DNA of 64,000 nt. It comes from an uncultured Clostridia bacterium. GTDB taxonomy: Bacteria > Bacillota > Clostridia > Saccharofermentanales > Saccharofermentanaceae. Below are positions 1 through 64,000 of this stretch, piece by piece. The position numbers and the translations under genes were made by a program. How positions within the stretch are numbered: position 1 is the first letter of the stretch; each line of letters begins with the position of its first letter. The DNA lies in contig CAMIYM010000013.1 of the NCBI GenBank assembly GCA_946403085.1, positions 1 through 64,000 of the forward strand, read 5' to 3'. Under the pieces are notes generated by a model, which made no database searches, was not told the origin of the DNA, and was given only the letters and a program-made list of their open reading frames with translations.

Positions 1-3000
1 GATGTTTTGGCTGTTCTGTTGCTTAGATAGTCGTATTCGTATGTCTCTATAAGATTCGAACCGCTTGTACTTACGGTTGCAGAGATCATTCTGTTCTGAC
101 TATCGTATGTGTATGACGCAACTAAAACACCGGTTGTCGTAGTCTGGCTAACAAGGTTGCCGGCATTATCCCATGTATAGTTAATATCACCGGCTCTGGT
201 TATCTGGTTGAGCGCATTATAGGCATATGTTGTTAACTTTCCATCCTTTGTCATGGAAAGACGGTTGGAGTTAGCATCATATGTATAAGTCGTTTCAGAA
301 ACATCTGTGCCCCTTGTAACCTTCTCCATGGTCAGTCTGTTAAGTTCATCATATTCATAATCAACAGTTCTACCGAGTTCAGTTACCTTCGTGCGCTCGC
401 CGTTCTTACCAATCTCATACTCAAAGCTTGCGATTACAGTTCCGCTCTTATCCTTAGTAACCTGCTTTACAAGTGCATTGATCTCATTGTATTCGTAGGT
501 GGTTACTATACCATTAGGATAACTTGTACTCTTTCTGTTTCCGTTGTCATCGTAGGTATAACTTGTTGTGCCTTCGCTGTCTGTTACGGAAGTGAGTCTG
601 CCCTGCTTGTCGTAACCATAAGAGATATCCTTATTGTCAATAGATATCCTTGAGAGTTGATATCCATCATTGTACTCATAGGATATCTTATTACCTTTGG
701 CATTTGTTACAGCAGATAAGAAACCATTTCCGTAATAGTCATACTTGATTGTTCCGGAAGGATCAACAACCTTAGTGATATTGCCTTTGCCGTCGTATGA
801 ATATTCAGTTGCTTCACCATTTACTGTTACTTTCTTGACTCTGTCGTAACTGTCATATTCATAATCAGTCTGTGTTCCGCCAAAATCAATAGAGTAAGCT
901 ACTCGGCCATGCAAGTCATACTTGGTTGTTGCTTTTTGACTCAAAGCATTTGTTACAGTAACAACAAGTCCGGTATCTGTAAATTCGTAGTTATACCATG
1001 TTGTGTTGCCCTTTGCATCAGTCACCTTTGTGACATTTCCAAGTTCATCATATGCGTATTTCCAAGTGCCGTTTAAAGCATCCTTGACAGATACCAATCT
1101 GTCTAATCCATCGTAGCTGTAAGATGTTACATTTCCATAAGCATCCTTCTCAGATGTCAGACGGCCTCTGGAATCATATGTGGATTCAAATATGCTTCCG
1201 TTAGGATACTTTGCCTTAATCTGATTGCCGTTGTAATCATATTCGAACTCGTACTTGTTATTCTTAGCATCTGTTATGGAAACAACATTACCCTTGTCAT
1301 CATACTTATATGTGACAGCATTGTTGTTTGAATCAGTTATCTTCGTGCATCTGCCAAGATAGTCGTACTCATACTTAGTTGCAGCACCGTAAACATTCGT
1401 AGCTTTGACCAATCGATTGCATGCATCGTATTCGTATTTCTCAGTCGTATTATTCGGATATGTCTTCTGAGTAACATTACCGGCTTTATCATATGAGAAT
1501 TTAATCTTTCTTCCGAGTCTGTCAGTAGCTGAAGTGTTCCAACCTTCTGCGTTGTATTCAAATGTCTCGGTAGTTTTGTCAGGATATGTTATCTTCGTCA
1601 GATTTCCTAAGAAATCATAATCGTATGTTGTAATCCTATTCTGACTATCGGTAGCACTTGTTACATCGCCTGCCTGGTTATACTGATACTTAACGGATGT
1701 TCCGTCAGCATAATGTATTTCCGTAACACGGTTCGAATTGTCATATACGTATGTATCTGTTCTTTGCTTGTTGTTATACGTATAAGTTCTTGTCTTAAGC
1801 CTGTCTAAACTATCATAAGTAAAAGTAGTCTTCTGATTCTCGGCATTGACTATTGATGTTACTTTTCCATTCTGATACGTCATAGTCATGACTGTACCGA
1901 TCTTGTCCGTTACACCAGTCAGATTGCCTTTTGAATCATAAGAATAATTCTGAGTATTACCTTCAGCATCTGTAACTTTTGTCGGATTTCCATGACTGTC
2001 ATAGGCAAGCTTTAATTCATCCTTACCCATAACACTGACTTTAGTAACTGCACCCTTATCGTTATATGCAGTCTTTATCTCTCGGCCTTTATTATCTTTA
2101 GCTGAAATCAGGTTGCCTTTTGCATCATATTCATATCGCAATACTGATCTATTGTCAGCCGAAGTTTCAGAAATCTTATTATTATTGCTGTCATATTCAT
2201 ACTTCGTCTCATTGCCACGAGCATCAACAACAGAAGTAACATTACCTCTTTCATCATATGTATATGTTGTTTTGTTGTTCAGTCGGTCGAAGACAACCTC
2301 TTTGCGGTTATCAAGATTATGTTCGAATGTGATCTTATTACCCTTGGCATCAGTTGTTGATTTCAGACGGCCGTCCTCATACTCATTTAATGCGACCTCG
2401 TTACCATCATTATCGAGAACCTGTACAACATAATGGTTGTCATACTTAAAAGTCGTCTTATAGCCGCCGATATCTGTAACTTTAACGAGGTCACCCTTAT
2501 CGTCATAGCTATATTCGACCTTCATACTATCGTAGGAGATCGAAGTAATCTTTCCTTCGGCATCCTTATCAAAAACAGCAATTTTCTGGATCGAGCCATC
2601 GTTGTAGATGATTCCGTTCTCACCAAGAGTTATTGTTCTCTTGTAGTTGTCTTCGATCTTATAAAGGCCCTTGCCGAGAGTAAAGTAATACTTTGTTCCG
2701 TCAGGTCTTGTAAGCATGAAATTCTTCGGAGCAAACGGCTCAAGATTTCCATCCAAGATAGATCCTGCCACAGGATCATATGTCATGCTTGTATGGTCAT
2801 CGAGGATAGTAAGAACGTTACCGTTACCGGTCTTATTCTCGAAATATGCCTCAATTGAATATACAGGCGGATCCATCCATTCCTTAGGTGTAAGCTTCAG
2901 CTCAAACTTATCTGTAGAGCCATTACCCCAATCAATATAGATCTCATGGGAATAATCAGGTGCCCAATAAGCTTTGCCCGGGAGTGTCTGCTGTCTTAAG

Positions 3001-6000
3001 AAGCTCCAACCCTTGCCCAGATCCGCACTCACATGGATAGTAGGACCACCAAAAGACATAGTCCAGCCATAACCGAAGTCGCCTAACTGATCCTTCTGTC
3101 TGCTGTCGTATGTTCTGTAGATATTTACAGGAAGTCCGGCAACAGGAAGTGTCATGTCATTGAAAGTCATTGAGTAATTGCCGATCTTTGCCTGACCTGT
3201 AACAAGAACGATTGCCTCATCAGATACAGAACCTTCTTCTGCATATGCTGTAAGAACGAGCTTATAGTATCCGTTCATGAGAAGTGTCGGATCTAATTTG
3301 CCTATTATTCCCTTCTGCTCAGCAGTTCCTTCTACAGCCTCTGTGCCTGTCTGTGTGTAGACTACGGCTCCTGTATCTACATAGATTACTTCAAGTTTAT
3401 AACTCTTAAGTTCTGTTCCCTTTACAGTTCCGTAGATATCTCTGATGAATGTAATCTCAGTACCGTTAATATAGTTATCAATATCAGCATAGAGTTCACT
3501 TGGAGCATACTCCTTTTCAGGAGCTACATAGTCTATCTCTGTGATCTTCTCACAGACATATCCTGACTCACTGGTAACAACAAGTCTTATCTTATAAGAA
3601 CCGGTCGCCAGATTTTCTCCTGGAAGGAAACCTAAGACTTCCTTAGTCTTATTTCCGATTCCTGTTGCAAATACTTTCCACTCTTCTGTCTCATCCTCGT
3701 TAACAGTAAGAACTTGGAGTTCATATGAAGAATCTTCCGTACAATCAATGCTGCCGCTGAAAGCAACTCCGGTATCTACCAGTGCAACACCTTTTAGCAC
3801 AGCTGAAAGCTCTACGTGCTTCTTAAGTTTTATATCGATTTCTTTGACATAATCCTTACCGTCTTTGTCAGTCACAGTGAGAACGATCTTATATTCCCCA
3901 GGATCCATCTGATCAGTAGGAATCCTGTCAATGTATCCGAATTTATCAGATATATCTCCATCGTTCTTATATACTTCATTTCCTTCGGAATCCTTAACTA
4001 CAACGGATACATCAGTGTCAGGATCAGCCATATGACCGATTCTTCCTGATATATCAATGCTGTCACCAATAACATATTCCTTCTTGTCCTTCGGAGTAAG
4101 TATCTGAAGAGTGCCATTAAACTCATTATGAACGTCCGGACGCGGGTCAAATTCGATTCCGTAAAGATAGAATGTACCATTAGCCCAAATACCGTTACTG
4201 CCAAATGTGCCTAAATAGACCGTATGGGATCCCTGGAAAACTTCATCAAGATCCATCGGACAAACAAGCAAAGGTGTATCTGGCTTAGTTACATTTCCTT
4301 CGTCATCATATGTGGCTACGTAAACATAAATTTTCTTCTCGGAACCAACATAGTCGAACCAGATTTCGTGAACAGCACCACTGGTATGGAACGGCATATA
4401 TTCTGCAACAGCATAGTCCCTATGTTCGTTACCATTGAGACAAATAGCCACCATCGAATCATATGCCTCATCTCCATAATAGAAACCATCCGGCTGCCCT
4501 TCTACCGGCTCACCGAATTCTTTTCTGTAATATGATCCTCCTGATTTAGTCAGATCCAAATGGATAGCTAACGAATGCTCTCTGTGACCATATTCAGGCA
4601 TAAGAACTAAATTCATATAATGCCCGATTTCCATCCATTTATAATAACTCATCGTCATTCTGCCTGAGAATGAATAGTCATCACCAAGAACAACCGGATA
4701 TCCATAGAAGTTTTCCTGAGACTCATTTCCTTCTACTACACGGAGCTGTTCAGGTGAAATAACACCACTGCTCCACTCTTTAGCTACATAAGGTGCCTTA
4801 TACCCGTACTTGGCATCACCCATTGAGATAACCTGAGCACCATCCTGCTCTTCTATGGGAAGATCACTAGGGAGAGGAGTCTTAAACGGAGTCTTAGCTA
4901 TTTCAAATCCATTGATCTCGACATCCGATGCTTTATTGGTATCTGCTGCAACAAAACCGAATCTGAGGTTTGTATCTCCGTCGAAGTGTTCTTTGAGATC
5001 AATATCAAGTGTGAGGATCGGTTCTTCATATTTATAAAGATGACCGAATTTATTGATCGTGCAGATATAGACTTTCAATGTGTGGCCATCATAGTCTACC
5101 CAGCAGTCAGTGCGCAATCCTAGTTCACGCATTGCTTTGTAATCAGCAACTGCATAATGGCGTTTCCCAACACCATCGACGTTAATACTTACATGTGCAT
5201 TGCTCTCGTTGTAATTCTCGAACTTTTTGTTGTTGTTATACTTTGACATGCCGGTCTGCGGATCAAAGTCACACTCAATGATCACACTGTTGGTATGTCT
5301 TTCATATCCATTTCTGCCAGCAAACCCCTTAAACTTCCCCTCTTCATAAGGTTCAATAACCAAAGCTACGCTATTGGAAAACTCTTTACTCTGTGTAAAT
5401 GAGAACCTTGTATAGAACTTATAATCAGTTCCGACGTTTATAGGCGATGCGGTAAAAGCGTCACCATTATGATCTGCATAATTGCTGTCAAGAATCTTCA
5501 GTTTATCTCTTGAAAAGTCGCCATCACCACGATATGCCCAATCAGCACTTGCAAATGGCCTCTTGTATCCATACTCAGTATTACCTTCTGAAAACGGCAT
5601 ACTTATAGTTGGAACGGGCGTTGGAGTAGTCTGGTGCAGTTCAGGATAAGGATCGATCTCGATACCATAAATATATTCAGCTGTTAAAGTAGAGCCACTA
5701 AAGCTAAATGATTCAAACTTGACTAAATGGTCGCCTTTAAACACTTCTGACAAATTGATATTACATGTCAAAGTCGGAATAGGAGGCTTTATTACCTGGC
5801 CAAATTCATTATATGGAGATGCGTAAAGGTTTAATATTCCTGTCTTACCATCATATTCTACCCATACATCTAATTTAGTGTTAGGGTTGCCAAGAGGATC
5901 AAAAGGTTCGGTAATAATACCATTATTCCTGTTACCGTTGGTATTGATACCAATAGCAGGTGTGTTTTTTGTGAAATTAATGTCAAGAGATGCTCCGTTG

Positions 6001-8123
6001 TCTGTAATCAAACGGAATCGGTACAAATTACTTGGAATGTGGACATTAGCATAAGTAAATCTCATATTGAATGAATAATCCGGAGACAATTCAATATATG
6101 ATTTTGAATCCACACATCCAAAATCATGCCAGAAATGGCTTGAAGTATGTAAATAATGCGGGTTTACTCTATTACCGCCTGAACCAATCCACTGCTCAGT
6201 CTTAAAAGGTTCCCTGTAATTGTACACAGGATCACCCTGAGAATAGATCTTATACTTTTCAGCTAACGGCGCAATTGTAGGAGTTGCCGTAGGAGTATTT
6301 GTAGGTGTTATTGTAGGCGTACTCGTAGGCGAAGGTGTCACTGTAGGTGTATTTGTAGGGCCTGCTGTAGGTGTAACTGTCGCCTTAGGTGTATTGGTAG
6401 GAGTTGATGTCGGCGTGCTTGTAGGTGTAGCTGTCGCCTTAGGTGTATTGGTAGGTGTTGACGTAGGCGTGCTTGTAGGTGTAGCTGTCGCCTTAGGTGT
6501 ATTCGTAGGTGTTGATGTAGGTGTGCTCGTAGGTGTAGCTGTCGCCTTAGGTGTATTCGTAGGTGTTGATGTAGGCGTGCTTATAGGTGTAGCTGTCGCC
6601 TTAGGTGTATTCGTTGGCAGCGGATTTACTACGATACTGTCGCTGTCTAAAACAAACTCACCATAAGGCAGGACAATATATGCCTCTAATACATATGTGC
6701 CGGCAACACTGGTGTCAAGATTGTATCTGACAGGATCTTTCTCATCTGCAGGTAAATTGACTGTTACGTCTGTTCCGTTAAGTCTGTAGAGGATCTCAAA
6801 TACATTATTCTTGGGGATTTCAATAGTATAATATGCCGCATTACCGACATTTACGTTCTTCTTGGATGCAGTTACCTTTACATCGGGAAGTTCTGCAAAT
6901 AACTGAATATCTGAAGGATCTGCCGTTACGTTTAAGATGGATCCGTTGTAGCTGAAATTATCTGCTACGATACGTCCGTTAAGGGTTACTTCATTTGCAT
7001 TGAGCGATACTTTACCTTTAGGCGCGTAGATTATACCGTTAATACCGATCTTTGTTCCGTTGATGGTGATATTGCCATTCTCTGAATAGAGCAATACTCT
7101 TCCGGATTCAGAATTTAAGCTGTCAACGTTATAAGTGATATTGCCTTTTACGACAATAACTGCGTCACCGGTAAAATCGGTACCGTTAATATCGAGATCG
7201 CCTTTAGTATAGTAGTAGCCGTTTGCGACCACCTTGTCTTTTGATGTAAGTGTTGACTTGGAGATTGCAGGCAATACCTTTTCTTTTGCCTTGATCTCTT
7301 TTGACCAGTCAGGAATCTGAAGCGGATCAATGTGCTTTTCAGATCCTGTCATGCTGATCTTCCATCCGGATGTCTTTATAGTTCCGGCAGTTCTTACATA
7401 TCCGTCCATATACAGTTCAGAACCCTGGTATACAAAGTCCTTCCCTGTATAGATATCTCCTACGATCGTTGATTTCCAACCATTGAAAGTAAAGTCAGAG
7501 TTTTTGCTGGAAGCAAATATTGCGTAAGGGAAAACTTCAGTTTCTTCTTCCTGTTTAGGTGTCGGTGTAGGGGTAGATGTAGTTGTTGAAGTAGCCTTCG
7601 GAGTTGTTGTCGGAGTATTTGTGACCGTTACTTCAGTCTCTGTTGTTTCTGCAGGTGTTGAAGTAGGTGTAGCTTTCGGTTCATCCGATACATAGTCAAG
7701 AAGTTTTACACTTTTCGGTGCTACGGGAGCTTTATCCGCACCATCAGCAATAAGGCCGAATGTATATGTCTGTCCGGCTTCGATCCTCGAATCGCCTGAG
7801 ACAATTATCTTCTCATCAAAACCATAGTCCGTGATGTCTTTGGCATTCCATATGTTGGAGATCGTAACGCCGCCTGAATAATCGATTTCAAGCGTCCATG
7901 AATTCACGGCATACTTTGAAGTATTCTTGACCTGATACTGCCCTTGAGTACTGTAGCCCCAGGTAGAATTCTGATCGTAAGTAATTTCAAGTGGACTTGA
8001 TTTGTACTCACCGTGAGTTATAGATGCAGCACTTATTTCCTGCCAAGGCATTGCGCCTACTACAAATGCAGCAATAAGTACACAGCTAATGGTCTTAATG
8101 ACATGCTTAATAGAATAGTGCAT
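1..8123 (-). CDS. Giant Rhs/YD-repeat surface protein, partial (C-terminus off window): signal peptide, CBM2-like domain, TP-rich linkers, three L-type-lectin-like modules, Ig-like repeats, RHS/YD shell
   Basis: Continuous minus-strand frame from ATG at 8123 (RBS GGGGGAG) to the window edge. Translation: [95 protein letters not shown]..., then [16 protein letters not shown] repeats, and many YDxxGR/NLxxxTD..G..T.Y.YD YD repeats between ~2500 and 1. Confidence 0.9.
6388..6612 (-). repeat. 54-bp tandem repeat (about 4 copies) encoding the 18-aa [18 protein letters not shown] stalk
   Basis: Near-identical units ggtgtattsgtaggtgttgaygtaggygtgctygtaggtgtagctgtcgcctta, visible directly. Confidence 0.9.
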
Positions 8124-8305
8124 AAACTATTAACTCCCCCATACAATGTTAAATCCGTGGCATATATATTAAAAACATGCCATCGTGTATTCTACGTTCG
8201 GATTGTTCGAACATTCAATGTGGCTTATTCACAAAACAAAATCTTAAATTATTGCAGGTTGCATAATCATGCAAGAAAATGTAAAAAAATATTTTAGTTT
8301 CTAGC

Positions 8306-8337
8306 GTGAAAACTTGTAATTTAGGGCGTTTCCAGGG
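8306..8337 (+). repeat. Copy L of a ~32-bp imperfect direct repeat (gtgaaaacttgtaatttagggcgtttccaggg)
   Basis: Aligns with 16836-16867 (acgaaaacgccctatttacgggcgtttccagga). Confidence 0.55.
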
Positions 8338-8462
8338 TTTTGAGATCATTCCAGCTCTTTGCAGACACCTATATCTTGTGGTTAGCTTATTCCGAAAAGC
8401 ACAATATCTTATGGTTATTTTCCATCTATTCCATCACTTCTATGACTATTTAAGAGCGGGAA

Positions 8463-8480
8463 GTGGCTTTTTAGTGGCTA
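8463..8480 (+). repeat. Short direct repeat gtggctttttagtggcta, copy 1
   Basis: Same motif at 8694-8711 and 16813-16830. Confidence 0.8.
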
Positions 8481-8489
8481 AGCTCTCAT

Positions 8490-8675
8490 TCATAATACAA
8501 CCTCTATTTCGTCAAAAGTATATGTGACAACATCGATCGGATTAGAATCACTATCCCAAAGTTCAACTTCATAAGCCGGACCATTTTCATACAGGCTTAC
8601 AACAATACCTATTGTGCCTGCAGGAAATCCGTCTTTCTCTACGAGTGTTTTAACTTTCGTATACTCTTCTAACAT
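8490..8675 (-). CDS. DUF4926-like small protein (61 aa)
   Basis: MLEEYTKVKTLVEKDGFPAGTIGIVVSLYENGPAYEVELWDSDSNPIDVVTYTFDEIEVVL matches the DUF4926 pattern (LPAGTxGTIV..Y..GAYEVEF). Confidence 0.75.
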   Translation of the reverse strand: MLEEYTKVKTLVEKDGFPAGTIGIVVSLYENGPAYEVELWDSDSNPIDVVTYTFDEIEVVL

Positions 8676-8693
8676 AAACTCCTACAAAATTAG

Positions 8694-8711
8694 GTGGCTT
8701 TTTAGTGGCTT
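8694..8711 (+). repeat. Short direct repeat gtggctttttagtggctt, copy 2
   Basis: 17/18 identity with copy 1. Confidence 0.8.
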
Positions 8712-8723
8712 AACTCAGATATA

Positions 8724-10145
8724 TTAAAACAACCGTTTTTGTCTCCAAATACCTTTAATTTCCCAGCTTCCTTTCTTTTTTGAGCCATTACGCCAGATAA
8801 TCTTATCATTTTGCAACTTCTTCATCATACGTTGCACTTTAGATAAAGAAAAACTTGTCTCTTGCGCATAGAAATCCTGGGTGGCATAAGGGGCTTCCTT
8901 GATTACAATAAGCAAAGTGTTTTCATCCTTGCTTAATCCTTCAAATAAAACCTCATTTGAAGTTTTATCTGACGTTTTATTTGATGTTTTATTCTTTTGA
9001 ACATCACTATTGTCTCCAGGCTGATCTATAAGAGCCCTTTCAAGTGCTTTAAAGCTGATCCTGAGCGTAGTACCAATTAACTCATACGAAGGCAATTCTG
9101 CGCCTATCTTTTGGCATTCATAACATATCTTCTGAATACCCTGGCCCCAGTTTTCAATAAAACCTGCACGATAGAAAACATTTGCAATTTCAGGGTTATA
9201 AGGTTTTGAATCGTGTTTTTCCATAAGGGTATCCACAGTCCAATTTTCAGGAAGAATACAACTATTACTAATAGTGATGGAGTCTTCTTTAACTCTTATC
9301 TGTATCGGGACACCATACATATAACAATTATGGGCTATAGCATTATATACAGCCTCTCGTATTGCTTCCCTTGCAAAAGGGTAATCTTCGACACGTTTAT
9401 CATGCTCATAACTGATCTTCGCTTTAAGATACATTTGGAAAATCAGGTCGATAACCTTGTTAGCATTGACAATCAACGATTCTTCAAGATCATTATGATA
9501 AACCACGATATCGTTTTCATCGAATTTCCCGATTTTAATAAAACTTCCAACCTGAACTGCACCCGGATCATGATAAAAGAGCAGTACTGCCGATCTTTTT
9601 AGTTTACCGTCCTTCATCAGATGCAATTTCTGAAGGAGCTCTTCATTTGACACATTAAGTTCTGCCTCAAACATTCTCTTCTTACGCAAGGCTTCCCTGC
9701 GGAATATCTTAAAGCTCTCATCATCCAAATCATTGACAGATATATCATCAACGGTAACATCTTCCCATCGAAAACCTGTTTTTCGCATTATGAATTCAGA
9801 CAGGGCAATGCCGGTTAGCTGTTGTTTTGTACTACCACTCCTATAATGATACTCGCCATGATAACTGATAGGAAAAGTGCTCGGATCAACTTTGATCTCC
9901 AGATAATACTTCCCATTCTTTTTCAACTTATTAACATCAGCAACAATACCAAGACCTGATTGAATCTTATTTGGGATGTCTTCCATAAGTTTCTTGATAT
10001 TCTGTACACCGACAACATTTCCGGAATCGTCAATACCAATATAGATTGTACCGCCTTGTGCATTAGCGAAGCCACATATCCACTTCAGGTACTCATCCCG
10101 CCAAGACTCTTTATATTCAATGTTCTGGCTTTCAGCCATAAACAA
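8724..10145 (-). CDS. AlbA_2 (Schlafen-like) / HATPase_c_4 / winged-helix protein
   Basis: ESQNIEYKESWRDEYLKWICGFANAQGGTIYIGIDDSGNVVG (AlbA_2); AREAIREAVYNAIAHNCYMYGVPIQIRV...NWGQGIQKI (HATPase_c_4-like); KTSNKTSDKTSN linker; C-terminal wHTH. Confidence 0.9.
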   Translation of the reverse strand: MFMAESQNIEYKESWRDEYLKWICGFANAQGGTIYIGIDDSGNVVGVQNIKKLMEDIPNKIQSGLGIVADVNKLKKNGKYYLEIKVDPSTFPISYHGEYHYRSGSTKQQLTGIALSEFIMRKTGFRWEDVTVDDISVNDLDDESFKIFRREALRKKRMFEAELNVSNEELLQKLHLMKDGKLKRSAVLLFYHDPGAVQVGSFIKIGKFDENDIVVYHNDLEESLIVNANKVIDLIFQMYLKAKISYEHDKRVEDYPFAREAIREAVYNAIAHNCYMYGVPIQIRVKEDSITISNSCILPENWTVDTLMEKHDSKPYNPEIANVFYRAGFIENWGQGIQKICYECQKIGAELPSYELIGTTLRISFKALERALIDQPGDNSDVQKNKTSNKTSDKTSNEVLFEGLSKDENTLLIVIKEAPYATQDFYAQETSFSLSKVQRMMKKLQNDKIIWRNGSKKKGSWEIKGIWRQKRLF

Positions 10146-10239
10146 ATCCTCCTGAATAATAAATCCAAGGTCCCCCTCTGAATGTATTTATTATATCATG
10201 GGACTACTGCACTTAATGAAAACATATCTGTCCAGAAAA

Positions 10240-12288
10240 CTAACGAACGCCTCCCTCAATTGAATCAGCTAACAAACGCAATCTATTAGCGGTTGGTTTA
10301 ATTGGATTCAATTCATAGGTTACATTTTCCTTAGCAGATGATTTGTTAACCACAGAGGTAACTTGTATTTCCTTTTGTGACAATAAATCGAATATTTCTA
10401 TTAATTCATCTAACGAAGGGGATAAATCAGTGGTTCTAAGTAACAAATATAAATCTCTTGCCGATAAAGAACCTAATGCTTCTTGCTCACGTGTCATTGT
10501 TGCTACCACTAATGAAATCACTTGTGATTCTCTTGTCCTCTGATCTATTATTTCGTAAACGTCGTTAATTCCGTTAGTCTTAAACATTAATGCGATTTCT
10601 TCAAGCGACAATCCTAGCTTTCTTGCTGATATAGCTATGTTTTCTAAATCTTCTACCTTTATTAATGCAAATCCTTTTTTTGTAGCATGATTTTTTATTG
10701 TGTCCCCACTAAAGTCAGCACCTACTATTGCTACAAATTCTGCATTATTTTTATCTTTATGTGTATCAATCGCAACATCGCTTATATCACTATGAGAAAC
10801 AGCTCCTGATGATTTGGATTTTCCATCAACTATAGCCGTTGCAATATCTCCGTTATTCTTTCTCCAATGAATAACAACATCCGTGTCTCCAGAACCACCG
10901 ATTCTTTTGGCACTAAAACCCATAAACCTAAACACTTCTGCAATTCGTTCTTCAAAGGCAACACCTGAGGCCTTTCCTTCTGCAACAGGATCTAAGGATG
11001 CCTTCTTCAATTGTTCAAACAATGTATGTTCTTTATTCTGGACCACCTCCATATGTGGTTCTTTATCACTAACTACTTCGTTTTCAACAACATCCGAATT
11101 ATGGTAGATATCTGGATCTGCAAGTGGTAATTCTTTTATGAGTTCTAATCCCGTAGCAGTTGCCTTAATATGAAGATAATGTGGTTCTTCAACTAACCCT
11201 GCTTCCAATAAGAAACCTACAATCCATCTTGTTTTTTCGACGTTCATACCATACTTTTTGCCTTCCTGATACAGAGCATTTCTTGTGGTATCACTAGAGG
11301 CAAAGTTGATTATTTCGCCAACAAAACGCATCTTTGCATGCAAAATGCGAATAAAATCAATAGCATCATTAGTTTCACACCAAGCCTTAGCCGCTGGTGT
11401 GCTTTGGTAAACATTTCTTCCAACTTCTTCTACTAGACCAGATACTCTCAAAAATGGAAGCATTGACTCTACACTGCTTGTTTTAAGATTAAACTCTCTG
11501 CATATGAAATCAAATAATTCGTATTTTCCTACTTTATCCTTCGCAAAACTGACAATTGAACGTAAGTTTTCGATTCTGTTGGGACTTGGAACCCAAATAT
11601 TATAAGTGCTGCGTTCTTTTTGTAATTCAACATCCTCACGCAAAGAATTCAATAATGAACTAATCTCTTCGGGGGAAGGGCTAATACTTACATCTGTATC
11701 AACACTTTCAAAAGAAAGAATCAGTTCTGGCGTAATTAAGTCCCAAGTTAACAGTATCGCTTTTCCTGTTTCTGTAAGTTGCCAACGACGTCCTCCAATT
11801 CCTTCAATCAGACCTAAAACCTCTAACCAATCCATTCTTCTGCGTGTGTTATGTACTTCTGCCCAGTCGAGGTCAAATCTTGCACATAGTTTTTCGTTGA
11901 CTCCTTGAACAGTATCAGGCTCCGTCTGAATAATCTCCAAGAGTTCTCCAAACAAACGAATCCGTTTTTGCATAATAGTTGCTAGAACACTTTCAACCAT
12001 ATTTTCACAAAATGATTCTCCTACCTCTGTAAGATAGTATTCCCCCGCTTTATTCACAATCAGTCCCATACTGTTTAAGTAAGGAAAATACTCTCTCCAA
12101 GGTCGTGTCTCAACCCCATCTATGTTGGGACATGATCCGGGATCAAAAGAATGATTAGAAGCTAATTGTTTTATTAATGAGGTAACAATCAAATAGTAAT
12201 TCTTTTTACCGCCAGGAATGTCTGGAACAGACCAAGACTGCATTCTCCACACATTTTTATAATACTGAGAATCTTTATCTATTGACAT
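10240..12288 (-). CDS. FokI-like PD-(D/E)xK nuclease with N-terminal multiple winged-helix region
   Basis: GGSGDTDVVIHW...AIVDGKSKSSG...AEFVAIVGADFSGD...GFALIKVEDLENIAISARKLGLSLEEIALMF resembles the FokI cleavage domain (D..IVDTKAYSGG ... FLFVSGHFKGN ... GAVLSVEELL ... LTLEEVRRKF). Confidence 0.75.
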   Translation of the reverse strand: MSIDKDSQYYKNVWRMQSWSVPDIPGGKKNYYLIVTSLIKQLASNHSFDPGSCPNIDGVETRPWREYFPYLNSMGLIVNKAGEYYLTEVGESFCENMVESVLATIMQKRIRLFGELLEIIQTEPDTVQGVNEKLCARFDLDWAEVHNTRRRMDWLEVLGLIEGIGGRRWQLTETGKAILLTWDLITPELILSFESVDTDVSISPSPEEISSLLNSLREDVELQKERSTYNIWVPSPNRIENLRSIVSFAKDKVGKYELFDFICREFNLKTSSVESMLPFLRVSGLVEEVGRNVYQSTPAAKAWCETNDAIDFIRILHAKMRFVGEIINFASSDTTRNALYQEGKKYGMNVEKTRWIVGFLLEAGLVEEPHYLHIKATATGLELIKELPLADPDIYHNSDVVENEVVSDKEPHMEVVQNKEHTLFEQLKKASLDPVAEGKASGVAFEERIAEVFRFMGFSAKRIGGSGDTDVVIHWRKNNGDIATAIVDGKSKSSGAVSHSDISDVAIDTHKDKNNAEFVAIVGADFSGDTIKNHATKKGFALIKVEDLENIAISARKLGLSLEEIALMFKTNGINDVYEIIDQRTRESQVISLVVATMTREQEALGSLSARDLYLLLRTTDLSPSLDELIEIFDLLSQKEIQVTSVVNKSSAKENVTYELNPIKPTANRLRLLADSIEGGVR

Positions 12289-12409
12289 ACAAGACCTCCA
12301 AAAACCATTTTTTATAAACCAATTATATCATCACAAAAATACCCTATATATGAAAAAATTAAGACAGCTTAATATTTGAAGCCTTCTCTTATTTCCAAAC
12401 AACAAAAAG

Positions 12410-12449
12410 ATCCTGGTCATGTACCGCACAAGCAATACATGACCAGGAT
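12410..12449 (-). terminator. Rho-independent-like terminator, 14-bp perfect stem
   Basis: atcctggtcatgta / tacatgaccaggat with 12-nt loop; followed on minus strand by ctttttgttgttt. Confidence 0.7.
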
Positions 12450-12831
12450 TATCTTTATCTTCTCTTCAAAACCCAAGCCCGTATCCCTGAACAGATCAGA
12501 AACAGGCTATTTGAAGCACTACTGTCGTTTGGGGTGGGACACTTGCTGTACTAATGGCTAGGCTAAAAAGGAAACTTTATGAGGTGACACGCATCAAACA
12601 AGATGAGGCGGAGCGGATCAAGCGGTTAGGTATCTATTACATGTGTATTGATGATCTTCCGCTGTAAAACCGCTCCTCACAATTAAGTAATGGGAGATAT
12701 CCAAATGGGTCAAGTCTTACGAAAGAAGTCTGCAATTTAACACTATTCGTATAAAATCTATATTGAATAACTTCAGCTTGAAAATATGCACTCTGCATTC
12801 TTTCAAGATCATACTTCTCCAATATCTTTAA

Positions 12832-14736
12832 TCAAGAAAACATCTCCTCTAAAAAGATAGATTTTTCTTTTTTCCAGCCAAAATAAGATTTTGCATATGT
12901 TAGATATAAAACTTTCTTGGCCCTTGTTATGGCAACAAAACAATTTCGTCTTTCTTCCTCCATCTCTGTGCTTTGCAAACCTTTTTTTAAGCTCTGAAAA
13001 GACGGAAGCTCATCATTCGCCATTCCTATTAATATGACATGATCAAACTCTTTGCCTTTTGATGCATGTATAGTTAAAAACTGCACGGCATCTTCACAAG
13101 GTTCCTCTTCCTTTGATACCATAGAGAATTCTTGTATATAGGTCGAAAGCAATATCTCTTCAAGATTATAGTTGTATCTCAAATGCCGCTGAAAATCTAT
13201 CCATACCTTTTTCTCTATTTCGTAGTTTTCTAACACTTGTTCTTTATTTGCAGCATCTTCTATCCTATCAATTCTTGACTCTGCCCATATAAAAGCATCA
13301 TCAATAAATCGAATAAAACTCTTTCCTTCAATCAAATTTAATGAAAAAGATTTTTCAAAATTCTCGTCTTCAAACATCCCCGCACATTTTGTTCTTAGCG
13401 CTTTTAACAAATCACCATCTGTTAGATCCGACTCTAGAATAACTTCCTCTTCATCAATATCAAAATCTAATCCTCCAGACAAAACGCCTACTATTTCTTT
13501 AAGAATTCTCTTATCTGTTCGATGATTCGAAAGCTTTAATGCCAAAAACAACCATAAAATATAAGGTGTCTCGAAATCTGATTTTCTTCTAGATTTTTCG
13601 CATTTAATACCAGCATTTTTTGTTTCTTGAAACGCTAGTTCTAATAATCTATTATTTCTTGCAAGAACACTTATTGTTTCTCTCGGTTTTTTCTCAAGTA
13701 TATGCTGTATTATTCTTGTTATAGTCTGCGCCTCCTCTTTCTCGTTTTCTAACTCATTGCAATAAATATGCGGATTATTATCCCCCAGCACCTTCATTGC
13801 CACTAATGGTTTTTTATTCTCTTCTCTACCCGAATTATGTGCTATTAAATTATTCGCACATTCAATAACCTCTTTGGGGCATCTAAAATTTTGATTCAGT
13901 TGTATTAATTCTGCTCCATACATTTCCTTGAATTGCAATATTCTACGATGATCGGCACCATTCCATCCATAAATGACTTGATCATCATCCGCAACAATAA
14001 AGATGTTATTATTAATGCTTCCACACATACTAGTCAATACCATATACTGTCCATAATTAGTATCTTGAAATTCATCAACATTAACATAGCGATACGTTTT
14101 TGCATAAATACGTGCTATCGCAGGTTTACTTTTAAACAGTCTGTATGTCAACATTATTAACATATTAAAATCCAATGTTGAATTATTCAGCATACGCTGG
14201 AAATATTCCATATATATCCATTTATAGGCCTTAGCATATTCTGTACGTGGCATGTTTTTTTCAACATCTTCTTCTGTGAAACAAAGCTTCATTTCAAAAT
14301 AAGAAATCATATTCAAAAGCTTTAGTTCATGTGACGGAAAACTAGTATCAATTTTCTTATAGTCGTTACATATATCTTCTATCACATCATTTAAATCATC
14401 ATTCGAACTATATATATCAAAATCAGATTTTACGCCCACATAGCTTCCATGATTTCTAAGCACTTCTGAACAAAAAGAATGAAAAGTTCCTATATATAGT
14501 CTGTGATTAACATCCTCGACACCATCTAAAATTCTCTCACTCATTTCTTGTGCTGCTTTGTTTGTAAAAGTAAGCGCCAAAATTCTAAAAGAATCATCTT
14601 CACTTTCCTGCAAAATTCTTCTTATTCGATCAGTCAAAACGGCCGTTTTACCTGACCCCGGGCCTGCCAATACTACAACAGGTCCATCATTCCACTGAAT
14701 CGCACACTTTTGAGATTCCGTATACTTTTTTTCCAA
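12832..14736 (-). CDS. gajB: UvrD-like superfamily 1 helicase, Gabija GajB
   Basis: QKCAIQWNDGPVVVLAGPGSGKTAVLTDRI, ILALTFTNKAAQEM, VDEFQDTNYGQY, FIVADDDQVIYGWNGAD, LNQNFRCP, FLTIHASKGKEFDHVILIG, RRNCFVAITRAKK; directly downstream of the OLD-TOPRIM gene. Confidence 0.88.
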   Translation of the reverse strand: MEKKYTESQKCAIQWNDGPVVVLAGPGSGKTAVLTDRIRRILQESEDDSFRILALTFTNKAAQEMSERILDGVEDVNHRLYIGTFHSFCSEVLRNHGSYVGVKSDFDIYSSNDDLNDVIEDICNDYKKIDTSFPSHELKLLNMISYFEMKLCFTEEDVEKNMPRTEYAKAYKWIYMEYFQRMLNNSTLDFNMLIMLTYRLFKSKPAIARIYAKTYRYVNVDEFQDTNYGQYMVLTSMCGSINNNIFIVADDDQVIYGWNGADHRRILQFKEMYGAELIQLNQNFRCPKEVIECANNLIAHNSGREENKKPLVAMKVLGDNNPHIYCNELENEKEEAQTITRIIQHILEKKPRETISVLARNNRLLELAFQETKNAGIKCEKSRRKSDFETPYILWLFLALKLSNHRTDKRILKEIVGVLSGGLDFDIDEEEVILESDLTDGDLLKALRTKCAGMFEDENFEKSFSLNLIEGKSFIRFIDDAFIWAESRIDRIEDAANKEQVLENYEIEKKVWIDFQRHLRYNYNLEEILLSTYIQEFSMVSKEEEPCEDAVQFLTIHASKGKEFDHVILIGMANDELPSFQSLKKGLQSTEMEEERRNCFVAITRAKKVLYLTYAKSYFGWKKEKSIFLEEMFS

Positions 14737-14742
14737 AACAAA

Positions 14743-16647
14743 TCACACCTTCCAAATTAGCTTTTTTATTACTTCAGGTATCTCATCTACTGAAAACCCT
14801 CTTTCATCCCAAAGATTCAACAGATTGTAAGCATTTTCAACTTTTCCATTTTGAATTAGTTTTACAACCTTCTTTTTATACTCGTCTGTTTCTCCTTCTT
14901 CCTTTAGTTTGCTAATGTCTTCAGAAATATTATCACCAAGAATGATTTCATAATCATTAAAAATAGAAGGTACATCAGCTAATTCATGTTCAAAGTCCGT
15001 ATTATTAGTGAGTAACAGTGTTTCTGCAACATCCTCTCTCTCATATCCACATTTTAGGATTTCTTTAATTGTTTTCTCACCCTGACCATCGTTATCTCCT
15101 AGTACAACCCATCCTATATTCAAAACCTTCGCTAGTTTAATAAACGCTCCCGCAGAACCATTACTTCGATACATAATTCCATTTATCCCATACTCATCAA
15201 AATCTTTTCCAAGCAATTTAGCAAAATATGGAATAACTACATCCTCACTTTGGCCTTCATATAAAAACCATTTTCTTGCGAACAGAATATCGCCCCTATT
15301 TCTTTGAATATACATATTTAGATTACATAATTCTGTTTTATCAAAAATCATATATGCATCTTCCAAAATCCCATCAATATTTGGCACTATATCTTTGCAA
15401 CAGCCTTTTAATGCGTTAGCTAATTGTTTATTTATCGGTTTTGTAATTGTAACCGTTTTCTCTTCTTCATTTAGATTAACTACTTTATCATAAGCTCTTG
15501 CAACACTCTTTAACCCCTCATTTATGTTGTCCACCTCAAAACAGAAATGATCACATATTCCAAAAACTTGAGTTTCTCCATTTTCCTTCTTTATATATCT
15601 GATGTTTCGTATATCAGCATTTTGTATAAAATAAGGGGAATGTGTTGTAATTATTTTCTGACAATCCATTTCCTCTATCGATTTTTGAAGTGCTCTAGTT
15701 GCCTGAGGATGTAAGTGCGCTTCTGGCTCTTCAAGTGTAAGAATTGCTTCGGCTGAATCTGTACTAATCTCCTTAAGCAAAATATTTATATATGCTTTAA
15801 ATAACAAAATTGCCGTAACACTTTGTGTTCCCTGTCCATGCTTTTCTAAAGGAAAATCCATCTGCGCTGTTCCATTATTCAATACAACTTGGGCTTTAGA
15901 TAATAAATCCCAGGTTTTAATAGGCACTGCATTTATTGATACTAAGTCATGAGCTTCGCCTTCAAAATCCATCACATTTTGAATCTTCTGTAATTCATCA
16001 ACAAGCTTCGTTAGATTTTCATCGTTGGATATAATATTCGTATTTAGTTGTTTTATCTGTTCTTGGATAGCATTCAACTCAGCTTGTGGAATCGCTGCTT
16101 TCTTCATAAATCTTCCCCATAACGGAGATTTCGAACTGAATGTATCTTTTATCTCTCTTAACGCTTGTAAATAAAAAACCGGAGTTAACATAATAAACTT
16201 GTTAACTAAATTTTGAACTCTTCCTGTAATAGGTTCGAATTCACTATTTAAAAATATCGTACTTGCTTCAATGTAAGACGTAACTTCATTGTAGGTCGCT
16301 GACGTTTGTAAAATTATAGATGCCTTCTCGCCATCGAGATACTGAAGTGCGTCAATAAAAGTGTCGCTAATATACCCCTCCCATTCATCTATTTCTCTTT
16401 CCTCAAAGATTAGTATTATTTTTATACCGTCTGAATCCTTAGGCGATGCCATTTCTGAGTCCATATAAAAATCATAATCATCAAATACAGTTCTCGTTCC
16501 TTGACGAGATAGTCCATTTCTAATTGCATCTAATAAAGCTGTTTTTCCCGCATTATTCTCGCCAATTAATACGGTCGATTCGTCAAGTTTAATATTGACA
16601 TCCCTTAGGCTACGAAAATTTTTAACTCTTACTTCCTTCAAGAACAT
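14743..16647 (-). CDS. gajA: OLD-family ATPase/TOPRIM endonuclease, Gabija GajA
   Basis: LKEVRVKNFRSLRDVNIKLDESTVLIGENNAGKTALLDAI; LTLEEPEAHLHPQATRALQKSI; IITTHSPYFIQNA; TOPRIM-like ...LYEGQSEDVVIPYFAKLL...WVVLGDNDGQG; 6 nt from the UvrD gene. Confidence 0.88.
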   Translation of the reverse strand: MFLKEVRVKNFRSLRDVNIKLDESTVLIGENNAGKTALLDAIRNGLSRQGTRTVFDDYDFYMDSEMASPKDSDGIKIILIFEEREIDEWEGYISDTFIDALQYLDGEKASIILQTSATYNEVTSYIEASTIFLNSEFEPITGRVQNLVNKFIMLTPVFYLQALREIKDTFSSKSPLWGRFMKKAAIPQAELNAIQEQIKQLNTNIISNDENLTKLVDELQKIQNVMDFEGEAHDLVSINAVPIKTWDLLSKAQVVLNNGTAQMDFPLEKHGQGTQSVTAILLFKAYINILLKEISTDSAEAILTLEEPEAHLHPQATRALQKSIEEMDCQKIITTHSPYFIQNADIRNIRYIKKENGETQVFGICDHFCFEVDNINEGLKSVARAYDKVVNLNEEEKTVTITKPINKQLANALKGCCKDIVPNIDGILEDAYMIFDKTELCNLNMYIQRNRGDILFARKWFLYEGQSEDVVIPYFAKLLGKDFDEYGINGIMYRSNGSAGAFIKLAKVLNIGWVVLGDNDGQGEKTIKEILKCGYEREDVAETLLLTNNTDFEHELADVPSIFNDYEIILGDNISEDISKLKEEGETDEYKKKVVKLIQNGKVENAYNLLNLWDERGFSVDEIPEVIKKLIWKV

Positions 16648-16812
16648 TGCTATTCATTTCCCATTACTGTTTTTTATACTAAGGGATTATTCCCCCAGTT
16701 AAGATTATTATACCATCTGGGTAAAGATCTCTTGATATCTTTTTTGAGCTTCAGATCCACTTTTCTATTAGGGCTCTAATCCTGTCTCCAAAATATATGA
16801 GTTCGAAATTTA

Positions 16813-16830
16813 GTGGCTTTTTGGTGGCTT
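16813..16830 (+). repeat. Short direct repeat gtggctttttggtggctt, copy 3
   Basis: One mismatch with copy 2 (8694-8711). Confidence 0.8.
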
Positions 16831-16835
16831 TAAAA

Positions 16836-16867
16836 ACGAAAACGCCCTATTTACGGGCGTTTCCAGG
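16836..16867 (+). repeat. Copy R of the ~32-bp repeat; contains perfect hairpin acgccct-atttac-gggcgt
   Basis: acgaaaacgccctatttacgggcgtttccagga; compare 8306-8337. Confidence 0.6.
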
Positions 16868-16990
16868 ATTATTTCATTATTCGAGTTCGTCTAGGGTAAC
16901 AACATATTGTGTTACACGCTTTGCTGTGCTACAAGATATTGGAAATATTTTATCAGGAATTGAAGGAAATAACCATATTATTTCTGTTTT

Positions 16991-17019
16991 CTTATCCCAG
17001 ATTTATCCGTGGGATAAGA
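16991..17019 (+). repeat. Palindrome-containing direct repeat, left copy (cttatcccagatttatccgtgggataag)
   Basis: 26/27 identity with 31719-31745; 9-bp inverted arms cttatccca/tgggataag. Confidence 0.85.
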
Positions 17020-17065
17020 AACATTCAGCGGATGTTTACAGCTGTTTCACGGGTATTATACCACA

Positions 17066-17111
17066 TTTTATTTGGTCTTTATTTGGTCATTTATTTGGTC
17101 ATTATTGGATC
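17066..17111. repeat. 11-12-bp-periodic tandem repeat (tttggtc units)
   Basis: tttggtc at 17071, 17082, 17094 and degenerate ttggatc at 17105; minus-strand frame reads NDQINDQIKTK*. Confidence 0.75.
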
Positions 17112-17409
17112 AAACATGAATTCATTTGCAAACTGTGTATTAATTCGCATGATTTACCATCTTATCCATCTCTTTTTAAACGAGTTCGTATGCTTGTTGA
17201 GATATGCACTTACTGCCACTGCTGAGCCGCGTGTTAATTATACAGGCATAAAGGACCTCTTATCATCAATATAGAATATTCTATTTGTTTCGTATGGGAA
17301 AAACCATAGCCTTCCGTTACCTGAAGTTATAATTATCTTCCTTGTCTCATACTATACCGTATGATGATTCCTTCCCGATATTTTTGTCCACCTCCATCCT
17401 CATGCTCTC

Positions 17410-17607
17410 TCAAACAGTCATAATTATAATCTTGAGGTCTCTCACCCAGCGGCAGACAGTATTCACATCTATTCCCATTTCTTTTGCTGTCTTCGTTGCT
17501 GATTTTCCTGTTTCAAGGATGAATGCTGCGATTTGTTCTTTCATCTCTTTTGAGTACTTTTCGTTTCTTCTTGCCATTTCCATTTCCTTTCTAGATGCAT
17601 ATGGCAT
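17410..17607 (-). pseudogene. IS3-family OrfA-type transposase fragment
   Basis: MARRNEKYSKEMKEQIAAFILETGKSATKTAKEMGIDVNTVCRWVRD is an IS3 OrfA HTH; the C-terminus is lost and no OrfB follows. Confidence 0.7.
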
Positions 17608-17773
17608 TATATACGACTATACATTTTTCGCCGCAGTCCAAATCTGCTGCTTTGGCAACCTTCAACCATGGCATTCCACTTTTTGTGTATTTAATTACAT
17701 ATTCGAGTAGTTTTCAGAAGCGTATTCTGCCAAACTTTTGGCAGAACTCAAGAATTTGAGCTTTTGGCTATTA

Positions 17774-18616
17774 TCAGTTTGCTTTTCCACCAGTACGTTG
17801 AATAACATCTGCAATATATGGTAAATCTTGTTTTCCAAAGGCAAAACCAAATGTATATATATCCGTAATATTTTTATTTACATTCCTTAAAAACGAACTA
17901 TTAAACGAAATGTTTGATTTTGGATCCTTTCTTAATAATCTTATCGCATCTTCAAGTATCGATTTTACACTTGGTCAATCAAAATCGTTGTCAATTTCAT
18001 GTGTTTCATCCGAATGGCCTATAATTAAACGATCCATAATATTTTGTCTGCTTCCGTGAATATAGCATATTTGGTGTCTTGATATTCCATATATCGATTC
18101 AAGTGTTTCAGTATTATTAAAATTGATGAATAATGCATCTGAAGTGAAATGATCACTAATCTTTACTTTGCCGCATGGAGTACCAATATCAACAGACTTT
18201 ATCCAATCACTGAAATAATCCGGAATCTTTGTCATAGCGTCAAGTATAAGAGTTGCGTTATTTACACAAACATCATCATACCTTGAAGGATTCTCAAATG
18301 CTTCACCAGGTTCAAGCACTTCTGATACAATACTTTCAAACTTACTAGCAATTGGTAGCTTAGACAGAGAATCTTCGAATGTATTCCATCTATAATCCAA
18401 TGATATATTGTTATCAAACAATTCTTTAAGAAAACAAAGACCTGTCTTATAATTCGTCTCACCATCTTGATCTGTAATAAAATAACCAAGAGGTAAAGTA
18501 TCCGTCGGAGATGGATCATCAAGCAAATTCTCAATCCACTCCTTAAAACAAGAATATTGAGTTTTAAAACCATGAGCTATATCAAATCCATTGCCAATAA
18601 TGAATAGATTCTTCAT
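17774..18616 (-). pseudogene. AbiH-family abortive-infection protein interrupted by in-frame TGA at 17975-17977
   Basis: MKNLFIIGNGFDIAHGFKTQYSCFKEWI (AbiH N-terminus). After the TGA the same frame continues PSVKSILEDAIRLLRKDPKSNISFNSSFLRNVNKNITDIYTFGFAFGKQDLPYIADVIQRTGGKAN* to 17774. Confidence 0.8.
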
Positions 18617-18696
18617 GTAGAAACTCCCTTAGTCGATATATTAGAGAACCATTAATTAATACAGATATAAGATTTCTTTTTCCTAGAACAAATTTA

Positions 18697-19626
18697 TCAA
18701 TATCTTGTCCTTACCAACACATTATTCGAATCTTGTTTACTCTCCGCCGCATACCGTATCTTCCCTTCATCAATCAATTCCTCAACACAGCTCCTGAATG
18801 TTTTTGATGCATTGCCGGAATAACCTAATCTTTTGTATAACTCATTGGTCGATACACTTTCAACAGATAGCGCATCCAGTATTAATTTTTTTATCTGTTC
18901 TTTTGTTCTACGCTTTGGTACCGTTTTGTCAACAGTAGATACAGAAATATTATTTATATTTTTTTCATTCAAAAACGCTTCATGTATCGGAATGATTACA
19001 GAGAAGAATGATCGATTTTCATCGGTAAGGAGCAACGGCAACGGAGAACCATTTTCTTTTATTGCTCTTATAGCAGTCGGAATACCGGTATTTCTGCCTT
19101 CTACAAGGTGTAACTCTTTGAGGAAATCGCCGATTCTTCTATTTCTGTATCTTCTTGTTCTCATCTGATAATTGCGGATATCATCATCTGTGATAGATCT
19201 GTCAGGTCCAGGTGTGCTTGTAATCTCAATCTTATCTGCTTCTATTCTTACTGTAACCGGTTCATGGAGCTGATAAGACTTATGATAAATAGCATTAGAT
19301 AAGAATTCCTCGATCGCCTCATAACTGTAGTTCTTAACTCTTACAGCTTCAGCTTGTCCAGCAATCTTAAATATCTTCTCAGCAATTATATTGTTCTTTA
19401 TGTAACTGAGTGCATCCCGCAGCTGTTCATCTATCGGCCCAGCGAAAATGCGTTCTACCATTCCCTGACCTGTTGGATCAGGAATATTAAGTACTTCTAT
19501 CCGGCTATACGGAAAAAACGCTTCCGGATAATCATTAAAGAACAGCAAGCCAACATTCAACGATATTCTCTGTTTATAATTTCTCAATTGTGATAGGAAT
19601 TGCCCTGTTCTGTCTCCTATAAGCAT
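18697..19626 (-). CDS. Truncated AlbA_2/HATPase-type protein (ATPase-like and wHTH parts only)
   Basis: VGLLFFNDYPEAFFPYSRIEV...YSYEAIEEFLSNAIYHKSYQLHEPVTVRI...GRNTGIPTAIRAIKENGSP; no AlbA_2 domain. Confidence 0.75.
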   Translation of the reverse strand: MLIGDRTGQFLSQLRNYKQRISLNVGLLFFNDYPEAFFPYSRIEVLNIPDPTGQGMVERIFAGPIDEQLRDALSYIKNNIIAEKIFKIAGQAEAVRVKNYSYEAIEEFLSNAIYHKSYQLHEPVTVRIEADKIEITSTPGPDRSITDDDIRNYQMRTRRYRNRRIGDFLKELHLVEGRNTGIPTAIRAIKENGSPLPLLLTDENRSFFSVIIPIHEAFLNEKNINNISVSTVDKTVPKRRTKEQIKKLILDALSVESVSTNELYKRLGYSGNASKTFRSCVEELIDEGKIRYAAESKQDSNNVLVRTRY

Positions 19627-19657
19627 ACGACTTTACTTACGACTTAGCTTGCGACTT
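19626..19657. repeat. Three direct repeats TACGACTT/TACGACTT/TGCGACTT at exact 12-bp period, overlapping the start codon of the truncated gene
   Basis: Positions 19626, 19638, 19650. Confidence 0.85.
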
Positions 19658-19744
19658 AATTATATGGTCGTAAGTGATTTGAGTCAAATACAGCAATCGT
19701 GAATGTATAAAAGAACACTTTGATGTGCGTAGAAACAGAATACC

Positions 19745-20953
19745 TTATAATTCCTTTTGATTAATTCTATCTATCAGCTCTTTTAGATCACGTCCTTTGT
19801 TAATGCCAAGTGATAGATCATATTCTAGACGCATCTTATCTACTTCAAGAGAATAATTGTCTTCATTACTTATATCACCAAACATAACAGGAGAACACAC
19901 TATTCTATTTCTGTCTAATGAAGAAATACTTATTCCATCTAAATCATTCTCAACATATATCCCTTTACCACCTATAATGCTTATGCAACCATAATACCTT
20001 TGTCGTCCAAAAAGAGAAATCATTTCATCACGATATCCTTGTGTAACTGATTCGATGTTATTCCATATGCTTTTATAGGACAAATACCATTTCCCTCTAT
20101 AATCATTTTTGTATTTTTCTAGGGGCATAAAATACTCTGCAATCCCATTATTATATAATGTTGCTGAATCATCAGAATATGAATCTGTTCCATATCTTAA
20201 TCCATCAACACATGGGATAGATAACTGACTAAGTATGTTTGTCATCATAAACACCTTACCCAAGTTATGACCTGTTTTTTTCTCAAAGAGAAATAACTGC
20301 TTTTTTTCTTCTAAAAATGATTCAGGAATTAGATGAAAAATAACAAAACCTTTATTGCTATAATCGATTTCATTGGAAAAATAGTTTATTCTTCCAACTC
20401 GATAATTATATATTTCTTCTTCTAAAACTCTAGCTTTAAGGTACATGCTTCTTAACTCTGTATAACTGATCGGATTATTACCATTACCATTTCGTTTATA
20501 TATGATGTAGTACTTTTGATCCACAATGAATATATAAGGAGCATAGTAGTCATTTGAAATAAATATTAAAATAATATAATCATTACTCTCTAGTGGTATT
20601 GTTTTAATTGTTACTGTCGGAGCCTTTGGCATAATTGAGCTCAGTTTATTGCGTAGCTCAAGTTCAAATTTGTCTGTATCATCAATTCGAACACCTTTTA
20701 TCTCTACAGGTATTCCTTGTTCTTCTCGAATACCATAAATAAGGAACCCACCTTCAGCATTTGCAAATGAACATATATCTTTACGAAATTCATTAATCTT
20801 AGCCGTTTTGGTTTCTGTATCTGAATTAATAAAAGAGAATGTTTCTTTATAGTCAATATACTGACTTTCACGATAACTTGGATCATTCAAAATTGATCTA
20901 AAGTCCTCTTCTTCACAATCCAAAATCGATTTATCATTAATCTTGATATGCAT
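19745..20953 (-). CDS. Schlafen-like AlbA_2 domain protein
   Basis: ESQYIDYKETFSFINSDTETKTAKINEFRKDICSFANAEGGFLIYGIREEQGIPVEIKGV. Confidence 0.85.
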   Translation of the reverse strand: MHIKINDKSILDCEEEDFRSILNDPSYRESQYIDYKETFSFINSDTETKTAKINEFRKDICSFANAEGGFLIYGIREEQGIPVEIKGVRIDDTDKFELELRNKLSSIMPKAPTVTIKTIPLESNDYIILIFISNDYYAPYIFIVDQKYYIIYKRNGNGNNPISYTELRSMYLKARVLEEEIYNYRVGRINYFSNEIDYSNKGFVIFHLIPESFLEEKKQLFLFEKKTGHNLGKVFMMTNILSQLSIPCVDGLRYGTDSYSDDSATLYNNGIAEYFMPLEKYKNDYRGKWYLSYKSIWNNIESVTQGYRDEMISLFGRQRYYGCISIIGGKGIYVENDLDGISISSLDRNRIVCSPVMFGDISNEDNYSLEVDKMRLEYDLSLGINKGRDLKELIDRINQKEL

Positions 20954-21049
20954 CTAAGAACTCCTCTTTGCTATTCATTACGTATAATATATTAAATTCA
21001 GCAATTGGCATACAATATACATCACCATCGCATACTAAACTAATTCATA

Positions 21050-22498
21050 TCATCTTACTGTAGCAATTTCTTCACCTTTGATAAAAGAGCCAAGCAACGG
21101 AGCAGACTCAAAACATGATGGATATCTATAATCCCGATATCTTTTTGTCTGCATGTTTTCTTCTATATCCATAAACTGACTTATAAAACTCTCAATCGTA
21201 TCATGATTAAACAAAGGTAGTATTTTATGCACTTTTTCTTTTGATACTAATAATCGAGCAAGAATATGAATACTATTATTATAATTGTTATCATAAATGT
21301 ACGAAACAGGAAACCATTCATAATCCGAATTATAGTATTTCCCATATACAGCATAATTAAAGCATAGAAGATCTGCAGCAGTAAAATCAGACTTAGTTAT
21401 AATATTGTTGTCTATGTTGTTAACCCAATAATGGGCTGTTCCTGAATAGTATTTTTTATTGTCTCTTTCGTTAATGGCATTATCAAAACGGCTATGTATA
21501 GATCCGGAATAGAACATAATAAAACTATCTCCTTTTTCTTTGCCATATTTGGGCACATCATAAAAATACGTCCTCCCTAAAATATAGCCTATACCTGCAT
21601 ACATTTTTCTTTTTAGCAAATAAGCAATAGTGCTAATAAAGAGTTCATGAATAAAAATTTTTGAAATCTCTGTCTCTAGTGAAGATTGTTTATCAACAGA
21701 ATTGAATGTGCTCTCAAAAAAATCGGCAATGTATTCAGAATAATTATCTACCCATACACATTTAGTCAACAACGTTAAATAATCAGATCTGATTGTTCTT
21801 GTTGAATCATAATGCTTAATGTATTCTTCAGAGGAAGCATTTGAAAATTTATCATCAAGGATACTAGTAATTGCCTCCTTTATCTCAACTAAGTAACTGC
21901 TGAATCTTTCTGAAATTATAATCCGAGGACTTGTTTCTTTCAGCGAATCATATTTAGACAGTGTTTTAGGCGAAAGACTTATTTGCTCATCAACCCATTG
22001 GGGTTTTGTACCTAGTTCTGGAACTTTATACGTATCAACACCATAAAGAGATCTAACGAGGTTTTTATACTGCTCATCGTAGTTATCTTCGATAGAAAGA
22101 TCAAAATGATAACTACCTTTAAGATATATTGGTTTGCAAACTTCATTATTTGCATTTCGTTCAAAAATAATCGGAACAAATTTGTTTTGGTCTACCTTGT
22201 TATATACTTCTTGAGAAATAATCTGAGTTTCGGTGCCAACTCCACCTTGTCTTCCGTCAGCTTTAACAACATAATTCTCATCAAGCAGAATCAGGACATT
22301 AGTTATTGATGGATCGCTTACACTTTTTTCCATGAAGCTATTCATGTCATTTCCAGCTTCAACACTCCATTTATCAATGACAACATCAATGCCATCACTT
22401 TTCAAAGAAGTTGCAAAAGCCAATACTTTCATTTGATAATCCTTAGTTCCCCAAGCATATGAAATGAATACCTTAGGATGTTCAATTCTGTTTTTCAT
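21050..22498 (-). CDS. SEFIR/TIR-like domain protein
   Basis: HPKVFISYAWGTKDYQMKVLAFATSLKSDGIDVVIDKWSVEAGNDMNSFMEKSVSDPSITNVLILLDENYVVKADGRQGGVGTETQIISQEVY. Confidence 0.85.
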   Translation of the reverse strand: MKNRIEHPKVFISYAWGTKDYQMKVLAFATSLKSDGIDVVIDKWSVEAGNDMNSFMEKSVSDPSITNVLILLDENYVVKADGRQGGVGTETQIISQEVYNKVDQNKFVPIIFERNANNEVCKPIYLKGSYHFDLSIEDNYDEQYKNLVRSLYGVDTYKVPELGTKPQWVDEQISLSPKTLSKYDSLKETSPRIIISERFSSYLVEIKEAITSILDDKFSNASSEEYIKHYDSTRTIRSDYLTLLTKCVWVDNYSEYIADFFESTFNSVDKQSSLETEISKIFIHELFISTIAYLLKRKMYAGIGYILGRTYFYDVPKYGKEKGDSFIMFYSGSIHSRFDNAINERDNKKYYSGTAHYWVNNIDNNIITKSDFTAADLLCFNYAVYGKYYNSDYEWFPVSYIYDNNYNNSIHILARLLVSKEKVHKILPLFNHDTIESFISQFMDIEENMQTKRYRDYRYPSCFESAPLLGSFIKGEEIATVR

Positions 22499-22579
22499 AT
22501 ATCAATACCGCCTGTTTGCTTTCAAAAACTATTATATGGTTTTGTTTTGCTATCTTTGCATTTTCGAAGTACTGTTTCA

Positions 22580-24175
22580 TTAAACAGAAAACTTATATTT
22601 CCCTTTACCCATTCCTTCTACCGAAACAGTAATCTTAAGTTCCTTTTCCATTCTTTTCAAATATGCAGTAGCCGTTACTTCTGAACACCCCAAGATTTCG
22701 ACCACGCGAGAATTACCGAAAACCTCTGTTCCGACTTCTTCATATATTTTCAATGTGTTTTGCTTTATTTTTTTTGAATACTTTGAATCCAAGATTTTTT
22801 GCTTTATATCTTTGGTTTCATTCTCAATCCAAACATTTTTCTTTGGTTCGGCGCCATGTTTAATCTCATAGTAATCCTCATTTACAGGAATAACAACTGA
22901 AGTAACATTGTCATTGACGTCAAATGACTTATAGTAGAGTTCCGGTGAACCATTTTCACGCATTGATCTTTTGGCTTCTCCTATTCCTGTTCCAAATGAT
23001 TCAATGATGCCTAACGCCTTAAACATATCTCTGATTTCCGGATTTTCCGTGTCTCTTTCGTTAAAGAATGACCGCTCATTCAAATCACTAATACGAATCG
23101 GTGGCAGTGGTTTATTATAATTCACAATATTGATCTGTTTTTCAGATATGTATATTTGAATCGGCTTCCCATTTTCATAATTGTTGTGAACAATTGCATT
23201 GGCTAAGAGTTCTTCCACTGCAACATATGTAAAATTCTCAATTTTGCGGTTCTCCGCAATACCGTCAACACGAACAATCAGCTCGTTTAAGAAATTACTG
23301 TTAATAAACTCAAGTGCAGCATAATACTGTTTCCAAATCGCTCCTTTGAAAACCTTCGATTCCATCTTTCTTTTTGTTCCATACATATCAACAATTAATT
23401 CTGTATAAGAATATGGAATATACTGTTCAGGATGCTCGGAAAACATTAGAACCGCATAGTTCTTGACTCTCTTATCCTCCGGATCGTTTTTATCAATCAA
23501 CACTAGGGTTTTGGCCAGTCTCTTCTTATCCATTCCATCATTGATCTGTCTGGAACTTGTTTTAGAAATGTATTCTCTAAGCAGATCTATATCCAAATCA
23601 TCGATTGAAGCTGTAGAACTGACGATAGAACTATAATGGAAATTCGAAAATTTACGTAACAAATCGTATTCTTCATCAACCCTTGCAAGTCGTGTATCAG
23701 CCTCAATCCTCACATACCTTCCTGGCTTAAGACGTATCTTATTTTCCTTTTCGGCCTTTTCAGTCACCATAAATGGGCCCCCCGCCTGTCTAAGAACGAC
23801 AATTAACAGATAGGAAACTCCATCCACTTTATTTGATATGATTTCAAAAGCAACATGCGGATAAAGAAAAGGTCGTAATGAATTAAGGGTATTCTTACAT
23901 TTTTCAAGACGCCCCTCCGATATTCCTTTTATTGGTAATATCGGAATAGCCTTATTATCATCACTATTCTCTTCTTCCACGCCAATAAAGATAAATTGAA
24001 TATCATTATTGTAGTAATTGTTCCCATACGCACAGATAGTCTTTAGTATCTTATCGAGCTGCTGCTCAGAAGTCTTATACTCAATATATGAACATTCTGC
24101 TGTTCTATTCTTTAGTATTTCATTTGCTTGTTTCATTATCTGTTTATAATCCATAGTTTCTACCTCCGAATCCAA
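22580..24175 (-). CDS. AlbA_2 / HATPase_c_4-type ATP-binding protein
   Basis: CSYIEYKTSEQQLDKILKTICAYGNNYYNNDIQFIFIGVEE; NFTYVAVEELLANAIVHNNYENGKPIQIYI; ESFGTGIGEAKRSMRENGSPE. Confidence 0.85.
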   Translation of the reverse strand: MDSEVETMDYKQIMKQANEILKNRTAECSYIEYKTSEQQLDKILKTICAYGNNYYNNDIQFIFIGVEEENSDDNKAIPILPIKGISEGRLEKCKNTLNSLRPFLYPHVAFEIISNKVDGVSYLLIVVLRQAGGPFMVTEKAEKENKIRLKPGRYVRIEADTRLARVDEEYDLLRKFSNFHYSSIVSSTASIDDLDIDLLREYISKTSSRQINDGMDKKRLAKTLVLIDKNDPEDKRVKNYAVLMFSEHPEQYIPYSYTELIVDMYGTKRKMESKVFKGAIWKQYYAALEFINSNFLNELIVRVDGIAENRKIENFTYVAVEELLANAIVHNNYENGKPIQIYISEKQINIVNYNKPLPPIRISDLNERSFFNERDTENPEIRDMFKALGIIESFGTGIGEAKRSMRENGSPELYYKSFDVNDNVTSVVIPVNEDYYEIKHGAEPKKNVWIENETKDIKQKILDSKYSKKIKQNTLKIYEEVGTEVFGNSRVVEILGCSEVTATAYLKRMEKELKITVSVEGMGKGKYKFSV

Positions 24176-24481
24176 AGAAATATTACTCTAATCCAAAGTT
24201 TTTGTCAATGAACCCAAGGTGTCGAACATGTGAGCAACAGGCTTATTCTGCCGCATCTGTATCACAAAAATTATCATGTTGAAATCTTACATGTTTTCTT
24301 CGCTTCCTTTACGTAGCATAAAGCCACAGCAAAGAATATATATATTAGAATCCGTGTAGTTTAAAACGAAAACTCGTGCCGCTTGTATCGAAAAGCTGTG
24401 CTGTTCACTCTGGAAGCTTTATGCCGCTGTTAGCGGAATAGATGTGTTGTCAGAGCGAAATTCGCATTAAAGCATTAGATG

Positions 24482-25378
24482 TTACTTATCCAATTTATTA
24501 TTTTTCTCTTCATCCTTAATCCATTCTTCCCAATAAGGAATACATTGAGATTCAAAAAAACCTTCGATTACCGGAGCATCAATAATTCTGCATAATACGC
24601 TTCCAGAACGGGTAAAAATAACACGATCCACAGGAACGCTTGTACAACTTTCAGGAAAAGAAAACTGTTTATCTGAATACGAGGCTACAATAGGAACATT
24701 ATTCAAACTTGTCGCAAAGCCGGTTTTAAATGGACCCAACTCCTGCTTAATCAGTCCGAGGCTTTCTAATCTAAGAAGATTAACAAAATTCAGATTCGTT
24801 TTATAGTAATTTCCTCCACCAAAATCATGAATGATAGGAGCGTAACTCACATCATCTTTACACGAAAAGCATACGGAACACGAACACACTTCGTTAAAAG
24901 CTTTCGCATCTTCTCCATCCATCTGTTCAAGAATAAACAAAAGCGATTTAGGAACCGTATTGGGATTATTACATTCTTCTGCCAATAACTTTCCCCATAT
25001 TACCTGGGCTTGTTCTATAGATACTAGACGGGCCTTATCCATAAACTGGCTAAGCCAGGAAATATCTATATCGTTTGGTCGAGAAGACTCTTTCAGATGC
25101 TCAACTGCAACACTAAGAATGTTCTTTTGATTATAGTATTCTCTAGTGATTCTATTAGCATTACTAATTAGTATGGATTTTTCATCAATAGGAAGATTGC
25201 TCTTTTTAACATCTTCGATGAAGGAATTCCTGGCCATTACTTTGGGATTGTTGTTATATAGCCAACCACATAATTCAGAAATTCTTTCAATTAACGAACA
25301 ACCAATTTGCCCTATTCCAGATATATCAGATAAATTATTGTTTTCGTTCATAACAATACACTCCCTATCTAAACACAA
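24482..25378 (-). CDS. DUF2806 domain protein (start probably MNENNN, ~25351)
   Basis: DISWLSQFMDKARLVSIEQAQVIWGKLLAEECNNPNTVPKSLLFILEQMDGEDAKAFNEVCS matches the DUF2806 core (S..E.Q.LW..iLA.E...P...S...L..L..L...DA..F). Confidence 0.75.
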   Translation of the reverse strand: MCLDRECIVMNENNNLSDISGIGQIGCSLIERISELCGWLYNNNPKVMARNSFIEDVKKSNLPIDEKSILISNANRITREYYNQKNILSVAVEHLKESSRPNDIDISWLSQFMDKARLVSIEQAQVIWGKLLAEECNNPNTVPKSLLFILEQMDGEDAKAFNEVCSCSVCFSCKDDVSYAPIIHDFGGGNYYKTNLNFVNLLRLESLGLIKQELGPFKTGFATSLNNVPIVASYSDKQFSFPESCTSVPVDRVIFTRSGSVLCRIIDAPVIEGFFESQCIPYWEEWIKDEEKNNKLDK

Positions 25379-25382
25379 TATG

Positions 25383-25508
25383 TTAATGACTTTTCGCTTT
25401 ATGATTAGCCAAAGTCTTCCCGGCTCTGCTTTTTGCAGGCTTCGAAGAATCTTTCTTTGCTAAAGTTTTCGCTGCACTGCCAACCTTGCCACCATGATGT
25501 ACGGCCAT
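25383..25508 (-). CDS. 41-aa basic microprotein upstream of DUF2806 (not in ORF track)
   Basis: MAVHHGGKVGSAAKTLAKKDSSKPAKSRAGKTLANHKAKSH*; strong RBS GGAGGT 8 nt upstream (atggaggttacacttATG). Confidence 0.75.
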   Translation of the reverse strand: MAVHHGGKVGSAAKTLAKKDSSKPAKSRAGKTLANHKAKSH

Positions 25509-25835
25509 AAGTGTAACCTCCATTGTAATTCTAACCGCTTTTTAACATATACAGAGTAGCAACACAACATGTTCAGTATTACAATTGTAATAAACTGCGG
25601 CTTATTCAAATAAATTGTCCCTATAATTGAATATCTACGTTCATAATAAATCATAGCTCTAGCGAAAACGCCTAAGCATAACCTTCACAAAGTAATATAA
25701 ATAATATATTTATGTCTTCACTATAACTAATCTGGTATCTATCATTTATGTTCTGAAATGCTACCAATTGATTTCTCCTCAGGATAATAAGGTTATGGCT
25801 CTTCAATTATAGAAATATATGCGTCTCTATCACAG

Positions 25836-28073
25836 TTACCGCTCATTAATGATTGTCTTGCAACGATTCTCGATAATTTCTATTGTGCTGTTAAGGCTTT
25901 TCTCATTTTTATAATATGGTTCTAATTCTTCTATTATTACCTGGTATATTTGCGTGTCATACGTTGTAGAGCATTCCGCTTTCTCTAACATTTGGATATA
26001 CCTTGCAATATCTTTTTCATTAAGTTCCTTTGAAATATACATGTTCTTCAATGTCTTGTTTGCTTCTTTGACAGCAACTTTGGCATAATCCGCAAACGCC
26101 AATCTGTTAATTGGATTCGCATTTGTCAGTGTTTTTTGTGCCTCGTCCCCAATAGCCGTTCTCAAAAAAGCCCATGCAGCATCAATATCCGATGAGCACG
26201 AAGTTATAGCTATAGTATTAAATACAGATATCATTGGTCCGCGTCCATCAAATGAAGGAGCTCCATAAATATCCACTTCAGAAGTAAAGTCTACAGTATT
26301 GATCAGATCATAATAAATATCATTAAGGATAACCCATTCTGCTTCTAAGTTATCCTGAGAAGATGTGTATGCTTCTTCACTAATATTGTTTTTCGAATAC
26401 TCAGCAAGAGCGCGGAATTCATTTGTATCGATTTTTATTGAGTCCTGGGATACAAAGGAATCCTTCATGGAACAAAACAGAAAACGAAAATACTGCTCGC
26501 GATTATTTCCTATACTGATAGGATCAAAACCACTACATCTACTGCTTATGAATTCCTGATACTCTTCAAATGTAAATCCCTTTTTCCCAATTGGGACATT
26601 GTTTTTATCTGTGACAATTCCCAAGACATTCATTGTTAATGGAATCTGATATAGTTTTCCAGCAGTAGCAAAAGCGTCTAGAGCATTTTCAAAATAATCA
26701 GTCCTTTTTATTCCTTCTTTACCGTCAATATACGGATATAGATCTATCAGAAATTCTTCTGCATTAAGCTGTGTTGTATCGCCAAGGCCAATAACTATAT
26801 CAGGTCCAATACCATTTCGAATATCAACAGTTAACTGATTGGTAACTAATGTAGCCGTATCAGTCAATGATGAATTAGTTTGATAGTAGTCCGGCAATTC
26901 GAAATGCTCTATATCATATCTGGTGGAAACATAAGCAAAATAATCATTATTAGTATGATTGAATATGCGTTGTGATTCACCAATAATCGGATACATCCCC
27001 CATATAGGTGCTATTTCAATAATCTTTTTTCCAATATGAGGATTAGTTTTTGCCTTCTGAAGAACGATCAGTTTGCAGCGGCCACCAACTTCATTACCGG
27101 AAGCGCTAAGATCAAGTATCACTGTTTTCTCTGAACTGATATACGTCAGCCATCCATCACAAAGTGAATAAAGATTATAGTCTGTATAATTAAGATCTTG
27201 TATTACAGTTTCTTTTTTATCATCAATATCATATTGTCGTATTTCAGTTCCGGTTTTTGTTATTATCTTGTTTCCATAAACAGTTCCCGAAGGCTTGTAA
27301 AGAGAAAGTTGTTCGTCCGTCATTTCTATTTTTGTTGACTTACCAGAAGCAAGATCTAACGAGTAATACGCCCCCATCTCCTCTTGATATATCAGGTGTT
27401 CTTCACTTAGATCTGCATTAATAACAGATCCATTACATTCAATCTGGATATCATATACAATCTCAAAATCAGAAATCTTGGCAATATTTGTCTTGTAATT
27501 ATTTCCATCAAGCCAATCATATAAAACGAAGTAACCGTCACCTGTATCAAATACTTTCTTAGGAGATACCCCAGGCATGAAACTAGTCTTTGAAAACTCC
27601 TGCTCCTTATTTATCTCTAGCGTGTCAAAATTTAAAGTGTATTTTGAAATTATTGAAGAGCTATCGTCTGACAATATTATGCTAATTCCTCTTTCGTCTT
27701 TACCCATACACTCAGAGATGTACTGTCTTCCTTTTTCAAGTTCATTAAGATCAATACGCTTTATCAGCTTGCCTGAATAATCATATAGTTCTATCAGACT
27801 AAGCAAAATGGAAGTGCCATCTGAACTGAATCCAGATGCATAAACGGCAACAGCAATATAATCATCGCTTATATATTGTGGCTTGACTGAAGAATATGAG
27901 TATTCTTTATTCTGTTTATATTCATCTGCTAAAACAACGAGTTGTCCTTCATAATAAGAAGCGGTGTCTGGAACTTGCTTGGGCGTTTTAATGGTATATT
28001 TGGGCATTTTCCCACATGAACTTATTAGCACCACAATCGCAAAAAGCACCGCAGACAATTTCTTGCACCGCAT
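25836..28073 (-). CDS. Lipoprotein with C-terminal extracellular solute-binding domain
   Basis: MRCKKLSAVLFAIVVLISSCG lipobox; ...FLIDLYPYIDGKEGIKRTDYFENALDAFATAGKLYQIPLTMNVLGIVTDKNNV is typical of family 1 SBPs. Confidence 0.8.
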   Translation of the reverse strand: MRCKKLSAVLFAIVVLISSCGKMPKYTIKTPKQVPDTASYYEGQLVVLADEYKQNKEYSYSSVKPQYISDDYIAVAVYASGFSSDGTSILLSLIELYDYSGKLIKRIDLNELEKGRQYISECMGKDERGISIILSDDSSSIISKYTLNFDTLEINKEQEFSKTSFMPGVSPKKVFDTGDGYFVLYDWLDGNNYKTNIAKISDFEIVYDIQIECNGSVINADLSEEHLIYQEEMGAYYSLDLASGKSTKIEMTDEQLSLYKPSGTVYGNKIITKTGTEIRQYDIDDKKETVIQDLNYTDYNLYSLCDGWLTYISSEKTVILDLSASGNEVGGRCKLIVLQKAKTNPHIGKKIIEIAPIWGMYPIIGESQRIFNHTNNDYFAYVSTRYDIEHFELPDYYQTNSSLTDTATLVTNQLTVDIRNGIGPDIVIGLGDTTQLNAEEFLIDLYPYIDGKEGIKRTDYFENALDAFATAGKLYQIPLTMNVLGIVTDKNNVPIGKKGFTFEEYQEFISSRCSGFDPISIGNNREQYFRFLFCSMKDSFVSQDSIKIDTNEFRALAEYSKNNISEEAYTSSQDNLEAEWVILNDIYYDLINTVDFTSEVDIYGAPSFDGRGPMISVFNTIAITSCSSDIDAAWAFLRTAIGDEAQKTLTNANPINRLAFADYAKVAVKEANKTLKNMYISKELNEKDIARYIQMLEKAECSTTYDTQIYQVIIEELEPYYKNEKSLNSTIEIIENRCKTIINER

Positions 28074-28196
28074 TGTTACTTACCTCACAGTCACTCTTCA
28101 AAGGTAAGTCGCCTTGGTCATGACAAACAACAAGGCGACCATTACTCAACAATGAACTCTCTATGTTCAATCAAACCTCTAACTTAGCAACAGCGA

Positions 28197-28586
28197 TTAT
28201 TTCTTTTCTATATAAGCCGCTGCTCCACAAGAACTTGAGCCATGAATCAGTGTGGCTGATACTGTCATGTTTCCGCTAGAACTACTACCTCTAGTAAAAG
28301 TATGTCCTTGACCTGCTGTAAGTGTATAAGTTGTTGCACCAGGAACGTGTAATTCAACCTGACTACTTCCGGTCGATGAACTGCAATAACCATAATACTT
28401 TTTGCTGGTAGCATCTATAGGCTTTTCCGAATAAGTTACATTGCCAACACTAGTACCTGTATAGTGCAAACTGAAATTAACCTTTGTAGCCGCAAACGAT
28501 GATAATGAAAACATAGCCAAAACCCCAATTGCTAATGCACTAGAAACAAGATATTTAATTTTCATCTTACGCCTCCAATAATTCAT
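28197..28586 (-). CDS. Small secreted protein of unknown function
   Basis: Signal peptide MKIKYLVSSALAIGVLAMFSLSSFAA; mature part Ser/Gly/Thr-rich with Cys in YGYCSSS and SSSCGAA. Confidence 0.75.
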   Translation of the reverse strand: MNYWRRKMKIKYLVSSALAIGVLAMFSLSSFAATKVNFSLHYTGTSVGNVTYSEKPIDATSKKYYGYCSSSTGSSQVELHVPGATTYTLTAGQGHTFTRGSSSSGNMTVSATLIHGSSSCGAAAYIEKK

Positions 28587-28664
28587 TGTCAGTTATGTTT
28601 AAATAGTCTGAATATAATTGTTTATATCCACATTGGTCTATACCTCCATAGCCTTCAAACACTG

Positions 28665-28787
28665 TTAGTTCTTCGGTCTCTTGGGCTGATGATAGATAGT
28701 TACACAACCCGGAATCGGTGGATCAATCGTCTGTTTCTTAGCAACAGCTTTGACTGCTTTCAAGACTTTCTTCTCGATAGTTTTCAT
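28665..28787 (-). CDS. agrD: AgrD-like autoinducing peptide precursor (40 aa, not in ORF track)
   Basis: MKTIEKKVLKAVKAVAKKQTIDPPIPGCVTIYHQPKRPKN*: amphipathic N-terminus, single Cys with possible 5-residue ring CVTIY, Pro-rich charged tail; overlaps the agrB 3' end; RBS gggaggga. Confidence 0.75.
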   Translation of the reverse strand: MKTIEKKVLKAVKAVAKKQTIDPPIPGCVTIYHQPKRPKN

Positions 28788-29356
28788 TGGCTATCCCTCC
28801 CTTCTTTCGTATTTCTAACAGCATTGAAATTGCACAAACCACAATTCCATAGCTGATATAAAAGCGAATCTTAAGAGGGAAATTGAGTAGCATAAGTAAA
28901 AGCAACACTGATACTTCCAATAGTACTGTCAACCTAGATAACCGTTTTGCTTTTCTATACTCGCAAACACTCCAATCTATGTTGGGGTTGTTGATGGAGC
29001 CGATAATTATCACAATTATTGTTGACATTAACACCCCGCCTTGATAAAACAAAATGCAATTTTTCGCCAGGGAAAATAGTGCTACACCTGAAATTGATAC
29101 TGCTGTGGAAGCAATCAGACAGGTTTCAAATCTTTTGCAGTGAATTCCACCACTATATTTTCTAATAAGAGAAAAAGAAACAACAAAATTATTTCCAAAA
29201 GTCGATTCAGAATCAAAGCAAGCAGCAAAATAGTGGCATAAGAGATAATCTTTTCGAGCAATATCTGAACGCCATAGATATACTCTTCGGCATCATTTTT
29301 CGAAATCAGATTTGCCATCATCATTCTGGCTACTATTTTTGAAGCAACCTGATCCA
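28738..29356 (-). pseudogene. agrB: AgrB-like processing protease split by a frameshift (~29160-29185)
   Basis: Frame 1: MDQVASKIVARMMMANLISKNDAEEYIYGVQILLEKIISYATILLLALILNRLLEIILLFLFLL. Frame 2: LIRKYSGGIHCKRFETCLIASTAVSISGVALFSLAKNCILFYQGG... (AgrB R.y.GG.H... motif). Confidence 0.8.
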
Positions 29357-29422
29357 TCTTTTGCCCCCTGTGACAGTATCTCTGTGTACGATATAGCACA
29401 GGCAAAAATGGAATAAAACCAG

Positions 29423-29466
29423 CTTGCCAATATTTGGCAAGTTTGGTTGAAATTAGGCAAGTTTGG
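29423..29466. promoter_or_regulatory. Candidate LytTR/AgrA-type operator upstream of agrB
   Basis: Direct repeats ggcaagtttgg at 29436-29446 and 29456-29466 (20-bp period), plus palindrome cttgccaa-tat-ttggcaag at 29423-29441. Confidence 0.55.
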
Positions 29467-29470
29467 TGTC

Positions 29471-30781
29471 TTACAATGGAATTATAACAACCGAAACAAA
29501 CGCATTCTCTTCTATTTCAAAATTGCAATTTCCATTATTACGTTTTACTGCTTCTTTGATGTTTGTAAGGCCGTAACCATGAGAAATAACATCTTTCTTT
29601 TTACTCTTCATGTCCGCAGTGTTATCATTAACAAATGAATTGCGGCAGGCAAAAATAAACTGACCTTCTTCAATTACTGCTTTAATTGAAAGGATTCTAT
29701 TATCTTCAGGACACTTTTCTAAAGCTTCAATAGCGTTATCTAGTATATTTGTAAGAATAACTATACAATCCCGGTCTTCTATCTTCAGCAAAGAGAGATC
29801 TCCTAAAACAAATCTAAACGTTATTCCCTTTTCTCTTGCTTCCGCATACTTGGTATTAAGAATTGTATTTATCAATCGGTTACCGGTCTCAAATACATTG
29901 GTATTGTTAATAAGTTCAGTATTTTGGATGTTGAGTATATCTTTCATCTTCTCATATTGCTCTTCTGCCATCAGACTTTTTAGTACAGTAATCGTATTCT
30001 TAAACTCATGTTCTCGTTTTCCTAAGATATCCCTTTCCTTTGTAATCTGATCATATAGCTGAACTATACCCTGAGCATGAGCAATCTCAATCTCATTCTT
30101 CTGAGCTTCAAGTGCTCTTCGGGATTCTTGCTTAATAAACCAGAATATGAAAAGATTGATCAAGAGCAAAGAAATGGCTACGTATGTAAAGAGATTGCCT
30201 TGGTATATATTTATTGGTCCATTAAAACTGTATGCAAATAGTGCTATTAAACTAAGTGAATATAGCGGAAAGACCATATATATAAGCCATAATTTTGTCT
30301 CAATTTTGGTCGTTTGTTCTTTTCTGAATGCCTTATGAATAATAAAAACGATTACGAACTGGATAAACTGACTTGCTGCGCCCATATATACAGAAATATC
30401 ACTCTCCATTATCTGAGCTATTTTTAGATTAGGATCAAAGTATCTGTGAATAGCGGCGATAAAAAAATCACATGCAATAGCTATAATGTAAAACAACGTC
30501 GGTATAGCTATAATCATCATTTTGTTTTTCTTTTTGTATAAAACTAAAGAAAAGACTATATTTATTGCTATTACGATTATAATTCTAAAAACCAATGATC
30601 CTTCAAAATAAGTGCCTACCCCAAAACTAGCTATAATCCAAAGTATAGTCGTTACAGTATTAACTATTACAGAATGGTCTTCCAGATCTAAAAAAGTTGA
30701 ACAGAATAGCCGAGCTAAAGCTACGTATACAATGGCATTAACAATATCATAAATCATCCTATTTCCCCTTTGACTAAACAA
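29471..30781 (-). CDS. agrC: AgrC-like GHKL sensor histidine kinase
   Basis: Multi-TM N-terminus; KREHEFKNTITVLKSLM; ILTNILDNAIEALEKC; SHGYGLTNIKEAVKRNNG. Confidence 0.85.
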   Translation of the reverse strand: MFSQRGNRMIYDIVNAIVYVALARLFCSTFLDLEDHSVIVNTVTTILWIIASFGVGTYFEGSLVFRIIIVIAINIVFSLVLYKKKNKMMIIAIPTLFYIIAIACDFFIAAIHRYFDPNLKIAQIMESDISVYMGAASQFIQFVIVFIIHKAFRKEQTTKIETKLWLIYMVFPLYSLSLIALFAYSFNGPINIYQGNLFTYVAISLLLINLFIFWFIKQESRRALEAQKNEIEIAHAQGIVQLYDQITKERDILGKREHEFKNTITVLKSLMAEEQYEKMKDILNIQNTELINNTNVFETGNRLINTILNTKYAEAREKGITFRFVLGDLSLLKIEDRDCIVILTNILDNAIEALEKCPEDNRILSIKAVIEEGQFIFACRNSFVNDNTADMKSKKKDVISHGYGLTNIKEAVKRNNGNCNFEIEENAFVSVVIIPL

Positions 30782-31491
30782 AACTTCCTATTAACATCAT
30801 CAAAACGATTTCTCGCAATCGGTATTTTTATAGTTTCTTTACTACTCTTCCTAATAATCACCTCATATCGTCTTAACTGTACAGAATTCTTCAAATTAAT
30901 AATATATCTTTGATGTGCCCTGATAAAGTATTCCGGCAATTCTTTTAGTGCATCATCAAGACTGCAGCGTCTTATATAGAAAGTTGAATCCTTCTCTTTT
31001 ACGAAGTATTCAATATAGTGTTTCTCGCTTTTAATATAAACAATGTCATCTATAGCCACCTCTAAACGACCATCACTTAACTCCAACAATATTGTTTTTG
31101 GAGATTCCATCTTGAGGATAAAATCTATACATTCAATCAATTCAGACTTAAATGTTTCTTCTTGCTTTACAAGATACCTTACTGCATTGTACTTATAGCC
31201 TTCTCTTGTAAAATCGTAGTAATTGGTAGCAAAAGCAATTTTAGCATTAGGATATACACCGTATATTTCGCGAGCAGTTTCAAAGCCGGTTAATCCATCC
31301 ATTTCATAATCCAAGATGAACAAATCGTATTTACTAATAGCCTCACCCTGCGAAAGTAAGACTTCTCCTGAAATATAGATATCGCATTGGAAGTCAATAC
31401 CGCTCTGTGATAAATAGTTCTCGATTATACCCTTTTCCAATTCCAGAAAGGATTGTTGATCATCACACAAAGCAATACGTATCATAAACAC
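30754..31491 (-). CDS. agrA: LytTR-family response regulator (AgrA-like)
   Basis: MIRIALCDDQQSFLELEKGII...YDLFILDYEMDGLTGFETAREI...; C-terminal LytTR: IVYIKSEKHYIEYFV...YFIRAHQRYIINL. Confidence 0.88.
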   Translation of the reverse strand: MFMIRIALCDDQQSFLELEKGIIENYLSQSGIDFQCDIYISGEVLLSQGEAISKYDLFILDYEMDGLTGFETAREIYGVYPNAKIAFATNYYDFTREGYKYNAVRYLVKQEETFKSELIECIDFILKMESPKTILLELSDGRLEVAIDDIVYIKSEKHYIEYFVKEKDSTFYIRRCSLDDALKELPEYFIRAHQRYIINLKNSVQLRRYEVIIRKSSKETIKIPIARNRFDDVNRKFCLVKGEIG

Positions 31492-31628
31492 CTCGTATTC
31501 CTTATTCTCTCATTTATTTGATTATAGCACTCAAATTAAACTATCATTTCACCGTAGTCTTTTTATTTAATTATCAAGGTCCGACCGACTGCGGATCCTG
31601 CTTCCAGTATTCCCGGACAACAAAAAAC

Positions 31629-31655
31629 GCTGCCAATCTTGTAAGACAGCAGCGC
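31629..31655 (-). terminator. Terminator-like hairpin (cgctgc...gcagcg) followed on minus strand by a T-run
   Basis: aaaaaacgctgccaatcttgtaagacagcagcgctc. Confidence 0.5.
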
Positions 31656-31718
31656 TCTTATAATATGTAAACCTGTTGTTATTCGGAATAATGCGTTATC
31701 GCTCAATATTATCCGATT

Positions 31719-31745
31719 CTTATCCCAGAATTATCCGTGGGATAA
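31719..31745 (+). repeat. Palindrome-containing direct repeat, right copy (cttatcccagaattatccgtgggataa)
   Basis: 26/27 identity with 16991-17017, with weaker flanking similarity. Confidence 0.85.
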
Positions 31746-31904
31746 TAATGATCCACAAATGTTTTCCTTTATGTGCTCGATGAATAATATATTTTCCTAC
31801 ACATGTTCTCTTCTGCTCTTAATGGTCAGCCAGACACACAATATAAATGACAATAGTAATATAATCACATAGACCGCATTGTTTCTTGTGGAACACTGGA
31901 TTTT

Positions 31905-32426
31905 TCAAGAATCCGGCGAGCGGAATATAACATCACCATCTTTGTTATATATGATAACAATGTATTCTTTACCATCTTTTTCAGAAATAGCTCTCCAATT
32001 GCCAGAACTTATATTGAATGATTCATTCCATTCGCCTGTTATCGTAATATGATCTCCATCGATACTCCAGGAAAGGTTTTCCTGAACCTGTTGATCTGTA
32101 TTTGACATCCACTCTCTTTTGGCAGAACCTTCAGATAACTCTATTTTTGTTAATGTAACACCTTCAATTCTCCATAAGTTGATCGGCAGTCCATATGTAT
32201 CAACCAATTCCTGAAGACTCCCGTATTTATCGACTGCAGTTGTAGTTGACGTAGTTGAGGTTGCCTGACTGGATGAACTTGAAGTCTCAGTTGTCTGATA
32301 TGTGTTGCCGGTATCTGTTTTTGTGCAGGCAGAAAGGCTAGCTGCAACGATCATTATCAACACTAAAACCTTAATCTTGTTCATGTTAGTAATCACCACG
32401 CTAAATTTAATATGTATACACATCAC
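31905..32426 (-). CDS. Small lipoprotein (start probably MNKIKVLV)
   Basis: MNKIKVLVLIMIVAASLSACTKTDTG lipobox; Ser/Thr linker. Confidence 0.7.
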   Translation of the reverse strand: MMCIHIKFSVVITNMNKIKVLVLIMIVAASLSACTKTDTGNTYQTTETSSSSSQATSTTSTTTAVDKYGSLQELVDTYGLPINLWRIEGVTLTKIELSEGSAKREWMSNTDQQVQENLSWSIDGDHITITGEWNESFNISSGNWRAISEKDGKEYIVIIYNKDGDVIFRSPDS

Positions 32427-34896
32427 ACTTGGCTGTTCTTGTCACGCAGTCAACAACGTAGTTGCCTCTGCTGGTAACGATATGCCAGGACAGATTAAAG
32501 TTATCGTTCTCGGTACACCAATTGCTGTATACAAGTTCTGCATAAAACACAGTTGTCTCGTTGTTATAGCAGATACCGCTTGCGATTATAAGTGCCTCGT
32601 CCAGTGTAATCGGTGTTATCGTGTCTGATCCGCTGTTTGAATATTTCGAGCAGTCTACCATCAGATCAGATATTCCGTTCACACCTATCCTAACCTTTAC
32701 CCCGCCATCAAGAATACTGATATTCTTATCAGTTCGACGCTCGAAAATATGGACATGAGCGTCCATCTCTCGGGTCGCTCTCTCATATGTTGCTTGATCT
32801 TTAAGAGAAATACGGAGCTTAAGTAATCCGCTTTGGCTCGGAATAGAAACCCGATCCTGACCTACTATTGCAGCTGCTTTCTCCTGTGCAAGAGCAATGC
32901 TTTCTTCCGGCAACATATTCATCTGAGGAGCTTGATACTCTCCACCGCGTTCACCTGTTACCATTGCATCGTAAAAATGCAGTTCATTATTCGTTTTGTT
33001 GATCCATATATATCTTTTAGGCAATGAAGGATCCGTGCTGCTATACATGATCTCCGTATCAGAATCTGAATCCTTCTTATAGTTGCTTCCTAAGAGACTG
33101 CTAGTAAGATTCTTCTGCTGATCAGCATCAATACTTCTGATAAGTGTTGCAGGGTAGGACTGATTCAGGATGCCGGCATCAGGAAGTGTAGCATCCGGAC
33201 TTATTGCTATTTTGTTTGTATTGTTTTCGGAACTTGAAGAAACATACTCAGGTATAGATATAACCATTGTCTTTGTTCTGCCGGTATCCTTTAGGCCTTC
33301 CTTCTGAGTATATCCAAGCTGTTCATGCTCTGTATATACACGGACCCACTCACCAAGATCTTCTACTACAATAACTGTTGAACCATTATCCAAGCCATCA
33401 ATTATGGCATCTTCTGAGACTTCAGGTTTGCTGCGCAAAAAAGCTCCTTTGATCACTACCTCATATATAGGGTATTCATGAGGCATATCATTTTTCCAAA
33501 CACCTTCAGGTGTAAAATCTTCCACCGGCAGTTGAATCAATCGATTTTGTATTGTTGAAGAGTCTTCAGGATCTGCATATTTACAAGCTGCCATCGTCGC
33601 TTCTGGCGACACCTTATATAATTTAGTGCTTGTATCCTTAGATGTCTGAATCCTTACATAATTCTCTGCTCTGAAGCAAAGCTGGAAATACTCCCCATTG
33701 TTATTTATAAATACGTTAACCCCTTCTCCATCAAGACCATCAGGAAAATCAACACCGGCCTCCTGCCATTCAGAAGTATTGAATACTCCCGCAAGTTCTT
33801 TCACTGTATTCTCATCAGCATCAAATACACATGGTACGATCCCGTTATTAGACAAGCGGATCATCGCATTCGAAATATCTCCGAAAGGGGCATTCGAAGC
33901 AGTGTTATCTTCAGGAATAGCTGTCGTCGGATTGATCAAAGTACAGCCGGAAAAAGCAACCAGTATCGCCATGCAAAGGGCTAAGGCTTTATAACTCTTC
34001 TTTGATGGAGTCTTAATACTGGCTATCCTTTTCTTCATTGTCTTGAATTCACTTCGCATTCCTGCGGATACAGTAAAACCGAAAGCAACTTCGGACTGCT
34101 GTCTTAAGATCTCAAATAGTGACTTGGCGTATTCCGAAGAGTATTCCCTTCCGAGAAGTCTTATCGCTTCTTCATCGCATGCTAACTCGCAATCGATTCC
34201 GGACAGAAAGAATGCTGCCCAGACAAGCGGGTTATACCAATTGAGCGCTAATACTACGTATCTCAATACGATCCAGAAAGGATCACCATGCTTATAGTGG
34301 CATGCTTCGTGACAGATAATGTATTCATTGCTTCCGTCAGACTTCTCATCAACATATATCTTATTGAACAGAAGAAACGGCGTACCTTTGTATTTTATAG
34401 CGTATATCTTAAGTCCGCAGGTTTGATCCTGCCTGATAAAATATCTCTTATGTCTGCAATACAGAATGAAGCCGGTGTTATAAACCGTAAATGCAAGTAT
34501 CAGTAAAGCGGATACTGACAGGCTTATAGTTGTAAGCAGATCAACTATATTCAGAGGCGTTTTGTTCTCAACAACCCTGTTTTCCACATTGGTATTCTTA
34601 TTTATTTCAGGATTGACCGTCTGCTCCTGATCGATATTTACAGGTTGAATCGGCTCTGCATCCACATTAGCGGTACCGTTTTCAGATACTACTTCTGTCT
34701 GTGAAGTTACTGCCGGAACAGCAGGTGCTTCCAGGATCGGCAAGTTGATCTTAAGGAAAGGTGAAACGATCATGTAGAGAGGAATAAGCAGCCAAAGGGC
34801 ATACTGATGCTTCTTCAGGATCTTCCCGTCTGAGAGTTTTCTTATGATCATTATAAGCACAGCTAATACTGAGATGCCGATTATATAACGCAGCAT
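32407..34896 (-). CDS. BlaR1/MecR1-type M56 metallopeptidase with SH3-like domain
   Basis: YIICHEACHYKHGDPFWIVLRYVVLALNWYNPLVWAAF; GAFLRSKPEVSEDAIIDGLDNGSTVIVVEDLGEWVRV. Confidence 0.88.
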   Translation of the reverse strand: MLRYIIGISVLAVLIMIIRKLSDGKILKKHQYALWLLIPLYMIVSPFLKINLPILEAPAVPAVTSQTEVVSENGTANVDAEPIQPVNIDQEQTVNPEINKNTNVENRVVENKTPLNIVDLLTTISLSVSALLILAFTVYNTGFILYCRHKRYFIRQDQTCGLKIYAIKYKGTPFLLFNKIYVDEKSDGSNEYIICHEACHYKHGDPFWIVLRYVVLALNWYNPLVWAAFFLSGIDCELACDEEAIRLLGREYSSEYAKSLFEILRQQSEVAFGFTVSAGMRSEFKTMKKRIASIKTPSKKSYKALALCMAILVAFSGCTLINPTTAIPEDNTASNAPFGDISNAMIRLSNNGIVPCVFDADENTVKELAGVFNTSEWQEAGVDFPDGLDGEGVNVFINNNGEYFQLCFRAENYVRIQTSKDTSTKLYKVSPEATMAACKYADPEDSSTIQNRLIQLPVEDFTPEGVWKNDMPHEYPIYEVVIKGAFLRSKPEVSEDAIIDGLDNGSTVIVVEDLGEWVRVYTEHEQLGYTQKEGLKDTGRTKTMVISIPEYVSSSSENNTNKIAISPDATLPDAGILNQSYPATLIRSIDADQQKNLTSSLLGSNYKKDSDSDTEIMYSSTDPSLPKRYIWINKTNNELHFYDAMVTGERGGEYQAPQMNMLPEESIALAQEKAAAIVGQDRVSIPSQSGLLKLRISLKDQATYERATREMDAHVHIFERRTDKNISILDGGVKVRIGVNGISDLMVDCSKYSNSGSDTITPITLDEALIIASGICYNNETTVFYAELVYSNWCTENDNFNLSWHIVTSRGNYVVDCVTRTAKCDVYTY

Positions 34897-34897
34897 A

Positions 34898-35254
34898 TTA
34901 TATCTCCTCGATCATTCTCTTGATCTCTGCTAACTGTTCTTCGGTAAGCGCATCAGAACCTATGAGATTGGCGATCATAAGACCGACGTTGCCTTCGTAA
35001 ACCTTGTCTATGAAAGAATTTGTCTCTTCAAGTTCAGCTTCTGTTCTGTCTATTGCAGGATAGAATTTCTTAGTCCTGCCTACCTGTTCATAAGTAACCA
35101 TGCCTTTCTCGATCATTCTCTTGAGCAAAGTTATAATCGTATACTTCGTCCAACCGGTACTATCAAGAAGTTCTCTTGTAAGTTCGGTAAGTGTCATACA
35201 TTTATTTTTCCAAAGACAATTAGCTATCTTCCATTCAGAATCCGTTAATCGCAT
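34898..35254 (-). CDS. BlaI/MecI-type repressor
   Basis: MRLTDSEWKIANCLWKNKCMTLTELTRELLDSTGWTKYTIITLLKRMIEKGMVTYEQVGRTKKFYP. Confidence 0.92.
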   Translation of the reverse strand: MRLTDSEWKIANCLWKNKCMTLTELTRELLDSTGWTKYTIITLLKRMIEKGMVTYEQVGRTKKFYPAIDRTEAELEETNSFIDKVYEGNVGLMIANLIGSDALTEEQLAEIKRMIEEI

Positions 35255-35273
35255 AATAAGGTCTCCTTTGCAT

Positions 35274-35329
35274 TGGTGGACTCATGTCCACCACAATATA
35301 ACATGTTGGTGGACTGTCGTCAACCAACA
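35274..35329. promoter_or_regulatory. Two dyads upstream of blaI: likely BlaI-type operators
   Basis: tggtggac-tcat-gtccacca (35274-35293) and tgttggtggactgtcgtcaaccaaca (35304-35329). Confidence 0.7.
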
Positions 35330-35496
35330 CTGGCAAACCTAGCAAAAACCTTCATCTCAGCTAATATTGACCATAAAAATTTTCTTTTGTTAGGCAGGAA
35401 TCATTTGACTTTTTCTTCACCGGATTGTAAGAATGCGAGGTTGTCGCATTTAGCACAAAGGGACATGTAAGATATGGCTTTCTGATTATAAATAAA

Positions 35497-36249
35497 TCAG
35501 CCTTTTACGTAAGATGCCATATCAAAATCATAGACTTCCATAAGCATCTCAGGCTTTAATCCCTCATCGATTCCGCCATCGAAAATGACCTTACCGTCCT
35601 TCATCAGGACTGCCCTTGTGCAGCACCTTCTGGCCTGCTCCAGGTCATGGAAAACCGCGACCAGAGTGTTGTCGGTATCGCCGGTCTTTCCTGCTGCCCA
35701 TGAGTTCAGTTTGTCGCACAGTTCTGCCCTGTATTTGATATCAAGATTGTTGCCGGGTTCATCGAGGAAAAGGAATGGTGATCCTTGCGCAAAAGTCCTC
35801 GCGAGAAGAACTCTTTGCAGCTGGCCTCCTGAGAGCTCATCTAAGTGCCTGTCTTTAAGTTCAAGAACACCGCAGTCTTCCATACACTTAAGTGCATACT
35901 GAACGTCAGAAGCGTTGTTCCTGAATACAGTATTTCCTGCTGATGCATATGTGCCAAGAAGCACTGTCTCGAAAACAGTGTACGGGAAATACATATCACT
36001 TGTCTGCGGCATGAGAGAGATGTATTTTGCAGTATCTTTTCGCTTCATTTTGAAGACGTCTTTACCGTCAAGAAGGACTTCTCCTTCGTGTGGAATTATA
36101 CCTGACAGGACGCGAAGAAGCGTCGTCTTGCCGGAGCCGTTCGCGCCGCCGATGAAGACCTTTTCGCCGGACTTTATCGTGAGATCTATTCCCTTCAAGA
36201 TCTCAGTTTTGCCATAAGATACTCTCACATTTTTCGCGTTAAGTTCCAT
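35497..36249 (-). CDS. ABC transporter ATPase, FecE/BtuD type
   Basis: IGGANGSGKTTLLRVLSGI; LDELSGGQLQRVLLARTFAQ; LFLDEPGNNLD. Confidence 0.92.
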   Translation of the reverse strand: MELNAKNVRVSYGKTEILKGIDLTIKSGEKVFIGGANGSGKTTLLRVLSGIIPHEGEVLLDGKDVFKMKRKDTAKYISLMPQTSDMYFPYTVFETVLLGTYASAGNTVFRNNASDVQYALKCMEDCGVLELKDRHLDELSGGQLQRVLLARTFAQGSPFLFLDEPGNNLDIKYRAELCDKLNSWAAGKTGDTDNTLVAVFHDLEQARRCCTRAVLMKDGKVIFDGGIDEGLKPEMLMEVYDFDMASYVKG

Positions 36250-37280
36250 CAGCGTTTCCTCCTTGATGTGAAGAAAACATATGCGAAAAAAGGAGCGCCG
36301 ATGAGTGCTGTTACAGCACCTACCGGGATCTCGCGCGGCGATAACAAAGTCCTTGATATCAAGTCGCAGAGCGCCATGAATGCGCCGCCGTAAATGAACG
36401 ACATCGGGATAACGAGTTTATGCGATGGTCCGAAGATCTTTCTTACGACATGAGGCGCAGCGAGATCGATGAATCCGATGACGCCTGTGAATGATACTGA
36501 CACGCCTGTGAGAAGCGCACATATAAGTATCGCCAGTATCTTGGTCTTCTTGGCGTCGACGCCCATCGCCTGGGCCTGAAGGTCACCGAAGCTCATGATG
36601 TCCATTTTTCGCGACATGAGCATAAGCGAGACCAGCCCGAGAATGCATATCGGAAAAAGGATCGCGCAGTGATCCCATCCTCTTGCTGAGAACGAACCCA
36701 TCATCCAGAGAACGATCTGCTTGGAATGATCAGAACTCAGTGTCGATAATAGATTTACTATGCCGTTTACAAAAAGCGACAGGACCATACCCAGCAGGAC
36801 GACCGTCGTGTTGGATACGCTCTTGTCGATTGCAGACGCAAGCATCAATGCGAAAACTACAGTTGCAAGTCCGAAGACAAAACCTGCGGCAGGAAGCATG
36901 AATCCTGCAAGAACAGGAACGGAGATCTCGAGTATCAGGACCAAAGTGGCACCAAGTGACGCGCCGGAAGATACACCTAATGTATATGAAGATGCCAGAG
37001 GATTCTGAAGCAGAGCCTGCATGCACGCACCGCTGATGGAGAGCGCACCTCCGACCATAAATGCCATCAATGCTCTCGGCATTCTGATGACCCAGAAGAT
37101 CGAATCCATCATGGGATCGATCCCTTCAGGCGTTCCCTTGCCGGTTATGTGTCCGCCAATGATCCCCAACAAGTCTTTAAGTGAGATATATACACTTCCT
37201 GACCTGATCGCGAAAACGAGTATAAAAAGGCACAGGACTGCCGATATCACTATCTTAAGTCCTGTGCCCTTCTTAGTCAT
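36249..37280 (-). CDS. FecCD/BtuC-type permease
   Basis: RMPRALMAFMVGGALSISGACMQALLQNPLASSYTLGVSSGASLGA; FIDLAAPHVVRKIFG. Confidence 0.93.
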   Translation of the reverse strand: MTKKGTGLKIVISAVLCLFILVFAIRSGSVYISLKDLLGIIGGHITGKGTPEGIDPMMDSIFWVIRMPRALMAFMVGGALSISGACMQALLQNPLASSYTLGVSSGASLGATLVLILEISVPVLAGFMLPAAGFVFGLATVVFALMLASAIDKSVSNTTVVLLGMVLSLFVNGIVNLLSTLSSDHSKQIVLWMMGSFSARGWDHCAILFPICILGLVSLMLMSRKMDIMSFGDLQAQAMGVDAKKTKILAILICALLTGVSVSFTGVIGFIDLAAPHVVRKIFGPSHKLVIPMSFIYGGAFMALCDLISRTLLSPREIPVGAVTALIGAPFFAYVFFTSRRKR

Positions 37281-37299
37281 AATACTGTTCCGTTAATTA

Positions 37300-38388
37300 T
37301 CAGCCGAAGACCTTCTCGACAACTTCTTTCTTCAAGTCGTCGAAAGACTTTGTAAAGTTGCCGAACTGATCAGGATAGATATCCTTAGCCCACTCGAGGA
37401 TCGCCTCGCTGACGTGGTGGTTAGGACGTGAGCAGAGGTTCTCATTTACCTGGTAAACTTCACCATTCTTGATGGCATTTACATTCTCCCAGCCCTTGAG
37501 TGCCTTAACAGCATCAGCTGCGCCGGGCATCCAGTCGCAGTCCATGAGGATTACATCAGGGTTAGCTGCGATAGCTTCCTCAACAGAGATAGAAAGCCAG
37601 CCTTCCTTGTCGCCGAAAGCGTTCTTGGCACCGATAGCTGTGATCATCTGATCCATGTAAGTACCCTTACCGAATGTGTAAATCGTGGGAGCTTCAGCGG
37701 AAGGTACGTTCATCATAACGAGAACTTTCTTCTGCTTGTCAGCAGGAACTGACTTGCCTGCTTCTTCGATAGCTGCTACGAAAGCTGTGAAACCCTTTGA
37801 AAGAACGAGTGCTTCAGGTCCCTTTCCTACGCAGTTGCCGATGAACTCGATATCCTCGCAGATGCCTTCAAGAGTTGAAGGTGAAGGAATATCAGCAACG
37901 CAGATACCGCTGTCAACGAGAGACTTGAAAGGATTTGAACCACCGACAGAGCTCATGCCTGATGTGAATACGAGGTCAGGCTTAAGTGCAGCGATAGCTT
38001 CGTTATCAGGATTCATCATGTCGAACTGTGCGACATCCTTTGCGAGCTTGTCTGCATATGTTGCAGAGTTTGTATCAATTGCTACGATCTTGTCGCCAAG
38101 GCCAAGCTCGATCAATACCTGTGTTGTTGAAGGTGCGAGAGAAGCGATCTTCTCGACCTTTTCAGGAACCTTGATATCATTGCCTGCACGGTCCTTTGTC
38201 GGAACTGTAAAAGTGAACTGGTCTACGATCTCGGAACCCTTTGAAGCGATAGACTCGAGCTCAGACGGAACTGTTACTGAAGGAACAGTAACATTTGTTG
38301 TGCTGCATCCTGTAGCCAAAGCTAATGTGGCTGCAGCTGCAAGAATAATTGAAAGAATCTTCTTCATTCTATAAAACCTCCTAAACAA
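37300..38388 (-). CDS. Periplasmic-binding lipoprotein, BtuF/FecB type (start probably 38367)
   Basis: MKKILSIILAAAATLALATGCSTT; KVEKIASLAPSTTQVLIELGLGDKIVAIDTNS. Confidence 0.9.
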   Translation of the reverse strand: MFRRFYRMKKILSIILAAAATLALATGCSTTNVTVPSVTVPSELESIASKGSEIVDQFTFTVPTKDRAGNDIKVPEKVEKIASLAPSTTQVLIELGLGDKIVAIDTNSATYADKLAKDVAQFDMMNPDNEAIAALKPDLVFTSGMSSVGGSNPFKSLVDSGICVADIPSPSTLEGICEDIEFIGNCVGKGPEALVLSKGFTAFVAAIEEAGKSVPADKQKKVLVMMNVPSAEAPTIYTFGKGTYMDQMITAIGAKNAFGDKEGWLSISVEEAIAANPDVILMDCDWMPGAADAVKALKGWENVNAIKNGEVYQVNENLCSRPNHHVSEAILEWAKDIYPDQFGNFTKSFDDLKKEVVEKVFG

Positions 38389-38508
38389 AGTGAGAAGATG
38401 TTGTCTTCTTATTGTTCGAATAGATTATAATATTCAACCTACTTTTGAGGTATACTTATTGGCAACTGTTCTATATCTAAAATCTATGTTCAAACAAGGG
38501 AAATAATT

Positions 38509-39372
38509 ATGAAGATTAGCAAAATTCTCGCAGACAAGAATCCTACGATCTCTTTTGAGGTATTCCCGCCCAAGGCTGAGACAGGTCTTAATGACGTCAA
38601 GGCTGCCGCAGGCGCCATCGCCGCTCTGGGCCCTTCATTCATGTCCGTTACATACGGCGCAGCAGGCTCCACATCCAAGCTCACTGTAGAAGTAGCTTCA
38701 AGCATCAAGAGCCTTTACGGTGTTCCCGTAATGCCGCACCTGACATGCGTAGCTTCTACCAAAGAACATGTTGCTAATATGCTCAGCCAGATTCGCGAAA
38801 ACAATATCGACAACATCATGGCATTAAGAGGCGATCTTCCCAAGGACGGTGTTGTCTGCAACGATTATACCCATGCATCAGATCTCATAAGAGATATCAG
38901 AGCGCAGGACCCCGACATCTGCATCGGCGGTGCGTGCTACCCTGAAGGACACGTTGAATCTGCTCACAAGTCTGAAGACATTCACTTCCTTAAAGAGAAA
39001 GTCGACGCAGGCTGTGATTTCCTTACGACACAGATGTTTTTCGACAATAACATATTCTATAACTTCCTTTACAGGGTTAAGGACGTCGGCATCAATGTCC
39101 CGATCGTTCCAGGCATCATGCCTATCACCACTGCAAAGCAGTTATCAAGATCAGTACAGCTCTCAGGCACGAGCGTTCCTGAGCGTTTCAAGGCAATAGT
39201 CGACCGCTTCGGTGATGACCCTGTCGCAATGCGTCAGGCAGGAATCATCTATGCCACAGAGCAGATCATCGACCTCATCGCAAACGGCATCACACATATT
39301 CACGTATATTCCATGAATAAGCCTGACGTCGCTTCAGACATACTCTATAACCTCAAGGGGATCATCGGATAA
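38509..39372 (+). CDS. metF: Methylenetetrahydrofolate reductase
   Basis: PTISFEVFPPKAETGLND; IDNIMALRGDLP; GCDFLTTQMFFDN. Confidence 0.92.
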   Translation: MKISKILADKNPTISFEVFPPKAETGLNDVKAAAGAIAALGPSFMSVTYGAAGSTSKLTVEVASSIKSLYGVPVMPHLTCVASTKEHVANMLSQIRENNIDNIMALRGDLPKDGVVCNDYTHASDLIRDIRAQDPDICIGGACYPEGHVESAHKSEDIHFLKEKVDAGCDFLTTQMFFDNNIFYNFLYRVKDVGINVPIVPGIMPITTAKQLSRSVQLSGTSVPERFKAIVDRFGDDPVAMRQAGIIYATEQIIDLIANGITHIHVYSMNKPDVASDILYNLKGIIG

Positions 39373-40046
39373 TGCCTTTAGGAGTCGAAATACCCGTCAA
39401 AGAAGTTCAGCGGTACATGGGTTACCACGGTATCGTTGATATCGCGCCCGACATTCAGGCTAAGATCAGCAAAGCCGTTGATCTGCTCGGCGCACAGTCG
39501 CATCCGAGGATCGTTACAAAGGAATACCCGATTAGAGTAAGAGGCAACGACATCACTATCTATAACGATACTGAAGAGATCGTTCTTACTTCCGAGTCAC
39601 TTGCAAGGAACCTTAAAGGCTGCTGCGGCGCGATCCTGCTTGCTGCAACGATCGGTCCTGCCTGCGACATGCTCGTAAGAAGGGCTTCCGTTACTTCTTC
39701 TGCAGAGGCTTCCATCTATCAGGCAGCAGGAGCTGCAGCGATAGAAGCTTTTCTTGACGATCAGAATGCCAAGCTCGAGAAGGAATACGAGGCACAGGGA
39801 CTCTTCCTAAGGCCCAGATTTTCGCCCGGTTACGGCGATCTTAAACTCGATCACCAGAAAGACTGGTTCAGGCTCCTTGATATATCAAAGCAGATCGGCG
39901 TGGAACTTACGGATTCGCTCCTGATGGTTCCCACAAAGTCCGTTACCGCACTTATCGGTATCGGCATAGATAAGAGCAAGGCCGGCTGCACCGGATGTTC
40001 CGGCTGCAACAAGCACGACACCTGCGCATATTCGAAAGAGGACTAA
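39372..40046 (+). CDS. Standalone vitamin B12-dependent methionine synthase activation domain
   Basis: RPRFSPGYGDLKLDHQKDWFRLLDISKQIGVELTDSLLMVPTKSVTALIGIG; C-terminal Cys-rich GCTGCSGC. Confidence 0.9.
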   Translation: MPLGVEIPVKEVQRYMGYHGIVDIAPDIQAKISKAVDLLGAQSHPRIVTKEYPIRVRGNDITIYNDTEEIVLTSESLARNLKGCCGAILLAATIGPACDMLVRRASVTSSAEASIYQAAGAAAIEAFLDDQNAKLEKEYEAQGLFLRPRFSPGYGDLKLDHQKDWFRLLDISKQIGVELTDSLLMVPTKSVTALIGIGIDKSKAGCTGCSGCNKHDTCAYSKED

Positions 40047-40051
40047 CTAAC

Positions 40052-42460
40052 ATGAACTTAAGAGACAGACTCGGCAAAGAATGGTTATTCTGCGACGGTG
40101 GCACCGGCTCCATCCTACAGAAGATGGGACTTAAAGGCGGCGAACTGCCTGAGACCTGGAACCTCACAAGACCTGACGACATCAAGGCTCTTAACAAGGG
40201 TTATTTTGATGCAGGTTCCAACATCGTAAACACTAACACTTTCGGTGCCAACAGGTTCAAGTTCGACAACGTATCAGAGATCGTCACTGCTGCCGTTAAG
40301 ATCTGCCAGCAGGCTCGAAAAGAAGCAGGCCGCGAAGACGACGCCTATGTAGCGATCGATGTCGGCCCTACAGGAAAGCTCTTAGAGCCCATGGGAGATC
40401 TCCCCTTCAATGAAGCAGTAGATGTTTTCGCTGAGATAATAAAAGCAGGCTATGAGGCAGGCGGCGACGTCGTCGTTATCGAGACGATGAGCGACTCCTA
40501 TGAGGCAAAGGCTGCTGTAGTTGCTGCAAAAGAAGTATGCGACCTGCCCATCATCGTCACAATGGTCTACGACGAGACAGGTAAGCTCCTCACAGGAGGC
40601 GGCGTAGAAGGCACTGTTGCTATGCTCGAAGGACTTAAGGTAGATGCTATCGGTATCAACTGCGGATTCGGCCCTAAGCAGATGCTCCCTATTGCAGAGC
40701 GTCTTGTTAAGTGCTGCTCACTTCCTATTGTTGTTAACCCCAACGCAGGCCTTCCCAGAACCGAAAACGGCGTCACTGTATATGACGTTGATCCTGATGA
40801 TTTTGCTTCCGTTATGGAGCAGATCGCGAAGATCGGCGTACACGTCATGGGCGGCTGCTGCGGTACCACGCCCGATCACATCAGCAAGATGATAAATACC
40901 GTTAAAGTGCTTCCGTTTACAGAGCCCACGGTCAAGAACGATACATACGTTACAAGCTTTGCAGACTGTGTAAAGATCGGCAGAAAGCCTGTCATCATCG
41001 GCGAGAGGATCAATCCTACCGGCAAGAAAAAGCTCCAGCAGGCACTCCGTGACAACAACATCGATTATCTTCTGACTGAAGCATTGAAACAGGAAGAAGC
41101 AGGCGCTCACATCCTTGATGTAAACGTAGGTCTTCCTGAGATCGACGAGCCTTCCATGATGGAGGACGTCATCTTAAAGATCCAGTCAGTTACAAATCTT
41201 CCTTTGCAGATCGATACGACCAATATCGAAGCCCTGGAGCGCGGCATGCGCATCTACAACGGCAAGCCCATGATCAACTCGGTAAACGGCAAAGAAGAAA
41301 ACATCAAGGCCGTCATGCCTCTGGTCGCAAAATACGGCGGCGTTCTCGTAGCACTCCCGCTTGACGAAGGCGGTATTCCCGAGACATCCGAAGGCAGGAT
41401 CGCTATCGCTAAGCGCCTCTATGAAGCAGCTGACAAGTATGGCATTCCGAGAAAAGACATCGTCATCGATGGCCTTGCCATGACGATCTCATCAGACCCT
41501 AATTCCGCCATCGCGACACTCGATACAGTAAGACGTGTAAGAGACGAATTTAACGGGCATTCCATTCTCGGTGTATCGAATATCTCATTCGGTCTCCCTG
41601 CCCGCGAACTCGTCAATTCGCACTTCCTTACGATGGCGATGCAGAACGGTCTTTCATGCGCGATCATAAACCCGGTAAACGGCCCCATGATGGCATCTTA
41701 CAGATCATTTAACGCATTGATGAACTTAGATCCGAATCTTACTGAATTCATCACGTCATTCAAGGATTATGTCGCAGGCACATCTTCTGTTGCAAGCAGT
41801 GCGAAGACTACCGGCGCTTCTTCAGGTGCAGTTCTGACTCTTGGCGAAGCGATCGAGAGAGGTGTCGTCGGAAGAGCCGCGGAAGCAATGAAGGAAGAGC
41901 TTGCATCAGGCCGTGATTCCCTCGAGATAATCGACGCTGAACTTATTCCTTCACTCGACCGTGTCGGCAAAGGCTTCGAGAAAGGAACTGTCTTCCTTCC
42001 CCAGCTTCTCATGAGCGCTGATGCCGCAAAGGCAGCTTTCGCAGTTGTTAAGGAAGCTATGGCCGATAAGCCCCGTAATACCAAGGGCCAGGTCATCTTA
42101 GCCACCGTCAAAGGCGACATTCACGACATCGGCAAGAACATCGTCAAAGTAATGCTCGAGAACTACGGATACGACGTTATCGACCTGGGTAAGGACGTTC
42201 CGCCTGAAGTGATCGTCGACTGCGCTATCGAGAACAACATCCGCGTAGTTGGCCTGTCTGCCCTCATGACCACAACAGTTGCTTCAATGGAAGATACCAT
42301 TAAGCTTCTCCGTGAGAAAAAGCCCGACACCAAAGTCGTTGTCGGCGGTGCCGTAATGACACCTGAATACGCTGACAAGATCGGTGCCGATGCATACGCA
42401 AAAGATGCCATGGGTACGGTAAGATACTGCGACTCTGTTTTCGAGGGATTGGTAAGGTAA
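40052..42460 (+). CDS. metH: Cobalamin-dependent methionine synthase lacking activation domain
   Basis: MNLRDRLGKEWLFCDGGTGSILQKMGL; GINCGFGP; MGGCCGTTPDHI; pterin-binding GERINPTGKKKL; B12-binding VKGDIHDIGKNIV. Track ORF at 39995 extends too far 5'. Confidence 0.93.
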   Translation: MNLRDRLGKEWLFCDGGTGSILQKMGLKGGELPETWNLTRPDDIKALNKGYFDAGSNIVNTNTFGANRFKFDNVSEIVTAAVKICQQARKEAGREDDAYVAIDVGPTGKLLEPMGDLPFNEAVDVFAEIIKAGYEAGGDVVVIETMSDSYEAKAAVVAAKEVCDLPIIVTMVYDETGKLLTGGGVEGTVAMLEGLKVDAIGINCGFGPKQMLPIAERLVKCCSLPIVVNPNAGLPRTENGVTVYDVDPDDFASVMEQIAKIGVHVMGGCCGTTPDHISKMINTVKVLPFTEPTVKNDTYVTSFADCVKIGRKPVIIGERINPTGKKKLQQALRDNNIDYLLTEALKQEEAGAHILDVNVGLPEIDEPSMMEDVILKIQSVTNLPLQIDTTNIEALERGMRIYNGKPMINSVNGKEENIKAVMPLVAKYGGVLVALPLDEGGIPETSEGRIAIAKRLYEAADKYGIPRKDIVIDGLAMTISSDPNSAIATLDTVRRVRDEFNGHSILGVSNISFGLPARELVNSHFLTMAMQNGLSCAIINPVNGPMMASYRSFNALMNLDPNLTEFITSFKDYVAGTSSVASSAKTTGASSGAVLTLGEAIERGVVGRAAEAMKEELASGRDSLEIIDAELIPSLDRVGKGFEKGTVFLPQLLMSADAAKAAFAVVKEAMADKPRNTKGQVILATVKGDIHDIGKNIVKVMLENYGYDVIDLGKDVPPEVIVDCAIENNIRVVGLSALMTTTVASMEDTIKLLREKKPDTKVVVGGAVMTPEYADKIGADAYAKDAMGTVRYCDSVFEGLVR

Positions 42461-42497
42461 GACCGGACCTTGCAGTTATAATTCAAGTAAATTGTTG

Positions 42498-42580
42498 TCC
42501 CCCTTTTGCGAAAACCGCATTAGGGGGATAAATTTTGGAATATGTTGTCCCCCTCTGGCCAAAACAGCCTTAGGGGGACA
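42498..42580. repeat. Two tandem ~48-bp hairpin units (tccccct...aggggga)
   Basis: 42498-42528 and 42546-42580; a third related hairpin at 42811-42838. Confidence 0.75.
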
Positions 42581-42845
42581 TGCTTTTGAGGGCAATTCGG
42601 GCAGTCTCATTACCGGCGTACGCAAAACAGGGCGCATTTACCATCAAAAAGAGTACGTTTTCGCCCCTTGTAAGTTACAATGCCTAAAAGCGGGCGCATT
42701 TGACCCTGAAATGCGTACGATTTTGCGCACTATACGGTGCAAGACCTTTTCGAGCAATGAGTATCCCAACATTGCGAAAACAACCCGTCTTGCAACACGC
42801 CATATAATAATCCCCCTCCAGCCACAGCCGAAGGGGGACACGTTT

Positions 42846-43064
42846 TTACTTCTTCACTCTTCCCATCTTCACGAAATTAACTATCCCGTAAACGATCAGG
42901 AAGACAGCACCTGCGAAGCCGATGATGCCCGTGATGTTTACCAGGTAGTGAGTGGGCAGCTCAAAGACATGTGCCAGGTGGTCGTAAAGGGCAATGAAAC
43001 CCGCTATCCAAAACGGGAGTGCGGCAAAGCAGATAATACCTTGTGTTCTGTATTTTGCTCTCAT
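42846..43064 (-). CDS. Small membrane protein
   Basis: 72 aa, two hydrophobic segments; overlaps the upstream gene stop by 4 nt. Confidence 0.6.
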   Translation of the reverse strand: MRAKYRTQGIICFAALPFWIAGFIALYDHLAHVFELPTHYLVNITGIIGFAGAVFLIVYGIVNFVKMGRVKK

Positions 43065-43816
43065 CTTTTAACGCTCCTCGCGAGTTCAACAGCAACACCG
43101 AATTTGCCGAATGAATGGTTAGCTTCATGAAGGCCGTCAGGTGTGTAGTCGGGCTGGTCGACGACGTCGCCTGCAACGATAAAATCATAGAGTTCAAACC
43201 CGTGGAAATTGCACACTGCCTGAACGCCGGCAAGCTCCATCTCGACTGCGATGCAGCCCTCTTCTTTGCGCTTCCTGACCTTCTCTCTTGTCTCCATGTA
43301 GAGCGCGTCAGTTGTCCACACTCTGCCTTCGATATATGGGTATCCTTTCGAAGCAAAAAAATCAGCGACAAAACCCGCATTCTTTATGGCAATATAATCC
43401 GACGGTGGAGCGTAGTGATAGCTCATTCCTTCGTCGCGGTATGCCTCTGTAGGGACGATGTATTTGCCTGCAGTTTTCTCATTATCGAGAGCGCCGCACG
43501 AACCGAAAAGGATAAACTTTTCAGCACCCGTTTTCCAGTTGACTTCGATGAAATCAGTAGCAGCCTGTGCAGAGCCCATCTCGGAGATATAAAGGATCGC
43601 TTTCATCCCGCCGATATCGAGAAGATATATAGGTCTGATCTTGTTGACCGAACCTAATTCTGACACCTGTTCGTTCGGATATTTCGCGAGTGCTTCTTCA
43701 AATATCTCACGCGAAAAAGTAACGATCGCCGTATCGCAAATATGCTTTCTCTCGCCGAAGAAAGAACCCGGCGTTACTATTGCTTCGCTCTTATCGTCAA
43801 AAGAGTCAGTTATCAT
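43061..43816 (-). CDS. Nucleoside phosphorylase (uridine phosphorylase-like)
   Basis: KFILFGSCGALDNEKTAGKYIVPTEAYRDEGMSYHY; CIAVEMELAGVQAV. Confidence 0.88.
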   Translation of the reverse strand: MITDSFDDKSEAIVTPGSFFGERKHICDTAIVTFSREIFEEALAKYPNEQVSELGSVNKIRPIYLLDIGGMKAILYISEMGSAQAATDFIEVNWKTGAEKFILFGSCGALDNEKTAGKYIVPTEAYRDEGMSYHYAPPSDYIAIKNAGFVADFFASKGYPYIEGRVWTTDALYMETREKVRKRKEEGCIAVEMELAGVQAVCNFHGFELYDFIVAGDVVDQPDYTPDGLHEANHSFGKFGVAVELARSVKR

Positions 43817-43818
43817 TC

Positions 43819-44178
43819 TTATCCCCTTTGCTTACCGCCGATCCCCCAGTTCTCCAGGGGAGGTTCGTTGATTACTATAAACACGTCAGACGGATCTATT
43901 GAAAGACGTGAATTAAGATTGCTGCATATCGTCTCTATCAGCTTGCCTTTCATCTCCTTCGTTCTTCCGGGGAAGATCGAGAGCTCTACTATCATGAAAT
44001 CATCGGACTTAAAATCAGGCTTCTCAAAATCACTTTCCGGGAACTCCTCAACACGCTGGAAACGGTCCCAGTCTTCGATCCCGATCGAGTCGACAAGACC
44101 GTCATGGATCGAATCCAGAACTGTTCTTTTATATTCGGGAGTCTTCCCTTCAAGCATTGATACTTTAACTACCGGCAT
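43819..44178 (-). CDS. Tautomerase-family protein
   Basis: MPVVKVSMLEGKTPEYKRTVLDSIHDGL: N-terminal Pro and TA.-like fold; DVFIVINEPPLENWGIGG. Confidence 0.8.
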   Translation of the reverse strand: MPVVKVSMLEGKTPEYKRTVLDSIHDGLVDSIGIEDWDRFQRVEEFPESDFEKPDFKSDDFMIVELSIFPGRTKEMKGKLIETICSNLNSRLSIDPSDVFIVINEPPLENWGIGGKQRG

Positions 44179-44187
44179 ATCAGTCGA

Positions 44188-45426
44188 TCACTCCAAAAGA
44201 TATGCATCATCCGGTGATACACGGCACTCTTTTGTGAAGATGAGCCAGTCGGTGATATCGGAGAACGGATATGTGCCGGTATCACCCTGCTTTATGCCTG
44301 AGACATAGTAAGGTTCCTGTGTCAATTCACCGACAACAGTGCCGTCCTTGATGTCCTTGATCTCGAACCAGATGTGTTCCTTTTCGGGCTTATCCGGATT
44401 GCTCCAATGCTCCTTGTCGATGGTAAGACCGATCTTTGCGATGATGGTATTTTCCTTGTTCTCAAATGCCTTGACCATGTAAGGAAGGCGCTCAATAGCA
44501 AGAGCGCTCATACGCTTTGTCTCTTCAGTCGAGAAGTAGAACATCGGATTCTGATTAAGGAACTGATTGAAATCATCAACAGGAGTATAGATCTTCTGCT
44601 CTTCGGCCTTTTCGTTCTTGTAGATCATGAGGACGCATGTATCTTCATTGTGCACACCATCGTCACGGTCTTCCTCAGTACCCAGAGTAACATCCGGATA
44701 GAGCTCTAATGCTTCTTTCCATTCGACCGCGGTAAGCGTAAGCTGCTTGCCTGCTGCCTGTCCGATAAAGACGGCATCACCGGGCTCTATCGGCTCATCA
44801 CTTTCGAGCATTCTCAAAGCAAAAGCTTCGATCATCTTATAGTGGTCATTGAAGAATTCCTTGCTGGAATCTAAGATCTCGAGTTCATATAATCCGCAGC
44901 GCTTAAGGCCGTGCGTGTGAAGCCATACTTCATCACCGCCGTCAGATATTGCCTGAACTGTGAAAAGATATCTGGGTGCAGGAAGTACGGATGATTTAGC
45001 TGCAAGAGATACCCACTTGCCTGAAAGGAGCTTTTCGGAAGGACAGTCAAGCACTGCGATAAGTTCCGGGAAAAGCACGTCTATGATCCTTAACTGGTCA
45101 TAGAAACACTGATTGTTATCGCCCTCATAATCGATGCAGACGCCAAGGCCAACTTCAGCTTCGTCAAGCATCTTGACCTCTTCGTCTGTGAAGGTGTGCT
45201 CAGGACGTACAAAGCTCGGTATCTCAACATTGGTGGGACTTAATTCGACCTCATAGTCGTTGTCTCCAATAGTAAGATCAAGGACAAGCAGTCCTCTGTC
45301 GTCATCCATATTCATATCGTTGACCTTGATAAACTCACAAGTCATAAGATTTCCCATAAAGTTCTTGGGATCATCGATGAGGCTCTGATCCTTGGGGATC
45401 GCTATCATGTATGAAGGTTCCTGCAT
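44188..45426 (-). CDS. DUF4026/DUF2314-like protein
   Basis: 412 aa; KEHIWFEIKDIKDGTVVGELTQEPYYVSGIKQGDTGTYPFSDITDWLI. Confidence 0.7.
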   Translation of the reverse strand: MQEPSYMIAIPKDQSLIDDPKNFMGNLMTCEFIKVNDMNMDDDRGLLVLDLTIGDNDYEVELSPTNVEIPSFVRPEHTFTDEEVKMLDEAEVGLGVCIDYEGDNNQCFYDQLRIIDVLFPELIAVLDCPSEKLLSGKWVSLAAKSSVLPAPRYLFTVQAISDGGDEVWLHTHGLKRCGLYELEILDSSKEFFNDHYKMIEAFALRMLESDEPIEPGDAVFIGQAAGKQLTLTAVEWKEALELYPDVTLGTEEDRDDGVHNEDTCVLMIYKNEKAEEQKIYTPVDDFNQFLNQNPMFYFSTEETKRMSALAIERLPYMVKAFENKENTIIAKIGLTIDKEHWSNPDKPEKEHIWFEIKDIKDGTVVGELTQEPYYVSGIKQGDTGTYPFSDITDWLIFTKECRVSPDDAYLLE

Positions 45427-45448
45427 AAACTATCTCCTTGTATTTGAA

Positions 45449-46171
45449 TTATCCTAAGTATTCTTTAACGTCTGCGAAAGAAACGCTCATCTTGAAAAGT
45501 CCGTTTCCGCCTTCATAAGTAAAGTCACGGAGCTCAACATAAGCAAAGCGGTTGAGTTCAACATTGTGAACGGCATAATATATGTCGCTCTCATATTGGG
45601 GCGTTCCGCTCATGAACGGGTCGCCATAGGAGCTGACCAGGCCATCTCTGATTCCATCATACTGTACCTTGATCTCGTCCCTGAACTCAGGTGTATTCTC
45701 GATCTTATAGGCATTATAAGCTTCGTTGACCAAAGTGAATTCGAGGCAGCGGACGTGTCCGTCGTTAACATCAGTCCAGATTTCTAATTCATTGAACTGA
45801 ATATTATCCTTTTTGAAGTATGCAGAGTATACGTGCAGATGTGTCTCAATATTGTTTCTGGTCTCAGTCATCCAAGTGCCGGTGCGGTCATCCAGTTCCG
45901 TTCCGAAGAATTCACCGATCATCTTTTCAGCTGTTTCCTGATCCTTGCCGATGACATCATTCATGAGATTAAAGAGTTCACCATATTCGCCTTTTGAAGC
46001 AGCTGTCTCTGTGGTCGTTTCTTCCGTCTCAGGCTTTTCGGTCTCTTCTTCTGTCTCAGTAGTTCTCTTTGTTGACGATGTTTTGCCTGCGCCCTTATCT
46101 GAGCACGCGCTTATCGAAAACATCATCACCATAGCCATTGTTATGGCAGCTAACTTAATAACCTTTTTCAT
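45449..46171 (-). CDS. Lipoprotein of unknown function
   Basis: MKKVIKLAAITMAMVMMFSISACSDKG lipobox. Confidence 0.75.
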   Translation of the reverse strand: MKKVIKLAAITMAMVMMFSISACSDKGAGKTSSTKRTTETEEETEKPETEETTTETAASKGEYGELFNLMNDVIGKDQETAEKMIGEFFGTELDDRTGTWMTETRNNIETHLHVYSAYFKKDNIQFNELEIWTDVNDGHVRCLEFTLVNEAYNAYKIENTPEFRDEIKVQYDGIRDGLVSSYGDPFMSGTPQYESDIYYAVHNVELNRFAYVELRDFTYEGGNGLFKMSVSFADVKEYLG

Positions 46172-46372
46172 CGATCTTCTCCCCCCTTATTTCATTAATA
46201 GCGGGGATAATACAGCTGTTTTGTTTTCGCGAAAATCCCCACATCCAAAAATAATTATATCAGATAATTTTAACGTTTTTATCACTACTGAAGCGGGGAC
46301 AAAAAAAGCCGGACCCTATATCAGGATCCGGCCGTTCTAATCAGAAAACGTATCTTCAGATACTAAGCTTTA

Positions 46373-47707
46373 TCAAGCTTCCTTACCCTTTGTGAGAGCC
46401 ATGTAAACGAGTGCTGCAACAGCTGCACCGATCATAGGTCCTACGATGAATACCCAGAGGCTTGAAAGAGCTGCACCGCCTGCGAAGATTGCAGGTCCGA
46501 TGGAACGTGCAGGGTTAACAGATGTACCTGTAAAGCTGATGCCGAGAATGTGTACGAGAACAAGAGCGAAGCCGATGATGAGGCCGCCGAAAGAACCATG
46601 CTTGAACTTCTCATCTGTTACGCCGAGGATAACAAGAACGAAGATAGCAGTGAGAACTGCCTCGATGATGATGCCGGCAGCAATGTTTCCGTTTACACCT
46701 GCAAGGCCGTTAGCACCAAGACCCCATGAAGTCATCTTCTGTGCTTCTGCATCATAAACACCTGTCATGTCGACCTTGCCTGCTGTCTTGAACAGGTACT
46801 TAAGAAGAGCTGCACCTGAGATTGCACCAAGAGTCTGGAATACGATATATCCCCAGAATTCCTTGGAAGTCATCTTCTTAGAGATAAGCATTGCAAGAGA
46901 TACAGCAGGATTGATGTGGCAGCCTGATACGTTGCCGATGCAGTAAGCCATTCCAACGATAACAAGACCGAATGCAAATGCTGTAAGGATATATCCGCCG
47001 CCGTTTACAGAGTCACAGCCAACTGCCATTGCAGTGCCGCAGCCAAGGAAAACGAGTACGAATGTACCGATGAATTCAGCAGTGAACTTCTGAACATATG
47101 CAAGTGTTGCATCTTCCTTTGTAGAAGGGATAACCATGTAAAGTACGATGAGAACGACTGCAAGGATCGCAAGGTCAGCAAGAAGGAAAGAACCGTTGTA
47201 GACCATTGAGAACACATATACATTATCGTATCCTGCTTCAGCAGCGGAATCAGCGTAGAAGATAACACCTGAAGCAACAGAACCGAGCCATCTTACGATG
47301 TATGCGACAACTGTGAATGCAAGAGTCTTAAGGATCGTAGCACTTCTGAATCTGTTAAGTGCACCGGGGATCTTTGCCCTGTCATCTGCCTTAAGAGCAG
47401 CAAAACCTGCAAAGCCCAAAGCTGTATAGCCGATCGTGTAGTCCAAGATAACCTGGAAAGGAGTTACGAGCCAGCCGCCGATAAGCTGCAAAAGACTGAA
47501 GATGAAAGCGATGATGAAACCCCATACAGGTCCGAAAGCAACACCGTAAACGATGATAGGCAATGTTGAAGCCGGTGTAACTGATCCGCCCATAGGCATC
47601 TCGAAAAGCTTGATCTGTGAGAGTACGAATGCCAATGCAAGGCATACGCCGCCCGTGGATACCTTCAAGATATACTCACGGTTGGATTTGGTTGATTGTT
47701 TTGACAT
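46373..47707 (-). CDS. Fusion protein: ThiT-type ECF S component (N-term) + MIP/aquaporin (C-term)
   Basis: LALAFVLSQIKLFEMPMGGSVTPASTLPIIVYGVAFGPVWGFIIAFIFSLLQLIGG (ThiT); then KFTAEFIGTFVLVFLGCGTAMAVG...GCHINPAVSLAM...GTSVNPARSIGPAIF (two NPA motifs, AqpZ-like) in one uninterrupted frame. Confidence 0.9.
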   Translation of the reverse strand: MSKQSTKSNREYILKVSTGGVCLALAFVLSQIKLFEMPMGGSVTPASTLPIIVYGVAFGPVWGFIIAFIFSLLQLIGGWLVTPFQVILDYTIGYTALGFAGFAALKADDRAKIPGALNRFRSATILKTLAFTVVAYIVRWLGSVASGVIFYADSAAEAGYDNVYVFSMVYNGSFLLADLAILAVVLIVLYMVIPSTKEDATLAYVQKFTAEFIGTFVLVFLGCGTAMAVGCDSVNGGGYILTAFAFGLVIVGMAYCIGNVSGCHINPAVSLAMLISKKMTSKEFWGYIVFQTLGAISGAALLKYLFKTAGKVDMTGVYDAEAQKMTSWGLGANGLAGVNGNIAAGIIIEAVLTAIFVLVILGVTDEKFKHGSFGGLIIGFALVLVHILGISFTGTSVNPARSIGPAIFAGGAALSSLWVFIVGPMIGAAVAALVYMALTKGKEA

Positions 47708-47794
47708 AAAAACACCTCCGTCTATGGTAACCGGAGCGAATCGCTATGGATCTGAAAGATCATGCCAAAGACAAGAGGCTAGAAAATATATATC

Positions 47795-47878
47795 AGGCTC
47801 CCTACGCCGGCATTATCCGTCAGGTTCAGCGGGTCGGATGTTTGATCCCTCTCAGCTTTTAAAAGCTCCCCGGTTTCC
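47795..47878 (-). promoter_or_regulatory. TPP (THI-box) riboswitch
   Basis: Minus strand: ccggggagcttttaaaagctgagagggatcaaacatccgacccgctgaacctgacggataatgccggcgtagggagc matches GGGG..CTGAGA...ACCC..GAACCTGA..GGATAATGCC.GCG.AGGGA. Confidence 0.93.
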
Positions 47879-47950
47879 GTTTGTCGCAAAAAATATACTA
47901 TACGGCTACTTCAAATACAATAAATCAGGGGATGTCTCAATGCACAAAAA

Positions 47951-49360
47951 TCAGGCGCCTAACTTGCGGGCGGGGCGCTTAATTAACAACAGGATGAAGA
48001 TAGCTACAGCAGTAGTTCCAAGGCTGATCGGATATACCGTCATGATCGTCTGGAAAGAGCGGAACTTTTCGAAAACTGTATAGATCCAGAATATCCTTAT
48101 TCCGCATATGCAGAACATCGTAACAAGAGCCGGTGACAATGATATTCCGTAGCCTCTCATGTAACCGCTCATGACATCGTAGAAGAGCGAGAAAAGATGT
48201 GCTGTGGTGATGAACATAACTCTGATGTAACCGATCTCTACAAGCTCCGGATTATCTGTGAAGATCGAGATCAGATTCTTGCCGCAGATAAGAAGCGTCG
48301 TCACCATCAAACCTTCGATAACGATGCCTTCGAGAAGACAGAGCTTAAGAGTCTTTTTGCATCTGTCGATCTTCTTGGCGCCATAATTCTGTCCTGTGAT
48401 CGTAGTGCATGCCTGACCGAAACTGTTAAGCACATAGTATGAGAATATCTCGATGTTAAACGCAGCTGAAGATGCTGCTGCAACGACAGTTCCAAGTCCG
48501 TTTATAGCAGACTGGATGATGATATTCGCAGCTGAGAAAACGCATGCCTGAAGGCTTGCAGGAATACCGATCTTTACTATCTTTCCCAGGACCGGCCAGT
48601 CGACCTTAAGCCTCTTCTCATCGAACCTAGCAGGTGTCTTGGATTTCCTTAAGAACAGCAGAAGGATTATTCCGCTTATCATGTTCGAGATGACAGTCGC
48701 AGTCGCAACGCCGTCTACTGTGCGGTTCATGAATACAACGAAAAATATATTAAGTCCGACATTGATAACACCTGATATGACAAGTGCTATAAACGGCATC
48801 CTCGTATTGCCTATTCCCCTGAAGATAGCAGCTTCAAAGTTATAAAGGAGAATGACCGGAGTTCCCGCGATATAGATCCTGAAATAAAGGATAGCCATGT
48901 TTACTGAATCGTCGGCAATGTTCTGTGATCTTAAGATCGGCTCTGCAAGAAGCTCGCCCAAAAGTGCGACGAGGATACCTCCTATTATGGCAACGATCAT
49001 GGAGGTGTGAACGGCCTTTTTTACCGTCTCGTCATCCTTGCTTCCGACAGCGTTTGCTATAACGACATTAGTACCAAGAGAGATCCCGAGAAAGCCATTT
49101 ACGATGAAGTTTATAATCGGCGTATTGGCACCGACGGCAGCCATGCATGCTTCACCCAGATCACCCGTGTAGTTTCCTACGACAGCGATGTCGGCAGCAT
49201 TGAACATCTGCTGCAAGATGCCCGTCATTGCCAAAGGAAAAGCGAACCCCAGGATCTTATTCCAGAGGCTTCCTTCGGTCATGGATTGCTTGCTTATCTT
49301 TTTTGCATTCATTCTTTTCGCCGGTAAAAAAAAACAGTATAAATATGCGCACACGCGCAA
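47951..49360 (-). CDS. MATE family efflux transporter
   Basis: GSLWNKILGFAFPLAMTGILQQMFNAADIAVVGNYTG. Confidence 0.93.
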   Translation of the reverse strand: MRVCAYLYCFFLPAKRMNAKKISKQSMTEGSLWNKILGFAFPLAMTGILQQMFNAADIAVVGNYTGDLGEACMAAVGANTPIINFIVNGFLGISLGTNVVIANAVGSKDDETVKKAVHTSMIVAIIGGILVALLGELLAEPILRSQNIADDSVNMAILYFRIYIAGTPVILLYNFEAAIFRGIGNTRMPFIALVISGVINVGLNIFFVVFMNRTVDGVATATVISNMISGIILLLFLRKSKTPARFDEKRLKVDWPVLGKIVKIGIPASLQACVFSAANIIIQSAINGLGTVVAAASSAAFNIEIFSYYVLNSFGQACTTITGQNYGAKKIDRCKKTLKLCLLEGIVIEGLMVTTLLICGKNLISIFTDNPELVEIGYIRVMFITTAHLFSLFYDVMSGYMRGYGISLSPALVTMFCICGIRIFWIYTVFEKFRSFQTIMTVYPISLGTTAVAIFILLLIKRPARKLGA

Positions 49361-49420
49361 ACTAAAAGGTTATAACACCTTTTCGCAAAATCTCATATTA
49401 AGAAAATAGCTAAAAGTTTC

Positions 49421-50434
49421 TTATAAGCGACCCAGCTTTACTAGTCTTACGACACAAGACTCAATGAACTTCTGGACTTCGCGTTCATACATAGCCTGGG
49501 ATCTCTCGTAGCACTCCATGTGATGCGCATTATTGACGATGACCATTCTCTTTCTCGAGCGCAGATTATCGTAGATATTGCGTGAACCTTCGGGTGTTGT
49601 TATATCATCTTCACCGCCCTGGAAAATCAGGACAGGAACCTTGATGCTGCTTGCATGAGTCGTGCAGTCGCATCTGTTGATATCAAAGCCGAACTTCGCC
49701 TGCGCGAGCCTTCTCATCCTTCCGATTATCCAGTCAGGATTGAGCTTAGTCGTCTGAGGCAGAGTTGCCTTAAGGAAATCAGAGAGCGAAGCCATCGGAG
49801 AATCAGCAATTATTCCGCAGACATTGGGATCAAAATCTTTCTGCTGTGCGGCGAGAAGACATGCTGTGGCGCCAACGCCTCTTGCCACGAGATAGATCCT
49901 GCAGTTATTGCCGAGGCGCCTTCTCGTGAAGTTGAACCACTCATTGAGATCGACACTCTCCATAAGTCCCCATGTAAAATTCTTACCGCTGCTCATTCCG
50001 TGACCTCTCATGTGAGTGATGAGGCAGTGGCACTGTACTTTTCGCATCATGAGTCTCGCGTATGCGGCCATCTCTGCAGGAGATTCATCGTAGCCGTGAA
50101 CCAGGATCACCATGTTGCGGCATGATCTGTCTGATGAAGGCCTGTAATAGCCTGAAAGACTGCATCCGTCGAATGTCGTGGTCCTTACGCCGAGCCACTC
50201 GTTATGGAATGTATAGAACCAGTTCTTGCCGCGTCCGATTATCGTGCTGCGGTCGATATGCTTGGGCGACCTGTCGACCTGAGGAAGCGGCTTAGGTCTT
50301 TTGAAGAGCTTCTTGAATATCTTGTCGGTGTAGCGGAGGAAAAGCATGAAAAGACCCCCTCCGACGAGGATCAATACAAGCACCACTAATACCGCAACGA
50401 GGATCGCGGTTACATTTGAACCATTATCCGGCAA
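49421..50434 (-). CDS. Alpha/beta hydrolase
   Basis: NMVILVHGYDESPAEMAAYARLM; LITHMRGHGMSSGKNFTWG; PVLIFQGGEDDITTPEGSRNIY. Confidence 0.88.
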   Translation of the reverse strand: MPDNGSNVTAILVAVLVVLVLILVGGGLFMLFLRYTDKIFKKLFKRPKPLPQVDRSPKHIDRSTIIGRGKNWFYTFHNEWLGVRTTTFDGCSLSGYYRPSSDRSCRNMVILVHGYDESPAEMAAYARLMMRKVQCHCLITHMRGHGMSSGKNFTWGLMESVDLNEWFNFTRRRLGNNCRIYLVARGVGATACLLAAQQKDFDPNVCGIIADSPMASLSDFLKATLPQTTKLNPDWIIGRMRRLAQAKFGFDINRCDCTTHASSIKVPVLIFQGGEDDITTPEGSRNIYDNLRSRKRMVIVNNAHHMECYERSQAMYEREVQKFIESCVVRLVKLGRL

Positions 50435-51674
50435 TTATTCCCTCCGGGCTGTCCTTCCCGGAGCTCAGGAGCTGACAGCCGCTTTCTGTTACCAGGCAGT
50501 CATCCTCGATCCTGAATCCGATGTTCCACTCAGGGATATACACACCGGGCTCTACCGCAAGACAATTACCTGCTTCGAATTCTTTGTCCCTGGGCCCGAC
50601 GTCATGGACGTCCAGTCCCAGATAGTGGGAAGTGTTATGCCAGTAGTACCGGCGAACATCCTCCACTGTAAAATTATCAGGGATAAGCCCCTGCCCTGCA
50701 AGCCATTTGCCGGCGATGTCATACATTTGTGAATTAAGTCCGGCAAATGTTTTACCGGGCGCTATATACCCGAAAGCAGCCTTTCTCAAGGCTCTTATGA
50801 GGTCTAAAAGCTTCATTCTCTTATCGTCTTCGCCCTCAGGTCCTCCGACGAAAAACACCCTCGATATGTCAGCGCAGTATCCGTTCATCCTGGCGCCGCA
50901 GTCAAGCTGGATGATAGAGCCTTCTTCCGCTATTCCGTCGCCGTCTCTCTCGGGATCCGAATGATGCAGATAGAAAGCATTCTTGCCGCACGAGACAATG
51001 GTCTCAAAGGCAAAAGCCATCGAGCTTCTCTTTGCCATCTCATATTCAAGCTTAAGATAAAGCTCATACTCGGACACGCCGGGCCTGATGAGCTTCTTCA
51101 TCTCATCGATCGCTTCCTCAGTGATCCTTGCGGCCTCTCTTATAGATTCGATCTCATAAGGCTGCTTAATAAGGCGGAGCTTCGTCGTGATCTCTGAAAG
51201 GTCAGAAGCCTTGCGGCCATCCTTTTCGATCTGCTTCTTAAGATCAAAAGGCTTGTTCATCACAGATGACCCGTCAAGGAAGATATTAATGGAACTGTCT
51301 TTGATAAGCTCGAACTCTTTCTCCTCATACTTCTCGAGATCATGTATATCATCTGCCGCAATGCCCGAGATGGCTGCGATATCAGCATAATCCATTCTCT
51401 TGCCGTGCCAGCGCTCCTTCATGGAATCATGTGCAGGCGCGAAAATACTTTCCGTGACTTTGCCATCATCCTTCTCTAACACAAGAACAAATCCGGCATG
51501 CTCAAGGCCCGTCAGATAGAAGAAGTTCCTGTCGACAAAGAACCTGTAATCGGAATCAGCTGACATATGCTTTTCTTCACCCGAGAAAAGCAGCGCCGCG
51601 GTGCGGTCCGGCAACGCGGCGGCAAAGCGCTCTCTATTAAGTTTGTAAACCGCAGGGTTCGTCATGCTTACCAC
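50424..51674 (-). CDS. Xaa-Pro aminopeptidase (M24)
   Basis: IQLDCGARMNGYCADISRVFFVGG; HNTSHYLGLDVHDVGPRD; LAVEPGVYIPEWNIGFRIEDDCLVTESG. Confidence 0.92.
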   Translation of the reverse strand: MVSMTNPAVYKLNRERFAAALPDRTAALLFSGEEKHMSADSDYRFFVDRNFFYLTGLEHAGFVLVLEKDDGKVTESIFAPAHDSMKERWHGKRMDYADIAAISGIAADDIHDLEKYEEKEFELIKDSSINIFLDGSSVMNKPFDLKKQIEKDGRKASDLSEITTKLRLIKQPYEIESIREAARITEEAIDEMKKLIRPGVSEYELYLKLEYEMAKRSSMAFAFETIVSCGKNAFYLHHSDPERDGDGIAEEGSIIQLDCGARMNGYCADISRVFFVGGPEGEDDKRMKLLDLIRALRKAAFGYIAPGKTFAGLNSQMYDIAGKWLAGQGLIPDNFTVEDVRRYYWHNTSHYLGLDVHDVGPRDKEFEAGNCLAVEPGVYIPEWNIGFRIEDDCLVTESGCQLLSSGKDSPEGIIAG

Positions 51675-52333
51675 TGCTTGACTCCGTCCGAACGGACATT
51701 GTATTCGTCGAAGAGGATCGTGTTGTTGATGTAATTCAGCGTAGCTGCCGGCGATCTTCTGATGAGGCCAGGGTTGCCGATTACGATGGAACCGTCCGGT
51801 ACGTCGAAGTTGACATAAGCACCGGGAGCGATAAGAACATTATTGCCGATCCTGATATTGCCTACGATAACGGCATTGGCGCCGATCCAGACATAATTGC
51901 CGATGTGAGGAGAACCCTTTCTCTTACCTCTGAACTGTGTACCGATGACGACACCTGTGGAAACGTTGACATTATGTCCGATAACGCTCTTGGGGTGAAT
52001 GATGACACGGCCGAAATGCGCAAGATAAAAGCCCTTGCCGATGTCAGTGTCATAAGGGATCTGGAAATGATATTTACGGCTCAGTCTGTCGAGTCTGAAA
52101 TTGGTGACTCCGAACTTGAGCTGGTAGAGCTTCTTTCTGATACCGTCGTACTTCTTGACCTGGTCAGCATAGTAACGGGTACGACGCATAACGCTTATAT
52201 AGCTGAACTCAGGGGAAGACCTTCTCTCTTCGAGATAGCATGCGTAGATATTCTTATAGCGGCGTGCATTACCGGTGTATCTGAACAAATCGGCATATAT
52301 AATGTCTTTAAGTTCGTCAGTCATGGTACGCAC
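51668..52333 (-). CDS. Serine acetyltransferase-like hexapeptide transferase
   Basis: GKGFYLAHFGRVIIHPKSVIGHNVNVSTGVVIGTQFRGKRKGSPHIGNYVWIGANAVIVGNIRIGNNVLIAPGAYVN. Confidence 0.9.
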   Translation of the reverse strand: MRTMTDELKDIIYADLFRYTGNARRYKNIYACYLEERRSSPEFSYISVMRRTRYYADQVKKYDGIRKKLYQLKFGVTNFRLDRLSRKYHFQIPYDTDIGKGFYLAHFGRVIIHPKSVIGHNVNVSTGVVIGTQFRGKRKGSPHIGNYVWIGANAVIVGNIRIGNNVLIAPGAYVNFDVPDGSIVIGNPGLIRRSPAATLNYINNTILFDEYNVRSDGVKQW

Positions 52334-52547
52334 TTCTCCTCATAGTAATTCTATTCTAAAATATTATTACTTTTCGATTTTAAACTCAATAAGGTTTTAC
52401 GGCCAAAACCCCTGTTACATTCGTTTTGTAATAATTTTCGGGAACAATTATTTCTCAAACACGCTTTACACTCTAAACAAAGAAATATACAATTTTTCTA
52501 AGAAATCCTACAATTACATTCTACAATGTACAAAAGGAAGTTATCGC

Positions 52548-53300
52548 ATGAATATCGAGAAAGAACTTGCCAAAAGATTAATGGATGAAGGCGAATCCGG
52601 CAACCGCCAGGAAGCCTATAACAGCGAGATCAGCTTCTATGAACTCGTAGCGAGCGGCAACATGCACAGACTCGAAGAAGCCCTGAAGACATTAGGAGCC
52701 AACCAGACTTTTGGCGTATTAAGCCCCGATAAAGTCCGCAACGTCAAGTATCATACGGTAATCCTTACCGCCCTCGTAAGCCGTTTCTGCATCGAGGCCG
52801 GCCTTGAGATCTCCGTCGCATACAATCTCAGCGATATCTACATCGAACTTATCGACGCCGCTAACTCCATTGAAGAGATCTACAGCGTCCAGAACGACAT
52901 GCTCCGTTCCTACTGCCGCAAGATGAGCGACCTGTCCAAGAACCGTGTCGTCTCACGCCATATCGTCGTAGCCATCGACCACATCAGGTCCCACATCCAG
53001 GAGAACCTCACAGTCGAATCCATTGCAGACTCCCTCTCCCTCAACTCGAGCTACTTATCCAAGCTCTTCAAGCAGGAGATGGGCATCACATTAAGCCGCT
53101 ACATAAGAGACCAGAAGATCAATGTCGCATGCAACATGCTGCGCCACTTAGACGAGTCTTCCCTCTCCATCGCAAATTATCTGGGCTTCTCATCCCAGTC
53201 CCACTTCATCCAGGTATTCAAGAAGTGCACCGGTTTAACTCCCGAAGAGTACCGCCGCAGGAACTACCACCAGAGCTGGATGGGCGATCAGGAAGAATAA
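52548..53300 (+). CDS. AraC-family regulator (track start at 52275 is too far 5')
   Basis: ATG at 52548 with aggaag RBS; IADSLSLNSSYLSKLFKQEMGITLSRYIRDQKINVACNMLRHLDESSLSIANYLGFSSQSHFIQVFKKCTGLTPEEYRR. Confidence 0.93.
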   Translation: MNIEKELAKRLMDEGESGNRQEAYNSEISFYELVASGNMHRLEEALKTLGANQTFGVLSPDKVRNVKYHTVILTALVSRFCIEAGLEISVAYNLSDIYIELIDAANSIEEIYSVQNDMLRSYCRKMSDLSKNRVVSRHIVVAIDHIRSHIQENLTVESIADSLSLNSSYLSKLFKQEMGITLSRYIRDQKINVACNMLRHLDESSLSIANYLGFSSQSHFIQVFKKCTGLTPEEYRRRNYHQSWMGDQEE

Positions 53301-53763
53301 TTTTTGTTTGTTGATTTGTTTTTTAGGGCTGTCCGTTCGCGGGCAGCCTTTTTGATATATTGGAAATTCAGTTGTTTTTGGATACTACAGACTAAATCAT
53401 CAAAAAGCGGTTCTTCACGATCATAAAGTTATTAGGCAAAGAAATATGGTCTAAATGTGCCCCGGCATGCCCATATCTCGAAAATGGTATTCGCGCAGCT
53501 CGTAAATTATGCTGGCGACGATGCTAATTAGATCTTGCTCCTTACAGTGCGCGAAAATGTACGCATTTTGATACCAAATGCGTACGTTTTTTGGTCTTGT
53601 AGTGTACAAAGGGCAAATTTGTAATCATTTCGGGGTCAAATGCGTACACTTTTGCGTACGCTGATGTGGTGAGACATGAGCCATTGCTGAAATTTTGCCA
53701 AATCAGGTCGGCGAATTTAGCAAAATCGCACTCTAGTCTGTAGGTTCGGTAAAAAACATCCCT

Positions 53764-56700
53764 TTACTCAGCGCTCTTCAGTGACTCGGCCATGTCGATC
53801 TTCTCGATCTTGGCGCGCATGATGAGATTTACCACAGTCGAGAACAAGAGGACGAAGGCTAAAGAGATGATATAGCTCAGCAAAGTGATGCGGACCTGGT
53901 AAGTTACCATGTCCATCGCGATCTGCGCCATTACATAGCGGTGGAGGACGAAGCCCAGCGGGATGCCGACGAGGAAGCCCAAGAGCACAAGGATGACGTT
54001 CTCACGAGTTACATAGGCGCCGGTCTCCTTGCGGTTGAAGCCCATGACTTTCAAGGTCGCGATCTCTCTTATACGCTCGGTGATGTTGATGTTATTCAGG
54101 TTGAAAAGGACGATGAATGCGAGCGCGGCGGCGCAGACTACAACGAGCACGATGACGTAGTTCAGACGCTCCATTGTGTTCGAGAAACTCTCTCTGGAAT
54201 CGAGCGTCGCGGACCAGGTCTTGACGTCGTAGTTGTCAGACAGGTAGGAAGCGACTTTGTAAGCCTCTTCTGCACTCTTGCCGGATGTCTTAACGAGGAG
54301 TGTCTCAGGCGTGTAAGGTTTGCCGAAGGCCTCCCTGTAGGTGTTAGGCGTCATGAGTGCGTAGTGGAAGGTGTAGTTCGTGAAGATGGCGCCGACTTTG
54401 AGGTTTACTTCGTGCTCATCATCGCCATATAACAATGTTACAGTGTCGCCAACCTTGACATTATTCTTCTCTGCGAGCTTGCCGGAGATAGCGACTTCGC
54501 CGTCCTGAGGCCATGCGACTTGCTTGCCGGTCTTTATGTCCGTGAGGCCGAAGATCGAAGCTACACTCTCATCGTCAGAGATGAACATCTCGAGATCTCT
54601 TACATATCCGGAACCGTTGTTCTTGGCTGTATCGTCCTTGGCAAGAACGTAATCGAAGGTAACACCGGAGTTCTCGCGGGCGTCTTTCACAGCCTCTTCT
54701 ATCGCATACTGCCTGTATTTATCGTCGAAGGTGACTTTAAGATCGTATTTCATGATGTCGTCGTACTGGAAATTGACGACATTGCAGATTGAGTCGTAAA
54801 GGCCGAAGGCTGTGATCAGGAGCGCAGTGCAGCCGGCGATGCCGACGATCATCATCCACATTCTCTTCTTGAAGCGGAAGACATTGCGCGCAGACACCTT
54901 ATGAAGGAACTTCATCCTCTTCCAGATGAAGCCGATGTATTCGAGGAAGATGCGCTTGCCCGGGAGCGGTGCCTTAGGTCTGATAAGTTCGGCGGGCATG
55001 CCTGTCAGCGCGGACATTGCGGTAACCACCGTAACGCCAACTGTGCAAAGGAGTGACACGCCCATCGAGAGGATGAAGAGCGGGATGCTCGTCGCGAAGT
55101 CGAGATCCGTAAAGCCGTACATCATACGATAGACTTCCCAGATTACGGCAGGGAAAAGCTTCGTTCCGCCAAGGAATCCGAGGATGCAGCCCAGGACGGA
55201 TGCTGAGCCTGCATAGATCGCATATTTCATTATGATCGAGAAGTCCGTGTATCCCAGAGCTCTCATGGTTCCGATGATGCCGCGTTCGTCGCTTACCATA
55301 CGGCTCATCGTGGTCGAGCATACGAGTGCCGCGATCGCGAAAAAGAACACCGGGAAGACAGCTGCGACGCCGTCAACGATCTTCGAGTCGTTGTCGAAGC
55401 AGACGTAGCCCGTATTCTTGTTACGTCCAAGCACATAAGTATCAGGATCATCTACCGACGCGAGCAATACATAACCATATACAAGATCTGTTCTGAATAC
55501 GCCGTCAGCGGTGTTCGCGAATTCGGAATAGCCTTTCCAGAGCTCGAAAACACCGTCATCGTATTCTTTCTTACCGTCATTTAATTTCTTCTGGGCATCG
55601 TTCAATTCCTTGACGCCCTTGTTGTACTGCTTCACACCGTCGTTGTACTTCTTGAGGCCGTCCTCATACTGGGCTTCAGCCTTCTTGTACTGATCGTAGC
55701 CGATATCGTATTTTGCTTTTCCGGCCTGGTATTGCTTATAGCTGTCGTTATAAGTCTTAAGGTATGTCTCATACTGTGTCTGGGCAGCTTCAAGCTCCTG
55801 CTCCTTGGCGGGGAAAGATGCCTCGACCTGCTCTAAGTAAGCAAGCGATGCCTTTGCTTCCTCAAGCTGCTTTTTAAGTCCGGCGAGAGTGTTTTTCTGT
55901 GTGGTGATCTTAGCCTGCAGCTCCTCTATCTTTTCGGGATCGGTCTCTGAGGCAAGCTGGCTTTCGAGGTTCGTAATTCCTGCTTCAACAGAAGGGATCG
56001 CCTGGTTCAGGTCTGCAATGCCCTTTTTGGCCTGAGTGATGCCGTCGGCGGTCTGCTTTTTCGCGCTCTCGAGCTGGGCGCGGCCGTCTGTGATGCCCTT
56101 CTTCATTGTGTCGAGCTGCTTTTTGAAGCTGTCCAATTCCTTCTTGCCCTTATCGAGCTGAGCTTTGCTCGCGCTGAGCGTTGCCTTGCCGGAATTGAGC
56201 TGTTTTTTCGCATCGTCAAGCTGCTTCTTGGACTTATCGATAGTCTTCTTCGCATCTACTAATTTCTTGCGGTTCTTGTCTATCTCTTTCTGGCCGTCTT
56301 CTAACTTTTTCTTAGCGTCATCAAGTTCTTTCTGGCCATCCTGAAGTTCTTCCCAGGCGTCATCCAGGCCGTCATTGAATTCGTCAAAGCCGTCGTAGAG
56401 CTTCTGGTATTCTTCCTGGATCTTGGCATCAAATCTTTCCTTGATCACGGTCTCAAGGATGTCGCCGTATTTTTTCTCAGCTTCAGATGCCCAGTTCTTA
56501 TATTCGTCCGAAAAGATATAGATGCCGGTATCCGCATAGAGGTAAGCCTCTGTGTAATACTCGGAATCGAAAGCTCCGGGGAGTGCGCAAACATAGAATG
56601 AAATTGTGCCTGAACCCTCGTTGGAAGTGCCTCTCTGGAAGTTAAGATACAGAGGTGATCTCGCGGTGCCGACAACAGTGTATTCCTTGTACTTGAACAT

Positions 56701-57180
56701 CTTCATCGCGCTCTCGCTCGTCTCATCAGAGATGACGAGCTTCGTGCCCGCTTCAGCACCCGGAACCTGATAAGCATCGACTACGATCTCGTCGGGTTTT
56801 TCGGGAAGGCGTCCTGACTCAAGAGACAAAGTGTTGACGTTATTAGTGATCGATAAGAAACGCACCGTCTTCGTGCTTACGCTGTTGCCGAAATAGCATG
56901 CGCAGTCGGCTGAGTAAGCGCCTTCGACAACGCAGTTCGTGCGCTCAGATAATTTCTTAATGTCTTCGTCGTCAAAGCCGATCGTAGAGAGCAGTCTGAA
57001 GTCGAACATCTTCGTCTCTTTTGTATATCTGTCGGCAGTATAAACGAACGACGGAGTAGTCACTTTGAGGCCTGCGAAAAATCCCACGCCAAGAGCGATT
57101 ATCGCGAAGATCGCGATAAATCTCGGCAGTGTCATCTTGATCGATCTTAAGATCGTTTTTATGTAGGGACTTCTTACCAT
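53764..57180 (-). CDS. ABC transporter permease, FtsX-like, with long coiled-coil extracellular domain
   Basis: Two FtsX-like TM blocks around DAKKQLDDAKKQLNSGKATLSASKAQLDKGKKEL coiled coil. Confidence 0.9.
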   Translation of the reverse strand: MVRSPYIKTILRSIKMTLPRFIAIFAIIALGVGFFAGLKVTTPSFVYTADRYTKETKMFDFRLLSTIGFDDEDIKKLSERTNCVVEGAYSADCACYFGNSVSTKTVRFLSITNNVNTLSLESGRLPEKPDEIVVDAYQVPGAEAGTKLVISDETSESAMKMFKYKEYTVVGTARSPLYLNFQRGTSNEGSGTISFYVCALPGAFDSEYYTEAYLYADTGIYIFSDEYKNWASEAEKKYGDILETVIKERFDAKIQEEYQKLYDGFDEFNDGLDDAWEELQDGQKELDDAKKKLEDGQKEIDKNRKKLVDAKKTIDKSKKQLDDAKKQLNSGKATLSASKAQLDKGKKELDSFKKQLDTMKKGITDGRAQLESAKKQTADGITQAKKGIADLNQAIPSVEAGITNLESQLASETDPEKIEELQAKITTQKNTLAGLKKQLEEAKASLAYLEQVEASFPAKEQELEAAQTQYETYLKTYNDSYKQYQAGKAKYDIGYDQYKKAEAQYEDGLKKYNDGVKQYNKGVKELNDAQKKLNDGKKEYDDGVFELWKGYSEFANTADGVFRTDLVYGYVLLASVDDPDTYVLGRNKNTGYVCFDNDSKIVDGVAAVFPVFFFAIAALVCSTTMSRMVSDERGIIGTMRALGYTDFSIIMKYAIYAGSASVLGCILGFLGGTKLFPAVIWEVYRMMYGFTDLDFATSIPLFILSMGVSLLCTVGVTVVTAMSALTGMPAELIRPKAPLPGKRIFLEYIGFIWKRMKFLHKVSARNVFRFKKRMWMMIVGIAGCTALLITAFGLYDSICNVVNFQYDDIMKYDLKVTFDDKYRQYAIEEAVKDARENSGVTFDYVLAKDDTAKNNGSGYVRDLEMFISDDESVASIFGLTDIKTGKQVAWPQDGEVAISGKLAEKNNVKVGDTVTLLYGDDEHEVNLKVGAIFTNYTFHYALMTPNTYREAFGKPYTPETLLVKTSGKSAEEAYKVASYLSDNYDVKTWSATLDSRESFSNTMERLNYVIVLVVVCAAALAFIVLFNLNNINITERIREIATLKVMGFNRKETGAYVTRENVILVLLGFLVGIPLGFVLHRYVMAQIAMDMVTYQVRITLLSYIISLAFVLLFSTVVNLIMRAKIEKIDMAESLKSAE

Positions 57181-57875
57181 TCGAGTGTTTCTACATCCAC
57201 AGGATCTTTATTAACAATGTTGCTCGTGATCTTGCCGTTCTTGACTCTAATTACTCTGTCAGCCATCGCGGTAAGTGCGGAGTTGTGCGTGATAATTACT
57301 ACTGTCATGCCCTTCTCGGTGCTCAGGGACTGGAGGAGCTTTAATATCGATTTACCTGTCTGGTAATCGAGCGCGCCCGTAGGCTCATCGCAAAGCAAGA
57401 GCTTGGGGTTCTTGGCGATCGCTCTTGCTATTGAGACTCTTTGCTGCTCACCGCCTGAGAGCTGCGCCGGGAAGTTATTCTTACGGTCAGCAAGGCCGAC
57501 TTCCTCCATGAGAAGATCGCAGCTTATCGGATCTTTTACGAGCTGCGCTGCCATCTCGACATTCTCATATGCAGTGAGATTCGGGATGAGGTTATAGAAC
57601 TGGAAAACGAAGCCGACATTCTGTCTTCTGAAAAGAGCGAGTTCGTTAGCATTAAGCCTGGATATCTCTTTGCCGTCGAGGAAGACCTCACCTGTCGTGA
57701 GTCTGTCCATGCCGCCTAAGATATTGAGCAGTGTTGTCTTGCCGGCACCTGACTGGCCGACGATGACGCAGAGCTCGCCCTTTTCGATATAGAAGTCGCA
57801 GCCGTCAAGCGCGTTAACGTTGACAGAACCTGTCTTGTAGATCTTCCTTACATCTTTGAATTCAATGTATGACAT
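57174..57875 (-). CDS. ABC transporter ATPase (LolD/MacB type)
   Basis: [58 protein letters not shown]. Confidence 0.94.
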
Positions 57876-57887
57876 AATCTTCTCCTG

Positions 57888-59378
57888 TTATCTGACCTCA
57901 GTCTTCATAGGCTTCATGTCGTAGTCTTTCGCGAAGTCCGACAGCTTTGACGGCACGCTGATATAAAGCCTGGGGCAATACTCGAATGCGTATTTCCCGA
58001 TCGAAGAACATGAATCAGGTATCTTTATGTAGCTTAGTTCGTCACAGCCGATGAACGCCTTTTCGCCAATGAAATCAACGTTATCGGGGATGCGTACGTA
58101 GTGCAGGTCCTCGCATGTGTTGAACGCGGAATTCTTGATCTGCCTGACCGAATCCGGAAGGATCACGACCGTTAAAAGATCGCAGTCCCTGAAGCAGTCC
58201 GCGCCTATCTCTGTGATGTGGCTGTCCGCCTCGAAAACAACGGTATGAAATCCCGTGATCCCCGCAGGGAGCTGCAGCGAGCCGCTTCCTGAGATATGGC
58301 ACACGCCGTCTCTCGTGATCTCGAATCTCGCACCATTATGGTTGTTTCCGCAATAACCTGCGACCGGCACGCCATGCCTCGTATCCGCGTCCATTATCCT
58401 GTGATCGTTCGAAAAAGACTCGAGCGGCAGCAGATAGTACTTTGTCGAATCGTTGTAGGTCGTTACGTCCTTTTCTTCCTGCAGGAATCTTGCCATGTCG
58501 TAAGTCGGATCGACGAAGCGCCACTTGCCTCCGAGATAGACTGCAGCCCATGCATGGTCAGCATAATCGCCGTGACCAGGTTTTCGCGTTGTAAGCTCTT
58601 TATAATCCGAGAACCCTATGCCGAACTCGACGACAGCAGGTATGCCCTGCGCCCTGCAGAGTGCGACGAACGCATTGCAGAAACCCTCGCAGATTGCCTT
58701 GCCGCTCCTTATGACTTCGATCGCGCTGTCCTGATAACCTGCAGCACTGGCCTTTACCTGGGCTTTGTCGTAAGCCATATCACTCGAGATGAACTTGTAG
58801 ATGCGGAAGACCTTCTCCCAGTCATCTGCCGCGCCTTTGACGATCCTCTCGGCATATCCCTTGATCACGGGATCATCTGCTTCGATGTCGTTCTGCGGCT
58901 CCAGGCACTCCTTCAAGGACTTATCATCTGTCCAGAGTTCCTTCGTCGTCCCGAGATTATATTCGTAATTCTCAGACCTCCAGAAATAAATGGCATTTCC
59001 GTTCCTGAAGATCAGATTGTCACCGTTATTTACGGTCATGCCGTAAGCTTCGTATGAGATGACTACGTTATAGAGCGTATCTTCGTCCATGAAGCCGATC
59101 AGATCGACATCAAAGTTTTTTCCGCCGGTCTGGAAGTTCTTCACCACACGCGAATTCTTAAGCTTTAAGAGCGTGACATCGTACTTTCTCTCAGCAGAAG
59201 ATTCGAAAACAAGACGTGAGCCTAAAGTGCGCATCAAAAGCGAAGAACCGTCAACTAAAGTCACCTCATAAGAAATAAAGGAAGCGGGCATAAATGCCCC
59301 CTTCCCTTGTACTTGAGGAAAAGATCCAAGGGTAAAAGAAGCGCAAAGCACTAATGACGCTATTACCCTCAAGATCAT
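57888..59378 (-). CDS. Transglutaminase-like protein with C-terminal BspA-type leucine-rich repeats
   Basis: GKAICEGFCNAFVALCRAQGIPAVVEFGIG...HAWAAVYLGGKWRFVDPTYD; IGADCFRDCDLLTVVILPDSVRQIKNSAFNTCEDLHYVRIPDNVDFIGEKAFIGCDEL. Confidence 0.9.
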   Translation of the reverse strand: MILRVIASLVLCASFTLGSFPQVQGKGAFMPASFISYEVTLVDGSSLLMRTLGSRLVFESSAERKYDVTLLKLKNSRVVKNFQTGGKNFDVDLIGFMDEDTLYNVVISYEAYGMTVNNGDNLIFRNGNAIYFWRSENYEYNLGTTKELWTDDKSLKECLEPQNDIEADDPVIKGYAERIVKGAADDWEKVFRIYKFISSDMAYDKAQVKASAAGYQDSAIEVIRSGKAICEGFCNAFVALCRAQGIPAVVEFGIGFSDYKELTTRKPGHGDYADHAWAAVYLGGKWRFVDPTYDMARFLQEEKDVTTYNDSTKYYLLPLESFSNDHRIMDADTRHGVPVAGYCGNNHNGARFEITRDGVCHISGSGSLQLPAGITGFHTVVFEADSHITEIGADCFRDCDLLTVVILPDSVRQIKNSAFNTCEDLHYVRIPDNVDFIGEKAFIGCDELSYIKIPDSCSSIGKYAFEYCPRLYISVPSKLSDFAKDYDMKPMKTEVR

Positions 59379-59381
59379 TTA

Positions 59382-61076
59382 TCAGATCTCCTTAGCGAGC
59401 TTGATTGCCTCGTCTACAGTGATCTCAGATGCGTCCTTGGAATCTCTTCTCTTAACTTCAACGATTCCTTCGCCTGCTCTTCTTCCGACCGTGATACGGA
59501 GCGGGATACCGAGGAGGTCTGCATCCTTGAACTTAACGCCAGGACGTTCATTTCTATCATCAATCAAGACTTCGCATCCTGCCTTTGTAAGATCGTCGTA
59601 GATCTTGTTAGCGACAGTCATGAGTTCCTCGTCGTTAGCCTTTGTAGGAACAACGATTACCTTGTAAGGAGCAACGATAGAAGGCCAGATGATTCCGTCA
59701 TCATCGTGATACTGCTCGATGATGGCAGCAAGGACTCTTGATACGCCGATACCGTAGCAGCCCATTACCATGCTGTGCTCTTTGCCGTTGTTATCGAGAT
59801 ATACGCAGCCCAATGCATCAGAATACTTTGTGCCGAGCTTGAAGATGTGACCAACCTCAACGCCTCTTGCCATTCCGAGCTTGCCCTTGCCGCACTTGGG
59901 GCAGATATCGCCTGCCTTGGCATTAGTGATATCAGCGATCTTATCTGCTTCGAAATCTCTTCCGATATTAACGTTCTTGAAGTGATAGTCTGTCTCGCAT
60001 GCGCCGACTACGAAGTTCTTCATGCCTGCAACTTCAGGATCGACAACGATATCAACCTTCTGCTTGAGGTTAACAGGACCTGCAAATCCTACCTTCGCGC
60101 CTGTGATCATCTCGACATCAGCAAATGCTGCAAGCTCCATCTCTGTTGCATCATAGAGGTTGCCGAGCTTTGTCTCATTGATGTCTCTGTCACCTCTGCA
60201 CATAGCAGCAACGAACTTGCCGTCAATATTGTAGAGGATCGTCTTAACGAATGCATCAGGTCCGCAGTTCAGGTATCCGCAGAGCTCTTCGATAGTCTTA
60301 ACGTCAGGTGTGTGGATCTTCTCGATCTCGAGTTCCTCAGAGGTCTCAGGTGCAGGTCTTGTCCATCCGGCCTTCTCCTCATTTGCAGCATATCCGCACT
60401 CGTCGCAGAAGCAGATAGCATCTTCACCGACTTCGCTCTTTACCATGAACTCCTGTGAACCGGAACCGCCCATGGCACCCGAGTCAGCATCAACGATCGT
60501 GTAATCAAGTCCGAGTCTGTCGAAGATCGCTCTGTAAGCGTCGTACATCTTCTTGTAGGAGATATCAAGACCTGCCTCGTCAACGTCGAAAGAATAAGCA
60601 TCCTTCATGACGAACTCGCGCGCTCTGATAACGCCGAATCTCGGACGCTTCTCGTCTCTGTACTTATGCTGGATCTGGTAAAGCGTTACAGGGAGCTGCT
60701 TGTAAGATCTGATCGAATCTCTTACAGCTTCCGTGAAAGGCTCTTCGTGTGTCGGACCTAAGCAGAAAGATCTTCCGCCTCTGTCCGTAAGTCTGAACAT
60801 CTCAGGACCGAACTTCTCCCATCTGCCTGAACCCTGGTATGCCTCAGCAGGAAGAAGTGCCGGCATGATGAGCTCCTGTGCTCCTGCCTTGTCCATCTCT
60901 TCCCTGATAACTGCCTCGACCTTTCTGTAGGTGCGGTAGCCCATAGGCATGAATGAATAAACGCCTGATGCCATCTTGCGGATAAGGCCCGCTCTAAGCA
61001 TCAATCTGTGTGACGGAATCTCTGCATCTGCAGGTATTTCTCTCTGTGTAGCTAAAAAAAGTTCGGAAACTCTCAT
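59382..61076 (-). CDS. proS: Prolyl-tRNA synthetase
   Basis: [103 protein letters not shown]. Confidence 0.97.
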
Positions 61077-61160
61077 ACTCTGCTCCCTATATTATTAAAA
61101 TATTACGGGTGTAAGTATATACGAGAGGGTTGTTTTTTGCAATTTGTGTGAGGTGGGAGT

Positions 61161-61226
61161 TTTTCGGGCGGCTCGAAAACCTGGTCTTGTTTTCGGGCGG
61201 CTCGAAAACCGGGACTTGTTTTCGGG
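61161..61226. repeat. 29-bp tandem repeat (ttttcgggcggctcgaaaacc.gg.cttg)
   Basis: Units start at 61161, 61190 and (partial) 61219. Confidence 0.8.
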
Positions 61227-61490
61227 CCAGTGCAAAAATGGTGCCAATTTGGGCGTGATTTAGCACCATAATGAGCAATTTGGCCCTGAAATGCACGATT
61301 TGGTGCTAATTTGAGTGGATTCTGGCACCATTTTTGCACACCTGTCGCCAGGGTGGGTGGCATGAGGACACCAAGAAGATACCGTGGTGACGAAATGGTG
61401 ACGAAAGACCTCAGAATCGTCACCAAAACTGTCACCAAAGGTCCAAAATGCACGAAGTGGTGACGAAAACAAGCATTACCGTCACCATCT

Positions 61491-61594
61491 CGTCACCAGC
61501 CTATTTTTCGGGACAGGGAAAGTAAAAAACTGCCTCAAGATCGTCACCAGCCGGCTTTTCGGGACAAGAAAAAGAAAAAAGCTGCCTCAAGGAA
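61491..61594. repeat. ~51-bp tandem duplication containing cgtcaccagcc...cttttcgggaca...ctgcctcaag
   Basis: 61491-61541 versus 61542-61594. Confidence 0.7.
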
Positions 61595-61602
61595 GGCAGC
61601 TT
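61579..61602 (-). terminator. Terminator hairpin aagctgcct-caagga-aggcagctt with minus-strand T-rich tail
   Basis: Perfect 9-bp stem; minus strand continues ttttttctttttctt. Confidence 0.75.
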
Positions 61603-61610
61603 ATGTGGAT

Positions 61611-61775
61611 TTATAGACCAAGTATTCCGATGAGGAAAACGACATCAAGGATACCGCAAACTACGAGGATCAATGCGCAGATGATCAAGATGCGTGCACG
61701 CTTTTTCTCAACATCGTGCTCGGTCGTTCCGTAGCTCGCTCTTCTGGCCGGTTTGCGGACACGTCCGTACGACAT
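61611..61775 (-). CDS. 54-aa small membrane protein (below ORF-track cutoff)
   Basis: MSYGRVRKPARRASYGTTEHDVEKKRARILIICALILVVCGILDVVFLIGILGL*; followed by the 61579-61602 terminator. Confidence 0.6.
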   Translation of the reverse strand: MSYGRVRKPARRASYGTTEHDVEKKRARILIICALILVVCGILDVVFLIGILGL

Positions 61776-61976
61776 TTGATCACCCCCTCGATTGTTCTCC
61801 CTTGCAGGTGTCTAGATTATAGACGGATATAAAATTACATACCTTGCATAGTTGTGACAATCATTTAACATTTTTCGAAAAACGCTTTACTCAAAATCGA
61901 TTTTGCGGTAGAGGCTTTTGTTCTCCGCGGCTGTTAAGACAGCCGGAAATGTCGTGATCATAAGGGTTCTACGGTA

Positions 61977-64000
61977 TTATCCCTGCTTTTTCATACTCCT
62001 TCTTGCCATAAAGAATACGACGCCTGCTGAGCAGATAAGAATTGCAGCAGCAACAACTGTCATGGAGATCTCTTCACCTGTAGCGGGGATCGCGCTTGAA
62101 CCGGTTCCGTTGTCAGGCTTGTTATTAGGCTTGTTTGCAGGATCAGCAGGATCTTCGGGAACAGATGTGGGAGTCGCCGTAGGTGTTGATGTAGGTGTAG
62201 CGTTTGCGGGATCATCGGGATCAGGATCCGGTGTAACTATGGGCGTAGGCGAAGGTGTGACAGTACTCTTCTCCGTATTTGCCACATAGATATCAGTGCT
62301 GATCTTATCGGAAGATACGATCGTTACAGTGTAGCTCTTGCCTTCATACATGATCGAAGAAGGAAGCTTCGATGCAGCGTCTGCAAATGCAACGAAAACA
62401 GGTGTGTCATCGGCCTCATAGCCTTCAGGTGCTTTGCTCTCTACGAACATGTATACAGTCTCTCTCTTGAGGTCTGCAAAAGAGATCTTACCGTCATCAC
62501 CGCTCTTCTTTGTGGTGCCCGCGCCATTTGCAGAAGCAATGTTGGAATCTTCTGCAAACTTCATTTCAGTAAGAGTGAACTCTGCGCCGGAAAGAACGTC
62601 AGTGGTGCTGCCCTTCTTGTGCTTGATGATGTTGAGGATTCCATGACCTTCCTGTGATGAGGAGGAACCTGCACTCTCATAGACCACGCCGGACAATGTG
62701 CTTGTCGTCTCGGAAATGATCTTTCCGTTTGCAGAAAGCTGAGCTGTATTGCCGCTGTTGTCCGGAGTGAGCTGTGTTCCCGGAACGAGGTTCATAGCTG
62801 CCTCATATGTGATCTTGTAAGGCTTCCTGTCAGAAAGCGTAAATGTCATTGTCTTCGTCTCATTATCGAAAACAAATTCTTTATCCGTAGGCTTCTGGCC
62901 ATTGATGAGTACGGAATTAACATCGAGGTCATAAGAATCACTCATCTTGTCAACGAGAGTTAATGATTCAACTGTATCATCGAGGTCTAAGGATGCCGGA
63001 TTGATATTGATCTCGAAGTCGACAGTAGGAGCTCTGCCTTCTTCGTATTTTGAACCTTTTTTCAGATCTTCAGGCTTAATGTATCTAACGTCATTTTTGG
63101 CAGTTGCTTCAGGCTTACCATCATAGAAAAGCTTTGTGGAGTTCATGTAGATCTTTTCGCTATCTGTCTGCCTAATGACTTTTGTCTGATAGCTGAGCCA
63201 TGCGTCAGTATTTCCGGGTTTCTTAAGGTAATCCATAAGGACCTTGTTAAGAGTAAACTTCTTAACTGCTTTTCCTGTATCCGGATCGACCGCATCAGTA
63301 ACTGTGACAGCACCTTTGATCTCATTCTCGCTTCCGTCTCTTACGATAACGGAATCAATTACGAGCTCATTATTCACAGGGAGTTCATCAAGGATGTAAC
63401 CTGTCTCGAAAGTCTCACCTTCAAGGCTGTACAAAGCGATCTGCCAGCCGATAAGGCCGTTTGCGAAGTCATCTCTGTCAGGGTGGTTCCACTTATTCAT
63501 CCTTGCCCTGTAAGTTCTGATGTCAGCCCACTTGGTCATGCCGGTCTTATCTTCAGTGCTTGTAACCTTGGCCCTGTTGGAGATATGTCCGCGGTAATCT
63601 GTCGGATAGTAAACATCGCTGTTGCCATACTTTTCGACAAATGCCTGGGCAGTATCCTTATTAAAGAGTTCATCATGAACCTGGACTTTATACTTCACAT
63701 ATAAAGTCTGGCCGTTGCTCATCTGATTGAAAGTCATCTTTACGACACGGTTCTCATCAGTAAGAGCTGTACCTGCCGTAGTAGGCGCTGCTGTCTCGTC
63801 TATATATGAACCTGTATAAGGCTTTGTGCAAGCAGCATCGGTAAAGACCTGCGGCTTGCTGTAAAGGTACATGCCGGGCCACATCTCGTCATCGAGCAGG
63901 ACATTTGTGTTAGCGCCAGTAGATGTAACACTGATAACGCAATCGTATATATGCTTGCTCTCATCTGCAGCTGTAAACTTCTTGGTTACAGATACCTTGG
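61977..64000 (-). CDS. Sortase-anchored surface protein with SpaA/Cna-B-like domains, partial (N-terminus off window)
   Basis: GHGILNIIKHKKGSTTDVLSGAEFTLTEM...ESKAPEGYEADDTPV; TP-rich linker; SSAIPATGEEISMTVVAAAILICSAGVVFFMARRSMKKQG. Frame stays open upstream of 63884 to the edge (KVSVTKKFTAADESKHIYDCVISVTSTGANTNVLLDDEMW). Confidence 0.88.
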   Translation of the reverse strand, partial: KVSVTKKFTAADESKHIYDCVISVTSTGANTNVLLDDEMWPGMYLYSKPQVFTDAACTKPYTGSYIDETAAPTTAGTALTDENRVVKMTFNQMSNGQTLYVKYKVQVHDELFNKDTAQAFVEKYGNSDVYYPTDYRGHISNRAKVTSTEDKTGMTKWADIRTYRARMNKWNHPDRDDFANGLIGWQIALYSLEGETFETGYILDELPVNNELVIDSVIVRDGSENEIKGAVTVTDAVDPDTGKAVKKFTLNKVLMDYLKKPGNTDAWLSYQTKVIRQTDSEKIYMNSTKLFYDGKPEATAKNDVRYIKPEDLKKGSKYEEGRAPTVDFEININPASLDLDDTVESLTLVDKMSDSYDLDVNSVLINGQKPTDKEFVFDNETKTMTFTLSDRKPYKITYEAAMNLVPGTQLTPDNSGNTAQLSANGKIISETTSTLSGVVYESAGSSSSQEGHGILNIIKHKKGSTTDVLSGAEFTLTEMKFAEDSNIASANGAGTTKKSGDDGKISFADLKRETVYMFVESKAPEGYEADDTPVFVAFADAASKLPSSIMYEGKSYTVTIVSSDKISTDIYVANTEKSTVTPSPTPIVTPDPDPDDPANATPTSTPTATPTSVPEDPADPANKPNNKPDNGTGSSAIPATGEEISMTVVAAAILICSAGVVFFMARRSMKKQG

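Follow-up and report, generated by a model that had tools for sequence, protein, structure and literature searches.

A conserved 41-residue basic microprotein beside a DUF2806 gene recurs next to unrelated toxin-antitoxin and anti-phage modules and may be their portable accessory

The window analysed here is the whole stretch of 64,000 nucleotides, and in its defence island a 41-aa open reading frame stands directly ahead of a DUF2806 gene. The locus raises the question whether this frame is a gene at all and, if so, whether it is tied to the DUF2806 gene, as an earlier note on this DNA had proposed in calling the two a possible two-gene defence or toxin module, or belongs to something wider. 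The features of the locus are as follows.

24482..25351, minus strand: gene of the DUF2806 protein (PF10987), 289 aa, a candidate abortive-infection-like effector
25383..25508, minus strand: gene of the 41-aa basic microprotein (open reading frame, homologues, dN/dS, AlphaFold2 hairpin)
25517..25521, minus strand: Shine-Dalgarno sequence GGAGG, 8 nt before the microprotein ATG
25540..25567, minus strand: conserved block TTGTGTTGCTACTCTGTATATGTTAAAA, probable (inferred) microprotein promoter
25574..25597, no strand assigned: near-perfect AT-rich palindrome CAGTTTATTACAATTGTAATACTG, operator-like by its sequence, with a putative function
25836..28073, minus strand: solute-binding-like lipoprotein gene flanking the microprotein (PF01547, E 2e-7)

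The encoded peptide (MAVHHGGKVGSAAKTLAKKDSSKPAKSRAGKTLANHKAKSH) has a predicted pI of 10.9 and a charge of +8.8, and its stop codon is separated from the DUF2806 ATG (25351) by 31 bp. An alternative ATG is present five codons upstream, at 25523, but the start at 25508 is favoured by its strong Shine-Dalgarno sequence and by all relatives. Frames of 41 aa are common as such, with dozens in the window, so that length alone could be due to chance. An early phylum-wide sample gave same-length homologues in three other genomes (68-78% identity), each with a strong Shine-Dalgarno sequence. Chance is excluded by such relatives at unrelated loci together with dN/dS: between the window and its closest relative (L025, 98% identical) dN is 0.01 and dS 0.44 (8 codons differ synonymously and 1 non-synonymously), and the family median of dN/dS is 0.10 for pairs within a 14-member set. 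The microprotein is under strong purifying selection, and on this sequence evidence the frame is a genuine conserved gene. The earlier description of a basic frame with a strong ribosome-binding site stands, and the dN/dS check that the note had suggested came out in favour of a real gene.

Alignment-based scanning of genome contigs gave 89 confirmed relatives; the 80 best, at 49-98% identity, were carried forward, and a scan of viral contigs with an alignment added five loci. The 91 loci were reduced to 71 distinct ones at 90% identity over 800 bp; these belong mostly to Bacillota and Actinomycetota, and a Shine-Dalgarno sequence is found at a similar distance before nearly all of the listed relatives. 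Copies occur in prophages as well as on plasmids. Diverged plasmid forms were seen in Bacillus, Zymomonas, Acidiphilium, Paraburkholderia, Methylocystis and a planctomycete, thereby including Pseudomonadota and Planctomycetota, the most distant of them resting on brief tblastn hits (E up to 1). All 77 unique peptides are basic (pI 10.1-12.0), and the strongly conserved positions among them include A12, L16, K26, S27, A29, L33, H36 and H41. AlphaFold2, run with 58 sequences, places helices at residues 7-17 and 23-40 (mean pLDDT 88), so that the fold is predicted with confidence to be a two-helix hairpin. The AKTLA/GKTLA internal repeat maps onto these two predicted helices, and the K-T-L-A repeats pointed out in the earlier note are thus real. 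Sequence and fold searches of the PDB with the microprotein returned nothing significant, and hence no match that would lend structural support to nucleic-acid binding. Searches of Pfam, NCBIfam and PADLOC with an E limit of 1 gave no family in any of the three, in keeping with the note's view of the peptide as unannotated. A weak profile match was found to phrog_20619 of PHROGs (residues 8-41, E 8e-4, 33 of 44 positions), and this profile matches relatives too; it is an entry of 44 positions without an assigned function, and several of its weak genome matches are probably chance. No paper with the motif was found in full-text searching of the open-access literature, to which the provisional novelty of the family is limited. 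This suggests an unnamed family that annotation has overlooked.

The neighbours of the family were then sorted into classes; representatives were searched with Pfam or PADLOC as a check, and loci were assigned partly by eye. Modules of known type recur: 45 of the 71 distinct loci fall in named classes and 26 outside them. An ImmA/IrrE peptidase with XRE is the neighbour in 19 of the 71 (ImmA-type genes within three genes), the SocA/Panacea antitoxin (PanA) in 10, a PIN-like gene in 7 (PIN being assigned by eye, where PADLOC gives candidate family PDC-S70), IetAS in 5, and an AAA gene with a DUF4276-like one in 4, the DUF4276 match being below its cut-off. DUF3892, DUF2188 and KTSC account for 3 distinct loci each and DUF2806 for 2. 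Single cases were found beside a DNA methyltransferase, a GNAT gene and a zinc-ribbon protein judged HEPN-like by eye. One plasmid bearing the microprotein carries ToxN/AbiQ, and the diverged plasmid copies, from two phyla, adjoin methyltransferase, ToxN/AbiQ, GNAT and ImmA genes. The microprotein is the last gene in most of the toxin-antitoxin loci and in the majority of loci it follows the module, with a tight spacing of 5-35 bp to several small partners. An ImmA-type gene lies within three genes in 27% of the microprotein loci against about 0.3% expected at random, a crude background that covers ImmA only and assumes about 2,300 genes in each of 12 genomes. These 12 genomes, namely that of the window and 11 relatives, have 12 Peptidase_M78 matches in all, about one per genome. 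The association with unrelated modules is promiscuous. In three loci (L068, L082 and L103) the microprotein is preceded, at a distance of 5-7 bp, by an unnamed 71-aa protein (HHEVHT...DADGC..CC..AHRG), with an ImmA-like gene upstream of the latter in at least L068 and L082; the one member searched against Pfam had no match. In L040 a Group II intron domain (RF02001, 5384-5537) lies shortly downstream of the microprotein.

The proposal of a dedicated defence or toxin-antitoxin system made up of DUF2806 and the microprotein, the latter as antitoxin, trigger or subunit, is improbable when the loci are compared. The 289-aa protein is a member of DUF2806 (73.8 bits against a curated cut-off of 24.5, E 2e-20, residues 74-266), and its likeness to Abi_alpha (PF14337) is below threshold (16.3 bits against 29, E 0.01), as is its match to TIGR03899. 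An AlphaFold2 model from two sequences reached a pLDDT of 35, and the DUF2806 profile gave two marginal PDB matches (E 0.02 and 0.04). Relatives of DUF2806 were not found on viral contigs, and full-text search of the open-access literature for DUF2806 returned two plasmid surveys only. Outside the window the pair is present in L026 alone, where the same order, a spacing of 31-32 bp in the two loci and purifying selection on both conserved proteins (82% identity for DUF2806, 88% for the microprotein) speak for a linked pair. Against this, five further DUF2806 loci have no microprotein within the 2.5-5 kb examined on each side, and as far as these five show DUF2806 does not need it; L105 is on an IncX4 plasmid, and L114-L117 come from four same-class genomes. 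The pair is found in 2 of 7 DUF2806 loci, and about 70 distinct microprotein loci are without DUF2806. L025, which has the 98% identical copy and, as in the window, a solute-binding-like/lipoprotein gene upstream, carries after the microprotein a small frame, a SEC-C protein, an AAA ATPase and a SIR2 protein, and no DUF2806. The role of dedicated DUF2806 partner was rejected on this comparison, and with about 70 distinct copies adjoining other systems an antitoxin for DUF2806 is unlikely. Of the conservation beside DUF2806 homologues that the earlier note had proposed to look for, L026 is the one positive case and the five other loci are negative, which is close to none. DUF2806 itself is often carried by conjugative plasmids of Escherichia, Salmonella and Klebsiella, IncX4 among them (299 plasmid records), and on L105 it lies near a MipZ-like gene.

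In the window the microprotein is the first gene of the defence island and probably has a promoter of its own. By eye, L025 shares the block at 25540..25567 and L026 a part of it; a simple consensus scan does not call a promoter there. A dyad related to the palindrome at 25574..25597 is present in L025 and L026, and similar solute-binding-like genes occupy the same place in both. Between 25340 and 25850 no terminator-like site was found, so that co-transcription of the microprotein with the DUF2806 gene behind it is likely. The charge and predicted fold suggest nucleic-acid binding, and since the partners vary, a general effect on the regulation of the module or on its DNA is favoured over the neutralisation of a single toxin. 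The microprotein would most likely bind nucleic acid and tune the expression or activity of the neighbouring module. Our preferred reading, held with middling confidence, is of a portable accessory of unrelated toxin-antitoxin and anti-phage modules that is probably nucleic-acid-binding or regulatory.

A further element was observed in related loci. Conserved inverted repeats are present in the 165 bp upstream of the microprotein in 33 loci, whose upstream modules are of at least five kinds, and form a two-hairpin element at roughly 30-165 bp (L015, L034, L038, L049, L051, L102 and about 27 others). Roseburia hominis An869 and Eubacterium uniforme ATCC 35992 are isolates in which both the microprotein gene and this element occur. 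The arms pair better within a locus than across loci. On the minus strand a 60-nt stretch forms two hairpins, and a U-tract comes after the second as in an intrinsic terminator; the stretch folds with a mean z of -5.5 against mononucleotide shuffles. In 17 sequences, 9 of 16 pairs have changed on both sides and 92.5% of cells pair, a signal that is lost when the partners are slid. A promoter-like pair, TTGNNA-N17-TATNNT, keeps a constant place on the element's minus strand in many loci; the total score of the promoter scan is slightly above that of shuffles, and the promoters rest on their consistent position instead. The element looks like a divergent small RNA, and had no match in Rfam. The window has no such element upstream of its microprotein, and its matches to the small-RNA model R1, which is dominated by its terminator hairpin, are weak and elsewhere. 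Whole-genome matches to R1 reach up to 35.8 bits against 54-78 bits for the sequences that built the model; they are probably chance because of these far lower scores and because no microprotein was found in their available flanks. A reading as one long hairpin leader hiding the microprotein Shine-Dalgarno was set aside, as the minus-strand two-hairpin reading fits the U-tract and the covariation better; the long inverted repeat behind it is real too.

The main rival to the portable accessory is that the microprotein hitchhikes on mobile elements as a cassette, so that its neighbours reflect shared islands and not shared function. We consider this rather doubtful. It would account for copies in prophages and plasmids, for recombinase genes near several copies, for near-identical microproteins beside different modules (window and L025) and for very different partners without an obvious common target, whereas strong purifying selection, the close packing against several small partners (5-35 bp), the recurrence of the same few module types and the position at the end or start of operons count against it. 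A toxin or antimicrobial peptide, under type I-like control by the divergent small RNA in related loci, would suit a small basic product with an RNA-like element and apparent intrinsic terminator just upstream in 33 loci. Most type I toxins have a hydrophobic or membrane-spanning stretch, but the microprotein has none, the element is absent from the window and no overlap with the mRNA is expected for the predicted RNA, which makes this reading highly improbable. That the frame is a chance one, or a leader peptide whose sole role is translational coupling, is prompted by its being short and directly upstream of a gene; this was rejected on conservation and dN/dS, and it is essentially refuted by amino-acid conservation across phyla, by dN/dS of about 0.1 and by the fact that most loci have the microprotein behind the module.

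Known third genes of toxin-antitoxin loci (mazG, toxin-antitoxin chaperones, PaaR, the 25 of PanAT) resemble the microprotein in standing beside a complete pair in part of the loci only; in PanAT the 25 accessory proteins are each found in a small fraction of loci (PMC8832971). These genes include enzymes, chaperones and regulators and, where described, go with particular module types, whereas the microprotein has 41 aa, no family entry and many unrelated modules; by these general descriptions it is set apart from them. As a portable accessory, it would point to a shared step in the regulation, triggering or movement of toxin-antitoxin and anti-phage systems, and could serve as a marker for new defence modules. 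More tentative is the extension, unlikely on present evidence, that a cross-phylum family of 41-44 aa hairpins is a general plug-in of conflict systems with one common mechanism, joined in some lineages by a divergent small RNA. Nucleoid-associated or histone H1-like basic proteins are Lys/Ala/Ser-rich with a high pI, as is the microprotein, but the latter is a short predicted folded hairpin linked to defence, with no sequence or structure match.

The defence-cluster setting described earlier was confirmed by finding Gabija, bSEFIR and AbiH in the window. Gabija (12832-16647) looks complete, with GajB (UvrD-like helicase) and GajA (AAA-TOPRIM); the E values for GajA/GajB are 8e-164 and 1e-211. 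A bSEFIR defence protein lies at 21050-22498 (E 1e-81), and the AbiH-like gene at 17975-18616 encodes 213 aa, shorter than its profile, of which it matches positions 1-187 of 260. Four proteins of one island have AlbA_2 and/or RecG-C-like HATPase_c_4 domains or related PADLOC matches, at the following positions of the window.

8724-10145: protein of this group
18697-19626: protein of this group
19745-20953: protein of this group
22580-24175: protein of this group

On the other side of the solute-binding-like gene, an Agr-like quorum-sensing locus (28665-31491, by eye) has an AgrD-like peptide, a histidine kinase and a LytTR regulator, and its AgrB-like gene is split into two frames by a frameshift in this assembly. 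Further along (35497-42460, by eye), an iron or B12-type ABC transporter is found beside metF-like and B12-dependent methionine-synthase-like genes.
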